64,000 bases of DNA from Phragmitibacter flavus. GTDB taxonomy: Bacteria; Verrucomicrobiota; Verrucomicrobiia; Verrucomicrobiales; Verrucomicrobiaceae. The stretch covers positions 1 through 64,000 of the forward strand of contig NZ_VAUV01000014.1 of the NCBI RefSeq assembly GCF_005780165.1. Direction: 5' to 3'. A model generated the notes under the pieces. The model searched no databases, was not told where the DNA came from, and saw nothing but the letters and a program-made list of their open reading frames with translations. The position numbers and the translations under genes are program-made. Below, in pieces: positions 1-64,000 of this stretch; within the stretch, counting starts at the first letter, position 1, and each line of letters begins with the position of its first letter.

Positions 1-127
1 CCTGAAACCTGACGCAAGTGGGAAACCACTGTCAGCACTCAACAATCGGAGAGCCGGATGCGGGAAACCCGCCAGTCCGGTTCGGAGGGAGGGGCGGCGC
101 AAACCAATGCGCCGTCCCTACCCCTAT
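1..127 (+). mobile_element. Group II intron, 3' end (domains V and VI)
   Basis: Positions 51-83 form a typical group II intron domain V: a GAGCCGGA...TCCGGTTC stem capped by a GAAA-type loop. It is followed by a domain VI hairpin, with arms 91-100 and 109-118 pairing apart from one G-U wobble around an 8-nt loop. An unpaired A at 120 sits seven bases before a plausible 3' splice site ending in AT at 126-127. The rest of the intron, including any reverse transcriptase/maturase, lies left of the window. The intron tail ends seven bases before the stop codon of the minus-strand gene that follows, so it lies downstream of, and antisense to, that gene. The intron identity is clear; the exact boundary is inferred. 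Confidence 0.88.
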
Positions 128-133
128 AAAAGA

Positions 134-1207
134 CTACCCTTTGGTATAGCGGTAGTTGCGCCATTGGCCCGCATCGCCATTCTGACCATCTTCGGCAGCG
201 AGGATGATATTGGTCATTTCGCGGGCAGATACGTAGTGGAGCCGGAACCCGATTTCGTCGGCAAGTTCGGCAAGCTGGCTGTGGAAGCGGGTGGAAGCGT
301 CACCGAGGAAGGCTTCGCGGTTGCGCTCGATGGCACCGTGGGTGTGGAGTTTGATGAAACGCCATTCGGGTCGGTTGACGAGTGAGGGCGCGAGCTGTAG
401 CCAGCGCCGGGCGCGGAAGGCGGAGGGAGGATTGGTGCCGGTGAGGTCGCCGTTTTCAACGCGTGGTAGAACGCCCCATTTGCGCCGCCGCCATTCGAGG
501 CCGAGGGGACCTTGAATCAAAAGCAGGTGATCGGGATCATCGCGATGAGGGTGGGGCTGACCTGCATTGACGAGATCGCCGCGATTGTGAGATTTCCCAT
601 GCGGCGTGCTGCGCGCGTAGTAGATGGAATTGATGATGTTGGTCTGCGTTGGGTGCGGCGCCGATGGCATGGTGAAGTCGGCATAACATCCGCTTTGTTT
701 GAGAATGGCGAGTTCGTTGCGAACGCCGCAGCCCTTGCCGGTGGGATCAGAGTCATCAAGGGCCCAGTTTCCGTGGATGAAGCCGTAGGTGATTTGGGAA
801 CGTTGGTCGCGGGACAGGAGTCCGTGCGAGGCCATCTGATCTTTGCCCTTATCCAAGGTCGCAATGAGATTTTCGGCGGTGTCGTTGTGATGATGCAGAT
901 GCACTTCGCCTTCGCCGCCGGAATCGCGGCACAGCGCGGCAAGTTCGTTGATGACGTCCCGGTCGTATTGTTCGATCGGATAAAAGAACGAATGACGTGG
1001 GCCGATGCCGTCGTGATCTTTGAACTGGGCGACCACGGTCGGCCACTTCTCACGCCAGAGTTTCATCCGGCCAAGGGCACCAGCTTTGTCGGTGTGATGA
1101 AAAGGTTCAAAGTGATCGCAGACCGCCAGCATCACATCGGTGACGGGAGCCGCATGAATCTTTTGCCGCAAATGGGGCAGCAACCACTGGTCGAAGCCTT
1201 TGATCAT
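134..1207 (-). CDS. Polysaccharide deacetylase-like (NodB-fold) protein
   Basis: A 357-residue protein resembling the deacetylase-like proteins often found in exopolysaccharide clusters. Visible features are a DHFEP motif at residues 31-35 (in the place of the metal-binding Asp of NodB-type enzymes), a histidine-rich HLHHHND segment at about 103-109 and an IHGNW segment at about 144-148, all plausible metal or active-site positions. No signal peptide is evident. It probably modifies a sugar precursor or polymer, but the substrate is unknown. It is divergent from the GT2 gene that follows, with about 130 bases between the two starts. Family membership is from motif memory and catalytic activity is inferred. 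Confidence 0.75.
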   Translation of the reverse strand: MIKGFDQWLLPHLRQKIHAAPVTDVMLAVCDHFEPFHHTDKAGALGRMKLWREKWPTVVAQFKDHDGIGPRHSFFYPIEQYDRDVINELAALCRDSGGEGEVHLHHHNDTAENLIATLDKGKDQMASHGLLSRDQRSQITYGFIHGNWALDDSDPTGKGCGVRNELAILKQSGCYADFTMPSAPHPTQTNIINSIYYARSTPHGKSHNRGDLVNAGQPHPHRDDPDHLLLIQGPLGLEWRRRKWGVLPRVENGDLTGTNPPSAFRARRWLQLAPSLVNRPEWRFIKLHTHGAIERNREAFLGDASTRFHSQLAELADEIGFRLHYVSAREMTNIILAAEDGQNGDAGQWRNYRYTKG

Positions 1208-1338
1208 GAGACTTGGAGCGGGGTGGCGTTCATGATGCAGCGCTGCAAAAACATCAGGCGCGAGGGTAGATGGACGGGGATTTCAGGCATTGCACGAGGG
1301 AGGGTTCGCAGCTAAAGGACACGACGCTTATCGACAAA

Positions 1339-2478
1339 ATGGAATACTCTCTGGCCATTGCAACTCTCTTGGTGGGATTGGTTTATATTCATGTGGGTTA
1401 CCCTGCGATCATGGCGCTGTTGGCGCGAGTTTTCCCCAGGAGGAAAGGGAAAGACGAGAGTGAAAAGGTGAAGCTCGTGAGCATGGTGCTCTGCATCCAC
1501 AATGAAGCATCCCGATTGGGCGCGCGATTGGACAACCTCCTGTCGCTGGAGTGTCCGGTGGATCGAGAAATTTGGGTGGTGTGTGATGGATGTGAGGATG
1601 ACAGCGAGGCTTTGGCGCGAGCTTATGGCGGTGAGGTGGTGAAAGTGATTTCGTGGCCGTCAAAACGCGGCAAGGCGGCGGGTCTGAATGCGGCACTGGA
1701 GCAGGTTCAAGGCGATGTGGTCGTTTTTTGTGATGTGCGACAGACATTTGAGTCGGATGTCGTGGTGAAGTTTTTGGAGTCTTTGGAAGATGAGGAAGTT
1801 GGCGCGGTGAGCGGGTCGTTGGAGATTGCGGCTTCTTTAGCTGGCGGAGGCAAGGGGATGGACGTCTATTGGAAACTGGAGAAGAAGCTGCGTGAATGGG
1901 AAGGCATTTTTGATGCTTCGGTTGGCTGCACCGGGGCGATTTATGCGATCAAACGGCACCTGTATGCACCGATTCCTGAGGATACCTTGCTGGATGATGT
2001 GGTGATCCCGATGAGCATTGCCGCGAAGGGGAAACGGGTGCTGTTTTTGCGCGATGCGCGAGCCTTTGATCCTCAGACGCTGGCGATTGATCATGAAAAG
2101 CGTCGCAAGCTGAGGACCTTGGTGGGGAACTACCAGATGATGTTTCGGTATCCAAACTGGATCGTGCCCTGGCGTTGCCGGATCTGGTGGCAGGTGATCT
2201 CGCACAAGTATCTGCGTCTGGCGGTTCCCTGGATACTGATCGCCATTGCGGTGCTGACGATATTCGGGATTGGGTCGCCCCTGGTGAAGCTGTTTGCAGC
2301 TGGTCAGGGTATTTTGTATTTGCTTGGGTTCCTCGGCTGGAGGTTTCCCAATCTCAAGCACAAGGTTTTTACCATTCCATCGGCGTTTCTGGTGTTGCAG
2401 TGGAGTTGCCTGTCAGCGTTGATCACTTATCTGAGATTTCGGAATGATTTCCAGAGGGTGTGGCAAAAATCGCGATAA
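1339..2478 (+). CDS. Membrane glycosyltransferase family 2
   Basis: A processive-type GT2 enzyme of about 379 residues. An N-terminal membrane segment (about 4-26) precedes a GT-A domain with the nucleotide-sugar core VSMVLCIHNE, a VVCDGCEDDS segment and FCDVRQ in the DxD region. Further on are the acceptor-loop TGAIYAI, a DD pair and an EKRRKLR stretch similar to the Q/RxxRW region. Three hydrophobic segments near the C-terminus anchor it. An in-frame ATG at 1270 has a purine-rich stretch (GAGGG) just upstream and would add 23 polar residues; 1339 is preferred because the membrane anchor begins there. Substrate unknown. Confidence 0.88.
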   Translation: MEYSLAIATLLVGLVYIHVGYPAIMALLARVFPRRKGKDESEKVKLVSMVLCIHNEASRLGARLDNLLSLECPVDREIWVVCDGCEDDSEALARAYGGEVVKVISWPSKRGKAAGLNAALEQVQGDVVVFCDVRQTFESDVVVKFLESLEDEEVGAVSGSLEIAASLAGGGKGMDVYWKLEKKLREWEGIFDASVGCTGAIYAIKRHLYAPIPEDTLLDDVVIPMSIAAKGKRVLFLRDARAFDPQTLAIDHEKRRKLRTLVGNYQMMFRYPNWIVPWRCRIWWQVISHKYLRLAVPWILIAIAVLTIFGIGSPLVKLFAAGQGILYLLGFLGWRFPNLKHKVFTIPSAFLVLQWSCLSALITYLRFRNDFQRVWQKSR

Positions 2479-2486
2479 GCGTGGGT

Positions 2487-3731
2487 TCACTGCCGACGTT
2501 TGGCGCGTTGCAGGGCTTCCAGGCAGTGGGTTTCGAACAACTTGGTGGCGGCTTCCCAAGTGTATTCCCGGGTGATGCGAGCCAGGGCGTTGCTGGCAAT
2601 TGTCTTGGCCATGGATGGGTTGTTGAGCAAACGCACCACTTGATGAACCGTCTCGTCGGCGGTGTCGGCAAATAAGATTTCTTTGTCGGCCACAAGAGGC
2701 AAGCCTTCGGCTCCGATGCTGGTGGAGATGACGGGGACTTCGGCGGCCATCGCTTCGTAAATCTTGATGCGCGTCCCGCCTCCCACGCGGAGGGGCACTA
2801 CCATGGCATGGGCATTTCTCAGCAATGGGCGAACGTCGGGCACGGTGCCGGTGACTTCGATGCCAGGGATTTCAGCAAGTTTCTGCACGGGTGGAAGCGG
2901 GGCACGACCGATGATTTGGAAGCGCGCGTCGGGGATCGCCTCACGAATTTTCGGCCAGGCGTGGGCGGCAAACTGGACGACGGCATCGACGTTGGCATGC
3001 CAGTCCATGGAACCAAGGAAGACGATGGTGGGGATGTCGCTGATCTGTCGGGGAACGGCTTGGAAGTAGGCGGCGTCCACTCCGGTGGGCACGTCGCCGA
3101 GAACGTTGTCCAATTGAAAGCGTTCGCGAAACAAGCGGGCGTCTTCTGCGGAGACGGCGACCACGCCATCGAATCTGGCGGAGATGGATTGTTCATAACG
3201 CTCCATGCGTTGCCACTGGTTGTGCCAGTAGAATCCCGACCACTTCGACGCGTGTTCGGCGCGGCGCTGCCAGATGAGGCTTTCGACGTTGTGTTGGAAC
3301 AGCACGAGCGCTGGGGAGCCGGGCTTTTGCAGGACATCCCAAGGCAGGCTGGGGGCGGGGGCGAGGAAGTCGCAAATCACCAGATCAAATTTTTGTTCTT
3401 GGATCAGTTTGCGGATTTGGGCTTGCCAGGCCTTCGACTGGAAGCGGGTGAGCGTGTAGGGAAGTCGGCTGAAGACAGCATTCGATGCTGCGCCGAACAG
3501 AAAGGACCAGCTGGTTTTGGTGGGTTCCCGGTGATCATTCCAATGCGCTTCGGCAGAATAGAGCGGCCACTGTTTGGCTCCTTCGGTTTGCACTGGTCCG
3601 GAGGTCATGCCAGAATACACGACGTGGTGATCCTTGTTCAGGCACCGCAGCATGTGGAAGGAACGAAGATCGCCACCGCGCGTCAACGGGTGGAGAGGAC
3701 TGGTTTTGATCCAGAGAATTTTCAGGCCCAT
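2487..3731 (-). CDS. Glycosyltransferase family 4
   Basis: A 414-residue GT-B retaining glycosyltransferase. The N-terminus (ILWIKTSPLHPLTRGGDLRS) is the glycine-containing acceptor-side loop. The C-terminal domain has VFLGSMDWHANVDA, the VTGTVPDVRPLL segment and the donor-site signature RIKIYEAMAAEVPVIS with its conserved Glu. The layout resembles the sugar transferases often linked to PEP-CTERM/exopolysaccharide clusters, but that assignment is only a likeness. It ends eight bases from the convergent GT2 gene and lies 42 bases downstream of another GT4 on the same strand, so the three minus-strand genes 2.5-5.8 kb probably form one operon. Confidence 0.9.
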   Translation of the reverse strand: MGLKILWIKTSPLHPLTRGGDLRSFHMLRCLNKDHHVVYSGMTSGPVQTEGAKQWPLYSAEAHWNDHREPTKTSWSFLFGAASNAVFSRLPYTLTRFQSKAWQAQIRKLIQEQKFDLVICDFLAPAPSLPWDVLQKPGSPALVLFQHNVESLIWQRRAEHASKWSGFYWHNQWQRMERYEQSISARFDGVVAVSAEDARLFRERFQLDNVLGDVPTGVDAAYFQAVPRQISDIPTIVFLGSMDWHANVDAVVQFAAHAWPKIREAIPDARFQIIGRAPLPPVQKLAEIPGIEVTGTVPDVRPLLRNAHAMVVPLRVGGGTRIKIYEAMAAEVPVISTSIGAEGLPLVADKEILFADTADETVHQVVRLLNNPSMAKTIASNALARITREYTWEAATKLFETHCLEALQRAKRRQ

Positions 3732-3773
3732 GGGTTGCGGAAAAGGTAGGTAGGCATGCTGGATTTCGGGTGG

Positions 3774-4925
3774 TCAGCGGATGAGCAGGTCGCGATAGAC
3801 CTTCTCATAGCGATCCATCATGCTGGCGATGGAAAAGTTTCGCTCAATGTGTCGTCGGGCATTTTGACCCCAGGTGAGGAGGACTGACGGGTCAGACAGG
3901 CAAGATTCGAGATGGCTGGCAATGGCGCTGGCATCTGGCATGGAGCGGATGACGCCGGTGACGCCATCGACGATGATTTCGGTGGCGCCGCAGGAGTCAT
4001 TGGCGGCGACCGGAACGCCACAAGCCATGGCTTCGAGGCAGACATTGGACATGCCTTCGGATTCCGAAGGCAGCACGAGGAGATCAAAGGCGGGATAGAC
4101 CTCGGGCAGGTCGTCGCGCATGCCCAACCAATGAATGCGATCTTTGAAGGGATGGGCACCGATGGCATCGAGGATGGCCTCTTTGGCATTGCCCCGGTCG
4201 CCGACGAGGGCGAGGTGCAGTTTGGGATGATTGGGGGCAATTTGTTGGAAGGCATCCAGCAGACGATCATGCCGTTTGTGATGAGCCAGTCGTGCCACCA
4301 TGCCGAGAACGAGGGCGTTCTCAGGAAGGTTGATGGCGGCCTTTTTTGTTTCCTTCGATTGGACGTGGAAGCGTTCCGTATCGACGCCATTGGATATTGA
4401 GAGGATGGCTTCTGGAGCCGCCAAGTTCAGTTGGAGCAACTCGTCGCGCTGTCCCGCTGACACGGTATGGATCTTTTTGCAAGCCAGTCGATAGAGCCAG
4501 CGCCGGATGAACAGGCGGTGGGGTGCCTTCTCTCCAGCCGTGAGCTGGGCATGTTCACCTGCGAGCAGTGGAATTCGGATTCCCGGTAGCGCAAGAGCGA
4601 AAGCGCTGTAGATCAGCCCGCTGGAGTTGTGGGAATGCACGACGTCCGGGCGGGTAGTTTGGATGAGGCGTCGCAGCTTGAGGCAGGTCTTGAAGGAGAA
4701 GCCTTCGGGTTTGTTGAGCGGGGAAGCTTTGCTGGAAGCGGGCAGGCGATCAGCAAAGGGACCCGATGTGGTGAGAGCGCACACGTCATGAAAAATACCA
4801 CGCTGCAGCTGTCCGTGCGCAAGGTTGATCACTCCGTTTTCCATTCCGCCGGCGTGCAATCCATGCAAAACATGGAGAACCCGCAGGTTTAGGGTGCTTG
4901 ATTCGTTGGCGGGATCAGCCTTCAT
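3774..4925 (-). CDS. Glycosyltransferase family 4
   Basis: A GT-B enzyme of about 383 residues. The N-terminal motif LHGLHAGGMENGVINLA is the classic GT4 glycine loop. LGMVARLAHHKRHDRLLDA opens the donor domain, and the ESEGMSNVCLEAMACGVPV segment carries the conserved E-x7-E nucleotide-sugar site. It probably adds a hexose to a lipid-linked oligosaccharide at the cytoplasmic face. An upstream ATG at 4955 would add ten residues; 4925 is chosen because it begins closer to the conserved domain. It lies between another GT4 and a methyltransferase on the same strand. Confidence 0.9.
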   Translation of the reverse strand: MKADPANESSTLNLRVLHVLHGLHAGGMENGVINLAHGQLQRGIFHDVCALTTSGPFADRLPASSKASPLNKPEGFSFKTCLKLRRLIQTTRPDVVHSHNSSGLIYSAFALALPGIRIPLLAGEHAQLTAGEKAPHRLFIRRWLYRLACKKIHTVSAGQRDELLQLNLAAPEAILSISNGVDTERFHVQSKETKKAAINLPENALVLGMVARLAHHKRHDRLLDAFQQIAPNHPKLHLALVGDRGNAKEAILDAIGAHPFKDRIHWLGMRDDLPEVYPAFDLLVLPSESEGMSNVCLEAMACGVPVAANDSCGATEIIVDGVTGVIRSMPDASAIASHLESCLSDPSVLLTWGQNARRHIERNFSIASMMDRYEKVYRDLLIR

Positions 4926-4982
4926 GGACCATGCGCATGCGCTTGAATGGAACACTCATCCGCAGGCCCAGGTTTGCAGACA

Positions 4983-5843
4983 TCATGCGGGCTTGGAGAT
5001 GACCGTCACTTGATCTTGGTAAAGGCCCACTTCGAAGCGTTTTCCGTCGTCTTCCCAATCGCCAAACTGAGCTTTTACCACGAGACCTTTCGAGACGATG
5101 AGGTCATTGAGCTCAGCCGTCGTGGCATCGCTCCGCCACCCGCCTGAGTGGCCGGCGGTGGTTCCGTGATGGATGATCGCCACGCCACCGGGTTTCAGGA
5201 CACGTTTAAACTCGTCCAGATAGGTGGCGATGTCGGCGAGATTGATGTGAACAAAAACGTCGAATGACCAGATGACGTCGATGCTGGCATCCGCAACACC
5301 CGGCAGGTTGTTGCCATCGTTGGTTCGGAATGTGGCGTTTTGATGGGCGGCGAATTTCGCGGAGCAAATTTCTACGCATTTGCTCGAGATGTCGATGCCC
5401 TGGTATTCACTGGCGAGGGGGATAAGGTGTTCCGTCCAGCGTCCGGCCCCAGGGCCAATTTCGACGATGCGGCTCCCCTGAGGCACGTTGGGCAGCAGGA
5501 TCGACTTCACCAGCGAGCTTTTCCATTCGGGTGATGGAGTCCATTCGTCTCCTCCTGCCTGCCAGTCCCAGTCGTCCCAAATTTGGGTGTTCAGGCTGCG
5601 ACTGTTCAGCCCTGGCAATCCCTTTTTCTTACGCAGCGTTTGCATGCGCTCAAAGGCGAGGTTGGACAGGCCGCTGCCGCCGTAATAACCGCTCAGCAAC
5701 AAGGTGTAAAGCAGGCCATTCTCCTTTAGGGTCAGTCCCATAAGGCGCAATTTTTGGCCCAGCTGGATTCGTTTGCGGTTTCCGATGATGTCTTTCACGC
5801 GAGGCGATGGTGGAACATAAATTGAGAAACGCAAGCGAGGCAA
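4983..5843 (-). CDS. Class I SAM-dependent methyltransferase
   Basis: A 286-residue protein. The C-terminal two thirds form a class I methyltransferase: motif I is VEIGPGAGRWTEHL, the acidic end of strand 2 is GIDIS, motif II is in IDVIWSFDVFVHI, and motif III is the post-II loop VLKPGGVAIIHHG. The first 110 or so residues are an uncharacterised extension with basic and aromatic residues. It heads a minus-strand run with two GT4 genes, so methylation of a sugar residue is the likely role. The region upstream is a long AT-rich gap that should hold its promoter. Confidence 0.85.
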   Translation of the reverse strand: MPRLRFSIYVPPSPRVKDIIGNRKRIQLGQKLRLMGLTLKENGLLYTLLLSGYYGGSGLSNLAFERMQTLRKKKGLPGLNSRSLNTQIWDDWDWQAGGDEWTPSPEWKSSLVKSILLPNVPQGSRIVEIGPGAGRWTEHLIPLASEYQGIDISSKCVEICSAKFAAHQNATFRTNDGNNLPGVADASIDVIWSFDVFVHINLADIATYLDEFKRVLKPGGVAIIHHGTTAGHSGGWRSDATTAELNDLIVSKGLVVKAQFGDWEDDGKRFEVGLYQDQVTVISKPA

Positions 5844-6384
5844 TTGAATGATTTAAACACCATGCAATTGTTGCGAGATGATCGCCTAATTTTGCGCTTT
5901 TTGGGCATAAGGGAGATTCCTTCTGTCACTTATCAGCGACCAGGTTAAAAACATGCCATTTTTTAATCTCTCTAATGACAAATTATGATGAGATAAGCAC
6001 ATTGACACCAGAATATTCCATTTCGACTGACCTGCTGTGGTTGCACAAGTCCCTCATTTTGAGCCTGGTGTATAGGGGACCACGAATTTGGACGGACCAT
6101 TCTGAACTTTTGTGGAGCCGCCAGCTGACCTAGAACAGTTCCCTAGGGTATCCCTAAGGCAGGAACTTAAAATGAAAAAGAAATTTCGTTTGGTGTTGAG
6201 CCCAACTCTTGCTATACACCGTGCGCCGCTAGCACCTGTATTGGCAACGAATCAACAACCCCGAGAAATTTGTCCGATGGCAAAAGAGGCCACCGAGGAC
6301 GGCAGTTTGTCCCAGTGAAACTCTTCTGTTCCGATGGGCTCAAATCTGACCAAGCCAGCGTCGAAAAAAGTTAGTGGTTCAATT
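5844..6384. other. AT-rich intergenic region between divergent genes
   Basis: A 541-base gap between a minus-strand and a plus-strand methyltransferase gene, noticeably richer in A and T than its flanks. It should carry both divergent promoters. A short frame starting ATGAAAAAGAAATTTCGT at 6171 has a purine-rich AGGAAC upstream and runs to a stop at 6318, but its translation has no recognised domain. It may be a remnant of a lost gene or insertion. No tRNA or long inverted repeat was seen. Confidence 0.5.
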
Positions 6385-7215
6385 ATGTCTGATACACGCC
6401 CCATAGAACGAATCAGGGTGCATTATGAAGTGGAGAAGGAGCTCGCCAGTCGGCTCCGCCACAGCACTCGTGCGGAGCGGCCCCAACTGCTGGGGGCATT
6501 GTATACTGAACTCTTTGCCAGGGTCCCCGATCATCCACGCCTTACTCGCACGGAGTCTCCCGAGGCAAGCCGACGGAATGTGGACAATCAAATGCGCCTG
6601 TTACGTCCATTTTTGGAATCAGGTGACACCTTCATCGAATTCGCTCCGGGGGATTGTCGATTGAGTTTCGAAGCAGCAAAGATTGCCAAACGGGTAATCG
6701 GGATCGATATCTCCGACCAGCGGGCAATGTCGGATCGTTCTCCGTCTAATTTTGAACTGGTCGTCTACGATGGAGAAACCGTGCCCCTTCCCGATGGGTG
6801 TGCGGATGTAATTTTCAGTTACCAGTTTCTGGAGCATCTGCATCCCGACGATGTGGAACCGCATTTCGAGAATGTCAGCCGTCTCCTTAAACCAGGCGGC
6901 TGGTATGTCTTCGACACGCCTCACCGGTTGTCAGGACCGCATGACGTATCCCGATATTTTGGGAAGGAACTCAACTGTTTTCATTTTCAAGAGTGGACCT
7001 ATGGGGAGATGATTAAAACGTTGAGGCGTCATCAATTTGGAGATACCGCCATCTTTCGCCTTGGTCGGCCTTGGAAGAGCGGGTGGGTGCGGAGTGGCGT
7101 CTGGTTGGGCGAATGGTTGTTTGATACGGTTCCTTCCTTGCAGGGTGGGGCCTTGGCGGCAAAGCTTTTTCCAGCTGTGACGGTTGCCAGTCGTAGGGAA
7201 ACATTGTGCGGCTAG
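6385..7215 (+). CDS. Class I SAM-dependent methyltransferase
   Basis: A protein of about 276 residues with a central Methyltransf_11-type fold: FIEFAPGDCRLSFEAA is motif I (with P in place of a glycine), GIDIS ends strand 2, CADVIFSYQFLEHLHPDD is motif II and the LLKPGGWYVFDTPH loop is motif III. It is the first gene of the long plus-strand polysaccharide run. An ATG at 6334 would add 17 polar residues; 6385 is preferred because the domain begins soon after. It is followed by the disrupted GT2 gene. Probable role: methylation of a sugar in the polymer. Confidence 0.83.
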   Translation: MSDTRPIERIRVHYEVEKELASRLRHSTRAERPQLLGALYTELFARVPDHPRLTRTESPEASRRNVDNQMRLLRPFLESGDTFIEFAPGDCRLSFEAAKIAKRVIGIDISDQRAMSDRSPSNFELVVYDGETVPLPDGCADVIFSYQFLEHLHPDDVEPHFENVSRLLKPGGWYVFDTPHRLSGPHDVSRYFGKELNCFHFQEWTYGEMIKTLRRHQFGDTAIFRLGRPWKSGWVRSGVWLGEWLFDTVPSLQGGALAAKLFPAVTVASRRETLCG

Positions 7216-7255
7216 TCCGGTTAGTGAAGCAGTCCTATGTATCGGTCATGCCAAT

Positions 7256-8092
7256 ATGCCGAATCCCAGCATTCACTTGATTACGCAAACCCGGGCGACG
7301 CAGTCGTCGCATGCCAAAATCAGGAGATTGGTGACATCGCTGTCGTCGCAGCGAAACGGGCTGATGATGCATGTGGTTTGGTATGGCGACCAGGGCGAGG
7401 AACTGCCGGAGTTTCTCAACAAAAGGTGGATCAAGACTTACCGGGAACCTGCCCTGCTGCCACATTCAAAGAACCGTAATCTGGCTTTGATTCATTTGTC
7501 TGAAAATCCTCCACCGTCGGATGCCATTATCGGATTTCCTGACGATGATGCTTTTTATCCGGCTGGGTTTTGGAGGGCAATGCGCGGAGTTTTCGCGGCC
7601 GGCATGGATTATGTCGTCACCACACAGGTGCCGTTTGGGCCGGTGGTTCCAATGGGAGACGCGACGAAGATGGGCGAGCGTTTGACTTTGCGTCGCCAGA
7701 TGTGGCATAGCAGCTCCGTGACGATGTTTTTCCGTGCGGATGTTGTTGGAAAGACTGGATTGTTTAATGAAGAGCTTGGATTGGGAACGCCCATTGAAGG
7801 TGGAGAGGACACGGAGTAGGCGCTTCGAGCCCGTCAACATGCCTGCCGAATGAGGTTTTTGCCGGAATTGAAAGTCGGTCATCTTTTGCACAAAGAAGGC
7901 CATCTACCGAAGTATTACTTTAGCCGTGTGTATGTGCTGGCAATGCGATTGCGCCAACAACCGGCGGTGGCGCCGCACCTATTGGGCAGATGGTTGCATG
8001 GCGTGAGGTTCGTGCTAACCAGGCGGATGACGTGGCAACAGTTTACGAGAACATGGCGGCAAGCGCTGGATTTGCTGATGCGCCCCAGTTAA
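7256..8092 (+). pseudogene. Glycosyltransferase family 2 interrupted by in-frame TAG
   Basis: The reading frame from 7256 encodes a GT2-like protein with an IIGFPDDDAFYPAGFW metal/DxD region, then reaches TAG at 7817-7819. The same frame continues without further stops to 8092. Read through, the junction is GGEDTE-stop-ALRARQHACRMRFLPEL, which matches the usual GT2 pattern in which an ED pair is followed by a helix containing RAR and then RFLPEL and a KVGHL-type segment. One nonsense codon therefore splits a formerly complete gene of about 278 codons. No ribosome-binding site precedes the ATG at 7850, so separate expression of the tail is unlikely. A sequencing error or suppression of TAG is possible. 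Confidence 0.83.
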
Positions 8093-8100
8093 GTTAATTT

Positions 8101-8979
8101 ATGGCTGAATCTCCTGTCATGGTCACTGGTCCCGAACCTGAAGCTGAGTTTGATCTCTGGCTGGAAGCGGGTCGCACGGAAAAGCATTACTGGCTGGATC
8201 TGTGGCGCTACCGCGAGCTGTTTATTATCCTTGCGTGGCGCGATGTCACCGTGCGTTACAAGCAAACCGTTGCCGGTGCTGCTTGGGCTCTGTTGCAGCC
8301 ATTCTTTTCAATGGTCATCATGACCATCATCTTCGGAAAAGTCGCGGGACTGCCCTCTCAGGGCACCGCTCCCTACGCCATCATGGTATTCGCCGCGTTG
8401 TTGCCGTGGCAGTTCTTTTCCAACGCGCTCAGTTCATCCAGCCAAAGTCTGGTGGGTAATGCGGGATTGATCTCCAAGGTGTATTTCCCGAGACTGATCA
8501 TTCCAGCGAGTTCGGTGGTGGTGGCGTGTGTCGACTTTCTTATTTCATTCCTCATCATGATCGCCATGATGATCTGGTATCAGTTTGTCCCAAGCTGGCG
8601 CATTGTATGTCTTCCAGCATTTGTATTGCTGGCCTTCCTGGCGGCGTTGGGACCGGGATTGATTGTGACAGCGCTGAACGTGAAGTTTCGCGATTTTCGG
8701 ATTGTGATCCCATTCATTGTGCAGTTTGGACTGTATGTCTCTCCCGTTGCCTACAGCAGCGCGGTCATCCGCGAGAAATTTGGTGACGTCGCCTTCCTGC
8801 TCTACAGCCTTAACCCGATGGTCGGTGTTATTGATGGATTTAGGTGGGCGATTTTGGGCGGCGAATCGAGTGTATATTTGCCAGGCTTCCTATTGTCGCT
8901 GGGGGTTGCTCTGGTGGCGCTGGTTGGTGGCATTTGGTATTTCCGCAAAACCGAACGGACTTTCGCGGATGTCATTTAA
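8101..8979 (+). CDS. wzm: ABC-2 type polysaccharide export permease (Wzm)
   Basis: A 292-residue membrane protein with six predicted spans. The N-terminal cytoplasmic part contains WRYRELFIILAWRDVTVRYKQ and then GAAWALLQP, both hallmarks of ABC-2 permeases that export O-antigens or capsules. The LNPMVGVIDGFRWAILG segment near the C-terminus is also typical. With the Wzt ATPase encoded 38 bases downstream it should form the inner-membrane channel that moves a finished lipid-linked glycan to the periplasm. It is the only permease of this type in the window although there are two Wzt genes. Confidence 0.93.
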   Translation: MAESPVMVTGPEPEAEFDLWLEAGRTEKHYWLDLWRYRELFIILAWRDVTVRYKQTVAGAAWALLQPFFSMVIMTIIFGKVAGLPSQGTAPYAIMVFAALLPWQFFSNALSSSSQSLVGNAGLISKVYFPRLIIPASSVVVACVDFLISFLIMIAMMIWYQFVPSWRIVCLPAFVLLAFLAALGPGLIVTALNVKFRDFRIVIPFIVQFGLYVSPVAYSSAVIREKFGDVAFLLYSLNPMVGVIDGFRWAILGGESSVYLPGFLLSLGVALVALVGGIWYFRKTERTFADVI

Positions 8980-9017
8980 GCCGACGGGATGTGCAGAGAG
9001 GATGATGTCGAGTTTTC

Positions 9018-10319
9018 ATGGCGAACGACGCAGTCATAAAGGTTGAGAATGTTTCCAAGAGATATCTCATCAACCGTTGTGGTGACCTAACTTCCGGAAA
9101 TGATCTGCGGCATCTGGTTCAGGCTGCGGTGATGGCCCCCTTTGGTTTTATGAGGGCGGGTAAAAAATCAGAAGTGGCAAAAGATCGGACTTTCAGAGTG
9201 GTGTGCTCAAGAGACAAGCTAAAGGAGGAGATCCACGCGCTTCACGACATTAATTTTGAGGTCAAGCGTGGAGAAATTCTGGGTATTATCGGCAGGAATG
9301 GGGCGGGGAAAAGCACACTGCTCAAGATTCTCGGCCGCATCACTGAACCCAGCACTGGGCGCATCGGGATCAAGGGTCGAATTGCAAGTTTGTTGGAAGT
9401 TGGCACCGGTTTTCATCCGGAACTGACAGGTCGTGAGAACATTTATCTGAATGGCGCGATCCTAGGCATGCGGCGTCAGGAGATCCGATCGAGATTTGAT
9501 GAGATGGTTGATTTTGCGGGTTTTGAGCAGTTTCTTGATACACCGGTTAAGAGGTATTCGTCAGGGATGTATGCTCGACTGGCCTTTGCGGTGGCTGCGC
9601 ACCTTGAGCCGGACATCATGATTGTGGATGAGGTGTTGGCGGTGGGTGACGCAGAGTTTCAGAAGAAGTGTCTTGGCAAGATGCAAGACGTGGCGGGGAA
9701 TGGCCGGACGGTGCTGTTTGTGAGTCACAACATGATGGCCATGCAGACTTTGTGCGACCGTGGGATGGTGCTGGAGAAGGGCCGGATCGAACACCAGGGT
9801 GAGGTCACAGATTGCATCGACTTCTATATGGGGAGAGATGGCTGGGGAAAGAGTCAACATTGGCTTAGGGACGACGACGGAGTCGGTGCGCTTCTTTATG
9901 TTAAATGCGCGATGTTTGAGATGAAGGATGGAGAGTCGGGCAAAGTTCTGGAGCTGACGCTTGACCTAGTGGGACGGGAGCGGTGCCAGAAGGCGTTTAT
10001 AGCTGTGGATATTCTCGATTCGACGGGGATGGCTTTGATGCAGGCGCTGCCGGAATTGGAACCGTTCATTTCTGAATCGGAAAAAGCCATCAAGCTAAAG
10101 CTTGCGATTGACCTTCCGCCACTGATTCCTGGATGGTATTCAATGACGTTGTGGGTTGGCAGTCATAATACTCAAACATTTGACAGTGTGGACAACGTGC
10201 TGCGGTTTGAGATTGTTGAATCTCCCACGGAGGGACGGACGTTTCCCCATGTCAGAGAACACGGCGCGATGGTTCCGCCGTCCAAAGTCGAGATTTTGCA
10301 GGGAAGCATTTCATGTTGA
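9018..10319 (+). CDS. wzt: ABC transporter ATPase with C-terminal glycan-binding domain (Wzt, copy 1)
   Basis: A 433-residue ATPase. Walker A is GRNGAGKST at about residue 94, the signature is RYSSGMYARLAFA, Walker B is IMIVDEVLAVGD and the H-loop is FVSHNM. Residues from about 280 to the end form a separate beta-rich domain like Wzt-C, which in Escherichia coli O8/O9a recognises the chemically capped non-reducing end of the polymer. The ATPase domain is highly similar to the second copy at 11088, while the C-terminal domains differ. The stop overlaps the next gene, an FkbM methyltransferase, by 7 bases, implying translational coupling. Confidence 0.93.
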   Translation: MANDAVIKVENVSKRYLINRCGDLTSGNDLRHLVQAAVMAPFGFMRAGKKSEVAKDRTFRVVCSRDKLKEEIHALHDINFEVKRGEILGIIGRNGAGKSTLLKILGRITEPSTGRIGIKGRIASLLEVGTGFHPELTGRENIYLNGAILGMRRQEIRSRFDEMVDFAGFEQFLDTPVKRYSSGMYARLAFAVAAHLEPDIMIVDEVLAVGDAEFQKKCLGKMQDVAGNGRTVLFVSHNMMAMQTLCDRGMVLEKGRIEHQGEVTDCIDFYMGRDGWGKSQHWLRDDDGVGALLYVKCAMFEMKDGESGKVLELTLDLVGRERCQKAFIAVDILDSTGMALMQALPELEPFISESEKAIKLKLAIDLPPLIPGWYSMTLWVGSHNTQTFDSVDNVLRFEIVESPTEGRTFPHVREHGAMVPPSKVEILQGSISC

Positions 10320-11050
10320 GATGGTTCAGCAAATGGGGGAATCCGTCGGCCAAAATGGAGGTTACCGAGGAGCATCTGGGAAACAGTGCCAACAGCACGG
10401 GAAACGTTATCACGCTGCGAGGCATTCAGTTTTCTCTGGAGGGCATGAGTCCCAAGATGCGTGCCGTGTTGATTGAGGGTGAGTATGAGTTGATGGAGGC
10501 TGATGCATGTGCGACCTGGGTAAAGGAAGGGGATCGTGTCTTGGAACTGGGCAGTGCGATTGGTTTCATCGGCCTGCATTGTCTGAAAAATTGTGGCGCG
10601 GCGTCGGTGGTATCGGTTGAAGCGAATCCACGAACGGCCGAATGCTTGAAGGAAAACTACCGGTTGAATGGTCTTGCTCCCCAAGTTCTCAAGGTTGCTG
10701 TCACCACCAAAGATGAAGAAGTGGACCTTTATGTCGGGCCAGACTTTTGGAGTGACAGTGTTTGTCTGGGTTTTGAAGAGACTGAGAATATCCGAGTTCC
10801 CGGATGCAAATTTACCACGCTATGGCAGTCTCTGGCGGCCAAGCCCAATGTGCTGGTCGTGGACATTGAGGGAGAGGAGACCGCGATTGACTGGAGTCAT
10901 CTGCCCACCGAAATCAAATTGTTGGTCGTTGAATTCCATCCCGTGCAAACCGGTTACGATTCCATGTTTGAAATGATCCGGTGTGTGCTCAATTCCGGGT
11001 TTGAAGGCGTCCTGCAGAATGGGTATGTGAACGTCTTTAGAAGGGACTAG
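10313..11050 (+). CDS. FkbM family methyltransferase
   Basis: A 245-residue SAM-dependent methyltransferase of the FkbM type. Motif I is VLELGSAIGFIGLHCL, VVSVEANP supplies the acidic ribose-binding residue, and VLVVDIEGEE near the C-terminus is the FkbM signature. It overlaps the first Wzt gene by 7 bases. Because Wzt C-domains in O8/O9a-type systems bind a methyl- or phospho-methyl-capped chain end, the coupling suggests this enzyme may add the modification its Wzt partner recognises. That is inference; it could also methylate an internal sugar. Confidence 0.85.
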   Translation: MLRWFSKWGNPSAKMEVTEEHLGNSANSTGNVITLRGIQFSLEGMSPKMRAVLIEGEYELMEADACATWVKEGDRVLELGSAIGFIGLHCLKNCGAASVVSVEANPRTAECLKENYRLNGLAPQVLKVAVTTKDEEVDLYVGPDFWSDSVCLGFEETENIRVPGCKFTTLWQSLAAKPNVLVVDIEGEETAIDWSHLPTEIKLLVVEFHPVQTGYDSMFEMIRCVLNSGFEGVLQNGYVNVFRRD

Positions 11051-11087
11051 CGAAAATTGCGTTCAGCGCAGCGATTAAATCAATTTC

Positions 11088-12404
11088 ATGTCAGACACTG
11101 TCATTAAGGTAGAAAACCTCTCCAAAAAGTATTTGATCAGCCACAAGAACGGCCGGGGATCTGGGGATGGTTTGCGTCATGCCATCCAGGAATTAATCGG
11201 CTCGCCATTTCGCCGATTGAGAGCAGGTTTTCAACAGAGCCGGGCCACCGGAACATCGTCCCATGGCCACAGCCAGTTGAGTCAAGGTCAGGAGGAGTTC
11301 TGGGCGTTGAAAGATGTTTCTTTTGAAATCAAACGCGGGGAAGTGGTGGGCATCATCGGGCGGAACGGGGCAGGAAAAAGCACCCTTCTGAAGATTCTCA
11401 GCCGCATCACCGAACCTACGAGCGGACGCATTGGGATCAAGGGCCGGGTCGCCAGTCTTTTGGAGGTGGGAACCGGGTTTCATCCCGAATTGACCGGTCG
11501 TGAGAACATCTATTTGAACGGGGCGATTCTGGGTATGAGCCGGGACGAGGTGAAACGTAAATTTGATGAGATCGTCGATTTCTCAGGGGTTGAGAAGTTT
11601 TTGGATACTCCCGTGAAGCGTTATAGCAGCGGAATGTATGTGCGGCTGGCATTTGCGGTCGCCGCTCATTTGGAGCCCGAAATTTTGATCGTGGATGAAG
11701 TGCTCGCTGTGGGAGATGCCGAGTTCCAGAAGAAGTGTTTGGGGAAGATGAAAGACGTGGCCGGGCATGGGAGGACCGTCCTTTTTGTCAGCCACAACAT
11801 GGCGGCGGTGAACGGGCTCACAACACGTGCGATCGCTCTGTCAAGTGGAACAATCCAGTCCAGTGGAAAAACAAAGGACGTTATATCCGACTACCTAGCG
11901 GCGACCAAGCAGAACGGAGTCATATTCACTCCTTCAGGAACTGGCAAACACACCACAATTCTCCAGGTCCAAAACACAAACAAGCACCCAAACAAAGCAG
12001 TTGAAGCGAGTGATCAAACTACTATCGACGTCAATGTTACGTTTACGACCGATGGATCCCCGAATCTCTCAATTGAATTATTCTTGATAGATATAACCGG
12101 GCAAAAGTTGGCCATGTTCTCGCTACAACTTTTCACCGGACAATCCCTCCCCAGCAGAGCAGGAACGTATACGCTCCAGTTCACGTCAGAACCTATGCGA
12201 TTAGCCGCTGGAGAATACACAATGGATATTGCGACTTCAATCACTAATGTTGCATGGGATCACTATCTTTCGAGTTGTATCAAGTTAGAGATCGATTCAT
12301 GTGTCATGGGTCCTACGCATTGGAATTTTAGGAATGACCTCGGATTTGGACAAATACCTTTGCTGGGAGACAATGTCCGACTAGTCGAGGGGGGACTGAC
12401 GTGA
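11088..12404 (+). CDS. wzt: ABC transporter ATPase with C-terminal glycan-binding domain (Wzt, copy 2)
   Basis: A 438-residue paralogue of the Wzt at 9018. Walker A (GRNGAGKST), the RYSSGMYVRLAFA signature, Walker B (ILIVDEVLAVGD) and the SHNM H-loop are all intact, and residues 75-245 are nearly the same as in copy 1. From about residue 245 (near base 11820) both the protein and the DNA change: the C-terminal domain cannot be aligned with copy 1 and codons become AT-rich. The second half looks like an exchanged or imported domain fused to a native ATPase module. It shares the single Wzm permease. Confidence 0.92.
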   Translation: MSDTVIKVENLSKKYLISHKNGRGSGDGLRHAIQELIGSPFRRLRAGFQQSRATGTSSHGHSQLSQGQEEFWALKDVSFEIKRGEVVGIIGRNGAGKSTLLKILSRITEPTSGRIGIKGRVASLLEVGTGFHPELTGRENIYLNGAILGMSRDEVKRKFDEIVDFSGVEKFLDTPVKRYSSGMYVRLAFAVAAHLEPEILIVDEVLAVGDAEFQKKCLGKMKDVAGHGRTVLFVSHNMAAVNGLTTRAIALSSGTIQSSGKTKDVISDYLAATKQNGVIFTPSGTGKHTTILQVQNTNKHPNKAVEASDQTTIDVNVTFTTDGSPNLSIELFLIDITGQKLAMFSLQLFTGQSLPSRAGTYTLQFTSEPMRLAAGEYTMDIATSITNVAWDHYLSSCIKLEIDSCVMGPTHWNFRNDLGFGQIPLLGDNVRLVEGGLT

Positions 12405-12569
12405 ATCCCTTGATGGAACAGTTTCGAAACCCGATGACAATTGTTCACAGTCGGTGCAGATTTTGAGTAGGAAGTCGCACCCCCCCGAAAAAGTCGTCCA
12501 AGAAATCATCAATGATGAAACTTGCCGAATAAACGGAAAATTAAACACCCCTTCCAGCTAACAGCATCA

Positions 12570-13277
12570 ATGCAAATGAGCCTAAATTTTCTTCGATCTT
12601 TATTCGGGCAGTTGAAAAAAATGATGTCGAAAGATCAGGACAAATTTCTGAAAAACGTGACCGGCGTTATTCACATTGGAGCAAACACAGGACAGGAAAG
12701 GCTTCACTACAATACGTTGGGATTGGATGTCATCTGGGTAGAACCCATTCCCGATGTTTTCGAACAACTCACCAAAAACATTTCCGGACTGAAAAAACAA
12801 GTCGCTTACCAGTATCTACTGAGCGACATCAATGGAGCCAGCTACGTGTTAAATATTGCGAGCAATGGCGGCATGTCATCATCGATCCTGAATTTAAAGC
12901 AACATAGGGAAATTTGGCCAACGGTCGACTATGTTAGCGCCATCACGCTCACCAGTATTACATTAAACCAGCTTGTTACGACAGAGAAAATAGACCTGAG
13001 TAGGTATCAAGCACTCGTCTTAGACGTCCAAGGGGCCGAATTGTTGATCTTAAAAGGTGGAGGAGGATTGCTGAAAAAATTTCGGTATATCAAACTAGAG
13101 GTGGCGGATTTTGAATCGTATGAGAAATGCTGCACCGTAGACGAAGTTTCTCATTTTTTGAAGACTCAAGGATTCGAAGAATGCTCGCGCAAACGATTCG
13201 CAGAACGAAAAGCCGGCGGAAGCTATTTTGACGTTGTTTATCGAAACAAGGAAAAGCCAGACCAAGTCCCTTTTTGA
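12570..13277 (+). CDS. FkbM family methyltransferase
   Basis: A protein of about 235 residues. VIHIGANTGQERLHY is motif I, VIWVEPIPDVFEQL holds the acidic residue, and ALVLDVQGAELLILKGG is the FkbM signature. The gene is AT-rich like the preceding Wzt C-terminal domain. A TTG at 12522 would extend the frame by 16 residues; ATG 12570 is preferred because no ribosome-binding site is clear at either. Its position directly after the second Wzt repeats the Wzt-FkbM order seen at 9.0-11.0 kb, so it may cap the glycan recognised by that Wzt. Confidence 0.82.
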   Translation: MQMSLNFLRSLFGQLKKMMSKDQDKFLKNVTGVIHIGANTGQERLHYNTLGLDVIWVEPIPDVFEQLTKNISGLKKQVAYQYLLSDINGASYVLNIASNGGMSSSILNLKQHREIWPTVDYVSAITLTSITLNQLVTTEKIDLSRYQALVLDVQGAELLILKGGGGLLKKFRYIKLEVADFESYEKCCTVDEVSHFLKTQGFEECSRKRFAERKAGGSYFDVVYRNKEKPDQVPF

Positions 13278-13468
13278 CGCTTCTTAAGAACGGGATGAAA
13301 TTTGACGTTCAATTAAGCCATTCTTCTTATCACATGATTCTCCTGGTGGAGGAACTTAACATAGTCGAATTGAAAACACGTCATTCCCATGAACCTGAAT
13401 CAAGCGACATGAGACGGTGGAGAAAACAAGTTCATTCGCGAGCCAAACGAATCAAACCATCTTTATAA

Positions 13469-14158
13469 ATGACATCACCGCTCCAAAGTATTAAAAAGCT
13501 GCTGCCCAGCAGCTTGAGAGATCAGTATCGATTCTCTTACTACAACGCTATAAATCTCGTTCGGTGGGAGCTTAAAAACCTGTGCGGTTTACATAAATAC
13601 CCTAAGAACTCTGACAACATGTTGTTCGTGCACTTGGGCTGTGGAAGTTTGGAACTCCCAGGATTTATTAATGTGGATCTACGGGCGCATCCACATGTTC
13701 ACCATCGGGCCAATGTGGATAGACTCCCCTTTCTTAAAGACGGAAGCATTGACCTTATTTATGTGAGTCATTGCTTGGAACATATTTCGCACAGGAAAAT
13801 TGAAAAGACACTTTCTGAGTGGCGTCGTGTATTGAAAGTTGGAGGAATACTGAGAATAGCGGTTCCAGACTTTGATGCTGTGTTGAGCGCATATGCCAAA
13901 TCACAAAATGACATCAAATGCATACAAGGTGTTCTAATGGGCGGGCAAGACTACGCACAAAATTTCCACTACACGACATTCAACGAAACCTTCTTGAAAA
14001 GCATGTTGGAAAACGGCGGGTTTGAAGACGTGAGGAGATGGAATCCGTCTAATGTTGGATTGGGTAAGGCAACCGACTGCTCAACCGCAGTCCTTAAAGT
14101 CGGCGAGACGGTGATTCCTGTGAGTCTCAACTTGGAGGCCGTAAAGAATGGTGCCTAA
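13469..14158 (+). CDS. Class I SAM-dependent methyltransferase
   Basis: A 229-residue protein of the Methyltransf_11/predicted-SAM-methyltransferase type seen in glycan clusters. LFVHLGCGSLELPGFINVDL is motif I together with strand 2, IDLIYVSHCLEHI is motif II and VLKVGGILRIAVPD is motif III. The gene shares the AT-rich composition of its upstream neighbours and is separated from the FkbM gene by 191 bases without a convincing gene. It overlaps the next GT2 gene by 11 bases, so the two are probably co-translated. Confidence 0.85.
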   Translation: MTSPLQSIKKLLPSSLRDQYRFSYYNAINLVRWELKNLCGLHKYPKNSDNMLFVHLGCGSLELPGFINVDLRAHPHVHHRANVDRLPFLKDGSIDLIYVSHCLEHISHRKIEKTLSEWRRVLKVGGILRIAVPDFDAVLSAYAKSQNDIKCIQGVLMGGQDYAQNFHYTTFNETFLKSMLENGGFEDVRRWNPSNVGLGKATDCSTAVLKVGETVIPVSLNLEAVKNGA

Positions 14159-15164
14159 AATATCCATTTGCCTTCCGACTCTCAATGCACGGCGATTTCT
14201 CGAGGAGCGTATTGACAGCATTTTTGCCCAAACGGTAAATGATTGGGAATTGATTGTTTGTGACAGCTATTCGGATGACGGGACTTGGGAATATTTACAA
14301 CCATTCGATGGTGATCCACGCGTGCGGCTCTATCAAGTTCCCAGAGAAGGACTATACGCTGGATGGAATGAATGTTTGAAGCGTGTTCAGGGAGAATATG
14401 TCCACATCGCCACGGCTGACGACACTGGAGACAAAATGCTTCTCGAAACCTTACTGTCTGGTTTTAAAGATTCTCCCGGGGCCATGGTCTCTGCTTGTGA
14501 ATGCGTGGTCATCGATGCCGATGGGAGAGAGATTGGAAAAGGACCGACAATCTACGATAAGATTATAAAATCTCGAATGAATGGCGATCGCTTTGCCACC
14601 GCAGGATGGTATGAATTTGCACTTATGGCGCTGTGCGGAGTGACGTGGGGGAGTTTTAGCAGACTTATGTTCAAGCGAGAGCTGTTTGATCTTGCAGGGC
14701 AATTTCCCGTCACATATGGCATCAGTGGTGACTGGGCCTGGGCACTGAGAGCTAGTGTTCACGGCGGAGCAGTGCATGTGCCGGGCCGTCTGGCAACTTG
14801 GAGGGTTCACGAAGGTCAGGCGTCAGCAACCTGGAGCCTTGATGGATACAGGACTTATCATCGAATTTTTGTTGATTTTGTCCAGAGGAACGAGGCGCTC
14901 CTAAGGCAACAGTGGAACTTGGACAGTAAGGCGATGCGGCGATTATCCGATGCTGCCTGGCGGCGCTATGAGAATGGGACCGGCTGGTTTTTGTATCAAT
15001 TGCGAAAGTCACCAATTGAATTTGTCATGAAGGGAAAGTTTATTTGGGAGCTTGATCGGCGTCTTTTTTTTAGGAGAGTTCTGAAGGGGTGCAGGGTGCG
15101 TAAGGGAACTATTGTCACTCCAGAGTCCGCCGAATTGTTTCTAGGTGCTTTGGGTGAGAATTAA
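14148..15164 (+). CDS. Glycosyltransferase family 2
   Basis: A 338-residue GT2 enzyme. ISICLPTLNARRFLEERIDS opens the GT-A fold, ELIVCDSYSDDGTWE is the nucleotide-binding turn, HIATADDTGD occupies the DxD position and ISGDWAWALRAS is the acceptor-side E/D-D-W segment. The protein is soluble or peripheral; no membrane segment is obvious. Its start lies within the end of the upstream methyltransferase gene. Donor and acceptor sugars cannot be told from sequence. Confidence 0.88.
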   Translation: MVPKISICLPTLNARRFLEERIDSIFAQTVNDWELIVCDSYSDDGTWEYLQPFDGDPRVRLYQVPREGLYAGWNECLKRVQGEYVHIATADDTGDKMLLETLLSGFKDSPGAMVSACECVVIDADGREIGKGPTIYDKIIKSRMNGDRFATAGWYEFALMALCGVTWGSFSRLMFKRELFDLAGQFPVTYGISGDWAWALRASVHGGAVHVPGRLATWRVHEGQASATWSLDGYRTYHRIFVDFVQRNEALLRQQWNLDSKAMRRLSDAAWRRYENGTGWFLYQLRKSPIEFVMKGKFIWELDRRLFFRRVLKGCRVRKGTIVTPESAELFLGALGEN

Positions 15165-15195
15165 GGGTTTTAAGAGGGGATTACCATAAACCAAA

Positions 15196-16353
15196 ATGAA
15201 TTTCTGTTTTGTCTGTCCTCGATATAAATCAGAGCCATATGGTGGAATTGATTCTTCGACAGCAAATCATGCAGAAGCTCTCGCCTCAATGGGCCATCAG
15301 GTGCATGTTGTTGCGACTAGGGTTCATCATGTCCATGACTTCGTCGATGGGAAGGTATGGGTGCACAATCGCCCGATTAAATTTGTCCGCATTGCATCGA
15401 AACTGTTCCCCGCATGGATCGAGTCTGTCCAATTAGGAATAGTGCTGGTAATCCTGCATCGGAAATACCATTTCAGTCGGATTGAAATTCCTAATTGGGA
15501 GGGGTTGGGTGCAATACCAATTTTGCTGCGCCTGCCGGTGGCGCTTCGTCATCACACATCGACGGAAGATTCATTAGAGGCACAAGGGTTACCGATGACC
15601 CGGCCACAGCGAGCGCTAGCGAAGTTAGAACATTTGGCATGCCGGTGGGCAAAAATCAATATCGTGCATAGCAAATACTATGCGAAAAAGTTGGCGAACC
15701 TTGGCAATGTCCGAGGCGTGTGTGTAGTGCCGCATTTTCTTCCACCAGTGCGGCAACCAAAATTTGCAGAGCCATCCAGCAAGACAATTCTGTGTGTTGG
15801 CGCTCTGATGGCTCGCAAAGGCACGGATGTCATGTTTGACGCTGCCGAAATTTTTCTCCGAGAACTGCCGGAGTGGAAATTAATTCTCGTCGGGCTGGAC
15901 CGCGATGGATTCTACGAGCGTGCGTTCCGATTGCGGGCCGACCCTGATGTGGCAAGCCGAGTAATTTTCGAAGGTTTCCTCGGCGAGGATGAACTTGCTG
16001 ATCGGTATCTACAATGTGGCATCTATCTCACAACGTCGCTGTTTGAGTCGTTTGGTTTGCCATGTCTTGAGGCAATGATGCGAGGAAAACCTCTTGTGGC
16101 CACCAATGCAGGCGCGCTTCCCGAACTGGTGCAGCATGGAATTAATGGATTCCTGTTTAGTCCCAAAGATCACGAAGCCGCTGCCGAATTCGTTGTCAAA
16201 CTCGGACAAGATAAAGAATTGAGGAGAGTTATGGGGATGAGAAGCCTTGAAATTGCCAAACAACATCCGGATATGAATGAAGTCTGCCTGCGGTATGAGA
16301 GACTCACATCTACCCTCGGTTCAAAAGGCATGGTCACTGACCATAGGGTATAG
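15196..16353 (+). CDS. Glycosyltransferase family 4
   Basis: A 385-residue GT-B enzyme. The N-terminal loop YGGIDSSTANHAEALASMGH is the acceptor domain, TILCVGALMARKGTDVMFDA opens the donor domain, and TSLFESFGLPCLEAMMRGKPLV holds the E-x7-E donor-sugar motif. It is 31 bases after the GT2 gene and 21 bases before the acyltransferase, within the same plus-strand run. Expected to act at the cytoplasmic membrane on a lipid-linked chain. Confidence 0.9.
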   Translation: MNFCFVCPRYKSEPYGGIDSSTANHAEALASMGHQVHVVATRVHHVHDFVDGKVWVHNRPIKFVRIASKLFPAWIESVQLGIVLVILHRKYHFSRIEIPNWEGLGAIPILLRLPVALRHHTSTEDSLEAQGLPMTRPQRALAKLEHLACRWAKINIVHSKYYAKKLANLGNVRGVCVVPHFLPPVRQPKFAEPSSKTILCVGALMARKGTDVMFDAAEIFLRELPEWKLILVGLDRDGFYERAFRLRADPDVASRVIFEGFLGEDELADRYLQCGIYLTTSLFESFGLPCLEAMMRGKPLVATNAGALPELVQHGINGFLFSPKDHEAAAEFVVKLGQDKELRRVMGMRSLEIAKQHPDMNEVCLRYERLTSTLGSKGMVTDHRV

Positions 16354-16374
16354 GATATTCGAAGGGAGTATAAG

Positions 16375-17526
16375 ATGGGATCGTTCCGACTAATTCTGGC
16401 ACTGATTGTTGTGGCGGCTCACACCATGCCAGCAAATCAATTGACTTTGATCAACGGTAACCTCGCGGTGAAAATCTTTTTCACAGTGTCAGGCTTTTAC
16501 ATGGCGTTGATCCTTTCAGACAAATACCAGATTAATAGCAGGGTGAATTTGTCGTTGTTCTACTCCAATCGATGTTATCGAATTTTCCCGGCGTTGTGGA
16601 CGGCACTTATTTTGGAACTTGTCTTAGCGTGGGGAATGGAACACGGGGCCTCAATCCAGTGGGATATGTGGGTGGAACGTTGCAAACAGTTGTCCACTGA
16701 AGGCAGGATTGATCTTCTGGCAGTCTATGGATTTTGTCAGGTCAGCGGCATCGGTGTGGATTTAATGCACTTGTTTTCGTATCAGGGTGGCAACGGGCTA
16801 GTTCCCGTTTCGGGGCCTGTCACGACAGTTGGCGATTGGCGGGGATGGAGTGCATTCCCAATGTCGCATGCATGGTCAATATCCTGTGAGCTCATGTTCT
16901 ATCTGGCCGCTCCGTTCTTGGTCAGGGTCACGACTTGGAAACTTTTGTGTTTCGTGATTTTGCCGACCGTCGTAGCGACCCACTTTATCCGATTGGGGCC
17001 ACTCTGGTCCGCCGCGATCGATTTTTGGGTTCCGTTTCAAGCGGGGTATTTTGTATTGGGAATTGTTTCGTGGCGCCTGTTTCGATGGACGGCCAGGATG
17101 GGTTTTTCCAGAGATAAAAAATCTTTGACGATCGTAATTGTGGCCCTGATCACCTGGCTTGGGCTCTATCGCTACTGGTCTGAGGTAAGTTATCGAGGGG
17201 CAGAGATTGCTCTCTTCGCGTTGATATTGATTGCACTTCCGATACTGTTTCATCACACCAAGTCGGTGAAATGGGATCGATTTTTGGGCGAATTTTCGTA
17301 TCCAATTTATCTCGTGCATATCTCGGTTATCAGGCTGACACAGGTTGACGAATTCAAAACCTATTTGGAAGCGGGATTTATCAGTTCTGCGGCCCATTGG
17401 TTGACCGTATGCGCTATAAGTGGAGCAATATCTCTTATTTATATGTTGGCAATTGATCGTCGGATAGAGCATTGGAGGCAGGAACGGCTGCTCCAATGGC
17501 ATGGCCATTGGAGCACTAGTTCGTAA
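16375..17526 (+). CDS. Acyltransferase family 3 (OafA/YrhL-like) membrane protein
   Basis: A 383-residue integral membrane protein. The first segment FRLILALIVVAAH contains the conserved R and H of acyltransferase-3 proteins, and YSNRCYRIFPALW is the second conserved arginine motif. About ten hydrophobic segments follow. A good ribosome-binding site (GAAGGGAG) precedes the ATG. Such enzymes O-acetylate sugars of O-antigens or exopolysaccharides by carrying the acyl group across the inner membrane. It lacks the extra SGNH domain found in some OafA proteins. Confidence 0.88.
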   Translation: MGSFRLILALIVVAAHTMPANQLTLINGNLAVKIFFTVSGFYMALILSDKYQINSRVNLSLFYSNRCYRIFPALWTALILELVLAWGMEHGASIQWDMWVERCKQLSTEGRIDLLAVYGFCQVSGIGVDLMHLFSYQGGNGLVPVSGPVTTVGDWRGWSAFPMSHAWSISCELMFYLAAPFLVRVTTWKLLCFVILPTVVATHFIRLGPLWSAAIDFWVPFQAGYFVLGIVSWRLFRWTARMGFSRDKKSLTIVIVALITWLGLYRYWSEVSYRGAEIALFALILIALPILFHHTKSVKWDRFLGEFSYPIYLVHISVIRLTQVDEFKTYLEAGFISSAAHWLTVCAISGAISLIYMLAIDRRIEHWRQERLLQWHGHWSTSS

Positions 17527-17553
17527 ATCTGGTCAAACCTCAATCGACCAGAT
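17527..17553 (+). terminator. Inverted repeat after the acyltransferase gene
   Basis: Arms ATCTGGTC (17527-17534) and GACCAGAT (17546-17553) pair perfectly around an 11-nt loop, immediately after the acyltransferase stop. No run of T follows, so it may be a weak terminator, an RNA-processing or stabilising hairpin, or chance. It lies in a 189-base gap before the GT9 gene that shows nothing else. Confidence 0.4.
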
Positions 17554-17715
17554 GTGTGAGCCAAACAGGGAGATTCGCTGAGTAATATTGAAAACCTGTG
17601 ATCTTGCAATGCTAGCTTTCTCTGGGATCCTGATGATGAGTATATAAGACTTCGAAAATGGAAGTGATGCGACGAATGGGTAAGACGGAGCCCCAATAGA
17701 TTTAGATATCCGACA

Positions 17716-18672
17716 ATGAGCTTTGCGACGCCAATAGGAAGAATTTGGAGATTAGTGGCCTTAAGACGTCAACATTGTCTTCGCCACCTAGTGTGGTTCT
17801 GGCGTAGTCTGTTTCCACGCTGGCGTCGCGAACCGATTCATATTTGGTCAGTTGCATCAGGGTTGGGTGATGAAATAATGGTTTTGGGTGCGGCGCAGGG
17901 CCTCGTAAAGCAATTTCCTCAAGCTGATATCACGCTTCATGCACGACATATTAACGTGATAGGTGGAGGGCGAGGGGCAGTTAAGATTGTGGAATTCACT
18001 GAAGGCAATCTCCCGTCTGCGGGCATTGGGATTCGTTACCAGGCGAAACACCGGTTCCCAATCATTGAACAAATGGGAAGAGAACTGGGGGTTCGATTGT
18101 TAGAGTTTCCCATCCTCCTTGATGAGAAATATGTTGTTGAGCAGGATGTAGAAGTGGCAGATGACCGAATTGTTATTGTTGTTCAGACCTCTGCGAGCGC
18201 TTGGACGTTGAACAAACAGTGGATCGGGGAGAACTGGAAGTCGTTAATTGAGATGCTTCCGACAGAATGGGCTATTGTTGAGGTAGGGAATGAGAGTGTT
18301 TTGCGATCACCTCCCCGACATCCACGCTTTAGGACGATGGTGGGAGCTACGAGCATCAATGAATACGTTGCAACGATTAGGAGGGCTAGTCTATTTGTCG
18401 GTCCGGTATCCAGTGGGATGCATTTGGCCCACGCCTTTCAAATTCCCTCAGTTATCATCGTTGGTGGATACGAGCTGGGCAATCATCCCTACCCACTAGC
18501 GCATCAATTTGGAACTAAGGTGAAGTGTGCCCCGTGTTGGTTGCGCACTCCATGCCCCTATGATCGGCGCTGTCTTCGAGAGATTACACCCAAAATGGTC
18601 GTGGAGGAAATACATAAAATTTTGAAAAAAGGGAGTAACACCGCCTCCGGATTTGCAATGAAAGCAATTTGA
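17716..18672 (+). CDS. Glycosyltransferase family 9 (heptosyltransferase-like)
   Basis: A 318-residue protein with GT9 hallmarks: the N-terminal IWSVASGLGDEIMVLGAAQGL segment is the GDxxxxxP-like loop, and the C-terminal domain has AYDRxS-like SLFVGPVSSGMHLAHAFQIPSVIIVGG, corresponding to the FVGxDSGxxH ADP-heptose-binding region. A Cys-rich stretch CAPCWLRTPCPYDRRC follows, similar to the cysteines seen in many GT9 proteins. Donor specificity is unknown. It ends one base before the next gene. Confidence 0.82.
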   Translation: MSFATPIGRIWRLVALRRQHCLRHLVWFWRSLFPRWRREPIHIWSVASGLGDEIMVLGAAQGLVKQFPQADITLHARHINVIGGGRGAVKIVEFTEGNLPSAGIGIRYQAKHRFPIIEQMGRELGVRLLEFPILLDEKYVVEQDVEVADDRIVIVVQTSASAWTLNKQWIGENWKSLIEMLPTEWAIVEVGNESVLRSPPRHPRFRTMVGATSINEYVATIRRASLFVGPVSSGMHLAHAFQIPSVIIVGGYELGNHPYPLAHQFGTKVKCAPCWLRTPCPYDRRCLREITPKMVVEEIHKILKKGSNTASGFAMKAI

Positions 18673-18673
18673 C

Positions 18674-19396
18674 ATGTCAAAACTATTTAGCTATTTCCCG
18701 AAGCTTATATTAAAGCGGTTTAATCGAACGATTTGCTATTGTTCTTACCCCATCACCGGTTGCCATTTTAGAGACGATCTGCGTCTGGTCGTTGGGAAGG
18801 ACGATCCGACATGTTTTGATGTTGGAGCACACTGGGGTGAAACGATTCGAGAATATCAATCCATCTTTCCGGAGTGCATCATTCATTCGTTTGAGCCGGC
18901 TCGCGCGAATCTTGATGTATTGGCCAAGTTGCATCGACCTCCAAGCGTGCACGTTCATCCATTCGCGCTTGGCGATGAGAACGGCACCAGCGAGTTTACC
19001 CTATATGAAGAATCGGTTCTGAATTCGTTTTTGCAAATCGATGAAGCCGGGCCAAAAGCCTCGCATCAAAGCATCGGCACAGAGAAGGTAAAGGTTATGC
19101 GCCTGGATCAATTTGCTGAGGATGAAGGCGTGGCGCATATTGACCTTCTAAAGTTGGACACGCAGGGATTTGAATTAGCCGTTCTGCGGGGAGCAGATCG
19201 ACTTCTTTGTGACGGCAGGGTGAAAGCCATTCTGCTGGAACTTAATTTTGACGCTTTGTATCAAGGACAGTGTCGTGCGACTGAGGTGATGGATTTCCTC
19301 CAATCCAGAGGTTATCAATTGGTGGACTTTTATCAAAAGGCCAGGCGCGGTCACCCTTTGTCCTGGTGCAACGGCCTATTTGTCAGGGTTAAATGA
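18674..19396 (+). CDS. FkbM family methyltransferase
   Basis: A 240-residue FkbM methyltransferase. CFDVGAHWGETIREYQ is motif I, IHSFEPARANLDVL supplies the acidic residue, and IDLLKLDTQGFELAVLRGA is the FkbM signature followed by ILLELNF. It starts one base after the GT9 stop and overlaps the next GT2 gene by 4 bases (ATGA), so the three genes are a co-translated unit. Probable role: O-methylation of a sugar in the repeat unit. Confidence 0.87.
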   Translation: MSKLFSYFPKLILKRFNRTICYCSYPITGCHFRDDLRLVVGKDDPTCFDVGAHWGETIREYQSIFPECIIHSFEPARANLDVLAKLHRPPSVHVHPFALGDENGTSEFTLYEESVLNSFLQIDEAGPKASHQSIGTEKVKVMRLDQFAEDEGVAHIDLLKLDTQGFELAVLRGADRLLCDGRVKAILLELNFDALYQGQCRATEVMDFLQSRGYQLVDFYQKARRGHPLSWCNGLFVRVK

Positions 19397-20400
19397 ATCT
19401 CCCTATGAATAACGAGTCTATCGTTGAGATTAGAGTTCCCACTTACAGGCGGCCCGTCATGCTCGAAAGGGCTTTGCGGTCACTGCTCTTGCAGGACCAC
19501 ATTCACTGGCGGGCAGTGGTTCTGGATGATTCCGAGGGGCGTGAGGGTGAAGAGGTGGTGAAACGCCTTCATGATGAGCGGGTGGTTTACCAACCTAATT
19601 CTAGCAATCTGGGGAGAGTGCTCAATATCAACTATGCATTCAGAAAAGCTCCGTTCTTTGAGGATACCACCTATGCATGTGTTTTGGAAGACGACAATTG
19701 GTATGACCAGAGGCTTCTGAGTTCAAATGTTGAGGTCTTGAATGATGCCAAAGCTAGAATTCTTGTTAGAAATTACCGAATTATTGATCTTGATGAAGCA
19801 GGAATAGAAACAAACACCGGGCGTGAGCCCATGCGTGATTTGTATGGAGATGTTGGTCGCCGCCTTGAGTTGAAAGAGAGAATCGAAGAGTGCTTCTTCG
19901 GTTTCGGCCTAGGAAACTTGAGCTATTTTTGGTCGCTGAAAAGCAACTTGGATCTCTCAATGAGCGGAGAGTGTTATGATGTGCATGTGGCAGAAACAGG
20001 CCGGGCCCTCGCGCAAGAAGAAGATTATTGGTATGAGCCGGAGGTGCATTCAAACTTCACCCGGTTTGTGTGCAGGATGCGGACCGATTCGCCTGCGAAG
20101 CAGAATCAAATTACTGCCGAAAGATTGGCAAAACTGAGCCGGATCTATTTTACGCGTAAACTCCTAAGAATGTTAAGAGGGCATACGGCCATGAACCTCG
20201 AGGGGTTGCTAGCACAGGCAATTGAGAGACGTAAAAGCAGCGATCTTAAGGAGCGGTTGGCTGAATCGGCGTCGCTCAGATTTCTTTTGGGTTCTGGAGG
20301 AATTTATGAGTGGAAGCAAGCGGTCAAAACAGTGGCCCTGATAGCGTTGTATCATTGCCAGTATACGCTTCAAAAGAAACGCTCAAAAAGAATTTGTTGA
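19393..20400 (+). CDS. Glycosyltransferase family 2
   Basis: A 335-residue GT2-like enzyme. VEIRVPTYRRPVMLERALRS opens the GT-A domain, RAVVLDDSEGREGEEV is the nucleotide-binding turn, and CVLEDDNWYD holds the acidic metal site with a tryptophan. The C-terminal third is charged and lacks membrane segments. The ATGA overlap with the upstream FkbM gene indicates coupling. The sequence departs from typical GT2 after about residue 200, so substrate prediction is not possible. Confidence 0.83.
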   Translation: MNLPMNNESIVEIRVPTYRRPVMLERALRSLLLQDHIHWRAVVLDDSEGREGEEVVKRLHDERVVYQPNSSNLGRVLNINYAFRKAPFFEDTTYACVLEDDNWYDQRLLSSNVEVLNDAKARILVRNYRIIDLDEAGIETNTGREPMRDLYGDVGRRLELKERIEECFFGFGLGNLSYFWSLKSNLDLSMSGECYDVHVAETGRALAQEEDYWYEPEVHSNFTRFVCRMRTDSPAKQNQITAERLAKLSRIYFTRKLLRMLRGHTAMNLEGLLAQAIERRKSSDLKERLAESASLRFLLGSGGIYEWKQAVKTVALIALYHCQYTLQKKRSKRIC

Positions 20401-20508
20401 GTCCAATGACGATTAGTTGATTGCTCGGTCGACGCAGCATTTTTACGGAGTATATAGGGTGGAATACCCTGTGAAAAATCAGCCAGATTGATCTGGAATC
20501 TGTTGAAA

Positions 20509-21486
20509 ATGGAAGATAAAAAAACCCACAGTGAATTGAGTGTCTCAATCATTATCCCGGCATACAACTATGAAAATTTCATCGTCCGGGCGATTGAGTC
20601 TGCGCTTGGGCAGGATCATCCAGAAATAGAGGTGATTGTTGTTGATGACGGGTCGACAGATTCGACTGGCATGTTAGCGGCTAGGTTTGAACCGAAAGTC
20701 CGGTTGGTCAGCCAAAGAAATCAGGGTCTGGCTGGTGCCAGAAACGAAGGTATTGCTAGATCGAAAGGTGCATTCATCATTTTTTTGGATGCGGATGACT
20801 GGATGGAATCATTTGCTGTCAGTCAGATGGTCAAAAAGTTTGCTGAACTCCCGGCTGAATACGGGGTCGTCGCTTGCGAGAAAAATGTTATTGATCGAAC
20901 CGGCAAGGTGATCGTTGCGGGCGTTGCAGACAAAAAAGGCGAAGACGTGGAGGTTGTTTGGGAAGACCTAGTTCTTTCGAGGCCACACAAGCGGTTTCTG
21001 CCCTTCGCTTTAATCAAACGTGAGGTGTTTGAGAGGTCGGGGTTGTTTGATGTCTCGTATGGGCGACTTGGTAGTGAAGACAGGGAATTCTTCATCAGAG
21101 TTTCCCGCTCATATCGGATCTGCCGAATGAACGCACGGTTGCTAAATTATACGATTCATGGTTTGAACATGAGTGCAGATCCTAACCGGCAGTTGCCAGG
21201 CATGTTAAAATGCCTTCGGGCGGTGAAAGATTCAGATGTTCGACCGTGGCGAAATATTTTGTTTTGGTCGAAAGTGCACGCCTTTTTTCATTACCAGGCA
21301 TCCGGCATGTATCGCGACCTGCCTGACCACACGAAGGCTCTGAAACATATTGTAGCGAGCATTTTACGTTACCCCTTCCCACTAAGTCGGAAAACTTACA
21401 GTCTGCCACATGGAACAAGACTTCGTCGGTTGTGGGTGTGTGGAAGGGACTGCCTTTTAGGACTTTCGAATGCCGGATCCGTTTGA
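20509..21486 (+). CDS. Glycosyltransferase family 2
   Basis: A protein of about 325 residues with a textbook GT2 core: VSIIIPAYNYENFIVRAIES, EVIVVDDGSTDSTGML, AGARNEGIARSKGAFIIFLDADDWM (DxD) and LGSEDREFFIRVS (the catalytic E/D-D segment). A start at 20488 would add seven residues; 20509 is preferred because it lies closer to the conserved core. It is separated from the previous gene by about 108 bases. It should transfer one sugar from a nucleotide donor. Confidence 0.9.
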   Translation: MEDKKTHSELSVSIIIPAYNYENFIVRAIESALGQDHPEIEVIVVDDGSTDSTGMLAARFEPKVRLVSQRNQGLAGARNEGIARSKGAFIIFLDADDWMESFAVSQMVKKFAELPAEYGVVACEKNVIDRTGKVIVAGVADKKGEDVEVVWEDLVLSRPHKRFLPFALIKREVFERSGLFDVSYGRLGSEDREFFIRVSRSYRICRMNARLLNYTIHGLNMSADPNRQLPGMLKCLRAVKDSDVRPWRNILFWSKVHAFFHYQASGMYRDLPDHTKALKHIVASILRYPFPLSRKTYSLPHGTRLRRLWVCGRDCLLGLSNAGSV

Positions 21487-21531
21487 TGTCTGACCTCGAA
21501 CGATTAATGCTTAAAGATAGCCCCTGAGGCC

Positions 21532-22338
21532 ATGAAACGAGGAATCATTTATGTTGCCACCGGCAGCAAGCATTTATCTGAGGCGCTAAAATCGGCGGCT
21601 TCGGTTCGCTCGGTCATGCCGTCAATCCCCATGTCAATTTGGACGGATCAAAACCTTGATTCTTCGCACCTCTTTGATCAGGTCTTCCCTGCGCCATCTG
21701 ACGAACTCGGGAGAGTCGCAAAGATGAGGGCGATGGCCAACTCCCCTTATGAAGAGACCTTGTTTTTGGATTCGGATACTTTCATGTGCAGTTCATGCGA
21801 GGATATCTTCTGGCCCCTGAAAAAATACGACATTGCAATCTCCCATGAGGTTTACCGCAACGAGTATGCTTTTGAGGAATTTCCTGAGGCATTTCCTGCG
21901 TTAAATACCGGGGTAGTAGTGTATAACAACAATGAAAAGACCCGGGCATTCTTCCGGGAGTGGGAGAGCAATTACATGACGACATTCCGGCACAAGAGGA
22001 AGGTGGATCAACCTGCCTTTAGATACACCCTCTTCCACAGCGACTTGATGCACTACATTTTGCCCCATGAGTATAATTTCCGCACAAATTATCCAGTAGT
22101 ATTGGGAGGATTCGCGGTAGCCAAGATAATTCATGATCGTAGCCGGAATGTCGAGGAGTTAGGGAAGTTGTTTGGGCATGACACTGGACATCCACCAGTC
22201 TATTTCGGCCCTGTAACCATAAAGTATTTCGGTGCTTGGATTTTCCATCGACTGAAGACGGTCGCAGTGCGAATGAATGACCTGGGTTACGAAGGTATTT
22301 GGGATGCAATCATTCGAAGGCTGCGGCGATTGACCTAA
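21532..22338 (+). CDS. Nucleotide-diphospho-sugar transferase, GT8/GT77-like
   Basis: A 268-residue protein with a GT-A-type fold different from the neighbouring GT2 enzymes. GIIYVATGSKHLSEALKSAA is the N-terminal strand-helix, TLFLDSDTFM holds the DxD motif, and PALNTGVVVYNNNEKTRAFFREW matches the FNSGV-type segment of GT8/GT77-like transferases. It probably adds a hexose to the glycan. The family choice between GT8 and GT77 cannot be settled by eye. Confidence 0.78.
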   Translation: MKRGIIYVATGSKHLSEALKSAASVRSVMPSIPMSIWTDQNLDSSHLFDQVFPAPSDELGRVAKMRAMANSPYEETLFLDSDTFMCSSCEDIFWPLKKYDIAISHEVYRNEYAFEEFPEAFPALNTGVVVYNNNEKTRAFFREWESNYMTTFRHKRKVDQPAFRYTLFHSDLMHYILPHEYNFRTNYPVVLGGFAVAKIIHDRSRNVEELGKLFGHDTGHPPVYFGPVTIKYFGAWIFHRLKTVAVRMNDLGYEGIWDAIIRRLRRLT

Positions 22339-22634
22339 AATGAATTTGTGCGTTTTTGTCAAGGGTCGAAGCACGTGCGTTGAGAGTGAAGGTAGATAAA
22401 TATCAAATTAGAACATTCGCACTTCACAGTTTTCGATGCAGTTTTTGAAAACGTCGTGTCTGAATAAAAGGTGCGTAGTGGTTGTGAATTCTATATCCAT
22501 TGTAGGTCTCAGTCCAATTTATCGCCTCGCATGGATACGGGGTGCCGATTCGATTTGGAAAGGGCACTGGCATCTAAGATCTACTTATCTCTCCAATTGG
22601 GAGCATTCTTGGACTACTTAGCACCAAAAATCTT
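22339..22634. other. Intergenic region without a supported gene
   Basis: A 296-base AT-rich gap between the GT8/GT77-like gene and a methyltransferase. Short frames are present, one of which encodes a hydrophobic stretch (SLQLGAFLDYLAPKIFW) just before the next gene, but none has a recognised domain or a convincing ribosome-binding site. It may hold a promoter or the remains of a deleted gene. Confidence 0.4.
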
Positions 22635-23471
22635 TTGGATTATATGGTTGGATTCATTTGGCGACACTTCAAACCCTTCTTAGACCGCCTAAACCCGGCT
22701 ATCAGCCAGTCTATGTTCTCGTTTCGCCTTTACTGGCGTTGTCGAAAAAGATATGGAGCTTTTCAAGAGCGGGTGAAGCCATTGCTTTTTGGAACGGAGA
22801 GGCCTCGTGTGTTGAGTGGCCCGTTTAAAGGGATGGCCTACCTTGATGAGATTGGGTTTTGCGGTCCCATAGTTCCCAAATGGCTGGGAAGCTATGAATC
22901 GGAGTTGCATCATGTTTGGGAGGAAATTTTTGCCGATCCTCCAGACCTTGTGATCGACGTGGGCTCTGCCGAGGGATACTACTCCGTCCTGTTGGGTTCA
23001 AAGTTGACTAAATCTGTGATCTATTCGTTCGATATTGATCCACTTGCTACTCGAGCGCAACGGCGTTTAGTGGATTTGCATAAAGTTGGGAATGTGATTC
23101 AGAGGAAGCTCTGTGACCACACAGTTCTTAACCAATTGCTTGAGGATGAGGATTCCAGAGGGTTAATCATTTGTGACATTGAGGGGGGAGAGTGGGACCT
23201 AATCAACCCGGTCCAATGTCGAAGTCTTCTTAGGGCCAACTGCGTGATCGAAATGCATGAGCGTAAAGGTGTCGATTTTGGAGATGATCTGAAGGCAATG
23301 ATCGAACGATTTGCGAGAACGCATTCGCATGAATTTTTAGAAGTTGGCAAGAGAGCCGCAGAGGATTACGGGTCCGTCGCAAGCAGTCTTACAGAAGCTG
23401 ATTTATTGACAGCCCTTGATGAGGACAGGAACGCTTCCAGAGGATGGCTGGTTTTGAGGAAACTTCGCTGA
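22635..23471 (+). CDS. FkbM-like SAM-dependent methyltransferase
   Basis: A 278-residue protein. LVIDVGSAEGYYSVLLGSKL is methyltransferase motif I, SFDIDPLATRAQRR contains the acidic residue, and GLIICDIEGGEWDLINP is an FkbM-like signature. The first 75 residues are basic and partly hydrophobic. The frame begins with TTG at 22635; ATG codons at 22644 and 22713 are alternative starts, and none has a clear ribosome-binding site. Likely to methylate a sugar in the same polymer as its neighbours. Confidence 0.78.
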   Translation: MDYMVGFIWRHFKPFLDRLNPAISQSMFSFRLYWRCRKRYGAFQERVKPLLFGTERPRVLSGPFKGMAYLDEIGFCGPIVPKWLGSYESELHHVWEEIFADPPDLVIDVGSAEGYYSVLLGSKLTKSVIYSFDIDPLATRAQRRLVDLHKVGNVIQRKLCDHTVLNQLLEDEDSRGLIICDIEGGEWDLINPVQCRSLLRANCVIEMHERKGVDFGDDLKAMIERFARTHSHEFLEVGKRAAEDYGSVASSLTEADLLTALDEDRNASRGWLVLRKLR

Positions 23472-23676
23472 CGTCTGAAGTGAGTGGGGCTTGGGGTCCA
23501 AAAAGTAGTTGATACTTGTGAAAAATTGCGGTTGGCTTTGACCTGGTGCTTGTAGTCGAGTAGACAAATAAAGCGAAAATTCCTCACCCAGGAGATTCAG
23601 TAGAGTTAGAGTAGATCACCCACATTTACTCCATATGTGCTTAAATACATTGCGTCGCCCATCTAAGTATCGCGAT

Positions 23677-24345
23677 ATGCCTCGCGGGAGTATTGTTCGA
23701 TTAATTAAATGGACAATACCGAGGCGATTTTATGAGACTTTAGCACTGTTGCGCAGACGATCTTTAGTGCCTGAATTCACTGTTGAGGGTAAATTTATTT
23801 CTTCTGATCTTGGTGCAAAGCTTGAGCATACCAGCGTGACATCGGCGCAAGTCGAATTGTTGCTTGAAGCGGTTCGTGAATCAAATGAGTTGGGTGGTCC
23901 GATTATTGAAATCGGTAGTTTCAGGGGGGTCACCACTCGTTCGTTGGCTTTGGTGGCTGGGTTACATAGGGAAGTAGTTGCAGTGGATCCGTATCTTGGT
24001 GAAGGGGGGCATGAGAAAGACTTTTGCTTGTTTCGGCAGCATACCTCGAATTTGAGGAATGTGCGCCATATCAGGGCGGCTTCCGATCAAGCGTTCAGAA
24101 TTTGGAACGGTGCGCCGATAAGCCTGGTGTTTATAGATGCCATGCATGAATATTTGCATGCGCTCTACGATTTTGAGGCATGGGGCAGTTTGGTTCAACC
24201 GGGTGGGTTTGTCGCCTTTCACGATGTAGATTTGTTTTCGGGGGTAAATTTCCTATGTCAGCATATTTTGGCGAGTCGCCCGGAGTGGAGACCGTGGGCG
24301 TATGCTCCGAACATTGCGATTTTTGAGCGTCGTGTTGTATCGTGA
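23677..24345 (+). CDS. Class I SAM-dependent methyltransferase (Methyltransf_24-like)
   Basis: A protein of about 222 residues. IIEIGSFRGVTTRSLALVAG is motif I, VVAVDPYLGEGG holds the acidic strand-2 residue and SLVFIDAMHEYLHALYDFEAW is the D-x-x-H-x-Y motif of the Methyltransf_24 (cephalosporin hydroxylase/ macrocin O-methyltransferase-like) group, followed by PGGFVAFHDV. An ATG at 23635 would add 14 residues. The D/H pair suggests a metal-assisted O-methyltransferase. It precedes a GT4-like gene. Confidence 0.83.
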   Translation: MPRGSIVRLIKWTIPRRFYETLALLRRRSLVPEFTVEGKFISSDLGAKLEHTSVTSAQVELLLEAVRESNELGGPIIEIGSFRGVTTRSLALVAGLHREVVAVDPYLGEGGHEKDFCLFRQHTSNLRNVRHIRAASDQAFRIWNGAPISLVFIDAMHEYLHALYDFEAWGSLVQPGGFVAFHDVDLFSGVNFLCQHILASRPEWRPWAYAPNIAIFERRVVS

Positions 24346-24392
24346 CCTTGATGGTTTACATTTGGTGGCAGGCTCGGTAGGCGCTTGATGAT

Positions 24393-25769
24393 ATGAGTGA
24401 TAAGAAATACGGTCGGAGAAAGCTGCGAGAATTGAAGCTCCGCTTTTCTGACAGCATTAAGCATTCTGCCATGTTGCGTGCTTTGGCTGGGAGTGTCTGT
24501 GCAGTTTGGGGGTGCTTTTCTGGGAATGTGGAGTCCCGGTTGTGGCGGTATGTGCGAGGGCTCGAGATTGCATCCCCGTATGGAATTTGGCTGCCAGTGA
24601 AGCAATGGTTGCGAATGTGCCGTGGTTTCGACAACCCCGAGGTTTGGGCAAGCATTGTAAGACGCAGTGGCCGTTATGAGGGTGTTTTGAGCAAGGACCC
24701 CGGTTTGACGCGAAGTATTGTGTTGAAGTCACCTTCCTCGCGAGAGGAGAGAGGGGTGTTGCTGATGTATTTCGAGTATAATTTGGCGCGGATGCTTTTG
24801 GGTCTTGGTGATTTGGAACTTAAGAAACTGCAGCAAAGCTATCATCTGGTCTTTGCCAGTAGTTGGTCGCCGACGGATTACGCGCTGTTGTGTCTTGCGG
24901 GGGCAAAGTTGACGGAGTCACTGTTTGTCCAGGTGAGCAATCATCAGGAGGAGTGGCAGGTGAAAGAATTGCATCCAAATCTGATCAGCACCGGTTTGTT
25001 GCCGTGCGACTGGATTAATCCCGAAGTGTTTACGCCAAAAAAATTTGAGGAGCGTGAGACGGATATAATTATGGTGGCCAACTGGGGTGAATTTAAAAGG
25101 CACTGGGAATTTTTCAAGGCGCTAGGGGAGTTGCCAGATCATCTTTCTGTCGTGCTGATCGGGCAGAAGGAAGGGGGACGGGACATGGGTTACATCCAGC
25201 GGCTTGCTCAGTTTTATGGTGTCCGGCAGAGGCTTAGCTTTTATGAGTCACTGGGAATTAATGAGGTATCGAATCATTTGTGCAATGCCAAAGTGGCGCT
25301 CATTTTTAGTCGCCGGGAAGGAGGGTGTGTAGCTGCGGTGGAAGCGCTATTTGCTGGTTGCGCGCTGGGCATGAGGGCGGATGCGCACGTGGGATCTGCA
25401 GCGCACATCAATAGGCGCACGGGATTGTTGTTGAGACCGGGCCATTTGGGCGGCGATCTATTGCGATTGCTTGAGTTGGCGCCTGAGTTGGAGCCGAGGG
25501 AGTGGGCTGTGGAATCAATTACGCATGAAATTACCAGAGCCCGGCTAAATGAAACGGTGAGGAATTCTGAAATTTCTGCCGGGCGTCCGTGGACCCATGA
25601 TTTGGCGCAGATTGAATGGCGTCCGTATGCGAGCTATTCCCGAGTGGTGGATCAAGAGCGGTTTTTGCCTGATTACGAATTTTTGAATGAGGTTGACCCG
25701 GCAGTCTTTGGGGGTCTACTGGAGCAGTTCGGCGGTCGGCGTTCGGTTGCCGTCGCTAAGGCAGGCTGA
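24393..25769 (+). CDS. Glycosyltransferase, GT4-like
   Basis: A 458-residue protein. The C-terminal half resembles a GT-B donor domain: DIIMVANWGEFKRHWEFFKAL, VVLIGQKEGGRD, and FSRREGGCVAAVEALFAGCALGM, which holds the E-x7-E motif. The N-terminal half is not recognisable apart from a short stretch YHLVFASSWSPTDYALL that may be the acceptor domain. It is longer than the other GT4 proteins here. It lies between a methyltransferase and the ligase/polymerase gene. Confidence 0.75.
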   Translation: MSDKKYGRRKLRELKLRFSDSIKHSAMLRALAGSVCAVWGCFSGNVESRLWRYVRGLEIASPYGIWLPVKQWLRMCRGFDNPEVWASIVRRSGRYEGVLSKDPGLTRSIVLKSPSSREERGVLLMYFEYNLARMLLGLGDLELKKLQQSYHLVFASSWSPTDYALLCLAGAKLTESLFVQVSNHQEEWQVKELHPNLISTGLLPCDWINPEVFTPKKFEERETDIIMVANWGEFKRHWEFFKALGELPDHLSVVLIGQKEGGRDMGYIQRLAQFYGVRQRLSFYESLGINEVSNHLCNAKVALIFSRREGGCVAAVEALFAGCALGMRADAHVGSAAHINRRTGLLLRPGHLGGDLLRLLELAPELEPREWAVESITHEITRARLNETVRNSEISAGRPWTHDLAQIEWRPYASYSRVVDQERFLPDYEFLNEVDPAVFGGLLEQFGGRRSVAVAKAG

Positions 25770-25802
25770 TTATTTTTTGAGGAAGACATTTTAAAATTCC
25801 AT

Positions 25803-27233
25803 ATGGCCTATCGGTTTGCACTGTTTTTCCTCTTTCTTTGGTATGTTCGTCCACAGGATTGGTTTCCGGGGTTGATCGGAGTGAACATCATCCGACCGGT
25901 GATGCTGATCTGGGTGGCGTTGCTTTTGTTTGGTGACATGCGCTCGCGGACGCCGCTGAGGGGCATTCTCAAAACGCCGCATGACTGGCTTGTGCTGGCG
26001 TATTTTCTCTATGTGGTTTTTACGGCTCCGGCGGGGGTGAGCGTCTTTTCTGGTTTCTTTCCATTGGTAGTGTTTTATGGATTGACGGTCCAGTCACTGT
26101 CATCTTGGGACAAGGTGCTGGGCTACCTAAAATGGTGGAACTGGATGTTGCTGGCTCTGGCGCTGATGGGGGTGTTGAGTCTCTATGGATTGGACATCAC
26201 TGGTGGGAAGCCTATAACGGACTCCATGCAAGGCCGATTGAGTTTGGGAACTTGGATGCATAACAACCCCAATGCGCTTGGTCACTCAGTAGTGGCGGCC
26301 ATTCCATTGAGCTACGTTCTTTGGTTTTGGAGGGGGAGTTTGTTTCAACGTGCGGTGATGTTTCCAGCGTTCATGATCCTGGCTGGTATGTGTGCGTGGG
26401 AGACCCAGTCCAAGGGATCTTATGTGGTGGGGGGGATGCTGACGGTGTTGATTTTCGTTATTGGGCGCCCCAAATTTGTGCAAATAGGGGCGATCGCTAT
26501 GGCGGCGGTGCTGGGGGTTGGGGCGCTGAGCTTTTTGCCAAGAATGGAGCAGATGGGCAATTTGCGAGCTGATGAGGGGGTGTTGGGTAGGTTGATGGCT
26601 TGGGAGCAGGCAAGGCAGGCTACGAAGGATCACGCCACAGGAGTTGGTTGGAAGCAGTTTATTGCATTCATACCGTGGGTTGCGGAGGGAAATCGACCGG
26701 TCATCGTAGCAAAGGCTACGCATTCCAGTTACGTGCAGGTGGCGGCGGATTTGGGGATTTACGGATTGTTTCTCTATTTAGCGGCACAGTTGGTGGCGCT
26801 GCGCACCCTTTTGGTGCTGCGACCGCGAGACGAAGAGCAGGAGCGATGTCGACGTGCGTTGATTTTGCTGATTGCAGCCAATATGATCTCAGGCTGGATG
26901 ATCAATCGGCAATATCACACGGAATATTTTTTGATGATTGCCGTCGCTGCGGCGATACATCGGCTCACAGTAGCAGAAGAGCTGACCAAGGCCGAAGAGG
27001 CCAAAGCTGAGGCTGCCAGGCTAGAAGAGGCAAAATTCTTGGATAAGGCACCAGTCGCCCAGTTAACGCCGGTTCTTATATTTCAGGCGAGCGGGCCTGG
27101 GCTGGTCAAATCGGATTCAGTCCCTCAGATTAAGAAGTTTTGGAATCGTTTTGGGTGGTTGGACCTCATGGTCGCGGGTAGTGCAACTTGGCTTACCATC
27201 TGGATCTGGGACTACATCATGGCAAACCTATAG
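25803..27233 (+). CDS. O-antigen ligase/polymerase family membrane protein
   Basis: A 476-residue protein with about ten membrane segments in its first 390 residues. A large loop around THSSYVQVAADLGIYGLFLYL is the conserved Wzy_C/WaaL signature, and GTWMHNNPNALGHSVV is a second typical segment. It either polymerises repeat units or ligates the glycan to an acceptor in the periplasm. Unusual for the family, a charged Glu/Ala/Lys-rich coiled-coil-like stretch (about residues 392-415) and one further membrane segment (about 455-473) follow the core. The window contains no other Wzy candidate. Confidence 0.85.
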   Translation: MAYRFALFFLFLWYVRPQDWFPGLIGVNIIRPVMLIWVALLLFGDMRSRTPLRGILKTPHDWLVLAYFLYVVFTAPAGVSVFSGFFPLVVFYGLTVQSLSSWDKVLGYLKWWNWMLLALALMGVLSLYGLDITGGKPITDSMQGRLSLGTWMHNNPNALGHSVVAAIPLSYVLWFWRGSLFQRAVMFPAFMILAGMCAWETQSKGSYVVGGMLTVLIFVIGRPKFVQIGAIAMAAVLGVGALSFLPRMEQMGNLRADEGVLGRLMAWEQARQATKDHATGVGWKQFIAFIPWVAEGNRPVIVAKATHSSYVQVAADLGIYGLFLYLAAQLVALRTLLVLRPRDEEQERCRRALILLIAANMISGWMINRQYHTEYFLMIAVAAAIHRLTVAEELTKAEEAKAEAARLEEAKFLDKAPVAQLTPVLIFQASGPGLVKSDSVPQIKKFWNRFGWLDLMVAGSATWLTIWIWDYIMANL

Positions 27234-27419
27234 GGTTCTCTTATTCGGAGGGAGCGGGGATACCCTGGCGTATTTGCTCGGACGCAGTGACAAATAGAAG
27301 GTGTTTGTCGTTGCGAATTGGAGACTAGAGGCGACACTCCCACGGATTTCCAGTTGAAATAATGAAAGTTTCTCATCATAGAAAAACGAAAACCAGGTAA
27401 GAATTTTACTGCTGAATTT

Positions 27420-27719
27420 ATGAGAGATGTCCTGATGCGATTTATCGAGGCGAATGCGATCAATGATCATCCTATGATCTACTGGGGAATTGGAACAGTC
27501 TGGGCGCTCATGCTTTTTGCCACGTTCTTCAGTATCCGCAGTCAAGCCTCCAGTTTGTGGGTTCGATTTATTTGGCTGCTGTTAGTGGTGGCGCTGCCGG
27601 GAATTGGGTTGTTGTTGTATTTGTTGTGGTGCCTCACCCGGTTCGACTATTCATTTTTGAAATTTGTCGTGGGTCCTCCAAGAACAGTTTCCTCCAAGGG
27701 CAAGGGTGCAGGAGCTTGA
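27420..27719 (+). CDS. Small membrane protein, PLDc_N-like
   Basis: A 99-residue protein with two membrane segments (about 21-41 and 50-75). The second contains LVVALPGIGLLLYLLW, the proline-glycine turn characteristic of PLDc_N domains, small two-span modules found at the N-terminus of cardiolipin synthases and as free-standing proteins. No phospholipase domain follows. It is 53 bases upstream of the tyrosine autokinase gene and probably in the same transcript. Function unknown. Confidence 0.7.
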   Translation: MRDVLMRFIEANAINDHPMIYWGIGTVWALMLFATFFSIRSQASSLWVRFIWLLLVVALPGIGLLLYLLWCLTRFDYSFLKFVVGPPRTVSSKGKGAGA

Positions 27720-27772
27720 ATGCGAGAAATTGAAGTCAACACAAATTTCATTGAGATAGACGAGACTAGTTT

Positions 27773-30019
27773 ATGGATACGACTAAGAAAAAATTTGATT
27801 TTGCGGCAGCGGTTGGAAATGCCCTCTCGTATGCCCAGCATGGTCGACTGATGGTGATCATGGCATGTTTGGGGGTGTTGGCAGGACTTTGTTACTTCGT
27901 CTACACGACGCCCCTCTATTCTTCCAATGCGGTCATCTATTTCAGGGTGTTCGGATCACCATTGAGCGACAAGGGGATGGGGGATTCGGCTGGAAGCCAG
28001 ACGTCAGCGCTGAAGTATTTGCCTTGGGAGCTGGCCTCCGACAGCAATGTTCTGGCTGCCGCGAAGGAGCTGGGAATTGTTGGGCCCTCGGCATCGTTTG
28101 AGGCGGTGAAGTCGAAGCAGTTGAGGGTGCGTGCGAGCACGATGAACTGGAGTCATTTGCAAATTTCTGTGATGAGTCCGGATCCGGCAGTGGTGAGAGT
28201 GTTTGCGAAGAAGTTGATTGAAGTTTACCGGGCACAAAGGGAGGAGGCTTGGGCGAAATACCGCAACGAGGCACTCATTCGTTATGCGAGGGAGGTGGAC
28301 ACGCTCGAGGGGTTGGCCGTGGACAGCTACAAGGATTTGTCCAAGCTTGAGAGGGAGAGCAGGATGACTGAGGTGAAAATCGAGCAGTCACGGCTTTTTA
28401 TGGTTCCTGCGGAGTTGATCATGACCAAAGAAGTGGTTCGTCGGATGGAGGAAGTGCGGTTAAGTCTGGATCAACGTGGAACTTTAGGAACCGCGCCGGA
28501 GAAACTGACTGCGGAGCAGATTTTCGCGGAACTGTCGATGTTGACGGCATTTGAGAAAGAGCGTGAGCTAAGGGTGGGGGATCTATTGCGTCGGCAGTCG
28601 CAACAGGGAATGGTGGACAAACCGGAAGGAGCTCCGGCGCAGCCTGTGCCTGCGTCATTTGTCGTGCAGCCGAACATGGTGGAGGGATTGCGACCCTGGC
28701 AAGATTTGGAGAAAAAGCGTCGTGTGATTGAGGAGGAGCTGATGGAGGCGAACAAACGATACTTGCCAGCACATGCAATCGTGAAAGGATTGGAAGAGGA
28801 TCTCGCCAACAACACCCGTGCTTTGGCTGCTGAGTTAGAAGTGATGCGCCGGCGCTTCGAGCTTGATTTTCAACAGCAAACCCAAAAAATTGCCACTCTT
28901 GAAAAGCGGTTGCCCGAGTATTATCAGACCAACGAAGAGGCAGGGCTGGCCGGTGAGCAGTATATGAGCGCTTCGCAGGGCCGGGCGATGTGGGGCAGGG
29001 CGCGGGACAAATTGTCGGACAAGTTGTCGATGATCTCGTTTACTCAGGATCTCGATTGGGTGGAGATGCATTTTAAGGAATTTGTGAACTTGCGGGATGT
29101 GGAACCGACTTCGCCGAACAAAATGAAGCTGTTGATGATCTCCCTGATGCTGGCTATCGGGGGGGCGATTGGCGCGCCGACTTTGGTGAATCTGATGCAC
29201 ACTGGGGTTGAGACCTTGCAGCAGTTGGAAAATGTGACTGGTCTGACTGCCGTTGGAGTGATCCCTCGAACCACCAAAGAGGTATTAGAGGACATTGCGA
29301 GGTCTCCCTCCATCGGCGCGAAATCCCCCAACCATTTGTTGGAGAGTTTCCGGCTGATTCGTAGCCACATCCTTTTGCATCCCAATTCAAAAGGCAAATC
29401 ACAGGTGATCATGGTTACCAGTGCCAGACCTTCTGAGGGGAAAACGAGTCAAGCGGCGAACCTCGCCTGGGCTTTTCAGTCCATGGGTTCACGCACGCTG
29501 TTGATTGATTGTGACTTGCGACGCGGACGTGTGCATCAGGTTTTGGATGTGGCAAATGACATTGGAATCACGCAGCTTCTTTTAAATCGGTTTCCGGTTC
29601 AGGAAGCCGTGCTCAAAACGTCCAACCCTCTCCTGGATGTGATTCCTCGGGGTCCGATCATCACAGGAACGACTGAGCTGCTTTGCCAAAAAGGATTTGT
29701 CGATCTGGTGGAGCGGTTCCGGGGTGAATACGATCAAATCGTAATCGATACCCCGCCGGTATTGGGATTGAGCGAGACGGCTGCGCTTCGTATTGTTGTT
29801 GACGGGGTGATCATGGTGGTGCGTGCTGAGAAAACTACCCGGAGGGACGTGTCGGATGCGGTGGCACTGCTGAGAAAGACCGATGCGCATTTCTTCGGCA
29901 TGGTGTTGAATGATCTCGACTTGAACAAGGCAAAGAACTACTACAACTACTACTATTACTCGGCTTCTTACTACGAAGATCTGGAGGGTGTGGGGGCTGG
30001 CGGAAAAGCCGTCGTGTAA
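27773..30019 (+). CDS. Polysaccharide co-polymerase / tyrosine autokinase (Wzc-like)
   Basis: A 748-residue BY-kinase. A Wzz-like region with membrane segments near residues 28-47 and 447-470 flanks a long periplasmic coiled coil. The cytoplasmic kinase has Walker A SARPSEGKTSQAAN (about 547-560), Walker A' LLIDCDLRRGR (about 575) and Walker B IVIDTPPVLG. The C-terminus carries a tyrosine cluster, YYNYYYYSASYYED, the site of autophosphorylation in this family. It controls chain length and assembly of a Wzy-made polymer and works with an outer-membrane export protein such as the one encoded at 33436. All catalytic motifs are intact. Confidence 0.94.
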   Translation: MDTTKKKFDFAAAVGNALSYAQHGRLMVIMACLGVLAGLCYFVYTTPLYSSNAVIYFRVFGSPLSDKGMGDSAGSQTSALKYLPWELASDSNVLAAAKELGIVGPSASFEAVKSKQLRVRASTMNWSHLQISVMSPDPAVVRVFAKKLIEVYRAQREEAWAKYRNEALIRYAREVDTLEGLAVDSYKDLSKLERESRMTEVKIEQSRLFMVPAELIMTKEVVRRMEEVRLSLDQRGTLGTAPEKLTAEQIFAELSMLTAFEKERELRVGDLLRRQSQQGMVDKPEGAPAQPVPASFVVQPNMVEGLRPWQDLEKKRRVIEEELMEANKRYLPAHAIVKGLEEDLANNTRALAAELEVMRRRFELDFQQQTQKIATLEKRLPEYYQTNEEAGLAGEQYMSASQGRAMWGRARDKLSDKLSMISFTQDLDWVEMHFKEFVNLRDVEPTSPNKMKLLMISLMLAIGGAIGAPTLVNLMHTGVETLQQLENVTGLTAVGVIPRTTKEVLEDIARSPSIGAKSPNHLLESFRLIRSHILLHPNSKGKSQVIMVTSARPSEGKTSQAANLAWAFQSMGSRTLLIDCDLRRGRVHQVLDVANDIGITQLLLNRFPVQEAVLKTSNPLLDVIPRGPIITGTTELLCQKGFVDLVERFRGEYDQIVIDTPPVLGLSETAALRIVVDGVIMVVRAEKTTRRDVSDAVALLRKTDAHFFGMVLNDLDLNKAKNYYNYYYYSASYYEDLEGVGAGGKAVV

Positions 30020-30043
30020 GCCGGTGAAGCTAGCCTGGCTTTT
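30018..30043 (+). terminator. Possible terminator after the autokinase gene
   Basis: Arms AAGCC-GG and CC-T-GGCTT can pair around a 9-nt loop and are followed by TTTG. The hairpin overlaps the stop codon of the autokinase gene. It is imperfect and the T run is short, so only a weak or partial terminator is suggested before the 151-base gap leading to the small lipoprotein gene. Confidence 0.35.
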
Positions 30044-30107
30044 GAACTATTTCTCGGGTTGAAAGGCTTTAAGAAATATTCTTGCGAATGATTATTTGAG
30101 GGGAGGC

Positions 30108-30135
30108 TTGACTTTGATGTCGCATGCAGTAAAAA
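30108..30135 (+). promoter_or_regulatory. Possible sigma-70-type promoter
   Basis: TTGACT (30108-30113) and TAAAAA (30130-30135) are separated by 16 bases, about 35 bases upstream of the small lipoprotein start. The -10 box is a weak match. It fits a gap after a candidate terminator. Promoter rules for this phylum are not well known, so this is only suggestive. Confidence 0.33.
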
Positions 30136-30170
30136 GATGACTTAGAGGCCGTTAGAAAGGATCACTAATA

Positions 30171-30350
30171 ATGAATAGCGTAGAACTTAAAACTTGTTTG
30201 GCTGCCGTTGCGGCGATGGCTGTGGGGCTTTTGCTGACCGGCTGCAGTTCTTCCCCCTACTACGGTGGTCACGGAACGCCTGTTCGAGCCAAAGCCACCT
30301 ATGTCCCGCCCGAAGTTCAAAGAACAGAGCCTTATTTGCCCCTGTTCTGA
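30171..30350 (+). CDS. Small lipoprotein (59 residues)
   Basis: A short gene starting at ATG 30171 with AGAAAGG ten bases upstream and ending TGA at 30348-30350. The product has a clear lipoprotein signal: an N-terminal charged stretch, a hydrophobic core and the lipobox LLTGC with Cys at residue 25. The mature part of about 35 residues is rich in Ser, Tyr and Pro (SSSPYYGGHG, TYVPPEV) and has no known domain. It lies between the tyrosine autokinase and the outer-membrane barrel, so a role in the export complex is plausible but unproven. Ribosome-binding site and lipobox together make it very likely real. Confidence 0.8.
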   Translation: MNSVELKTCLAAVAAMAVGLLLTGCSSSPYYGGHGTPVRAKATYVPPEVQRTEPYLPLF

Positions 30351-30649
30351 TTTCGCCTTGAGTTGTGATTGAGTATTAGCTGATCTTATCCAACTTATTA
30401 AAGTTCTTATAGGGCTGGGTGATTGATGCCTGCTCAGGTAGATCCTCTCGCAATTAATGCGCAGTTGTTAAGACCTTTTGACTTACAGTGGAAGATAGTA
30501 AATGTGGAACCCGGTATCCTGCACTGTTGAAAAGCAAAACTTTCTAGACGGGCAAAGAATTTTATTGCATCTAATCATTGATGAAGTATTAAGGCGGGGC
30601 TAATTCAAAGGCAGAGCCCGTAAGGGCACATCTTAAGAAGTTTTCCGCT
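30351..30649 (+). promoter_or_regulatory. Leader region upstream of the outer-membrane barrel gene
   Basis: A 299-base gap without a gene. A TTGACT at about 30478 followed by TAAATG 15 bases later is a weak promoter candidate. Near the 3' end, GGGGCT and AGCCC can pair around 30594-30621, and GCCCGTAAGGGC forms a second compact hairpin with a GTAA (GNRA-type) loop. A structured 5' leader of roughly 140 nt is therefore possible. It does not match any riboswitch consensus that can be recalled. Confidence 0.35.
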
Positions 30650-32422
30650 ATGAATCTGGAATTAATCAACAAAGGCCTGCAACGAGCGGTAATGATGTCG
30701 AGTGTCGCCTGGATGGTTGCCGGGGTGCAGAATGCCCGGTCTCAAGAGATTCTGCCTTCGAATGATTCTGGCGAGTTGGTTCTGGTGGCCAAAGGGGAAT
30801 CCACTCACGAGAACACGTTGGTGGGGCAGGCGGAGGGATTTTTTCCGACTCAAGACGATCTTTTGTATCTCGCTGATCGTGATTATCCCAGGGGGATGAA
30901 TTCACACCAGGGACCGGATGCCGAGTTGCAGGGAGCTACAGGGATATTTCCGTATGATCGGCAAGACAATTCGATCTATAGTCAACATAGGAATATCCTT
31001 GCGCCAGTGGATCGTTTTTTGGGATTTTTTGGTCCTCAAGATACATTGGTGATTGAATCCAGCCGTTTGCAAGGCGCATCCATAGCGTTAGATGGGGAAA
31101 TTCCCCCGCTGATCACCAGAACTTTCGAACCGGAAATGGCGCATGTGAAACTTGGCCCGCTCTACTTTGACCTTCTATGGATTGGGGCGGGTGCGATTTG
31201 GACGGATTACAGCCCTTACGGTTCCGCCCAGAAGCTCGACACGGATGATACCGCTGCCTACATCGATTTTGCCATTCGTGGCTATTTGCGGATCACTGAA
31301 ACATTCTACATTTCCGCGTTGGGAAATTTCATTTATCTGCCACTGGAGAATGAGTTGGGATTTGGAACCTCGCTCGATGGTGGTGGTGGTCCGGTGTTCA
31401 CTCTAAATATGCATTGGCAGGGACAGGCGGGATCGTGGGAATTTCTCTTGCTTGACACCTTTGCTGTGCATCCAGGTTTGAATTACGACTTGGGTCTGGA
31501 TGACGGTCAAGATGGTGTCGATTTTGCTGGGCGGTATTCGTTCGGTTTCTACAGCCCGGAGCGAAGTTCCAGATTTGATGTGCGCAGCGATGACGCCTGG
31601 ATCTCCAATCAGATATTAGGCCGCGCATCCAGTTTGGTTTTTACGGAGGACTGGAGGCTGTCTTTGCAGGCTGATCATACGGATTTTTGGAGGACCTTCA
31701 GCTTTGAAGATCACGCTTACCGAGATCACTTCGGTGCCTTGCTTGGATACGAAGGAAACGTCATTCCATTTGCGCCTGTGCTCACGTATGATGCGTCCAC
31801 CAGCGATCATGAAACCTATAGACATGAGGTGATGCTCGGATTTAGGGGGCGAATTACCGAAAATATTAACACCGCATTTGGCGGAGGATATCTTTGGGAG
31901 ACGGGGGATGAAGCAGAAAATGAAAGTTGGTTGTGGTATGTCAGTCTGAACCATACGATTTCGGAGGGGATTGCACACGGAGTTTCGTTTGGGCAGAATA
32001 TTTTTGAGGATGCCTTTTCACCCGAGACGGTCTACGCAACCTACGCCCGCTATTACATCGCCCTCAAGATCACGCACCAGTTGTCGCTGACCGGGGTTGC
32101 CCAGTGGGAGCAGTCTGAACGATTGGAGCGACGCTCGGGAGACCGGTTCAATGTTGAAGAATACGATCGATACAGCTACGGTGCCTATCTTAGCTATCGA
32201 CCTTTGGGTTACACTAACATCACCGCCTCTGCGGTTTACGAAACTAACGAAGTCGCCGATGGCGTGCAAGATACTGAGCGTTGGCTGTATCGACTGAATG
32301 TGATTCAACGGTTGACGTCTCGATTGACGTTAGAGGGATACTATCAATATGAGGACGCCGAGTTTGAAGGCGGTGGGTTTGATGAGCACCTCGTCGGGTT
32401 AAGTATTAGGCGTTATTTCTAA
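30650..32422 (+). CDS. Outer-membrane beta-barrel protein of the export locus
   Basis: A 590-residue protein with an N-terminal signal sequence (about 1-31, ending near QNARSQ). The rest is made of alternating aromatic/polar strands such as YIDFAIRGYLRITETFYISALGNF, separated by acidic turns, and it ends GLSIRRYF with a terminal Phe, typical of outer-membrane barrels. About 14-18 strands can be guessed by eye. It lies between the Wzc-like kinase and the short export lipoprotein. In Myxococcus xanthus, short export proteins work with separate barrels (Wzp proteins), so it may be the outer-membrane pore for the polymer. No specific family is claimed. Confidence 0.8.
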   Translation: MNLELINKGLQRAVMMSSVAWMVAGVQNARSQEILPSNDSGELVLVAKGESTHENTLVGQAEGFFPTQDDLLYLADRDYPRGMNSHQGPDAELQGATGIFPYDRQDNSIYSQHRNILAPVDRFLGFFGPQDTLVIESSRLQGASIALDGEIPPLITRTFEPEMAHVKLGPLYFDLLWIGAGAIWTDYSPYGSAQKLDTDDTAAYIDFAIRGYLRITETFYISALGNFIYLPLENELGFGTSLDGGGGPVFTLNMHWQGQAGSWEFLLLDTFAVHPGLNYDLGLDDGQDGVDFAGRYSFGFYSPERSSRFDVRSDDAWISNQILGRASSLVFTEDWRLSLQADHTDFWRTFSFEDHAYRDHFGALLGYEGNVIPFAPVLTYDASTSDHETYRHEVMLGFRGRITENINTAFGGGYLWETGDEAENESWLWYVSLNHTISEGIAHGVSFGQNIFEDAFSPETVYATYARYYIALKITHQLSLTGVAQWEQSERLERRSGDRFNVEEYDRYSYGAYLSYRPLGYTNITASAVYETNEVADGVQDTERWLYRLNVIQRLTSRLTLEGYYQYEDAEFEGGGFDEHLVGLSIRRYF

Positions 32423-32470
32423 CCGAATTGTTTCCTTCCCAACTTAAATCCCATAAACAAAGCAGATCTT

Positions 32471-33325
32471 ATGAAAATGCAAGCAACTCAGCCTAAACGG
32501 ACGTTATTGACGGCGACATCTCTGGTGATCTTGTCGCCATGGTTGATGGCGGGCGAGAAGGACATTGTTCCGGTGCAAGGTCCCCTAAAGGCCGCCGAAA
32601 CTTCGATGGACATTCCGTCCAGTTTTCACAAATATTACGGTCAGCGGGTGAACAGTTGGAAAGATTCCGAGCGCGCCATTGCGAAGGTGGATATGGATGC
32701 GGATATGAACATGGACGGCCATATCAGCAATACTGATCCCGCTGATGGTGGTGCATTTGAAGGGACGCCTCCTGGGCTGCAGGTCGGGGTTGGTGAAATG
32801 ACCAAAACGGTCATTCGCGTGAGGCCTTATCGTGTGGATTTTGATGGTGAGGTGGTGATCGGACTTGAAGTGGCGGGGATCAACCGGAGTGATCGTTCGG
32901 GCCAGTTTGGTTCGTTTGATGAAGAGGTTTCTTCCACGGGTCGGATTCGTGTTTGGCGCGATTCTGGCCGCACGGAGCTGCTTCTTGATAGCGCGAATCC
33001 TGACAAGCGTTATGTAGAGTTCACGACGCAATACCGTGTCTATCCATACAATCTTCCCGATGCGATTCCACGGATTGTGTATGTTGAAGGAGTTAGTTCT
33101 TCGAAAAATCATATCGGCGACCTTCGGTTGTTGCTGACCTGTTCCCATCGTAAGATTGGTTCGTCGCCACAACAATTTGTGGAGTCGAGGAAGGTCTTGT
33201 TGAAGAGCTTCCGCACTTCGTTTGATCACATTCTGTTCACGGTGCTTCCGCAGGCTGCGCAGAAGGAATTCATCAACAACAACGCCGAAGGTGTTTGGCT
33301 GAATGTTGGTCCGTCCACCAAGTGA
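32471..33325 (+). CDS. Secreted protein with EF-hand-like calcium motif
   Basis: A 284-residue protein with a signal peptide (about residues 1-27, ending LMAGEK). A DMDADMNMDGHISNTD stretch near residues 75-90 fits a calcium-binding loop (D-x-D/N-x-D-G-x-I). The remainder is predicted beta-rich, with VIRVRPY, VVIGLEVAGINR and RIRVWRDSGRTELLLDS segments. No enzyme motif is seen. It is 48 bases after the barrel gene and precedes the export lipoprotein, so it probably acts in the periplasm or at the surface in polymer export or anchoring. Confidence 0.75.
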   Translation: MKMQATQPKRTLLTATSLVILSPWLMAGEKDIVPVQGPLKAAETSMDIPSSFHKYYGQRVNSWKDSERAIAKVDMDADMNMDGHISNTDPADGGAFEGTPPGLQVGVGEMTKTVIRVRPYRVDFDGEVVIGLEVAGINRSDRSGQFGSFDEEVSSTGRIRVWRDSGRTELLLDSANPDKRYVEFTTQYRVYPYNLPDAIPRIVYVEGVSSSKNHIGDLRLLLTCSHRKIGSSPQQFVESRKVLLKSFRTSFDHILFTVLPQAAQKEFINNNAEGVWLNVGPSTK

Positions 33326-33366
33326 TTTCCTGTCTCATTTTAGCTTTCTATTGAGTTCCTTCGAGA

Positions 33367-33395
33367 GGCGGTCAGCTAATCTGCTGACCGCCTTG
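33367..33395 (+). terminator. Strong hairpin, probable terminator
   Basis: Arms GGCGGTCAGC (33367-33376) and GCTGACCGCC (33383-33392) are perfectly complementary over 10 bp with a 6-nt loop, about 40 bases after the secreted-protein stop. The downstream sequence TTGGTTGGTGTTT is T-rich but not a pure T run. It implies that the export lipoprotein gene has its own promoter or depends on read-through, and it argues against a GTG start at 33397. Confidence 0.72.
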
Positions 33396-33435
33396 GTTGG
33401 TGTTTAGCGAGGCCAAACTCAAACTTCTATTTCTC

Positions 33436-34149
33436 ATGTCAGCATTTTCTCTTCACTTTAGGCTCGTCGGACAACTGTCTAACTTCCGTAGATGGTTTAG
33501 TATCTTGGGTTCTGTGGTTTTGCTTGGCTCGTGTGCATCAAAGGACGACGGGATTTTGCCGCCACCGATGCTTCCGGGCGGACCTTCGGCGTCGACGGTC
33601 AAGGTCATGCCAACCTTCAGAGTGGGAGACGGGCTGGAGTTGATGGTTGAAGAGGATACCTCTTTTAACGGGCAGTTTAGTGTGAGGCCTGAAGGCTATG
33701 TATTGATTCCCAAGTTGGGTCGGATTCCGGTGTTGGGTCTGACGAGGGATGGCGCGGAGCGCAAGATGCGGGAGTCTTTGCAGAGGTCGCAATTGACCAA
33801 GGCCACGGTTTTTGTGGAGTTGATTTCTTCCGGGCCCGATGCTCAGGCAGCGATGGCGCAGCAGCCGCGCATCAAGGTGTTCTTGACTGGCAAGGTGGGG
33901 AGTCCAGGGCAACATCAGATCCCGGTGGTTTCGGGTCGGAATCCGGGAGTTTATGAAGCGCTACTGATGGCTGGCGGGCCTTCGAATTTCGGGAATTTAT
34001 CGAAAGTGGAGATCATGCGGCAGGATTCAGCGGGGTTGCGGCGCAAACAGGTGGTGGATGTCCGGGCCATTGAGCAGGGCAAGACGAGTGATGTGCCATT
34101 GGGAGATGGAGATATTATTAATGTTCCCCCCAAAGTATTCGGTTTCTAG
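33436..34149 (+). CDS. Polysaccharide export lipoprotein (Wza/OPX-like, short form)
   Basis: A protein of about 237 residues. An N-terminal signal with lipobox VVLLGSC is followed by a poly-export (PES) domain: FRVGDGLELMVEEDTSFNGQFSVRPEGYVLIPKLG with the typical VGD and G-x-I/V-x-L-P motifs. One SLBB domain follows (IKVFLTGKVGSPGQHQIP...VYEALLMAGGP). The chain ends soon after (GDGDIINVPPKVFGF), without the amphipathic helix that forms the outer-membrane pore in E. coli Wza. A GTG at 33397 would start only four bases after the hairpin; ATG 33436 is preferred. It should link the periplasmic co-polymerase to an outer-membrane barrel. Confidence 0.9.
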   Translation: MSAFSLHFRLVGQLSNFRRWFSILGSVVLLGSCASKDDGILPPPMLPGGPSASTVKVMPTFRVGDGLELMVEEDTSFNGQFSVRPEGYVLIPKLGRIPVLGLTRDGAERKMRESLQRSQLTKATVFVELISSGPDAQAAMAQQPRIKVFLTGKVGSPGQHQIPVVSGRNPGVYEALLMAGGPSNFGNLSKVEIMRQDSAGLRRKQVVDVRAIEQGKTSDVPLGDGDIINVPPKVFGF

Positions 34150-34274
34150 CAACGATTTGCGGAGCTCTTGCGCAAGATATGCTTGGTTAATGAGGTTGTG
34201 GACATAAGGGGGTGGTGTTATTTGGATAAGGTGGTTTCTGAGCTGGTAGAGAACCTTTAATCCAATAATTCTGT

Positions 34275-35762
34275 ATGCCACAAGCGAGAGTGTCCAAGAG
34301 GCTGGTTTCCGCCGGAGCCCATTTTTTAATGGATGCGCTGGCAGTTCACGTCGGACTCTTGTTTGGTTGTTTGGTTCGGTTTACCGATGACTTTTCGATC
34401 CAAACGCTTCTATATTTACCTGCCATAGGGCTGGCTTCCATTGTCCTTCCTTGTGTTCTGTATATCGGTGGTTTGTATACTGAGGAACCAGCGAAGATTG
34501 GCAAATGGATGAGGTTTCGGTGGCTCTTGTTTGCAATCTTGGCCGCGTTGTTGGTGATCTTTACAGTCGGTGCGGTTTCGTATGATTTGAGAATCGGGCG
34601 CGGGGTATTGTTGATGGGATTTCCGATCACTGTTGCGATCTGCTGTTTCCATCATGGAGTGGAACATGGACGTTCTAGACTTCCAGGTGAGAGTGCCGTT
34701 TGTCTGGTTGCTGACACAGATGACGAGTTGGCTGCGGAGATCCTTGCAAGACATAGTCGGCGCACCTTGATCAAAGGATTGATCTGTGTCGGCGGCTATC
34801 GTCCACAGCGTCAGTTACCGATATTGGGAACGCTCGAAGAGGGGCAACCAATTGATCTAAGCTCCAACTCGGTTATTCTGGTGAGGGACGGACACATGGT
34901 ATTGCCGCAAGTTGCGAGCTTCTTGCGTCGGTGGAGATACGAGGGGATCGATGTGCTCTCGCTCGCTGATTTGTGTGAGGAGGTATTTCAAGCGGTTCCC
35001 TTGCAAATGGTGACGGAGAGCTGGCTTTTTAGAGCATCAACACAGTCTAACCTTTTTTATGTGAAGAGGTTGAAGCGTTTGTTTGATATCGCGGCATCGT
35101 TGGCTTTCATGGTCATGCTGTCGCCGTTTCTTTTCGTTGGAATGTTGCTGGTGAAGACCCAATCGAAGGGACCGGTGTTTTTTCGTCAAGAACGGTTGGG
35201 AAGGCTTGGTCGAAAATTTGAGGTGGTGAAATTGAGAACCATGCACGTCGATGCTGAAAAAGATGGACCTAAATGGTCGGTGGCCAACGACAAAAGAGTG
35301 TTTCCGGCAGGTAAGTGGTTGAGGAAGTTCCGAGTGGACGAGATTCCGCAGTTACTGAATGTATTACGCGGTGAGATGTCCTTTGTGGGACCAAGGCCGG
35401 AACGAGGGGTGTTTGTAAGCGAGTTGGAGCAAAAAATCCCTCACTACCGGGAGAGGTTGTTCATTCAGCCGGGGCTGACAGGGTGGGCCCAAGTTCGCTA
35501 TCCTTACGGTTCATGTGCGGGTGATGCCTGGAGGAAGCTAGAATTTGATTTGTATTACATGAAGCACATGAGCCTCCTCCTAGATTTTTTCGTGTTGCTG
35601 GAGACTGTGCGCACCGTTTTAGTTGGGGGAGTGAAGTCGATGGGGGAACATGCGGTGCATGCAGATAGAGAGTGGAGCCTGTTAAGTCCTGGGTTGTTGG
35701 CGGAAGTGGAAGCAGGGGGGATTTCTGACCCTCTGCCGGGAACGACGGCGGTGAATGCGTGA
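34275..35762 (+). CDS. Initiating phosphoglycosyltransferase (polyprenyl glycosylphosphotransferase)
   Basis: A 495-residue enzyme. The N-terminal part has four or five membrane segments and a CoA-binding-like domain. From about residue 262 comes the bacterial sugar transferase domain: KRLFDIAASLAFMVMLSP membrane re-entrant helix, GPVFFRQERLGRLGRKFEVVKLRTM, then KFRVDEIPQLLNVLRGEMSFVGPRPE and the GLTGWAQVRY segment. These are the catalytic D/E and the PRPE motif. It transfers a sugar-1-phosphate onto undecaprenyl phosphate and starts each repeat unit. Its stop overlaps the possible GTG start of the next frame. Confidence 0.93.
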   Translation: MPQARVSKRLVSAGAHFLMDALAVHVGLLFGCLVRFTDDFSIQTLLYLPAIGLASIVLPCVLYIGGLYTEEPAKIGKWMRFRWLLFAILAALLVIFTVGAVSYDLRIGRGVLLMGFPITVAICCFHHGVEHGRSRLPGESAVCLVADTDDELAAEILARHSRRTLIKGLICVGGYRPQRQLPILGTLEEGQPIDLSSNSVILVRDGHMVLPQVASFLRRWRYEGIDVLSLADLCEEVFQAVPLQMVTESWLFRASTQSNLFYVKRLKRLFDIAASLAFMVMLSPFLFVGMLLVKTQSKGPVFFRQERLGRLGRKFEVVKLRTMHVDAEKDGPKWSVANDKRVFPAGKWLRKFRVDEIPQLLNVLRGEMSFVGPRPERGVFVSELEQKIPHYRERLFIQPGLTGWAQVRYPYGSCAGDAWRKLEFDLYYMKHMSLLLDFFVLLETVRTVLVGGVKSMGEHAVHADREWSLLSPGLLAEVEAGGISDPLPGTTAVNA

Positions 35763-35833
35763 GTGTGGCAGGAGTCAATCCAATTCGAAACCCTGCTCCG
35801 TGGAAGTCTTCCAATGGAACTGGAGTCGCGTCA

Positions 35834-37420
35834 ATGAGATGGGTTTTCCTGTTTTGGTGCTGCTGTTTTTTGGGATTCGCGATTTTGCAGTCCAAACATG
35901 GAGCTTGGCAAAGCGACCTGGGAGGCGACCCCGATGAGGCGGCGCATGCGGTGACAAGTCTGATGGTGCGGGACTATGTGGTTCATTCCTTCGGGAGCCA
36001 TCCGTTGGAGTTCGCCGACGCGTATTATGCTCGCTATCCAAAAGTGGCGTTGGGACATTACCCGCCGGGATATTATGCGCTGGTTGCCGTAGTCCTTACC
36101 CTGTTTTCATCGATCCAAACCTTGCTGGTGTTGCAGGCAGTTCTCGCAGCTTCTGTGGCGACCTTTTTAGTATGGTTTGGATCGAGGACAATGTCGGTCT
36201 GGTTGGGGTTGGTGGCGGGTGTAGCCTGGTGTATGACGATGCCGGTGTTGAAGTTGTCGATGCTGGTGATGGCCGATTTCTTTCTGGTGTTGATGTGCCT
36301 GGCGGCAACCGGGGCGTTTGCGCTCTTCATGAGAAAACCGAAGGCGGCTTGGGCACTGGCGTTTGGGGTTTTTGCTTCGATGGCGATTCTCATCAAAGGT
36401 TCGGGTTGGATGCTCGCACTCTTGCCTCCGATTGCGATTGGATTGGCGAAAGAATGGAGACTGTTGATCAAACCTTCGCTATGGCTGGCACCGTTGCCGG
36501 TGTTGCTGCTGGCGCTGCCTTGGCAGTGGTTTTCTTTCCGATTTACTGAGGAGGGAATGAGCGGATTGTCGCCCGCGGGCCATTTCATGGAGGCACTGCC
36601 ATTTTACGGGAGGGCGTTTGTGGACAACTATGGGTGGCCGCTGGCGCTGGTGATGGTGATTGCTCTTGTTCAGTTGGTGTGGCGATGGGGGAGTGGCAGT
36701 AAAGTTGGTTTCGTGGAAGCTGCTTTGTGGGCTTTGCTCCTCTCTGGAGCGGTGATGATGATGTCGGTTCCAGCCGGGCTAAGTTCGCGATATTTTCTGC
36801 CGTTGAGTGCACCGATGATGTTGTTGGTGGTGCTAAGCATGAGCCGGTGGCTCGATTGGTTCAGCTGGCCGCCATTGGTAAAGGTGGGGGCCGTTGGGTT
36901 GGTGATGGGGATCTCGGTGGGGAGTCTGGTTTCGTTGCCCAAATTGGCCAAAGAAGTGAAAGGGTTTTCAAATGGGGTGTTGATGGTTCATGAGGAGGGG
37001 ATAGCAGACCATGGCACCATGCTGATCTGCTCGGATGCAAGGGGTGAAGGGGCCATGGTGGCAGCAGCTGCTTTTGATGAAGGCATGCGAGGGCTGGAAG
37101 GGTTCAGAATGTTGAGGGCTTCGAAGGTGTTGGCGGAGATTGACTGGCTGGGGAGGGGAAATGAGGAGTTGTTTGCCAGTGACCAGGAGATGTTGAAATA
37201 TTTGGAACAACAAAGGGTGGAGTGGGTGTTGGTCGACCAAAGTGTGGCGGAGGTGGATCGGCCCGCTTATTTTGGTCAGCTCACGGGTGCATTGAAGGCA
37301 GCGGATGGTGAGTGGAGCCAATGGCGCGAGGTGAAGGTGCAGCGGGCGGTCAATGATTTTGGATCGATGCAGATCTTCCGGCGGATTGGTCCACCGAAAA
37401 GAGTGGGGGATGGGGTCTAA
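35834..37420 (+). CDS. GT39/ArnT-like membrane glycosyltransferase
   Basis: An integral membrane protein of about 528 residues with 10-12 segments. The first periplasmic loop contains GDPDEAAHAVTSLMVRDY, with the DE pair characteristic of GT-C enzymes (PMT_2/GT39), followed by PKVALGHYPPGYYALVAV. It should use a lipid-phosphate-linked sugar to modify a substrate in the periplasm. A GTG at 35759 would overlap the upstream gene; ATG 35834 is preferred because GGAG lies eight bases upstream and the membrane segment begins at once. It ends two bases before the next GT4. Confidence 0.83.
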   Translation: MRWVFLFWCCCFLGFAILQSKHGAWQSDLGGDPDEAAHAVTSLMVRDYVVHSFGSHPLEFADAYYARYPKVALGHYPPGYYALVAVVLTLFSSIQTLLVLQAVLAASVATFLVWFGSRTMSVWLGLVAGVAWCMTMPVLKLSMLVMADFFLVLMCLAATGAFALFMRKPKAAWALAFGVFASMAILIKGSGWMLALLPPIAIGLAKEWRLLIKPSLWLAPLPVLLLALPWQWFSFRFTEEGMSGLSPAGHFMEALPFYGRAFVDNYGWPLALVMVIALVQLVWRWGSGSKVGFVEAALWALLLSGAVMMMSVPAGLSSRYFLPLSAPMMLLVVLSMSRWLDWFSWPPLVKVGAVGLVMGISVGSLVSLPKLAKEVKGFSNGVLMVHEEGIADHGTMLICSDARGEGAMVAAAAFDEGMRGLEGFRMLRASKVLAEIDWLGRGNEELFASDQEMLKYLEQQRVEWVLVDQSVAEVDRPAYFGQLTGALKAADGEWSQWREVKVQRAVNDFGSMQIFRRIGPPKRVGDGV

Positions 37421-37422
37421 GT

Positions 37423-38631
37423 ATGAAACGCCCGAGGTTGCTGTTCATTTCCAATCTGTTCCCGGATGAAACAGAACGTTATCGCGGATTGGACAATGCC
37501 ACGGTGTTGCACCGATTGTCCGATTCGTGGGAGATCAGAGTGCTTGCTTTGAGACCAACACTGAAAGCATGGTTGTCGTCAGGCAAGGAGTCGTGGAATC
37601 CACGGTCGGGTGACGAGATCTTCGCGCCGAACTTTGTGCCGGTCCGTTATGTGCCAAGGATTGGGGACTTGGTGAATCATCAGCTCATGGAGCGGGCATT
37701 GGAGAATGCGATGGAGGTGCAGCGGGGGAAGCAGGAGTTCGATGTGGTGATGGCGAGTTGGTTGTATCCGGATGGATGGGCGGCGGCGGCGCTGGCAAAA
37801 AAGCTGGGGTTGCCGTTGGTGCTGATCGCGCAGGGGTCGGATGTGCATCGCTATCTGAAAGTGGCCAGGCGACGAACTTTGATCTTGGAGGCGGTGGAAC
37901 AAAGCGTGGCGGTGATCACCAGAAGCAAGTCACTGGCGCGATTGTTGGAAGCGGCGGGGGTGCCGAATGAAAAATTGAAGCCAGTGGCTAATGGAGTGGA
38001 CAGCAAGGTGTTCCATCGAAATGGGCTCGGCGGTGAGCGTGAAAACCGAGGATTGGGAGGGGAAGCGAAGGTGGTTTTGTTTGTGGGGAATTTGTTGCCG
38101 GTCAAAAACCCAGGATTGTTGGTGAGGGCATTCGGGGAGGTGGTAAGGGCCAGGCCGGAATGGCGGATGCAATTGCTGATTGCGGGGAAAGGTCCAATGG
38201 AAAAAGAATTGAAGGAGTTGGTGGAGAAGTTGGGAATGGCGGGTCAGGTGACATTTCTAGGACCATTGCCGGCGGTGGAAATTGGAGAAAGAATGAGGGC
38301 GGCGGATTTGTTGTGTTTGAGCAGTCGGAACGAAGGGCTGCCCAATGTGGTATTGGAGTCAATGGCTTGTGGATTGCCGGTGTTGGCGACGGATGTGGGC
38401 GGGATACATGAAGTGGTGGATGAGCCGTGGAAGGGGCTGTTGACTCCAGAGGATGATGTGGAGGCGTTCGCACAGGCGATGGAAAAATTGTTGGAGACGC
38501 CATTGGACGGGAAGCGGATCGCGGAGTATGGCGGCACCCTGTCTTGGGAGAGAACTGCCGCGGTTTATCAGTCGGTTCTGGAAACAGCCGTGGAGAGTGA
38601 TTCGGAAAAGAGTTTTCAGCTTAAATCATGA
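37423..38631 (+). CDS. Glycosyltransferase family 4
   Basis: A 402-residue GT-B enzyme. LLFISNLFPDETERYRGLDN is the acceptor-side start, VVLFVGNLLPVKNPGLLVRAF opens the donor domain, LIAGKGPMEKELK follows, and SSRNEGLPNVVLESMACGLPVLATDVGG holds the E-x7-E motif. It starts two bases after the GT39-like gene and ends four bases before the next GT2, so it is translationally coupled within the operon. Confidence 0.92.
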   Translation: MKRPRLLFISNLFPDETERYRGLDNATVLHRLSDSWEIRVLALRPTLKAWLSSGKESWNPRSGDEIFAPNFVPVRYVPRIGDLVNHQLMERALENAMEVQRGKQEFDVVMASWLYPDGWAAAALAKKLGLPLVLIAQGSDVHRYLKVARRRTLILEAVEQSVAVITRSKSLARLLEAAGVPNEKLKPVANGVDSKVFHRNGLGGERENRGLGGEAKVVLFVGNLLPVKNPGLLVRAFGEVVRARPEWRMQLLIAGKGPMEKELKELVEKLGMAGQVTFLGPLPAVEIGERMRAADLLCLSSRNEGLPNVVLESMACGLPVLATDVGGIHEVVDEPWKGLLTPEDDVEAFAQAMEKLLETPLDGKRIAEYGGTLSWERTAAVYQSVLETAVESDSEKSFQLKS

Positions 38632-38635
38632 CATT

Positions 38636-39760
38636 ATGGATCTAACCTTTGTGTTTCCTTGTTTGAACGAAGAGCGCTCTTTAGGCGCGTGTATTGACCG
38701 TGTGCGCGGTTCGTTGGTGCGAGATCCAGAACTTCGGTTCGAGGTGGTGGTGGCGGACAATGGCAGCACGGATGACTCGAGGTTGATTGCTGAGAGGCAT
38801 GGAGCCCGTGTGGTGCCGGTGCCGGAGCGCGGTTACGGAGCGGCTTTGAGCGGCGGGATCAACGGCGCGCAAGGCAGTTATGTGATGTTCGCGGATGCGG
38901 ATGGCACCTATCTCTATGAGGACGCCTTGAGTCTCTACCAGGAAACGAGAAAGGCGAATGCGGACATGGGAATCGCTTCGCGGTTGAAAGGGCGCATTGA
39001 GAAGGACGCGATGCCGCCGTTGCATCGGTGGTTGGGAACGCCGGTGTTGACCTGGTTGATCAACCGTTTGTTTGGCGGGAAATTGAGCGACTGCAATTCG
39101 GGATTCCGTTGTATTCGACGTGAATCCTTCAACAAATGGAACATTCGGGCCACCGGGATGGAGTTTGCCTCAGAGCTGTTGATCAAGGCCCTGAAGAATG
39201 ACGCGAAGAGTGTGGAGATTCCGTCGGGATTGACACCGAGTCCGGTGGAGAGGATGCCCCATCTGCGGACCTGGAGGGATGGGATGCGGCACCTGTTGTT
39301 TATTTTGTCGGAGCGACCAAGGTTGTTTGAGGTGGCAGGACTGGGGTTGTTGATATTTGCGACGTTGTTGCAGGCAATGGCGGCATTGTTGGGGCCGATC
39401 GGGGTGGGAAGCATTCACATCTTTGATGTGCACAGTCAGGTGTTGGTGATGTTGGGGGCGATGATGGGAGCGCAATTGTATTTGTTCAGCTGCATGTTGT
39501 ATCTTCGCAGCAATGATCCGCCATTGGGGATCACTCGAAAGTTGATTGAGATGGAGGAGGGGATCTTGTTCTTCCTTTTGCTGGGATTATTGCTCGGGAT
39601 TGGGGCGGTGGTGTTATGGATCACGATGCAGTGGGCGTTGAATCGCTTCAGCGGATTGCACCATGCGAATGAGCTGATTGTATGGGTGCATTTTTTGGCG
39701 GTTCCGGCGTTGTCGGCGATTGGACTTCTCGGTTTGCATGTATTGCGCAAGGCGCGGTAG
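38636..39760 (+). CDS. Glycosyltransferase family 2, dolichyl-phosphate-glucose synthase-like
   Basis: A protein of about 374 residues. The GT-A domain shows LTFVFPCLNEERSLGACIDR, VVVADNGSTDDSR, GYGAALSGGINGAQGSYVMFADADGTY (DxD) and SDCNSGFRCIRRE. Four hydrophobic segments follow (about 225-370). The arrangement matches lipid-phosphate-sugar synthases, which make polyprenyl-phosphate sugars for GT-C enzymes, and the GT39-like gene two genes upstream would be a natural user. ATG at 38636 is chosen over 38453, which lies deep in the previous gene. Confidence 0.88.
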   Translation: MDLTFVFPCLNEERSLGACIDRVRGSLVRDPELRFEVVVADNGSTDDSRLIAERHGARVVPVPERGYGAALSGGINGAQGSYVMFADADGTYLYEDALSLYQETRKANADMGIASRLKGRIEKDAMPPLHRWLGTPVLTWLINRLFGGKLSDCNSGFRCIRRESFNKWNIRATGMEFASELLIKALKNDAKSVEIPSGLTPSPVERMPHLRTWRDGMRHLLFILSERPRLFEVAGLGLLIFATLLQAMAALLGPIGVGSIHIFDVHSQVLVMLGAMMGAQLYLFSCMLYLRSNDPPLGITRKLIEMEEGILFFLLLGLLLGIGAVVLWITMQWALNRFSGLHHANELIVWVHFLAVPALSAIGLLGLHVLRKAR

Positions 39761-39803
39761 TGGACTAAGAAGGCGTGGAGTTGAAACCGTTGAGCATGAA
39801 TTT

Positions 39804-40034
39804 ATGAAGAACGAGAAAAGAGCTGGTTTTACATTGTTGGAGACGCTGGCGATGCTGGTGTGTTTGTTTGTGCTGGTGTGGTTGAGTTTTGCGTTGTGGC
39901 GCAAAGCGAACCGACCTCCGCAGGATTTGTCGGCTCCGGCTCTGGTTCCGGCTGCGGTGGTTGAGGAGGGGATGAAGGTGGAGACGGGTGATGTGAAACC
40001 TGACGGGGAGAAATTGCCGGCTGAGACCCCCTGA
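39804..40034 (+). CDS. Short prepilin-like protein
   Basis: A 76-residue protein starting MKNEKRAGFTLLETLAML. The sequence KRAG-FTLLE is a type IV prepilin cleavage site: basic leader, Gly before the cut, Phe at +1 and Glu at +5, followed by a hydrophobic helix. The remaining part is only about 45 residues of polar, Pro- and Glu-rich sequence, far too short for a normal pilin head. It lies between a GT2 and an EEP-family gene in the polysaccharide operon. It may be a minor pseudopilin or a remnant. A prepilin peptidase gene is not in the window. Confidence 0.72.
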   Translation: MKNEKRAGFTLLETLAMLVCLFVLVWLSFALWRKANRPPQDLSAPALVPAAVVEEGMKVETGDVKPDGEKLPAETP

Positions 40035-40062
40035 ATTTCTGTTGGGTAGCAGGTTTGGATTT

Positions 40063-41205
40063 ATGAAGGAGGTGTCAAAATCTTGGTCAACTCGTGTCTG
40101 GGTGGGGCTGGGTGAGGCGCTGCTGGATGAGAGCAAACGGTTGTTGTTGTTAGCGCGAATCGGGAGGTGGTTGCGTTATGCGTTGAGGGGTTTGGTGGGG
40201 GGGTATGTGTTGTTTTTGGTGGGGTTGTGGATGGGATTTCGCTGGTTGGGCGAGGGGAATTTGACTATGGCCTTCTTGTTGTATGTGCCATGGCTGACCT
40301 GGGCTTTGCCATTGGTGCCATTGCTGGCTCTGGCCTTGTTGATGGATTGGAAGTCTTTGGTGTTTGGCGGGCTGGCGGGGGCGGTGGTGATGTCGGGTCT
40401 TGCGGGGTGGTCATGGCATAGGGTTGTGGAGGTCGGGAAGGATCGGGGGAGATCATTGACGGTGTTTAGTTTTAACCGAGGCCAGAGTCAGGGGGCTTCG
40501 CAGCGGCCGTTTATTGCGCAGGTGAAGCCGGATATTTTGGTGTTTCAGGAAGCACGCGGGAGGGCTTCGCAGTTTTTGCAGGCGGAGGGTTATGAGGCAT
40601 TCAAGTTCGGCGATAGTGTGGGGGAATATACGTTGGTTTCGAAATTCCCGGTTTTATCTACGTCGCTGGTGGTTCACGAGGGGCATGCGGTGGCGGGAAG
40701 GTTTGTAATTGACTGGGACGGGCGGGAGGTGGCGGTTTATTCGGTGCATTTGCGCACGCCGCGTGATGCGTTGCTGGCGATGCGGAGAGGCGCTTTTTTG
40801 TGGGGCGTTTTGGGGGTGCCGGGGACGAAGGGGGGGGAGAAACGTCGCGCTTATGAGGAGTTTTGGGATCGGCAGGTGGAGTCGGCTGAGGTGGTGGTCA
40901 AGGCATGCCGTGAGGAGAAGCTGCCTATGGTGGTGGCGGGGGATTTCAATGCGCCTGCACCAGGTTATATTCATCAGTTGCTGACGGAGGAGATGATTGA
41001 CACCCATGAGGTCGCGGGTTGGGGGGGGGGATATACGTTTCCAGGTAGGACGGGGAATCCTCTGGCTTTGCGTCGGCCATGGCTGCGGATTGACAAAATT
41101 CTGTGCAGTGAGCATTGGCGGCCGCAGTGGAACATGGTGGAGCCGGAGCAGCCGAGTCAGCATCGGGCGTTGGCGGCTCAGTTGACGTGGGTGGACGAGG
41201 GGTGA
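40063..41205 (+). CDS. Membrane-anchored endonuclease/exonuclease/phosphatase (EEP) family protein
   Basis: A protein of about 380 residues. Three membrane segments (about 35-55, 66-90 and 95-115) precede an EEP domain with IALV-type core: DILVFQEARG (metal-binding Glu), AVYSVHLRTPRD (His), VVAGDFNAPAPG (D-x-N), LRIDKILC and SQHRALAA (catalytic His). All catalytic residues are present. Such enzymes cleave phosphodiesters of nucleic acids, lipids or sugars. A periplasmic or outer-face role in the polysaccharide operon, for example on a lipid-phosphate carrier, is possible. Confidence 0.83.
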   Translation: MKEVSKSWSTRVWVGLGEALLDESKRLLLLARIGRWLRYALRGLVGGYVLFLVGLWMGFRWLGEGNLTMAFLLYVPWLTWALPLVPLLALALLMDWKSLVFGGLAGAVVMSGLAGWSWHRVVEVGKDRGRSLTVFSFNRGQSQGASQRPFIAQVKPDILVFQEARGRASQFLQAEGYEAFKFGDSVGEYTLVSKFPVLSTSLVVHEGHAVAGRFVIDWDGREVAVYSVHLRTPRDALLAMRRGAFLWGVLGVPGTKGGEKRRAYEEFWDRQVESAEVVVKACREEKLPMVVAGDFNAPAPGYIHQLLTEEMIDTHEVAGWGGGYTFPGRTGNPLALRRPWLRIDKILCSEHWRPQWNMVEPEQPSQHRALAAQLTWVDEG

Positions 41206-41227
41206 ATTGCTGTTCGTTCGTTTGTTT

Positions 41228-42328
41228 ATGGATGATGGCGGCAGATGGCCGTTGGTGTCGGTGGTGATCCCGGCACACAATGCGGAGGAGACGATTGGGG
41301 CGACGCTGGAGTCGGTGTTGGGGCAGAGTTATGGGAATTTTGAGGTCATAGTGGTGGACGATGGGTCGACGGATGGGACGGCGGGGTTGGTTGAAGAAGT
41401 GGCGTTACGGGATGTGCGGGTCAGATTGGTGAGACAAGTGCGGGGTGGGGTGGCGGCGGCGAGAAATGCGGGGATTGAGCGGACGTCTGGAGTGTATGTG
41501 GCACCAATTGACGCGGATGATGTGTGGCATCCGCAGCGATTGGAGTTGCATGTGGCGGCATTGGAGAGGGAGGGGGAGGATACAGGGGTGGTTTATTCGC
41601 CTTATTACCGGATTGATGCGCTGGGAAGGGAGCGGAGCCGGTCGTATCTTTATTATGAAAAGGGGGATGTTTTTGAGCTGCAACTGGCGACCAATCTGGT
41701 GGGAAATGGGAGCGGAATGATGATGAGGGCGGCTTGTTTGGAGTCGGTCGGTTGTTACGATACCTCTCTTCATGAGGCAGGGGCGCAGGGTTGCGAGGAT
41801 TATTTGCTACAGTTAAAACTGGCCCATCAATTTAAGTTTGTGTGTGTGCCTCAGTATCTGATTGGCTATCGGAGTCATCGGCGGAATATGTCAAGGAACG
41901 GCGTGCGGATGGCGCGGTCGCAAGTTTTAATGTATAGGCATGTGCAGGAGAGGTATGGGGCCAGCGGGGATTATTTTGACAGGGGTTATGGAAATACTCT
42001 GAGCATGTTGACGCTGAGGGTGTGCCGGGCGAGTGGGGCAGTGGCTGGGTTTAGGGAGTTGAAGGCGAATTTGCAGTCGTGGAGGCAGTTTTGGTATTTT
42101 ATGAGGAGCACGGTGGAGGTGTTTGTGGTGAAGTTTCAAAAGTTGGTGATGCCGGGGATTTTTTACTGGGCGGAGGGGTGGATGAGGCTGCGGCATGAGC
42201 GGAGGGCGTTGAAGCAGTATGAGGAGGATTTGGCGGGGCGCGGTGAGGCAGGTCAGAGGGTGGCGAGGCGGGAAAGTGGAGACGTGTCTGCTGGTGCCCA
42301 GGGGTCTGAAATTGCCGGGAAGGATTGA
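41228..42328 (+). CDS. Glycosyltransferase family 2
   Basis: A protein of about 366 residues with a complete GT2 core: VSVVIPAHNAEETIGATLES, EVIVVDDGSTDGTAGL, AAARNAGIERTSGVYVAPIDADDVW (DxD) and QGCEDYLLQLKLAH. The C-terminal 100 residues are basic and Arg-rich. A TTG at 41207 would add seven residues; ATG 41228 lies nearer to the domain. It is the last gene of the tight operon that begins with the initiating transferase at 34275. Confidence 0.9.
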   Translation: MDDGGRWPLVSVVIPAHNAEETIGATLESVLGQSYGNFEVIVVDDGSTDGTAGLVEEVALRDVRVRLVRQVRGGVAAARNAGIERTSGVYVAPIDADDVWHPQRLELHVAALEREGEDTGVVYSPYYRIDALGRERSRSYLYYEKGDVFELQLATNLVGNGSGMMMRAACLESVGCYDTSLHEAGAQGCEDYLLQLKLAHQFKFVCVPQYLIGYRSHRRNMSRNGVRMARSQVLMYRHVQERYGASGDYFDRGYGNTLSMLTLRVCRASGAVAGFRELKANLQSWRQFWYFMRSTVEVFVVKFQKLVMPGIFYWAEGWMRLRHERRALKQYEEDLAGRGEAGQRVARRESGDVSAGAQGSEIAGKD

Positions 42329-42422
42329 ATAGCCGGTAAAAACCGGATTGAATTGAGCGTATCAGTAGGAGGGGGGGGGATTGAAGAGATTTTTCGAGGT
42401 GGTGATTTTAACCTTTTTTATT

Positions 42423-43892
42423 ATGAACTTGTTGCATGACCATCGGTTGTTTGAGACTCGTCGTCACTTCTTTAAGCGAGGTGGAAATGCGATGGGTTAT
42501 GCAGCGTTGTCATCGCTTTTTGGACAGGCAGTGATGCAGCAGCAGGCTGGGGCGAGTGGCGCAACCGGGTTGGGGACTTTGGGTCCGCACTTTCCGCCGA
42601 CGGCGAAGCGGGTGATTTATCTGCACATGGTGGGCGGCCCTTCGCAGATGGACTTGTTTGATTACAAGCCGGCGATGAAGGACTGGTATGACAAGGATCT
42701 ACCGGAGAGCATTCGCAAGGGACAGCGGTTGACGACCATGACGAGCGGTCAGACTCGGTTCCCGATTGCACCGTCGAAGTATGAGTTTGCTCAGGCGGGT
42801 CAGTGCGGGATGTGGATGAACAAGGAAATGTTGCCGTTTTTGGCGAAGTCGGCGGATGATATTTGCTGGATCAAGTCATTGCATACGGAGGCGATCAATC
42901 ATGAGCCGGCGATTGCGGCAATGCAGACGGGGAACCAGATTCCGGGGAAGCCGTGTTTGGGTTCCTGGGCGTCCTATGGGTTGGGGTCGATGAATGCGAA
43001 TTTGCCGACCTTTGTGGTGTTGGTGGCAACGCCGACGAATCGGGATCAGGAGCAGGCGATTTCATCGCGGTTGTGGTCGGCGGGTTTTTTACCGGGTGAG
43101 CACGCGGGGGTGAGCTTCCGCAGCAAGGGCGATCCGATTTTGTTCATCAATAATCCGCCAGGGGTGCCGAGCAGTGTGCGCCGCCGGACTTTGGATGGGA
43201 TCAATTCGTTGAACCAGTTGAACTATGAGGCGGTGGGTGATCCGGAGACACACACCCGGATTCAGCAGTATGAGATGGCTTTTCGGATGCAGGCGAGTGT
43301 GCCGGAGTTGACGGACATCAGCAAGGAGCCGGAGCACATTTTTAAACTTTACGGGGAGGAGGCACGCAAGCCGGGATCGTTTGCGAACACGACGTTGATG
43401 GCGCGCCGACTGGTGGAGCGGGGCGTGAGGTTTGTGCAGGTGTATCACAACAACTGGGATCACCACTCCAATGTAAACGGGCGGATGCCATCGCAGTGCA
43501 AGGACATTGACCAGCCGTGCCATGCGCTGATTGAGGATCTGAAACAGCGCGGAATGTTTGAAGACACGCTAATTGTCTGGGGCGGGGAATTCGGGCGGAC
43601 GATTTATAGTCAGGGCGGGCTTACCAAGACCAATTATGGGCGGGATCATCATCCGCGTTGTTTCACGATGTGGATGGCGGGTGGTGGAGCCAAGGGGGGC
43701 GTGGTGCATGGCGAGACGGATGATTTCAGCTACAACATCGTCAAAGATCCGGTGCATATTCGGGATTTTCACGCGACGATGCTGCATTTATTGGGGTTTG
43801 AGCATGAGAAATTCTCGTTCAAATCGCAAGGGCTGGACGGAAAACTGACGGGGGTTGAGGCCGCCCACGTGGTGAAGCAGTTGATTGGTTGA
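42423..43892 (+). CDS. DUF1501 family protein
   Basis: A protein of about 489 residues of the DUF1501 group, alkaline-phosphatase/sulfatase-fold proteins expanded in Planctomycetota and Verrucomicrobiota. RRHFFKRGGNAMGYAALSSL resembles a Tat-type signal. Typical family segments are YLHMVGGPSQMDLFDYKP, VWGGEFGRT and GRDHHPRCFTMWMAGGGAKGG, with metal-type D/H residues. It usually pairs with a DUF1549/DUF1553 cytochrome, which is absent here. A TTG at 42381 has the better ribosome-binding site (AGGAGGGGG), so the true start could be there; ATG 42423 matches the family's usual start. Confidence 0.9.
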   Translation: MNLLHDHRLFETRRHFFKRGGNAMGYAALSSLFGQAVMQQQAGASGATGLGTLGPHFPPTAKRVIYLHMVGGPSQMDLFDYKPAMKDWYDKDLPESIRKGQRLTTMTSGQTRFPIAPSKYEFAQAGQCGMWMNKEMLPFLAKSADDICWIKSLHTEAINHEPAIAAMQTGNQIPGKPCLGSWASYGLGSMNANLPTFVVLVATPTNRDQEQAISSRLWSAGFLPGEHAGVSFRSKGDPILFINNPPGVPSSVRRRTLDGINSLNQLNYEAVGDPETHTRIQQYEMAFRMQASVPELTDISKEPEHIFKLYGEEARKPGSFANTTLMARRLVERGVRFVQVYHNNWDHHSNVNGRMPSQCKDIDQPCHALIEDLKQRGMFEDTLIVWGGEFGRTIYSQGGLTKTNYGRDHHPRCFTMWMAGGGAKGGVVHGETDDFSYNIVKDPVHIRDFHATMLHLLGFEHEKFSFKSQGLDGKLTGVEAAHVVKQLIG

Positions 43893-43947
43893 GGTCAATC
43901 AATCAAGGGGTTGGCACGGTTGAGGATTTGTTATAGGATCGGAACTT

Positions 43948-44682
43948 ATGAACGCGCGCGCACTTTTGTTTACCCTGGTTGCTGGTTTGAGTCTGCAAGG
44001 TTTGGCCGAAGCTGAAGTGAAGGCGATTCCCAAGGAGAAGGAGGGGCGTTGGGGAGTTTACACGTTCGATGAGGCGAAGGAGGAGGCGGTGAAAAAGAAA
44101 AAACCGCTGGCGATCTTGGTCATTGATTACCGGACGGAGGAGGAGTCAGTGAAAGAGGCGAACAGCCGTGCTTTTTGGGGGATGGAAAAGGACGCGACCA
44201 TGGTGGTGGTGATGTCGAATTTGATGACGGCGGCCAAGGGTCGGATGGGAGAAACGTTGTATGGGATTTTGACCGGCCCAGACTTGGGCAAGGCGTATCC
44301 GAAGCTGATGGTAACGTCCTCCGATGCCGGAGTAGTTTTGGGGAAAATGACGGCGGAGCAGTTGATTGCGGCTGACGAGAAGGCGGTGAAGGCATTTGGA
44401 ACGGAGATGGAGGTGGCCAACAAAAATCCTGCGGCTGCAGCAGCTGCATCGGGAGCAATGACAGCGGCAAGCACCCCTGGGGCGGTGGTGATCAAAACCC
44501 CGGTGGCGGCGGCCTGGACGAATTCGGGTGGTCAAACCATTCAGGCGGCCGTGATTGCGATCGCGGCGGACAAGGTGGTGTTTCAGATGCCGAACGGCAG
44601 CAAGGTGGATTATCCTCTGGCGAATTTGGATGCGGCTTCGTTGAAGCGTGTGGAAGAGTTGAAGGCGGCGAACGCGAAATGA
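43948..44682 (+). CDS. Secreted protein with C-terminal SLA1-homology (SHD1) domain
   Basis: A 244-residue protein with a signal peptide (about 1-22, ending AEAE). The middle region (RWGVYTFDEAKEEAVKKKKPLAILVIDY) looks like a thioredoxin-like fold without a CxxC pair. An Ala-rich linker leads to residues 188-238, where WTNSGGQTIQAAVIAIAADKVVF and PNGSKVDYPLANLD match the SHD1 pattern common in Planctomycetota and Verrucomicrobiota, a small SH3-like domain thought to bind peptides. Function unknown. Confidence 0.72.
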   Translation: MNARALLFTLVAGLSLQGLAEAEVKAIPKEKEGRWGVYTFDEAKEEAVKKKKPLAILVIDYRTEEESVKEANSRAFWGMEKDATMVVVMSNLMTAAKGRMGETLYGILTGPDLGKAYPKLMVTSSDAGVVLGKMTAEQLIAADEKAVKAFGTEMEVANKNPAAAAAASGAMTAASTPGAVVIKTPVAAAWTNSGGQTIQAAVIAIAADKVVFQMPNGSKVDYPLANLDAASLKRVEELKAANAK

Positions 44683-44730
44683 GAAATTTCGGAAGTCGTG
44701 AGTCGAGAATACTGATTCGATGGGGATGTT

Positions 44731-45483
44731 ATGAGCAAAAGGAACTTTTGTTGGCCGGTTGGCTTCTTGGTTTGGTTTCTTGCTGCGATTTTGGTGGTGG
44801 GCTGCAGGGAGGGCGAGGTGCCGGTAGCCCCATTGAAGTCGAAGGTTTTGTCGGAAACCAAGCGACCTGATCCGGCGCGATTTGCGAAGGAGATTGCGGC
44901 GTTTGACAAGGAAGAACTGGAGAATGCGCCTCCCCGTGGCGGGATTGTTTTTACCGGCAGTTCCAGCATCCGGTTGTGGAAGTTGGGGGAAGCGTTTGCG
45001 GATCTTCCCGTGCTGAATCGTGGATTTGGAGGATCAGTGGCGAATGATTTGATCGTTTATGCAGATCAGGTCGTGCTGCGCTATGAGCCGAAAGTGTTGG
45101 TGGTCTATACCGGGAGCAATGACATCAATGCGAAGCTGACGGTGGAAGAGGCGCTCGCCGATTTCACCGGGTTTTTGGAATTGGTGAACCGCAAGTTGCC
45201 AGAGACCAAGGTCCTTGTGAATCCGGTGAAAATTTCGCGGAAGCGGATTGAGCAGATCGAGAAGGTGCGGGAGTTGAATGGAAAATTGAAGGCGTGGTGC
45301 GCGGAGCGGCCTTGGACCCGGTGGGTGGAGACTGCCCAATATCTCGAGGATGAGAATGGGCAGCCGATTGACCGATTTTTTGCCAAGGATCAGCTGCATT
45401 TGAGCCCTGAAGGATATGTGGAGTGGGAGAAGATTTTGGGGCCGGTATTGCGGGAAGAGTGGGAGAAAAAGGCGAAGGGCTAA
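44731..45483 (+). CDS. SGNH/GDSL-type hydrolase lipoprotein
   Basis: A 250-residue protein with a lipobox (LVVGC at about residue 25-29). The SGNH fold is shown by IVFTGSSSIRLW (block I, nucleophile Ser), NRGFGGSVAND (block II Gly), VVYTGSNDIN (block III Asn) and KDQLHLSPEGYVEW (catalytic Asp and His). It probably removes ester groups such as acetyl from sugars. Its stop overlaps the convergent minus-strand lipoprotein gene by 4 bases (CTAA). Confidence 0.88.
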   Translation: MSKRNFCWPVGFLVWFLAAILVVGCREGEVPVAPLKSKVLSETKRPDPARFAKEIAAFDKEELENAPPRGGIVFTGSSSIRLWKLGEAFADLPVLNRGFGGSVANDLIVYADQVVLRYEPKVLVVYTGSNDINAKLTVEEALADFTGFLELVNRKLPETKVLVNPVKISRKRIEQIEKVRELNGKLKAWCAERPWTRWVETAQYLEDENGQPIDRFFAKDQLHLSPEGYVEWEKILGPVLREEWEKKAKG

Positions 45484-46022
45484 GGACGGGTGAGTTCGAA
45501 TACGCCGTGGTCAGCTTTGCTTTGGTAGGTGGCTTTGAAGTGGGTGGAGGTGGCATTGCCGTCGTATTTGAATATGCCGCCGAAGAGTTTGCCGAGGTTC
45601 TGTTCGCCGGAGATTTTGTAGCTTTGGTCGGGTTGAGGAGTGGCGATGTGATGGGCCTTGTAGCCGCCACTAAGGAATTTTGCCCAAGTGGCATGGTAGC
45701 GGAAGGTCCAGGCGTTGGGCTGTTTGGGGTCGGGGTCGGGGCTGACGATGGCACGTAGTTTGCCGTGATGGCCGGTGCCCTCGCTTCGCCAGGTGCCTTG
45801 CCAGGCACCGGAGAGGTCGGTGGGCGCGGTGGTGGAACTGGTGGCGGCAGCTTGGTTCCACGCGTGGTTGTAGGGGATGGCGCAGCTGGTGAGGAAAAGA
45901 GTGAGGGCGAGGATGAGTGGATGGATGACGGATAAGGTGAGCCTCCTTACGTGGGCTGCTATTTGGTTGAGCATTGGGCTTGGCATGGGAGGGCAACGTC
46001 GGAAGATGGCTGGGTTTTTCAT
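45480..46022 (-). CDS. Hypothetical lipoprotein
   Basis: A 180-residue protein. A hydrophobic segment ends with the lipobox LFLTSC (about residues 42-47), placing it in the envelope. The mature part contains DLSGAWQGTWRSEGTGHHGKL, a pattern like small lipocalin-type or extracellular ligand-binding proteins, but no family can be named. The long sequence before the signal suggests the true start may be a later Met at about residue 13 or 17. It shares four bases with the convergent SGNH gene. Confidence 0.7.
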   Translation of the reverse strand: MKNPAIFRRCPPMPSPMLNQIAAHVRRLTLSVIHPLILALTLFLTSCAIPYNHAWNQAAATSSTTAPTDLSGAWQGTWRSEGTGHHGKLRAIVSPDPDPKQPNAWTFRYHATWAKFLSGGYKAHHIATPQPDQSYKISGEQNLGKLFGGIFKYDGNATSTHFKATYQSKADHGVFELTRP

Positions 46023-46065
46023 GGTGGATGGGATACGCGGCAGGATGGGGTTGAGGCTTTGGACA

Positions 46066-46095
46066 CAAAAAAGCCGCAGGTGGTGGCCTGCGGCT
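46066..46095 (-). terminator. Rho-independent terminator
   Basis: On the minus strand AGCCGCAGG and CCTGCGGCT (9-bp perfect arms, 6-nt loop) are followed by TTTTTTGTG. This is a classic intrinsic terminator for the fructose-bisphosphate aldolase gene located upstream on this strand. Confidence 0.85.
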
Positions 46096-46104
46096 GGAAA
46101 GTAG

Positions 46105-46155
46105 AAGGGCCGTCCCGGCCCTTGAGGTTGGATGAAAGGCTCGGGGACGAGCCTT
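46105..46155. repeat. Two short palindromes (triloop type)
   Basis: AAGGGCCG-TCC-CGGCCCTT (46105-46123) and AAGGCTCG-GGGA-CGAGCCTT (46136-46155) are perfect hairpins with 8-bp arms and 3-4 nt loops, side by side just after the aldolase stop. They resemble the other intergenic palindromes of the right half of the window and differ from the terminator next to them by lacking a T run. Confidence 0.7.
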
Positions 46156-46161
46156 CAACGT

Positions 46162-47193
46162 TTACACTTTGCCGAAGATGGTGTTGCCGGTGCTGAGGAG
46201 GTCGTCACAGGCTTGCATGAGACGCTCGCAGAGCCCTTGCTCGGCTTTTTTGAGGTAGTTGCGCGGGTCGTAGATTTTTTTGTCGCCGACTTCGCCATCG
46301 AGTTTGAGGACGCCGTCGTAGTTCTTGAACATGTGATGGGCGATCGGGAGGGTGAAGGCGTATTGGGTGTCGGTGTCGATGTTCATCTTGATGACACCGT
46401 AGCCAAGGGTTTCGCGGATTTCTTCGAGGGCGGTTCCTGAGCCGCCGTGGAAGACGAGGTCCATTTCGGCTTCGGGACCGTATTTGTCGGTCACGGCTTT
46501 CTGGCCGTCGCGAAGGATGGTGGGCTGGAGTTTGACGGCACCGGGTTTGTAGGCACCGTGCACGTTTCCGAAGGTGGCGGCGAACATGAACTGGCCGACG
46601 CCGTTGAGGGTCTCGTAGACGGCGAGCATGTCCTCAGGGGTGGTATAAAGTTTTTCGTTGGCGACGCCTGAGGTGTCGTGTCCGTCTTCTTCACCGCCGA
46701 CAACGCCGGCTTCGATTTCGAGGATGATGTCGAGCTCAACGCATTGCTCGAGGAGTTCCTTGGAGACGCGCATGTTTTCTTCGAGCGGGAGCTCGGAGCC
46801 GTCGAACATGTGACTGTTGAAGAGGTTGCCTTTGCCTTCGGCGCGGCGTTCGGCGGTGGCGGCGAGCAAGGGTTTGAGAAATTTCTCGACGTTCTTGGGA
46901 TGGCAGTGGTCGGTGTGGAGGGCGATGAGGACGTCGTAGCGCGCAGCGAGGCGATGGGCGGCTTCGGCGAGGACGATGGCACCGAGGGCCATGTCCTTGA
47001 CGGCAATGCCGGAGGCAAATTCACCACCGCCGGTGCTGACCTGGATGATGCCGTCGGACTTGGAGTCGGCAAAGGCTTTGAGGGCTCCGTTGAGGGAGGC
47101 CGTCGAGGTGACGTTGATGGCCGGGTAGGCGTAGCCACCTTTTTGGGCGGCGTCCAGCATGGCGCGATATTGGGCGGGAGTGGCAATGGGCAT
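46162..47193 (-). CDS. fbaA: Class II fructose-bisphosphate aldolase
   Basis: A protein of about 343 residues of the long class IIA type. Key segments are IALHTDHCHPKN (catalytic Asp and zinc-binding His), NLFNSHMFDGSELPLEEN, LEIEAGVVGGEEDG (zinc-binding Glu), FGNVHGAYKPG (zinc-binding His), FHGGSGT and KMNIDTDTQYAF. It cleaves fructose 1,6-bisphosphate to glyceraldehyde-3-phosphate and dihydroxyacetone phosphate in glycolysis and runs in reverse in gluconeogenesis. An upstream Met would add 19 residues; the shorter start begins with the conserved MPIATPAQYR. A strong terminator follows. Confidence 0.96.
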   Translation of the reverse strand: MPIATPAQYRAMLDAAQKGGYAYPAINVTSTASLNGALKAFADSKSDGIIQVSTGGGEFASGIAVKDMALGAIVLAEAAHRLAARYDVLIALHTDHCHPKNVEKFLKPLLAATAERRAEGKGNLFNSHMFDGSELPLEENMRVSKELLEQCVELDIILEIEAGVVGGEEDGHDTSGVANEKLYTTPEDMLAVYETLNGVGQFMFAATFGNVHGAYKPGAVKLQPTILRDGQKAVTDKYGPEAEMDLVFHGGSGTALEEIRETLGYGVIKMNIDTDTQYAFTLPIAHHMFKNYDGVLKLDGEVGDKKIYDPRNYLKKAEQGLCERLMQACDDLLSTGNTIFGKV

Positions 47194-47314
47194 GGTCGCT
47201 TGCAAAGGAGCATGATTTGGGCCGGTTGCAACTTTTGATCGATTGAGCAACTTTTTGCATTGGGTGGTTTTTGATGCCTTTGTGATGATGATGCCGAACT
47301 TGAACGATTTTGTG

Positions 47315-47965
47315 ATGCGGGGACTGGGGCTTATGCTGTGGCTGTTGCTTGGATTGCTGCCGGTGTCTGGTCAGGAGGGGGGACCACCGCCGAATCAAAA
47401 GCCGTGGGATCGTGGGGAAAAGGGGCCGGGAGATCGTGATCGTGACCGTGATCGAGGACCGGGCGAGGGCGGGCCGGAGCGTCGTGGGGGGCGGGATCGC
47501 GGGGATATGTTCCGCAATTTGTCGGAGTCGGAGCGCAAGCAGGTGCGCGAGGCGTTTGAAAAGGTTTGGGTCCGTCCGGAGGTGGAAGCGGCGAGGGAAA
47601 GGCTAAAGGAGGCGAATGATGATTATCGAAAGGTGATGGAAGCGGCGATGATGCAGGTGGACCCGGAAGTGGTGAAGTTGTTGGAGAAATCGAGGCCGAA
47701 GCCGCCGCCGTTGCCGGATGTGAATGATCCGGAGTTTGCGCGGAAGGTGATGGACCGGTTACGGTTTGAGGGATTGCATCGCGGGGATCGCGAGGGACGA
47801 TTGCATGAGCGGGTGATGGGTTCGCCAGCGGTGGCGGACTTGGTAAAGCGACTGCTGGAGGCCCCGCCCGAGAAACGAGCTGAGCTTTGGGGACAGTTGA
47901 AGGAGGCCTATCAGCGGGGTGCCCGTGATGTTTTGCCCGGGCCTGCTGGGCCGAAGGGTGAATGA
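47315..47965 (+). CDS. Hypothetical secreted protein, Arg/Asp-rich
   Basis: A protein of about 216 residues. A signal-like hydrophobic segment (GLGLMLWLLLGLLPVSGQ) is followed by a low-complexity stretch of Gly, Pro, Arg and Asp, including GDRDRDRDRG. The remaining two thirds are helical: RNLSESERKQVREAFEKVW and EAARERLKEANDDYRKVMEAAMMQV, reminiscent of periplasmic helical proteins of the Spy/CpxP kind, though no LTxxQ motif is certain. Starts at 47243 or 47285 are alternatives. It is divergent from the aldolase gene. Confidence 0.65.
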   Translation: MRGLGLMLWLLLGLLPVSGQEGGPPPNQKPWDRGEKGPGDRDRDRDRGPGEGGPERRGGRDRGDMFRNLSESERKQVREAFEKVWVRPEVEAARERLKEANDDYRKVMEAAMMQVDPEVVKLLEKSRPKPPPLPDVNDPEFARKVMDRLRFEGLHRGDREGRLHERVMGSPAVADLVKRLLEAPPEKRAELWGQLKEAYQRGARDVLPGPAGPKGE

Positions 47966-48015
47966 GGGGTGTTTGTTTTAAATCGAAATCTTCGCCTCAA
48001 CGCCTCAAAACGGTT

Positions 48016-48369
48016 ATGGTAGCTCCTGAGCCCGAAGTTGCATGCCGTGAGGCAATTGCTTGTTGGTCAAGCATACAAGAGTTGGTCGAGTTTGCGGAAA
48101 GACGGCACGGATATAGCAACTCTAATTGTGGCTCGGGAGTTACTTATCCAGAGGATTTAGATGAATACGAAATAACATTGGGCGAAATCTCCTTGGCAAG
48201 AGGCCAGCTCAAAATTTATAGGTATCGAATCGCCATTCCTCCTGGGTGGGAAATCTTGGTTGCTGAACAGCTATATCTACAGATCCTTTCGACTGTGCTG
48301 CGCGAAAATGGTTTTTTCGATGAGGCGGAGAAAGTTGGCTTGATCGCTAAACGTTTTGTTGAGCGTTAG
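48016..48369 (+). CDS. Hypothetical protein with AT-rich codon use
   Basis: A protein of about 117 residues with no recognised domain. The amino acid pattern (EAIACWSSIQELVEFAERR, ARGQLKIYRYRIAIPPGWEILVAEQ) suggests a small globular cytoplasmic protein. An upstream ATG at 47962 would add 18 residues and overlap the previous gene. Its codons are richer in A and T than those of the surrounding genes, so it may have been acquired. Function unknown. Confidence 0.55.
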   Translation: MVAPEPEVACREAIACWSSIQELVEFAERRHGYSNSNCGSGVTYPEDLDEYEITLGEISLARGQLKIYRYRIAIPPGWEILVAEQLYLQILSTVLRENGFFDEAEKVGLIAKRFVER

Positions 48370-48431
48370 TAATCGCTGATTTGCAAGTCGGCGCGGAATA
48401 AGACCAACCATGAAATGGCGTGGTGAGCATG

Positions 48432-48836
48432 TTAGCTAGACGGAGGAGATTCGGGAAAATTGTGGCTATTAGCTTCCATCCATTCGCGGATGGCGCGGAG
48501 TTGTTTTTTGTCGGGTTTGGCGGCTTTGGTGATGGGGGCTTGGGCGAGCTGTTCGCGACGGGCGGCGGCGGCTTGGATGAAGTTGGCTTCGGGGGTGAGA
48601 TTTTCGAGGTAGGTGCCGACGTCGGGGGCGCTGAGACGGCGCAGGGGGAAGTCGATGACGCGCAGAACCAGATTGAGTTCGCCGCGGGCGACGTCGAGGA
48701 TGTCGCCGGGTTTTAGGGTGCGTGAGGGTTTGATGGGCTGCCCGATGATGCGCACGTGATTGCGCTGACAGGACTGGGTGGCCTGGCTGCGGGTTTTGAA
48801 GATGCGGGTGTGGTGGAGGTAAACGTCGGCGCGCAT
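48432..48836 (-). CDS. S4-domain RNA-binding protein (Hsp15/HslR-like)
   Basis: A 134-residue protein. The first 60 residues form an S4 domain: RADVYLHHTRIFKTRSQATQSCQRNHVRIIGQPIKPSRTLKPGD, matching the Hsp15/RluB-type RNA-binding fold. A basic helical tail follows with KPDKKQLRAIREWMEAN. Hsp15 rescues stalled 50S ribosomal subunits carrying nascent peptides in E. coli; the same role is plausible here. It lies downstream of rsmB on the same strand, which supports an RNA-related job. Confidence 0.85.
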   Translation of the reverse strand: MRADVYLHHTRIFKTRSQATQSCQRNHVRIIGQPIKPSRTLKPGDILDVARGELNLVLRVIDFPLRRLSAPDVGTYLENLTPEANFIQAAAARREQLAQAPITKAAKPDKKQLRAIREWMEANSHNFPESPPSS

Positions 48837-48842
48837 GGCTAA

Positions 48843-48916
48843 GCCTGCTGCGCAGGCGAAGATGGGAGATGAGAGATCGAAGATGGGGACGGGTGCTGCG
48901 AAGTGAAACTTCGCGG
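48843..48916. repeat. Two short palindromes (triloop type)
   Basis: GCCTGC-TGC-GCAGGC (48843-48857) and GCGAAGT-GAA-ACTTCGC (48898-48914, followed by GG) are perfect hairpins with 3-nt loops. The second occurs again, base for base with its GG, at 63818-63836, so it is a dispersed repeat. They lie in the gap between rsmB and the S4 gene and have no T run. Confidence 0.72.
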
Positions 48917-48926
48917 TCCAGAGGAG

Positions 48927-50198
48927 TTAGCTTTTGATGAGGAGGGCGGCGTAGGCTCCATCGGTTTGATCGCGCCAGGGGAGGGCGGTGTGCGATTGTT
49001 CGAGGCGGAGGTTGGGGTGTTGGGCGAGGAGTTTTTGGATGACGATTTCATTTTCGTCGTGATCGAGGCTGCAGGTGCTGTAGACGAGTTGACCGCCGGG
49101 TTTGAGGAAAGGGAGAATGGCGTTGGTGAGGTCGGTTTGAAGTTTTTGCATTTCAGCAAAGACTTCGGGTTCGAGGCGCCAGCGGACGTCGAGGCGGCGG
49201 CGCATGACACCGGTGTTGCTGCATGGGGCGTCGATGAGGATGCGGTCGAACTGGAGGTCGCCGAAGGTTGGTTTGGCGGTTTGGGTCCAGTCGTGGAGAA
49301 CGGGTTCGGCAATGGTGGCGTGAAGGCGCTGGAGGTTGTTGCGCATGCGCTGGAGTCGCTTGGAGCTGGAGTCGCAGGCGATGATGCGGCCCTGATTTTG
49401 CATCATTTGGGCGATGAGCGCGGTTTTTCCGCCGGGGGCGGCGCAGGCGTCGAGGATGAGTTCGCCGGGTTGGGCATCGAGCAGTCGGCAGGCGTGCGAG
49501 GTGCTGGGATCCTGGGCGTAGCACTGACCGGTGTGGAGCCAGGTGAGGGGGGGATTTTCGGCGAAGTAAAAGCCGGGGATGGTCGAGGGTTTGAGGTCGC
49601 CGGGTTCAACGGGTTTGGGGTGAAGTTGATTGAGGCGGATGAAGGTGGTGGCGGGCTTTTGATTCCACTGACAGAGCTGTTCGGTGTCGCTGGGACCGAA
49701 TTGTTTGATCCAGCGGTCGACGAGCCAATCGGGGTGGGAGTAACGTTCGTCGAGGGGAAGGGTGGGGAGTTGAGCGAGGAGGGTTTCGCGTTCGCGCAGG
49801 GTGCGGCGGAGGATGGCGTTGATGAGGCCACGGGCTTTGCCATCGGCGAGATTGACGGTTTCGTTGACGGCGGCGTGGGGGGCGTGGTCGAGAAGGAGGA
49901 TTTGGGTGAGGCCGAGCCGGAGAAGCCAGTGGACGCGGTGTTCGAGGTGGTTGTTGTTGCAGAGTTCTTCGAGCCAGTGGTCGAGGAGGGTGATGTGGCG
50001 GAGGGTGCCGAAGACGAGGGCCTGGAGGAGGGCGGCGTCGCGGTGTTCGAGGTGATGGGCGCTGGCGTCGCGGTCAACGAGGTTGGCGGCAAATTCTTCG
50101 CCGTGCTCCCAGTTCATGAGGATGTCGAGGGCGAGTTCGCGGGTGTTGACGAAGCGTGGGGCTTTGGCGTTGGCGTTGGTGGATCTGGGGCTGGGCAT
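48927..50198 (-). CDS. rsmB: 16S rRNA (cytosine-967-C5)-methyltransferase RsmB
   Basis: A 423-residue enzyme. The N-terminal 140 residues are a NusB-like RNA-binding domain (TRELALDILMNWEHGEEFAAN..., ARGLINAILRRTLRERE). The C-terminal part is the NOL1/NOP2/Sun methyltransferase: motif I ILDACAAPGGKTALIA, IIACDSSSKRLQRM, motif IV ILIDAPCSNTGVMRRRLDVRW and motif VI LVYSTCSLDHDENE. The two cysteines needed for cytosine-C5 methylation are present. It modifies C967 of 16S rRNA. Length matches the family. The frame on the opposite strand is a high-GC shadow. Confidence 0.93.
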   Translation of the reverse strand: MPSPRSTNANAKAPRFVNTRELALDILMNWEHGEEFAANLVDRDASAHHLEHRDAALLQALVFGTLRHITLLDHWLEELCNNNHLEHRVHWLLRLGLTQILLLDHAPHAAVNETVNLADGKARGLINAILRRTLRERETLLAQLPTLPLDERYSHPDWLVDRWIKQFGPSDTEQLCQWNQKPATTFIRLNQLHPKPVEPGDLKPSTIPGFYFAENPPLTWLHTGQCYAQDPSTSHACRLLDAQPGELILDACAAPGGKTALIAQMMQNQGRIIACDSSSKRLQRMRNNLQRLHATIAEPVLHDWTQTAKPTFGDLQFDRILIDAPCSNTGVMRRRLDVRWRLEPEVFAEMQKLQTDLTNAILPFLKPGGQLVYSTCSLDHDENEIVIQKLLAQHPNLRLEQSHTALPWRDQTDGAYAALLIKS

Positions 50199-50289
50199 CG
50201 GGTGTAAGAGGTGGAGACTACACCGGATGGGGTGGTTTGGCGAGCGGGGGTTGTGGTGGGTGAGGGCGGGTGCCTATGGCTCTGGACCG

Positions 50290-50332
50290 GGCAGGCAGAA
50301 TGCCTGCCACACCCACAGGCTGCAAGCCTGTG
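50290..50332. repeat. Two short palindromes (triloop type)
   Basis: GGCAGGCA-GAA-TGCCTGCC (50290-50308) and CACAGGCT-GCA-AGCCTGTG (50314-50332) are perfect hairpins with 8-bp arms and 3-nt loops. They lie in the 134-base gap between rsmB and the serine hydrolase gene, directly after the hydrolase stop codon on the minus strand. Without a T run they are repeats rather than ordinary terminators, though they may help stabilise or end transcripts. Confidence 0.78.
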
Positions 50333-51502
50333 TCACGCGGGCCAAATTTGGTCGAGGAGGCGGATGAGGCTGAGGGATTTTTCGTTGGGGAGGGCACCGG
50401 TTTCCATCTGATTCATGACGTAGGCGAAGGAAAGCTGGCGGGCGGGATCGGCGAAGGCGAGGCTGCCGCCGGCTCCGGGGTGACCGAAGGCGCGGGGGCT
50501 GAGGCTATAGATTTGACGGGTTTTTTGGCCATCTTCGTTGACGGGATCGCGCATGACGCCGGCGGCGAAGGCGACGGGGGACTGGAGGACGGCGTCGGTT
50601 TGCTGGCTTAGGGTGGTTTCGAGCTGGGTGAGAATGGTGGAGGGGACGAGGGTTTGGTCCTGCCATTGACCCTTGTTGGCGAGCATGGCGTAGAAGGCGG
50701 AGAGGCCGCGGGCGCTGCCGACACCGCCAAAACTGGCGAGGCCGAGCTGCTGGATTTCGGGTCGGTTGAGGTCGCGCACGGAGCCGAGTCCGGTAGGCGA
50801 GGCGAAGGTGCGCTGGGTGAGGCTGCCGGGCTGGGTGAAGGCCTTCATGAAGGCGTCGGGTTGGGTCCCGGCTTTGATTTTGGCGGGTTGGAGCTGGGCG
50901 ACGCGGGGACTTTGTTCAGAGGGGAGGCCGATCCAGAAGTCGAGGTTCATGGGGCGGCGGAAGGTTTCGTCGAAGTAGTGGCCGAGGGTGGGGGCGGAGG
51001 TGGCGAGGCGGACGATTTGGTCGAGGAGAAAGCCGAAGGTGCGGGCGTGGTAGGCTTGCTGCGTGCCGGGAGCGGAGTTGGGGGTTTGATTTTCGATGGT
51101 TTGGATGACGGCGTCGAAGTCTTCGATGGAAACTTTTTCGTCGAGGGGGCTGAGGCCACCGTTGTGAGAGAGGAGTTGGGCGAAGGTGATGGTGGATTTG
51201 CCGGCTTTGGCGAAGTCGGGCCAGAGGTGGGCGACGGGTTGGTCGAGCGTGAGGTTGGAGGTGTGCAGCGCGTGAAGGGTGGCGACGGCGGCGGGTCCTT
51301 TGGTGGCGCTCCAGACGGGGACGAGGGTGTCGGCGGTCCAGGGGGTTTGGTCGGCGGGGTTGGCGATGCCGTGGGAGAGATTGAGGATCTCGACGCCGCG
51401 ATGATGGATGGAGATGCTGGCGCCGAGTTCGTTGCGTTCGCTGAAGTTGCGTTCGAATTCTGGGGTGAGGGCGGCAAGGAGGTCGGCGGTGGTGGGTGGC
51501 AT
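50333..51502 (-). CDS. Serine beta-lactamase-like hydrolase (esterase/class C-type fold)
   Basis: A 389-residue protein of the beta-lactamase/esterase EstB group. The S-x-x-K motif is SATK (residues 65-68), the Y-x-x element is the Tyr at about 151 in AYHARTFG, and HPGAGG at about residue 336 replaces the KTG box as in many carboxylesterases. No signal peptide is seen. Known relatives cleave esters or D-peptides, so antibiotic resistance should not be assumed. It follows the TPR gene by 35 bases on the same strand. Confidence 0.87.
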   Translation of the reverse strand: MPPTTADLLAALTPEFERNFSERNELGASISIHHRGVEILNLSHGIANPADQTPWTADTLVPVWSATKGPAAVATLHALHTSNLTLDQPVAHLWPDFAKAGKSTITFAQLLSHNGGLSPLDEKVSIEDFDAVIQTIENQTPNSAPGTQQAYHARTFGFLLDQIVRLATSAPTLGHYFDETFRRPMNLDFWIGLPSEQSPRVAQLQPAKIKAGTQPDAFMKAFTQPGSLTQRTFASPTGLGSVRDLNRPEIQQLGLASFGGVGSARGLSAFYAMLANKGQWQDQTLVPSTILTQLETTLSQQTDAVLQSPVAFAAGVMRDPVNEDGQKTRQIYSLSPRAFGHPGAGGSLAFADPARQLSFAYVMNQMETGALPNEKSLSLIRLLDQIWPA

Positions 51503-51537
51503 TTTGGCTTTGAATGTCGGTAAAGGAGCGGCGTTTT

Positions 51538-52011
51538 TTAGAGCATTTCCTTGAGGCTGGCGAGGTCGGGATCGCGACGGGCGGCTTTGCGGAGGTCGGC
51601 ATCAAGCTCGAAGGATTTTTCGAGCATGAGGATGGCGTTTTCGGGTTCGCCGAGGCGGGCGTGGTAGCAGCCGGCGTTGTAGAAGAAGATGGATTTGTCG
51701 AAGAGGGAGCGGGGTCCGTCGAGAAGGACGTCGAGGGCGGCGCGGGTGTCGCCAAGTTCGTGGAGACAGAAGGCTTCGTGGATGTAACCGCTGGGTTCAA
51801 GAGGGGCTGCCTGGCGGAGCCGGCGGGCGACGTTGAGGGCGTCGTCCCAACGTTTTTCGCCCATGAGGCTGAGGGTGAGAATTTCCAAGACGTCGGAGCG
51901 GCCCAGGGCGTCGGAGGGAAGCTGATGGAGTTCCTGCCAGACGTTTTTATACATGCCGAGCTCGAGATAGCCGTGGGCGGCCAGAATAATGCGCTCGTGG
52001 TCTTCGATCAT
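51538..52011 (-). CDS. TPR-repeat protein
   Basis: A protein of about 157 residues made of helix pairs that fit tetratricopeptide repeats: ERIILAAHGYLELGMYKNVWQELHQLP, ILTLSLMGEKRWDDALNVARRLRQAAP, IHEAFCLHELGDTRAALDVLLDGP and FYNAGCYHARLGEPENAILMLEKSFELD. Positions of small (A/G) and large residues match the TPR consensus. The frame extends to 52182, but the Met at 52011 begins just before the first repeat and leaves a 131-base divergent promoter region. Likely a scaffold; partner unknown. Confidence 0.82.
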   Translation of the reverse strand: MIEDHERIILAAHGYLELGMYKNVWQELHQLPSDALGRSDVLEILTLSLMGEKRWDDALNVARRLRQAAPLEPSGYIHEAFCLHELGDTRAALDVLLDGPRSLFDKSIFFYNAGCYHARLGEPENAILMLEKSFELDADLRKAARRDPDLASLKEML

Positions 52012-52142
52012 GAAAGGATGGGATCGGAGTGAAAGGTGCGTGGCGTTTTGGGGGTTGGCAAGTGGGGAGTTGACGGGGAATGCAAACTTTCCGGTGAAGC
52101 GGGGCTTGCCAAGTTTTCGCTGGGGAGCATAGGTCTGGCCGT

Positions 52143-53057
52143 ATGTTGAAGGCTTTTGTTTTGGGTGCGGGGTTGGGAACACGATTGCGACCGTTGACGG
52201 ATCAGTTGCCGAAGCCGCTGGTGCCGTATTTTCATCGACCGCTGATGGTGAGTGCTTTTGATCATTTGCTCGGGGCAGGGGTGGGGGAGTTTGTGGTGAA
52301 CACGCATCATTTGCCGGGCGCTTACGGGGAGGCGTTTCCTGAGGGGGAGTATGCGGGGGCGGGGATTACGTTTCGGCATGAGCCGGTATTACTGGAGACG
52401 GGCGGGGGCATTGCGAACGTGGGTGACTTGATGGGGGATGAGGATTTTGTGGTTTATAACGGGGACATTTTGACAGATTTGCCGCTGGAGCCGTTGTTGA
52501 GGGCGCATGAAGGAAGCGGGAATCTGGTGACGCTGGCGCTGAGATCGTCGGGTCCGTCGTTGTGTGTGGCATTTGATGCGGAGCGTGGACTGGTGACGGA
52601 TATTTTGAATCGGCTGAGGACGGGGGATGCGGGGTCGTTTCAGTTCACGGGAGTGTATGTGGTGAGTGCGGAGTTTGTGAGGGAGTTGACGCCGGGGAAG
52701 GTGGAGTCGGTGGTGCCGGTGTGGCTGAGGTTGATTAAGGAGGGGCGGCGGATTGGCGGGGGGGTGTTGGGTGAAGGAGGATGGGGTGATTTGGGGGATC
52801 GGGCGACTTATTTGCAGGCGCATTGGGATAGCGGCAGAGCGGCGGAGGCGGTGCATGCGGAGGCGGAAGTGGCGGCGGATGCGGTGCTGGTGGGGATGAA
52901 TGTGATCGGGCCGCAGGCGGTGGTGGGTGAGGGGGCGAGACTGGAGAAGTGCGTGCTTTGGCCGGGAGCGCGGGTGGAGGCGGGGGCGGTGTTGAAAAAT
53001 TGTGTGGTGAGACGCGGGATGGTGGCGAGGGGGACGTTGGAGAATGTGGATGTGTAG
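52143..53057 (+). CDS. Sugar-1-phosphate nucleotidyltransferase (MurU-like candidate)
   Basis: A 304-residue enzyme. The N-terminal signature AFVLGAGLGTRLRPLTDQLPKPLVP is that of nucleotidyltransferases, LETGGGIANV is a further conserved loop and VVYNGDILTDL holds the metal-binding Asp. Residues from about 225 form hexapeptide-like turns (ADAVLVGMNVIGPQAVVGEGARLEKCVLWPGARV), a short left-handed beta-helix. It couples NTP and a sugar-1-phosphate. With the APH-type kinase at 57220 it could be a MurU/AmgK-like pair; GDP-mannose or another sugar is the alternative. Confidence 0.85.
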   Translation: MLKAFVLGAGLGTRLRPLTDQLPKPLVPYFHRPLMVSAFDHLLGAGVGEFVVNTHHLPGAYGEAFPEGEYAGAGITFRHEPVLLETGGGIANVGDLMGDEDFVVYNGDILTDLPLEPLLRAHEGSGNLVTLALRSSGPSLCVAFDAERGLVTDILNRLRTGDAGSFQFTGVYVVSAEFVRELTPGKVESVVPVWLRLIKEGRRIGGGVLGEGGWGDLGDRATYLQAHWDSGRAAEAVHAEAEVAADAVLVGMNVIGPQAVVGEGARLEKCVLWPGARVEAGAVLKNCVVRRGMVARGTLENVDV

Positions 53058-53060
53058 TTT

Positions 53061-54536
53061 TTACAGCAGCATTCCGATGGGGGGAGCGGGGTTGGTGATG
53101 TCGTAAAAGTTGCCGATGTTGGGGAGGATGAGGGGGAGGTCGGATTTGTTGACGCCGAGCCAGAGGGCGAGTTCGGCGAAGAAGAGGTCGCAACTGGTGG
53201 TGGGGATGAAACGACCGCGGCCGGTGTCGAGCGGGTTGACTTCGGAGCCGGTGTCGGCGTTGACGGCGAGGTTGGGGTATTGGCCGAAGATGCGTTTTCC
53301 TTGAACTCCGCCGCCGAGGATGAGCTGGTTGCTGCCCCAGGCGTGGTCGGAGCCGCGTCCGTTGGAAGTGAGGGTGCGGCCGAAGTCGGAGGCGGTGAAG
53401 AGGCAGACTTTGTCTTTGAGGGTGGGATCGGATTGGGCGGTGCCGATGGCGATCATGGCGTAGTGGAAGGCGTTGAGGGCTTCGCTGACTTGGGGGAGCA
53501 TGTCATTCTGGTAGAGAAGGACGTCGCTGTGGTGATCCCAACCGCCCCATTGGATGAAGAAGGTCTGTCGGGTGGCTCCCAAACCGACGCGACCCTGGAT
53601 GGTGCGGGCGATTTGGGCAAGGCGTTGTCCGACGTAGGTAGACGGGAAAGTGATGCCGGGGGGCAGGGGAGGGGCGGTGGCAGCGGCGAAGATTTCGTAG
53701 GCGTCGAGGGCCTGTTTTTTGCGGGTGTTGAAGGTTTGTGCGAGTAGGTTGGAGTAAGGTTGGGAGAGCTGGCTGTCGACGGCGTGGCTCATGGCATTGC
53801 GCAGGTCCTGGTATTGCTGCCAGGCGAAGTTGTAGTCGGATAGGCCAACGGCACCGTTGGGGGTGATGGCGTATTCGGAGACCTGATTGCCGGTTTGCCA
53901 GACGTTGCCGCCGTCGAGGCTGATTTGCATGGGGATGCTCTGGATGCTGTTGAGGTCCTGCAGGAGGTCGCTCATGCGCCCGCCCCAGCCGATGCCGGAA
54001 CGGGAATGGGGGATGCCGGTTTGCCATTGCTCGATCTGGTCGGAATGGGAGTAGAGGCCGAGTGGGAGTCGTTTGAGGCTGGCTTCGACTTCGCTGCGGT
54101 TGGTGACGGGTTCGATAAGGGTGCCGACGTTGGCGAGGAAGGAGGCGTGTCCGGCTTCGAAGAGGCTGGCCAGATGAGGCATGCCGCTGTGGATGGCGAA
54201 GGTGCTGGTGTTTTCGGGTTGGATTTCGATGAGTTGGGATTGCGCGGGATTGGCGCTGTATTGGAGGGCGAGGTTGGCGCGGGAGTTTTGGTAGGTGGTG
54301 TAGGCACTGGGTTCGCGGGGCACGAGCATGTTGAACGAGTCGTTGCCGCCGGCGAAGAACAGGCAGATGAGGGCGCGGTATTCGCCCTGGGCAGGGGTGG
54401 AGGCGTTGGCGATGCCTTCGGCGAGGCGGAGGTTGAGCAGGGTGTTGAGGATGGGCAGGGAGGTCATGCCCTTGCAGCCGAGTTGACCGAGGAAACGCCG
54501 ACGGGAGAGGGGGGAAGATGAGTGCGGTTTCTTCAT
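53061..54536 (-). CDS. DUF1501 family protein (Tat-exported)
   Basis: A protein of about 491 residues. The N-terminus has a twin-arginine signal, SRRRFLGQLGCKGM. DUF1501 segments are ALICLFFAGGNDSFNMLVPRE, FFIQWGGWDHHSDVL and LFTASDFGRTLTSNGRGSDHAWGSNQLILGGGVQG, similar to the alkaline-phosphatase-like core. It follows the DUF1800 gene by 11 bases on the same strand; the two families are commonly paired. A Met 30 residues upstream gives a Pro/His-rich extension and is unlikely. It ends four bases from the convergent nucleotidyltransferase gene. Confidence 0.93.
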   Translation of the reverse strand: MKKPHSSSPLSRRRFLGQLGCKGMTSLPILNTLLNLRLAEGIANASTPAQGEYRALICLFFAGGNDSFNMLVPREPSAYTTYQNSRANLALQYSANPAQSQLIEIQPENTSTFAIHSGMPHLASLFEAGHASFLANVGTLIEPVTNRSEVEASLKRLPLGLYSHSDQIEQWQTGIPHSRSGIGWGGRMSDLLQDLNSIQSIPMQISLDGGNVWQTGNQVSEYAITPNGAVGLSDYNFAWQQYQDLRNAMSHAVDSQLSQPYSNLLAQTFNTRKKQALDAYEIFAAATAPPLPPGITFPSTYVGQRLAQIARTIQGRVGLGATRQTFFIQWGGWDHHSDVLLYQNDMLPQVSEALNAFHYAMIAIGTAQSDPTLKDKVCLFTASDFGRTLTSNGRGSDHAWGSNQLILGGGVQGKRIFGQYPNLAVNADTGSEVNPLDTGRGRFIPTTSCDLFFAELALWLGVNKSDLPLILPNIGNFYDITNPAPPIGMLL

Positions 54537-54547
54537 GGCGGTCGGCG

Positions 54548-57124
54548 TTAGCGTTGGACGTTGAAGTCGGTGGAGGTGACGATGAGGTAGATGGCGAGGC
54601 GGAGGCGTTGTCGATGCCATTGCCACGTGCCGGTGCCGATGCGCAGCATGGCTTCGCGGATGATTTGGAATTGATGGGGGGAGAGGGTGCCGCCGGTGAG
54701 GGCGAGGTCGAGTCGGCGGAGGAGGGGATCGGGATCGAGGGCGTTGGCGGCGGAGGGGGTGTCCTGATTGATGACAGCGGGGTTGACGACCATGCCGAGT
54801 TCGGTGTCGGATTGAAGGCGGACATTGTAGGCGGCGGTGCCGTTGCCAAAGCGGTGGAGGCTGCCATTGATGGCGTTCCAGAAGTAGTTGGGGCCGGTGA
54901 TGGCGGTGCTGGCGTTGATGATCTGGAATTCGGGAGCGACAAGGTTTTGCTCGGTGATGGGGCCGGGGGGGCTGTGGTTGGGGAGGAAGAAGTTGAAAAC
55001 GCTGGGCGCGTTCATGGGATCCTGAAGGTGATCGGTGGTGAATTGATCAAGCGGATAGTGGCCGGAGGTGGAGCGCGCGTTGAAGGCGCGGGCGAAGTTG
55101 ACCACGCGGAGAAAAGGTTCGCGCAGTTTGCCCCAGGTGGGATCAGACATTTTGGCGGGATCACGGGCTTCGGGATCGAGAAGGATGGCTTCGATGACGG
55201 CTTTCATGTCGCCACGGATGCCGCTGCCGTTGTCGGCGAAGGCGGCGGAGACGCGGTTGATATAGGCGGGGCTGGGGTTGGAGGTGACGAGGCGTTGGAT
55301 GAGTTGTTTGCCGATGAAGGGCCCCACGTTGGGATGATTGAAGAGGTGGTCGATGGCGGCGTTGACGTCGGCGAGTCCTGCGGTGCCGGTGTTGCCGGGA
55401 CTGGGGGTGCGGGCGGGGAGGGGATGGGTGCCGAGGAGGAGTTTGGGGTCGCAGTCGTGTTCGGCGTCCCACATTTTCATGGGCATGGTGAAGACATCCG
55501 AGTAGGCGTTGAAGACGTTGCTGTCGCCGAAGGAGAGTCCGGTGAAGACGCGGGCGAGTTCGGTGATGTCGCCGTTGTCATAAGTGGGGATGGGCTGGCC
55601 TTCGGGGTCGAGCTGGCGGGTGCCGTCGGGGTTGAGTTGCCAGAGGCCGATGGTGAAAAGTTGCATGATTTCCCGGGCGAAGTTTTCGTCGGGATAGATG
55701 CGGTTGACGGGGTTGGCCTTGCGGTTGCCGAGGTGGCTGAGGAAGATGCCCATGGCAGGGTGGGTGGCGACGTCGTAGAGGAGGTCGCGGTAGTTGCCAA
55801 AGGCATGTTTGACCATGAGATCGTAGTAGTTGGCCATGCCTTGATGCTGAACGATGAGGCGTTCGGGTCGGTCGGAGACCACAAGGATCTGGCTGAGGGC
55901 GAAGGCGATGCGCTGGCGCAGGGGATCGGGGTCCTGGGCAGCGAAGGAGATGGAAGGAATGGCGTTGCTGCCCATGGTGCGGTGCCACCAGGCGAATTGT
56001 TTGTAGTTGCCGTAGAGGCCGGCGCTGTTGGCGGCGTTGCCGGTCACGGCCCAGTCGACGTAGGGTTGCAGGTAGCCGATGGGGCGGTCGAACTGATGGG
56101 TGATCCATCCGGAGAAGCCGCGGGTGATGACGTCCTGGACGTTGGGCGGAATGGTGTCGGGTCCAACCGGGGCGGAGTCGGGTCCAAAGGCGGCTTGAAG
56201 GAGAAAACGGGCGGCCGCTTGGGGGGAGGGTTGAGTGGAAGTGTCGTGGAGGTTGAGGGTGGTGCTGGTGGCCGCACCCAGGGTGTAGCCGGTGCCGGGT
56301 TGGAGGGTGAAGGTGATGGTTTCAGTGGCTTCGGGATCGGTGTCGGGAACGGGAATGAACTCGATCCAGACTTCGCGGGTGTTGAGTGGGATGGTGATTT
56401 GATTGGTGGGGAGGGTGGTGTAGTCGGAGCCGCGGGCAGCGCTGCCGTCGATGGTGAAAAAAACGGTGAGGGGCTGGATGCCACCGCTGCGGCGGATGGC
56501 GATGAGGCCGTTGTTGGGCCAGTCTTCGCGCATGGATTGGTCAAGCACGCCGATAGTGACAGTGCTGGGGGTGTTCCAGTTGGTGTTGATCTGTTGGAAA
56601 TCGGTGGTGTCGAGTCGGTCGGAGCGGGAACTGAAGGGGTTAAGGCCGAGGGTCAGTTCTTCCCAGTCGGAGAGGCCATCGGCGTCGGAGTCGAGGTTGC
56701 TGACGCTGAGGCGGTAGAAATGTCGGGGATCGGCGAGGTCGAGGGGGAGTTCGGTTTCCTCGCCAGTGCCGGTGATGGTGAGGAGGGGTTGCCAGGAGTT
56801 GGGGAGGAGGGTTTCGCTGGTGTCGATGCGGTAGCGTTTGCCGGGGAGGGTGGACCAGAAGGTGTGAATCGAGGAGCCGTCGGCTTCGATTTTTAGCTGG
56901 GGCAGGGACGTGGGGTCGAAGGGATCAGTGCCGCTGGTGGCTTCCTGGAGGTTGGAGTAGCCATCATTGTCGGCATCAAGTCCGGGGGTCAGGTTGAAGG
57001 CGTTGAAGTGGAGTTCCCAAATGTCGCTTTGGGAGTTGGCGTTTTTGTCGAGTTCCGCATGGGTCCTGCTGAAGGAGAAGACGAGAAGGCAGAACAGGAC
57101 GAGGGGTTTTTGCAGCGACACCAT
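54548..57124 (-). CDS. DUF1800 family protein with TSP3-like and Calx-beta-like modules
   Basis: A protein of about 858 residues. A signal peptide (ending THAELD) is followed by two thrombospondin type-3-like calcium motifs, DADNDGYSNLQE near residue 55 and DSDADGLSDWEE near 150, and a Calx-beta-like segment (RRSGGIQPLTVFFTIDGSAARGSDY, near 215-300). The DUF1800 core covers about 300-850 and includes DPLRQRIAFALSQILVVS, NRIYPDENFAREIMQLFTIGLWQLN and ELARVFTGLS. Function of DUF1800 is unknown; it is secreted and paired with DUF1501. A Met seven residues upstream is also possible. Confidence 0.92.
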   Translation of the reverse strand: MVSLQKPLVLFCLLVFSFSRTHAELDKNANSQSDIWELHFNAFNLTPGLDADNDGYSNLQEATSGTDPFDPTSLPQLKIEADGSSIHTFWSTLPGKRYRIDTSETLLPNSWQPLLTITGTGEETELPLDLADPRHFYRLSVSNLDSDADGLSDWEELTLGLNPFSSRSDRLDTTDFQQINTNWNTPSTVTIGVLDQSMREDWPNNGLIAIRRSGGIQPLTVFFTIDGSAARGSDYTTLPTNQITIPLNTREVWIEFIPVPDTDPEATETITFTLQPGTGYTLGAATSTTLNLHDTSTQPSPQAAARFLLQAAFGPDSAPVGPDTIPPNVQDVITRGFSGWITHQFDRPIGYLQPYVDWAVTGNAANSAGLYGNYKQFAWWHRTMGSNAIPSISFAAQDPDPLRQRIAFALSQILVVSDRPERLIVQHQGMANYYDLMVKHAFGNYRDLLYDVATHPAMGIFLSHLGNRKANPVNRIYPDENFAREIMQLFTIGLWQLNPDGTRQLDPEGQPIPTYDNGDITELARVFTGLSFGDSNVFNAYSDVFTMPMKMWDAEHDCDPKLLLGTHPLPARTPSPGNTGTAGLADVNAAIDHLFNHPNVGPFIGKQLIQRLVTSNPSPAYINRVSAAFADNGSGIRGDMKAVIEAILLDPEARDPAKMSDPTWGKLREPFLRVVNFARAFNARSTSGHYPLDQFTTDHLQDPMNAPSVFNFFLPNHSPPGPITEQNLVAPEFQIINASTAITGPNYFWNAINGSLHRFGNGTAAYNVRLQSDTELGMVVNPAVINQDTPSAANALDPDPLLRRLDLALTGGTLSPHQFQIIREAMLRIGTGTWQWHRQRLRLAIYLIVTSTDFNVQR

Positions 57125-57219
57125 AGGTTCGGAAGTGGTTGCCAACGTATTGGCCTTTTTTCGGAGAGTGTGACGGGGCTTGTTGCAATTGGCGCTTATG
57201 GTTTGAGAATGGCGGCTGG

Positions 57220-58224
57220 ATGTTTACGGAAGATGATTTGTTGGAGCTGACGCGGTTGAGGTTGCCGGGCGGAATTGTGCCGATTTCACTGGAGGAGATT
57301 TTGAAGGGGGGATCCGACCGCCGCTTTTACCGGGTGCGAATGGCGGATGAGGCGAGGGCGTCAATGATTTTGATGACCTACACCCTGGTGCGTCCAGACA
57401 ATCTGCGGTTCGTGGCGGCCACCGAACGGTTGCGGGGATTGGGAGTGAAGGCTCCGGAGGTGTTTGCTCACGATGAGGAGCGATTGCTGGTTTGGCTGGA
57501 GGATTTGGGGGCGGTGGATTTGCATGCGTTCCGTGACGAGGCCTGGGAAATTAGGGAGCCGTTGTATCGCGAGGCGCTGCGCGAGGTGGCGAAGTTGCAC
57601 GAGGTTGATGTGACGGAGCTTTCGGCGGCGGATCTGGACGACATGGAGCCGGGGTTTGACGAGGGGCTATATCGCTGGGAGCAGGAGTATTTTTTGACGC
57701 ATTTCATGCAGGGGATGCGGGGAGTGGAGGATGTGCCGGAGGAGGTGGAGCGCGTTTTGAAGGAGTTGCGTGAGGGATTGGGAGTGTTGCCGAGAGGGCT
57801 GGTGCACCGGGATTTTCAGAGTCAGAACGTGATTGTTCGGGATGGCGGGGCCTGGTTGATTGATTACCAAGGGGTGCGTCCCGGGTTGGCGGCTTATGAT
57901 CTGGCGTCGTTGTTGCTGGATCCGTATGTGGAGATGGCGGAAGAGGAGCGGCTGGCGCTGTTGCGCTGGTATGCGGAGCACCGGGGGCTGAATTTTGAGG
58001 GATTGATGGAGGTTTACTGGCGATGTGCGGCGCAGCGGCTGATGCAGGCACTGGGGGCCTATGCGAATTTGAGTCGGAACCTGGGCAAACCTCATTTCGA
58101 GGCGCATGTGCCGGTGGGGGTGGCGCGGCTAAAAGTCGTGTGCGAGCAACTGCCGTTGCTGGAGCCGCTGGGGCGTTGGGTGGATCAGACGACGTCGGCT
58201 TTGGCTTTGGTCGACGAAGTCTAG
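57220..58224 (+). CDS. Aminoglycoside-phosphotransferase-family sugar kinase (AmgK-like candidate)
   Basis: A protein of about 334 residues of the APH kinase fold. GGSDRRFYRVRM is the nucleotide-binding loop, LVWLEDLGAVDLHAF the hinge, LVHRDFQSQNVIV the catalytic loop with Asp, and WLIDYQGVRPGLAAYDLASLL the metal-binding Asp segment. AmgK phosphorylates MurNAc/GlcNAc at C1, feeding MurU, and has this pattern and length. The nucleotidyltransferase at 52143 is the candidate partner, separated by the DUF1501/DUF1800 pair. ATG 57220 is chosen over 57139, whose leader lies in the divergent promoter region. Confidence 0.83.
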   Translation: MFTEDDLLELTRLRLPGGIVPISLEEILKGGSDRRFYRVRMADEARASMILMTYTLVRPDNLRFVAATERLRGLGVKAPEVFAHDEERLLVWLEDLGAVDLHAFRDEAWEIREPLYREALREVAKLHEVDVTELSAADLDDMEPGFDEGLYRWEQEYFLTHFMQGMRGVEDVPEEVERVLKELREGLGVLPRGLVHRDFQSQNVIVRDGGAWLIDYQGVRPGLAAYDLASLLLDPYVEMAEEERLALLRWYAEHRGLNFEGLMEVYWRCAAQRLMQALGAYANLSRNLGKPHFEAHVPVGVARLKVVCEQLPLLEPLGRWVDQTTSALALVDEV

Positions 58225-58934
58225 CGGCGTCGGCGATAGAAGAGAAATCCGAGTGCGGTGGCGGCCAGGGTGGTGAGATGGGGTTCGGGAACGGAATAGA
58301 GGACCAAACCATTGAGGGCACCCGAGCCCACGCCCACCCCTGAGGCATTCAGGGAGGTGAATCCAAAGGTGGCAGTGCCGGAGGCGTTGGTGGTGAAGGA
58401 GTTGTAGACGGCGAACTCGTCGTTGGAGGTGGGGGGTGAGCTGGCGCGGTTGGCAGGGGTGGTGCCGAGCAAAGCAGGTGTGCCGGAGGTGGTGTCATAC
58501 CAGGAATACAGGGCACCTGAGTCAAAATCGTAGGTGAAAGAGTAGAGTTTGACGAAGTATTGGGTGTTGGGATTGAGGCCGCTGAGGGTCAAGACCGTTC
58601 TGCTTGAGTCGGGAGAGGACACATTTTGGAATCCGACGTAGAGGTCGCGGTAGAGGTCGGCATAGGTGAAGCTGCCGCTGTTGGTGAGCGGGCCAGTGCG
58701 TAGTCGGGAGCCACTGCCGGCGGCGAGGGTGACGGTGATGGAGCCTGACGCGACTTCTGCGGGCGCGGAGTAGTTGACGGAGAGGCTGTTGCGGAAGGTT
58801 TGAAAGCCGCTCTGGGTGATGGACTCGGGCGTGTTGTGGTCGAAATCGACGTTGAGTAGGGTGGCGGCTTGGGTGGCGGAGAAGGTGGTGAGCAGGGCGA
58901 TGGCGGCGATCAGAAGTCGGTGGAGGGGATGCAT
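58221..58934 (-). CDS. PEP-CTERM sorting-domain protein
   Basis: A 237-residue exported protein. A signal peptide (ending TQAATLL) is followed by a beta-rich domain with Ser, Thr and Gly. It ends VPEPHLTTLAATALGFLFYRRRR: a PEP motif, a hydrophobic helix and an Arg cluster, the sorting signal processed by exosortase/archaeosortase-like enzymes. The exosortase gene is not in the window. PEP-CTERM proteins are typically anchored or released in exopolysaccharide-producing bacteria. It overlaps the kinase gene by 4 bases at their ends. Confidence 0.9.
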   Translation of the reverse strand: MHPLHRLLIAAIALLTTFSATQAATLLNVDFDHNTPESITQSGFQTFRNSLSVNYSAPAEVASGSITVTLAAGSGSRLRTGPLTNSGSFTYADLYRDLYVGFQNVSSPDSSRTVLTLSGLNPNTQYFVKLYSFTYDFDSGALYSWYDTTSGTPALLGTTPANRASSPPTSNDEFAVYNSFTTNASGTATFGFTSLNASGVGVGSGALNGLVLYSVPEPHLTTLAATALGFLFYRRRR

Positions 58935-59126
58935 GGTCGAAAGGAGTTGAGAGGTCGCCGGAGAGGGAGGAGTGGTTGGAACTTGCGAGTTGATTCAAGC
59001 AAAAATCGGCAGACGAGTCAATATTGGGGTGCATTCGAGAAAGGTGGGCGCACAAAGGTTTTGTTTTCGGCGTGGTTTGTGGCTTGATGAGGGCCACGCT
59101 TTTCATTTTCTTTGCTTCACTTTCGC

Positions 59127-61112
59127 ATGCCCACTCCCATGTCTTCGTCCAGTCCGCCCCCTGCTTTTGCTCCTGCTGTTGTCGTTGAGAATATTTATCC
59201 GTCGCTGGGTGCGCCAAATTATTTGATCAAGCGGGTGGTTGGGGAGGGGCTTTCGGTTTATGCGGATGTGTTCAAGGATGGTCATGATGTGGTGTCAGTG
59301 ATGCTGAAATGGCGTGCCCAGACGGGGAGGTTGTGGACGGAGGTGCCGATGGTGGCTTTGGGCAATGACCGATGGAAGGGGGACTGCAGTTTTGCGATTG
59401 CCGGGCGTTGGGAAGTGGTGGTGGAGGCGTGGCTGGACAACTGGCGGGGCTGGAAGAAACATTTTAAGGCGAAGTTTGACGCGGGGGATGCGGAGATCGC
59501 GATTGAGGCGCGGGAGGGGGCGAGGATGCTGGAGGAAGCGGCTGCGCGGGCGGAGGGCTTGAGCGCGAAGGAGCAGGCGAGGGAGATCGCGGAGGTCGCC
59601 AAGATGCTGCGGGTGGTGCCGGCGGGGGAGATGATGGAGGTGGTGATGTCGGATGCGTTGCAGGTGTTGCTGGATGAGTTTCCCGACCGGACTCTGAGTG
59701 TGTCTTCGGAGCCGTTGCGGGTGGTGGTGGAGCGGGAGCGGGCGAGGTTTTCGGCTTGGTATGAATTTTTCCCGCGTTCGGCGGAGGGGCGGGCGGACAA
59801 GCACAGCACGTTCAGGGATTGTTTGCCGCGCCTCGATGATGCCAAGGCGATGGGATTTGATGTGATTTATTTGCCGCCGATTCATCCGATCGGCATGGCG
59901 CATCGGAAGGGGAAGAACAACACGCTGACGGCAGGGCCGGATGATGTGGGGTCGCCTTGGGCGATTGGTGGTGCGGCGGGCGGGCATCGGATGGTGGAAC
60001 CGGCACTGGGGACGGTGGAGGATCTGGAGTGGCTGGTGGAGGAGGCACAAAAGCGCGGGATGGAGATCGCGTTGGATTTCGCGCTGAACTGCTCCCCGGA
60101 TCATCCTTATGTGAAGGAGCATCCGGATTGGTTTAACCAGCGTGAGGATGGGTCGATCCGTTATGCAGAGAATCCGCCGAAGAAGTATCAGGACATTTAC
60201 CCGCTGAACTTTTTTTGTGAGGACTGGAAGGCGCTCTGGCGGGAGTTGATTGATGTGGTGCTGTTCTGGGTGAAGCGTGGGGTGAAGATTTTCCGCGTGG
60301 ACAATCCGCATACGAAACCGGTGGCGTTCTGGGAGTTGCTGATTGCTGAGGTGCAGGCGTTTGATCCGGATGTGCTGTTCCTGGCGGAGGCGTTTACCAA
60401 ACCGCGGATGATGCAGGTTTTGGGCAAGGTGGGGTTCAGTCAGAGCTACACGTATTTCACCTGGCGCGAGTCGAAGCAGGAACTGACCGAGTATGCGGAG
60501 GAACTGACGAAGAGCGAGATGCGCTGGTATTACCGCGCGAATTTCTGGCCAAACACGCCGGACATTTTGCCGGGTCATTTGCAGTATGCGGGTGCGGCGA
60601 TGTTCAAGCTGCGGGCGGCTTTGGCGGCGACCTTGATGCCCAGTTGGGGGATGTATTCGGGGTATGAGTTGATTGAGAATCTGCCGTTGCCGGGTCGCGA
60701 GGAGTATTTGGATTCGGAGAAGTATCAGTTGAAAGAGCGCAATTGGAACGCGCCGGGGAACATCAAGGCGTTCATTGGGCGATTGAACGACGTGCGCCGC
60801 GAGAACCGGGCGTTGCAGTTGTATGATAACCTGACTTTCCATGCGGCGGATCATCCCGAAATGATCGTTTACAGCAAGGTGAGCGGGGATTTCGGCAATC
60901 GGATTTTGGTGGTGATCAATTTGAATGCGGGTCAGGTTTCGGCCGGAATGGTGCATCTGGATTTGGGGGCGCTTGGTTTGGCAGCGGATGCACATTACCG
61001 GGTGGAAGATTTGTTGCATGGAGCGGTGTATGACTGGCAGGGTTCGCACAATTTCGTGAGCCTCGATCCGAATGGCTTGTCGATGCATTTGTTCCGCGTG
61101 GTTCCGGGTTGA
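59127..61112 (+). CDS. glgE: Alpha-1,4-glucan:maltose-1-phosphate maltosyltransferase
   Basis: A protein of about 661 residues. An N-terminal beta-sandwich and helical insert (GARMLEEAAARAEGL...) precede a GH13_3 barrel. GlgE hallmarks are RKGKNNTLTAGPDDVGSPWAIG, the ALDFALNCSPDHPYVKEHPDWF segment, the nucleophile loop KIFRVDNPHTKPVAFW (Asp near residue 391), the acid/base FLAEAFT and the C-terminal beta domain. It elongates alpha-1,4-glucan from maltose-1-phosphate. Pathway partners (TreS, maltokinase, GlgB) are not in the window. ATG 59127 begins just before the conserved domain; a TTG at 59112 is less likely. Confidence 0.95.
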   Translation: MPTPMSSSSPPPAFAPAVVVENIYPSLGAPNYLIKRVVGEGLSVYADVFKDGHDVVSVMLKWRAQTGRLWTEVPMVALGNDRWKGDCSFAIAGRWEVVVEAWLDNWRGWKKHFKAKFDAGDAEIAIEAREGARMLEEAAARAEGLSAKEQAREIAEVAKMLRVVPAGEMMEVVMSDALQVLLDEFPDRTLSVSSEPLRVVVERERARFSAWYEFFPRSAEGRADKHSTFRDCLPRLDDAKAMGFDVIYLPPIHPIGMAHRKGKNNTLTAGPDDVGSPWAIGGAAGGHRMVEPALGTVEDLEWLVEEAQKRGMEIALDFALNCSPDHPYVKEHPDWFNQREDGSIRYAENPPKKYQDIYPLNFFCEDWKALWRELIDVVLFWVKRGVKIFRVDNPHTKPVAFWELLIAEVQAFDPDVLFLAEAFTKPRMMQVLGKVGFSQSYTYFTWRESKQELTEYAEELTKSEMRWYYRANFWPNTPDILPGHLQYAGAAMFKLRAALAATLMPSWGMYSGYELIENLPLPGREEYLDSEKYQLKERNWNAPGNIKAFIGRLNDVRRENRALQLYDNLTFHAADHPEMIVYSKVSGDFGNRILVVINLNAGQVSAGMVHLDLGALGLAADAHYRVEDLLHGAVYDWQGSHNFVSLDPNGLSMHLFRVVPG

Positions 61113-61125
61113 TTTTTATTTTTTC

Positions 61126-62355
61126 ATGTCGAAGTGGCGCATCATGGTTCTCACGTTGCTTTTTGGAGCGGCGTTGGGCGCGTATGGGGAGATGGATCGC
61201 CGTGGCTGGGTGCGGGAGGCAGAGCAGTGGTTTCTGGGTTTTTTGGTGGCGAATGGCCGCCAGGCGATGGAGCAAAATTTGCCGGAGGTGTCGGAGGATG
61301 TGGTGCTGGTGAAGTTTGATGAGAAGGACCGGGAGGAGCTGGGGGCATGGCCGCCGGCGGCGTTGGACTGGTTGATGGTGATGAAGCGGCTGGTGGCGTA
61401 TGATCCCGAGGTGGTCGTGGTGGTGCAGCCGCTGCGCTGGGAGGGAGCAGCAGCGGAGTTTGTGAAGCCGTTGCGCGAATCTTTGCTGCCGTTTCCATCG
61501 GTGGTGATGGGGTTTGATCTGGCGGCGGGTGAGGGAGAAATGTCGCCGGAGGCAAAGGAGTTTTTGGAGAAGGAACTGCCCACGTTGTTGGGGGGGGAGG
61601 TGGGGGGATCTGCCGTGAGATTTACCAGGGTGATGGAGGTTCCGGATCGTTCGTTGCGGATGGCGGTGCAGACGGGATTCACCTCGATTGATGGCGTGGT
61701 GGAAAAGCCGGGTCGGATGTTGTTTGTGGCCGGGGATGGCGAGAGGCTGGTGCCATCGTTGGCGGCGCAGGCGGTGACATTGTTTCGGCGGGCACCGTAT
61801 TCGACTATGCGGATGAGTTTTGGGGCGGGGGCACGGTTGAGTTTGGCAGATGAGTTTGTGGTGCCGTTGATGCCGGGGGGGGAGTTGGTGCTGGGCGAGT
61901 CGCCCTCGGTGCCGGTGGTGGATGGATTGGAATTGATGCTGCCGGATTTGGGGGATGAAGTGGCGGAGCGGATCGCGAAAGTGATGGGCGAGGGCAAGGC
62001 GGTGGTGTTGAGTCTGGATGAGAAGGTGGGCATGCTGCAGGCGAGGGCGGTGGCGCGTGGGCTGGCGATGCCGATGTTGAATCGTTTGGACAGGTGGGTG
62101 GATGGGGCGCTGGCAGCGTTGGCGGCGGTGTTGTGTTATGTGGGAATGCTGGGCAGAGGGCGGTTTGGAGCTCTGATTTTTGGGTTGGTGGTGTTGGTGG
62201 CGGGCACGGGGTTGAGTCTTGGTTTTTTCCAGATGCAGTTGGTCTGGTGGTCGCCGGTGCTGGCATTTGGACTGGTCGCAGTGTCGGTGTTGTTTTGTTT
62301 TGTGTGGCCTCACCATGGGGTTGAGGAGGCGGAGAAGGAGACACAAACCAGTTGA
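61126..62355 (+). CDS. CHASE2-like membrane protein without an output domain
   Basis: A protein of about 409 residues. After an N-terminal membrane segment (about 5-22) comes a periplasmic region with VVLVKFDEKDREELGAWPPAALDWLMVMKRLVAYDPEVVVV, which matches the D-x-x-S/D...G-x-W-P pattern of CHASE2 sensor domains. Two or three membrane helices near residues 330-395 follow, as in CHASE2 receptors, but the chain ends with a short charged tail and no kinase, cyclase or GGDEF domain. It starts 13 bases after glgE. It may be a free-standing sensor subunit. Confidence 0.75.
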   Translation: MSKWRIMVLTLLFGAALGAYGEMDRRGWVREAEQWFLGFLVANGRQAMEQNLPEVSEDVVLVKFDEKDREELGAWPPAALDWLMVMKRLVAYDPEVVVVVQPLRWEGAAAEFVKPLRESLLPFPSVVMGFDLAAGEGEMSPEAKEFLEKELPTLLGGEVGGSAVRFTRVMEVPDRSLRMAVQTGFTSIDGVVEKPGRMLFVAGDGERLVPSLAAQAVTLFRRAPYSTMRMSFGAGARLSLADEFVVPLMPGGELVLGESPSVPVVDGLELMLPDLGDEVAERIAKVMGEGKAVVLSLDEKVGMLQARAVARGLAMPMLNRLDRWVDGALAALAAVLCYVGMLGRGRFGALIFGLVVLVAGTGLSLGFFQMQLVWWSPVLAFGLVAVSVLFCFVWPHHGVEEAEKETQTS

Positions 62356-62393
62356 CACTGAACGGGTCTGGTCGCTTTCTGAAAGTGCTACAC

Positions 62394-63755
62394 ATGGGAT
62401 TTACTTTTAAGAACCTAACCCGCCAGAGGGCTATTGGCGCCAATTCATATCTGATCAGCAATGGCAAGCAGCGGTTCGTGCTGGATGCGGGGTCAAATCC
62501 AAAGGACAAGGGGCATGAATCGTTGCCGAATTATGCGGCGGTAACTCCGGATTCGCTGGACGCGATCATTCTGACGCATGCGCATCATGATCACATTGGG
62601 TCATTGCCAGTTTTACAGCGGATGCAGCCCAAAACTCCGGTTTACATGACGGAGCCGACGGGGGAAGTGGGCGCGGGGATGTTGCACAATTCGGTGAATG
62701 TGATGACGAGTCAGCGCGAGGAGTTGGGCATCCAGGAGTATCCTCTGTTCACGCATCGGGAGATTGACGGCATCAAGGCGCAGTGGTTTTACCGGGATTT
62801 GCGTCATCCGTTTGTGGTGCCGGATACCGATGTGGAATGCACTTTTTTTGATGCGGGTCACATCATGGGTTCGGTGGGGGTTTTGATGAAGCAGGGTGGA
62901 AAGAGCCTCTTCTACACCGGTGATGTGAATTTCGAGGATCAGACCATTACACGTGCGGCGGACTTCCCGACGGAGCCGGTGGACGTGCTGGTGATGGAGA
63001 CGACGCGTGGCGATTATGTGCGTCCAGAAGGGTTTACTCGCAGGGCGGAGAAGGAGCGGCTGGCGAAGGTGATTCGTGAGACGTTTGAGAGGGATGGGGC
63101 GGTGTTGATGCCGGTGTTCGCCTTGGGCAAGAGCCAGGAGTTGCTGGTGATGCTGCATGAGTTGTGGCGCATGGAATTGATTCCCAAAGTGCCGGTGTTG
63201 ATTGGCGGGTTGAGCGCGAAGGTGACGGTGGAGTATGACCGGTATGCGTCGAAAACGCGCCGGAACTACGAGGGGTTCCAAATTTTTGAGGACATGGACA
63301 TGCTGGTAGCGCCGCGCAGGCGTAAGAAGGAGCTGAGTTGTTCACCGCACACAATTTATGCGCTTTCGAGCGGGATGATGAGTGAGGGAACGGTGTCGAA
63401 CAAATTTGCGCGGGGATTTTTGGACAATCCGCGCAACACGGTGGCGTTTGTTGGTTACACGGATGGGGCAACGCCAGGCTGGCGGGTGCGCAATGGCAAG
63501 CCCGGGGAGATGATTTCGCTGGATGCGACTTTGCCGGAGGTTCAGCTGAACTGCCGGGTGGAGAGTTTTGATTTTAGCGCGCATGCGCCGCGCGAGGATT
63601 TGGTGGAATATGCGCGCAAGTTACAGCCGAAGAAAATCTTGCTGGTGCATGGGGATGAGCCGGCGCAGGACTGGTTTGCGAGTGCGCTGAAGGCAGCGAT
63701 GCCGGAGTGTGAGGTGATTTTGCCTGATCCCGGGAAAGAGATCGAGTTGTGGTAA
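62394..63755 (+). CDS. Beta-CASP metallo-beta-lactamase RNA-processing family protein
   Basis: A protein of about 453 residues. ILTHAHHDHIGSLPVL is the zinc-binding HxHxDH motif, FFDAGHIMGSVGVLM and FYTGDVNFEDQ add ligands, METTRGDYVRPEG opens the beta-CASP insert, and SFDFSAHAPREDLVEY plus LVHGDEP are the C-terminal ligands of CPSF-73/RNase J-like enzymes. It likely cuts or trims RNA. The frame runs from 62352, overlapping the previous gene, but ATG 62394 begins directly before the conserved N-terminus. Confidence 0.9.
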   Translation: MGFTFKNLTRQRAIGANSYLISNGKQRFVLDAGSNPKDKGHESLPNYAAVTPDSLDAIILTHAHHDHIGSLPVLQRMQPKTPVYMTEPTGEVGAGMLHNSVNVMTSQREELGIQEYPLFTHREIDGIKAQWFYRDLRHPFVVPDTDVECTFFDAGHIMGSVGVLMKQGGKSLFYTGDVNFEDQTITRAADFPTEPVDVLVMETTRGDYVRPEGFTRRAEKERLAKVIRETFERDGAVLMPVFALGKSQELLVMLHELWRMELIPKVPVLIGGLSAKVTVEYDRYASKTRRNYEGFQIFEDMDMLVAPRRRKKELSCSPHTIYALSSGMMSEGTVSNKFARGFLDNPRNTVAFVGYTDGATPGWRVRNGKPGEMISLDATLPEVQLNCRVESFDFSAHAPREDLVEYARKLQPKKILLVHGDEPAQDWFASALKAAMPECEVILPDPGKEIELW

Positions 63756-63788
63756 GAGGGTCTTTTTGGGAGGCTTTGGGATGGGAAA

Positions 63789-63836
63789 GCGGTGAAAATC
63801 ACCGCACTCCTAAAGGGGCGAAGTGAAACTTCGCGG
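63789..63836. repeat. Two short palindromes (triloop type)
   Basis: GCGGTGA-AAA-TCACCGC (63789-63805) and GCGAAGT-GAA-ACTTCGC with trailing GG (63818-63836) lie in the gap between two convergent genes. The second is identical to the element at 48898-48916. Both have 7-bp arms and 3-nt loops and lack a following T run. Confidence 0.75.
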
Positions 63837-63849
63837 CCCTTCTCAATGC

Positions 63850-64000
63850 TCAACGTGCGGCCGCAGTGGCTTCTGGCAGGGTTGAGAGAACGCGATTGCC
63901 GGCGGGGTCAATGACTTTGACGGTCACGAAGAACAGCACGTTCTTGCGTTCTGATTGCTTGACCTTGCTTTGGAAGGCGCGACCCACGAGAGGGACGTCA
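63850..64000 (-). CDS. Secretin C-terminal end (type II secretion/type IV pilus GspD/PilQ-like), partial
   Basis: The last 49 codons of a gene that continues past the right edge. Reading leftwards: DVPLVGRAFQSKVKQSERKN, then VLFFVTVKVIDPAGNRVLS and an Ala-rich tail. The pattern G-R-x-F-x-S-K followed by a hydrophobic strand VLFFVTVKVIDPAG is the conserved end of the secretin domain (LLGxLFxxxxxxxxxxELxIFITPxIV-type). The protein would form the outer-membrane ring of a type II secretion or pilus system. Stop codon TGA is at 63850-63852 on the minus strand. Confidence 0.82.
   Translation of the reverse strand, partial: DVPLVGRAFQSKVKQSERKNVLFFVTVKVIDPAGNRVLSTLPEATAAAR

Follow-up and report, generated by a model that had tools for sequence, protein, structure and literature searches.

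In the window, a stretch of 64,000 nucleotides of Phragmitibacter flavus, the genes of an outer-membrane beta-barrel, of a secreted 284-residue protein (hereafter P284) and of a short OPX lipoprotein constitute the three-gene core of an export block. The conservation of this core was analyzed across the 48 Verrucomicrobiales genomes that match P284 strongly. Wherever the contig permits the check, the barrel gene lies directly upstream of P284 (47 genomes out of 47) and the OPX gene directly downstream (46 out of 46). This survey bears out the conserved gene block anticipated in a preliminary description of the locus. We propose, with a probability of about 0.55, that the block encodes a composite translocon for polysaccharide export, whose third subunit, the calcium-loop protein P284, associates with the barrel. 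The products of the block would then belong to a shared apparatus.

Gene content of the block

An open reading frame check of the window recovered all four frames of the preliminary description, i.e. those of a small lipoprotein, the barrel, P284 and the OPX protein, at the positions given in Table 1.

Table 1. Coordinates of the export block and neighbouring features in the window
Feature	Position	Strand	Basis
Wzy_C family polymerase/ligase, 476 aa	25803-27233	+	PF04932, 5.3e-14
PLDc_N two-helix small protein, 99 aa	27420-27719	+	PLDc_N, 5.3e-5, barely above cut-off
Polysaccharide co-polymerase with tyrosine autokinase domain, 748 aa	27773-30019	+	TIGR01007, 6.6e-45
59-aa lipoprotein	30171-30350	+	lipobox LTGC
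Outer-membrane beta-barrel, 590 aa, presumed export pore	30650-32422	+	structure model, gene position
P284, secreted 284-aa protein, DxDxDxNxDG loop and Ig-like beta-sandwich	32471-33325	+	model, profiles
12-pair hairpin, terminator- or attenuator-like, between P284 and OPX	33365-33394	+	stem scan
Short OPX lipoprotein, 237 aa from ATG 33436	33436-34149	+	Poly_export and one SLBB
Polyprenyl glycosylphosphotransferase (PGT), 495 aa	34275-35762	+	TIGR03025, 8.5e-95, above cut-off
Membrane EEP (endo/exonuclease/phosphatase) protein, 387 aa	40042-41205	+	PF03372, 2.6e-14

Polysaccharide synthesis genes lie near the OPX/barrel pair: Wzy_C, PGT, glycosyltransferases and the co-polymerase, whose hydrophobic segments are residues 26-44 and 454-472. 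A search for flippases with profile PF13440 gave two matches in the genome, both on other contigs and hence none in the cluster. The small PLDc_N membrane protein, overlooked in the preliminary description, recurs in the block in 23 of 27 named loci. Signals of transcription are near chance level: the promoter scan gave 4 sites for 4.0 expected, and the whole terminator scan 6 sites for a chance mean of 4.7. Stems of at least 9 pairs occur within 110 bases 3' of P284 in 9 of 26 named loci, without sequence conservation; some contain many G-T pairs or extend into the OPX gene.

The OPX lipoprotein and the barrel

The OPX protein matches Poly_export above the Pfam cut-off (9.7e-10). Its SLBB_2 match (1.5e-5, residues 160-243 of 250 when numbered from the TTG at 33397) is slightly under the cut-off, with 25.4 of 27 bits. 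No Wza_C was present among the Pfam matches listed, and the protein ends seven residues past the SLBB match (...INVPPKVFGF). Similarly short ends were read by eye in 43 distinct OPX tails, including that of the window and, in L084, that of a second OPX gene. Judged from its sequence, the OPX protein is thus of the short type without C-terminal outer-membrane helix, as initially described: it carries PES and one SLBB domain, and no amphipathic helix was found in it. A Wza-type pore is not supported, given the absence of Wza_C among the listed matches and the short tails. With 237 residues, the protein also falls within the size range of composite-translocon OPX proteins (PES and SLBB, at most 280 residues).

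The separate 590-residue barrel reported upstream of the OPX gene was likewise recovered in the structure model, as about 20 long strands over residues 171-589, a strand count that is uncertain at a mean pLDDT of 63.8. In this model a barrel of at least 16 strands is therefore found within five genes of OPX, namely two genes upstream. The barrel domain is preceded by a conserved N-terminal extension (about residues 61-165); nearly all of residues 1-164 are modelled with pLDDT below 50. The PDB matches listed for the barrel are generic porins, TonB receptors and mitochondrial pores, informative on the fold class only; none of them stands out as a polysaccharide exporter. The same genome contains three more sets of OPX, barrel and co-polymerase genes, all without P284, which indicates that a composite translocon can do without this protein.

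Sequence and predicted fold of P284

P284 of the window matches no Pfam or NCBIfam family, and searching 26 relatives against Pfam gave chance matches only (best 0.013). Its acidic loop (D74, D76, D78, D82 and G83) is kept in 45 of 45 strong sequences, that of the window included. The preliminary description had called the protein EF-hand-like. This holds in part. The conserved loop stands; in the model, whose core has a pLDDT of about 90, it follows a strand (71-76) and no helix occurs between residues 27 and 148, although residues 81-86, with a pLDDT below 50, are uncertain. Pfam gave no EF-hand match, and the loop is probably not a classical EF-hand.

The nearest known fold is probably the calcium-binding, Ig-like PAD_M domain of peptidylarginine deiminases (PADs), of which P284 would be a remote relative. 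The link is called remote because it rests on an intermediate, the bacterial PAD_M-domain protein L153, and on fold similarity. With VIA, the P284 model reached at best Z 8.4 (rmsd 3.7, 134 residues aligned); the best 46 of 50 matches comprise 42 entries titled PAD or PADI and four cytoplasmic-lattice chains. The P284 profile matched L153 with Prob 93, and PADs plus L153 with Prob 54, versus at most 0.4 for shuffled controls. L153 is rich in Asp and Asn, a composition that could inflate a profile score. With two human PADs, hhalign gave no significant direct match (Prob 6.7). An hmmsearch of the PDB yielded only a chance match to a dockerin (E 1), and Foldseek alone nothing convincing (best E 6e-4, TM 0.2). 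PF08527 is absent from the matches of 27 P284 members at E <= 1; in 68 genomes it never exceeds its cut-off, and its weak matches never fall at the P284 place. The acidic loop and the VEG motif are common to P284 and PAD_M, and their folds are predicted to be similar. It differs from PADs in being a stand-alone secreted bacterial protein, whose 284 residues are too few for a catalytic domain.

Divergence of the core proteins

Median pairwise identity is 0.49 for P284, 0.38 for OPX and 0.31 for the barrel. Over 20 loci, the partial rank correlation between P284 and barrel divergence is 0.67 given the co-polymerase (none of 2000 permutations was as high) and 0.64 given OPX, versus 0.06 between P284 and OPX given the barrel. 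In these sequence comparisons the divergence of P284 follows the barrel, not OPX. Joint travel of two genes can be an alternative source of such co-divergence.

These values bear on what P284 does. It might be exported or displayed at the surface as a polymer binder, i.e. a calcium-bridged tether or matrix protein, leaving export to the OPX/barrel pair alone. We consider this rather unlikely: the median identity of P284 and its co-divergence with the barrel suit a protein partner better, and no result places P284 outside the cell, even though its domain has relatives in large, secreted-looking bacterial proteins (L153, L143), the three other OPX/barrel sets of the genome do without it, and a lipobox-like match was found within the first 90 residues of only 4 of 45 strong members. 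Alternatively, P284 could serve the barrel as an assembly factor or chaperone without being part of the working pore. The correlations agree with such a role, since P284 co-diverges with the barrel and retains little residual link to OPX or the co-polymerase; the hairpin after P284, seen in the window and in some relatives, might also conceivably separate expression of barrel and P284 from that of OPX. We nevertheless hold this reading to be quite improbable, because P284 adjoins OPX as well in all evaluable strong cases; no known barrel chaperone was seen among the PDB matches listed, although one may lie beyond them.

Distribution of the core among genomes

P284 was identified in 62 of 288 Verrucomicrobiales genomes. 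In a sample of the phylum it was found in 7 of 387, of which six are Verrucomicrobiales; in the seventh, the match is weak and falls within a large protein that belongs to another family. P284 is therefore nearly confined to one order. Occurrence of P284 and barrel in 68 genomes is distributed as follows: both in 35 cases, P284 only in 7, the barrel only in 1 and neither in 25 (p 2.8e-11, a statistic that ignores the relatedness of the genomes). Exceptions to the linkage concern weak homologues of P284. G028 and G058 carry a barrel-OPX-co-polymerase set without adjacent P284 and a weak homologue on another contig; G029, G044, G018 and G057 have a weak homologue and no barrel in the fetched stretch, one of these contigs spanning only 4 kb. 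Only 32 of the 48 strong-P284 genomes have a co-polymerase gene in the fetched stretch, and in genomes of several families the other cluster genes rearrange around an intact barrel-P284-OPX core. Near confinement to one order would suit an already known composite translocon in which P284 is an unrelated envelope gene held in place by gene-order inertia, a very improbable reading given that inertia does not predict an unbroken core amid rearranging neighbours.

The 59-residue lipoprotein

A plain search with the small lipoprotein gave weak matches, in 16 of the 68 genomes when E is allowed to reach 0.1, the best non-self match (0.002) lying in a frame with stops. The weak matches of G013 and G038 are true members by later profile and motif evidence. 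The profile matched 40 of 68 genomes at E <= 0.01; 23 of these, at E 3.3e-9 or better, were counted as members, and the remaining matches, from E 5e-4 upward, were taken as chance. Among the 23, several served as seeds of the profile and so match by construction. The pattern C..YFGG.G....[YHF]VP.E[VI].R, drawn up once the first members were known, matches in real loci versus none of 13887 small ORFs of reversed loci. By these sequence criteria the lipoprotein is a real, conserved micro-family.

Its commonest neighbour is the membrane EEP phosphoesterase gene, located within about 2.5 kb in 17 of the 23 genomes. The lipoprotein gene is inside the translocon block in 10 genomes and away from it in 13, of which 12 have the EEP gene within about 2.5 kb. 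The four-part apparatus first suggested, which counted the lipoprotein in, was consequently dropped for the three-gene core.

Proposed mechanism

The polymer would be synthesized by PGT, glycosyltransferases and a Wzy-type enzyme, and passed by the co-polymerase to the short OPX lipoprotein, assembled as a ring. This ring would be unable to span the outer membrane, and the polymer would exit through the separate barrel. OPX and barrel are paired here because of described systems and of the anatomy of the window. P284, presumably secreted through its Sec-type signal, would bind the barrel from the periplasm, perhaps at the conserved N-terminal extension; this contact would involve its Ig-like domain loaded with calcium, a putative ligand, and would stabilise, dock or gate the pore. 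P284 is considered a partner of the barrel on account of linkage and co-divergence. A stricter version, in which calcium-loaded, PAD-middle-domain-like P284 is the obligatory docking or gating subunit of a three-component Verrucomicrobiales translocon, is advanced only tentatively, as somewhat less likely than not.

Comparison with known systems

The best NCBIfam matches of OPX and barrel are XrtA/PEP-CTERM cluster proteins: TIGR03027 (export) with 43.6 bits for a cut-off of 180, and TIGR03016 (outer membrane) with 25.7 bits for a cut-off of 90.85, the latter matching weakly in 15 of 26 barrels. Membership in an XrtA/exosortase system was rejected: both scores are far below the cut-offs, and the three exosortase matches of the genome are on other contigs.

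In the part of PMC9601211 compared here, EpsY/EpsX of Myxococcus xanthus is a two-component composite D1D2OPX/beta-barrel translocon with an 18-stranded barrel, such translocons are reported from 10 phyla, and the barrel search relied on profiles derived from EpsX/ExoB/MXAN_1916 and VpsM. Barrels of the present type may have escaped these profiles; the string Verrucomicrobi- is absent from the main text of that paper, and its tree legend names the PVC superphylum. As described there, EpsY/EpsX shares with the window set a short OPX without pore helix, a coupled barrel gene and a polysaccharide cluster; the window set differs by a third gene between barrel and OPX and by the conserved N-terminal extension of its barrel. 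With its uncertain strand count and weak TIGR03016 match, the window barrel is at most a candidate member of the 18-stranded EpsX/Wzp family. In the sections considered of PMC9603273, whose main text also lacks the string Verrucomicrobi-, Class 3 OPX proteins (Poly_export-SLBB) are paired with the Wzp porin; the window OPX is similar in architecture and in having a porin partner, and no P284 counterpart was found in these sections.

As far as these portions of the two papers go, OPX and barrel belong to an already described class and are hence not the distinct export system initially suggested; the new element is P284, encoded between them. No paper on this gene block appeared among the literature listings consulted. 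If the proposal is correct, P284 is an accessory subunit absent from the same portions of the composite OPX/barrel papers. How a polymer travels between a short OPX and its separate barrel is presented as open in PMC9603273 (Figure 8 legend, Figure 10 models), and a third protein, encoded between the two and co-diverging with the barrel, would provide a handle on this step.

Organization of the cluster and of the export proteins

The gene set of the window is a polysaccharide cluster (Table). The four reading frames put forward in the preliminary description, i.e. a lipoprotein, a 590-aa outer-membrane beta-barrel, a secreted 284-aa protein (P284) and a polysaccharide export lipoprotein (OPX), are all present. 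The genome containing the window consists of 44 contigs (5.9 Mb).

Table. Genes of the polysaccharide cluster
Feature	Coordinates	Remark
Wzy_C	25803-27233	
PLDc_N protein	27420-27719	99 aa, two-helix
Co-polymerase with tyrosine kinase	27773-30019	
Lipoprotein	30171-30350	
Barrel	30650-32422	
P284	32471-33325	
OPX	33436-34149	
Polyprenyl glycosylphosphotransferase (PGT)	34275-35762	
Glycosyltransferases		
Endo/exonuclease/phosphatase superfamily (EEP) protein	40042-41205	membrane

The OPX protein has an LGSC lipobox, a Poly_export domain above the Pfam cut-off and one SLBB_2 domain at 25.4 bits (cut-off 27); Wza_C was not among the Pfam matches listed for it. The chain stops seven residues past the SLBB match, at VPPKVFGF. 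This short tail is common to related OPX proteins: VPEKVFGF occurs exactly in 19 of 43 distinct tails and the others, including that of the window, are similar. The OPX is of the short type, unable to span the outer membrane alone.

The AlphaFold model of the barrel (26 sequences, mean pLDDT 63.8) contains about 20 long strands within residues 171-589. Residues 1-164 are poorly modelled, and residues 61-165 are conserved about like the barrel proper (mean top-residue frequency 0.48 and 0.45, compared to 0.43 to 0.50). Fold searches with the model returned generic outer-membrane barrels, and the sole recurrent named family was TIGR03016, a weak match in 15 of the 26 members.

Other features of the window were also observed. 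A hairpin of 12 pairs lies between P284 and OPX (33365-33394); stems of at least 9 pairs follow P284 in 9 of 26 named loci, their sequence not being conserved. The region 8101-12404 encodes two ABC ATPases, whose Wzt_C matches fall below cut-off, and an ABC-2 permease; together they probably form a second export route of ABC type. A secreted protein on the minus strand (58221-58934), without match in a Pfam search, ends in a hydrophobic stretch followed by RRRR, PEP-CTERM-like by eye; the three exosortase matches of the genome lie elsewhere.

Distribution and linkage of P284

A pattern scan of named genomes, combined with P284 alignment, confirmed 27 loci among 117 candidate stretches, all with titles in Verrucomicrobi-, Prosthecobacter or Verrucomicrobium. 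In the family sample, P284 was matched in 42 of 68 genomes and the barrel in 36: 35 genomes have both, 7 have P284 without the barrel, 1 has the barrel without P284 and 25 have neither. For three of the seven P284-only genomes (G004, G005, G041) the barrel was found once a profile was used. In the order sample, 62 of 288 genomes have a P284 match, with a score of at least 178 bits in 48. In the phylum sample 7 of 387 genomes have one, that of G232 being weak and located within a large protein.

Among the 48 strong genomes, the barrel is directly upstream of P284 in 47/47 evaluable cases and the OPX directly downstream in 46/46, contig ends removing G534 from the first count and G035 and G475 from the second. 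In G035 the contig end cuts the P284 frame, and a barrel is seen beside the match. A co-polymerase gene is present in the fetched stretch, of varying length, in 32 of the 48. The 14 weaker genomes are distributed as follows: six (G059, G022, G040, G033, G039, G041) retain the P284 homologue within the locus, on the upstream side of the barrel; in G002 it lies about 3 kb from the OPX on the opposite strand; in G028 and G058 a barrel-OPX-co-polymerase set has no P284 homologue beside it; in four (G029, with a contig of 4 kb, G044, G018, G057) the homologue stands by itself in the stretch retrieved; G056 is a fragment. G002, G028, G058 and the genomes with a lone homologue count against an absolute barrel-P284-OPX rule.

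As an internal control, PF02563 has five matches in the window's genome, four above cut-off, and P284 a single copy. The three other loci with a match above cut-off (L160, L161 and L162, on contigs C25, C1 and C2) each contain adjoining barrel-like, OPX and co-polymerase genes, with different barrel sequences. The barrel-like assignment is firm for L161 (BBP2_2, 7.7e-14), weak for L162 (Pfam below cut-off; 30.6 bits with the profile of the window's barrel), and made for L160 by position and one match below cut-off.

Neighbouring genes

Of the 27 named loci, 23 encode the PLDc_N protein, in most cases immediately upstream of the barrel gene or the co-polymerase gene. A motif pattern for the lipoprotein, drawn only after the first members had been seen, gave 20 rows among 12444 small ORFs of 67 related loci (some rows being the same contig fetched twice) and 0 among 13887 small ORFs of the reversed control. 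The lipoprotein profile matched strongly in 23 of 68 genomes; co-occurrence with strong P284 (both 20, P284 only 7, lipoprotein only 3, neither 38) has p 1.2e-8, uncorrected for relatedness and seed overlap. In 13 genomes the lipoprotein is found outside the block, with an EEP gene within about 2.5 kb in 12; in the remaining one (locus L221) the contig ends about where locus L220 has its EEP gene. A membrane phosphoesterase of the EEP superfamily is thus a recurring member of these clusters (40042-41205; loci L213-L225) and more often a neighbour of the YFGG/VPxEVxR lipoprotein than any other gene. The phosphoesterase and the tiny lipoprotein may form their own unit.

Co-divergence of P284 and the barrel

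When sequences from the window and the named loci are compared in pairs, the median identity is 0.49 for P284 (n=27), 0.45 for PGT (n=14), 0.38 for co-polymerase (n=21) and OPX (n=27), 0.31 for the barrel (n=26) and 0.30 for PLDc_N (n=24). In the 20 loci having P284, barrel, OPX, co-polymerase and PLDc_N together, the rank correlation of identity with P284 is 0.74 for the barrel, 0.50 for OPX and 0.44 for co-polymerase. The P284-barrel value given co-polymerase is 0.67, reached by 0 of 2000 permutations; given the barrel, those of OPX and co-polymerase fall to 0.06 and 0.09. Co-divergence of the sequences thus points to the barrel as the partner of P284, short of proof of contact.

Predicted fold of P284

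The window's P284 has no match in Pfam or NCBIfam, and its 26 named relatives have scattered Pfam matches only (best E 0.013). A putative Sec-type signal peptide was recognised by inspection of the sequence. The model, built from 27 sequences with a mean pLDDT of 73.7 and about 90 in the core, shows a beta-sandwich. Among the first 46 of 50 VIA-align rows, 42 chains are titled peptidylarginine deiminase (PAD) and four are oocyte-lattice chains, two of whose entries are given as PADI6. The best match (Z 8.4, rmsd 3.7, 134 aligned) covers the N-terminal and middle part of PADs, and a Z of about 8.4 can reflect a common arrangement. Foldseek gave weak matches, and direct sequence comparison of P284 with two PADs fails (Prob 6.7).

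L153, a protein from another Verrucomicrobiota genome, matches the PAD middle domain (PAD_M) at 34.9 bits (cut-off 24.8), the sole such case in 387 genomes. A wider profile (P284, weak relatives and the protein L143) matches L153 over 121 columns with Prob 93.3 and a single-target E of 2.6e-7, and PADs plus L153 over 60 columns with Prob 54; L153 against PADs gives Prob 74, and ten column-shuffled controls at most 0.4. L153 and L143 are large Verrucomicrobiota proteins bearing PAD_M-like or P284-like domains. This suggests that bacterial relatives of the animal PAD middle domain exist in large, probably secreted proteins.

The PAD middle domain has a calcium role. In P284, residues D74, D76, D78, D82 and G83 of the acidic loop are invariant in 45/45 distinct strong sequences, including the window's, and N80 is kept in 41; among 13 weak sequences D78 is kept in 13, D82 in 11 and D74 in 1. 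The loop is a putative calcium-binding site.

Comparison with known translocons

The gene set would work like a composite translocon, in which a short OPX is combined with a separate barrel (EpsY/EpsX; Class 3 OPX/Wzp). The testable features of this class were found here; for barrel family and strand number, the indications are the weak TIGR03016 matches and the approximately 20 strands of the model. P284 could be an adaptor, gate, chaperone or surface tether; co-divergence favours a role as barrel partner. What is new compared to the known systems is this third gene, kept between barrel and OPX.
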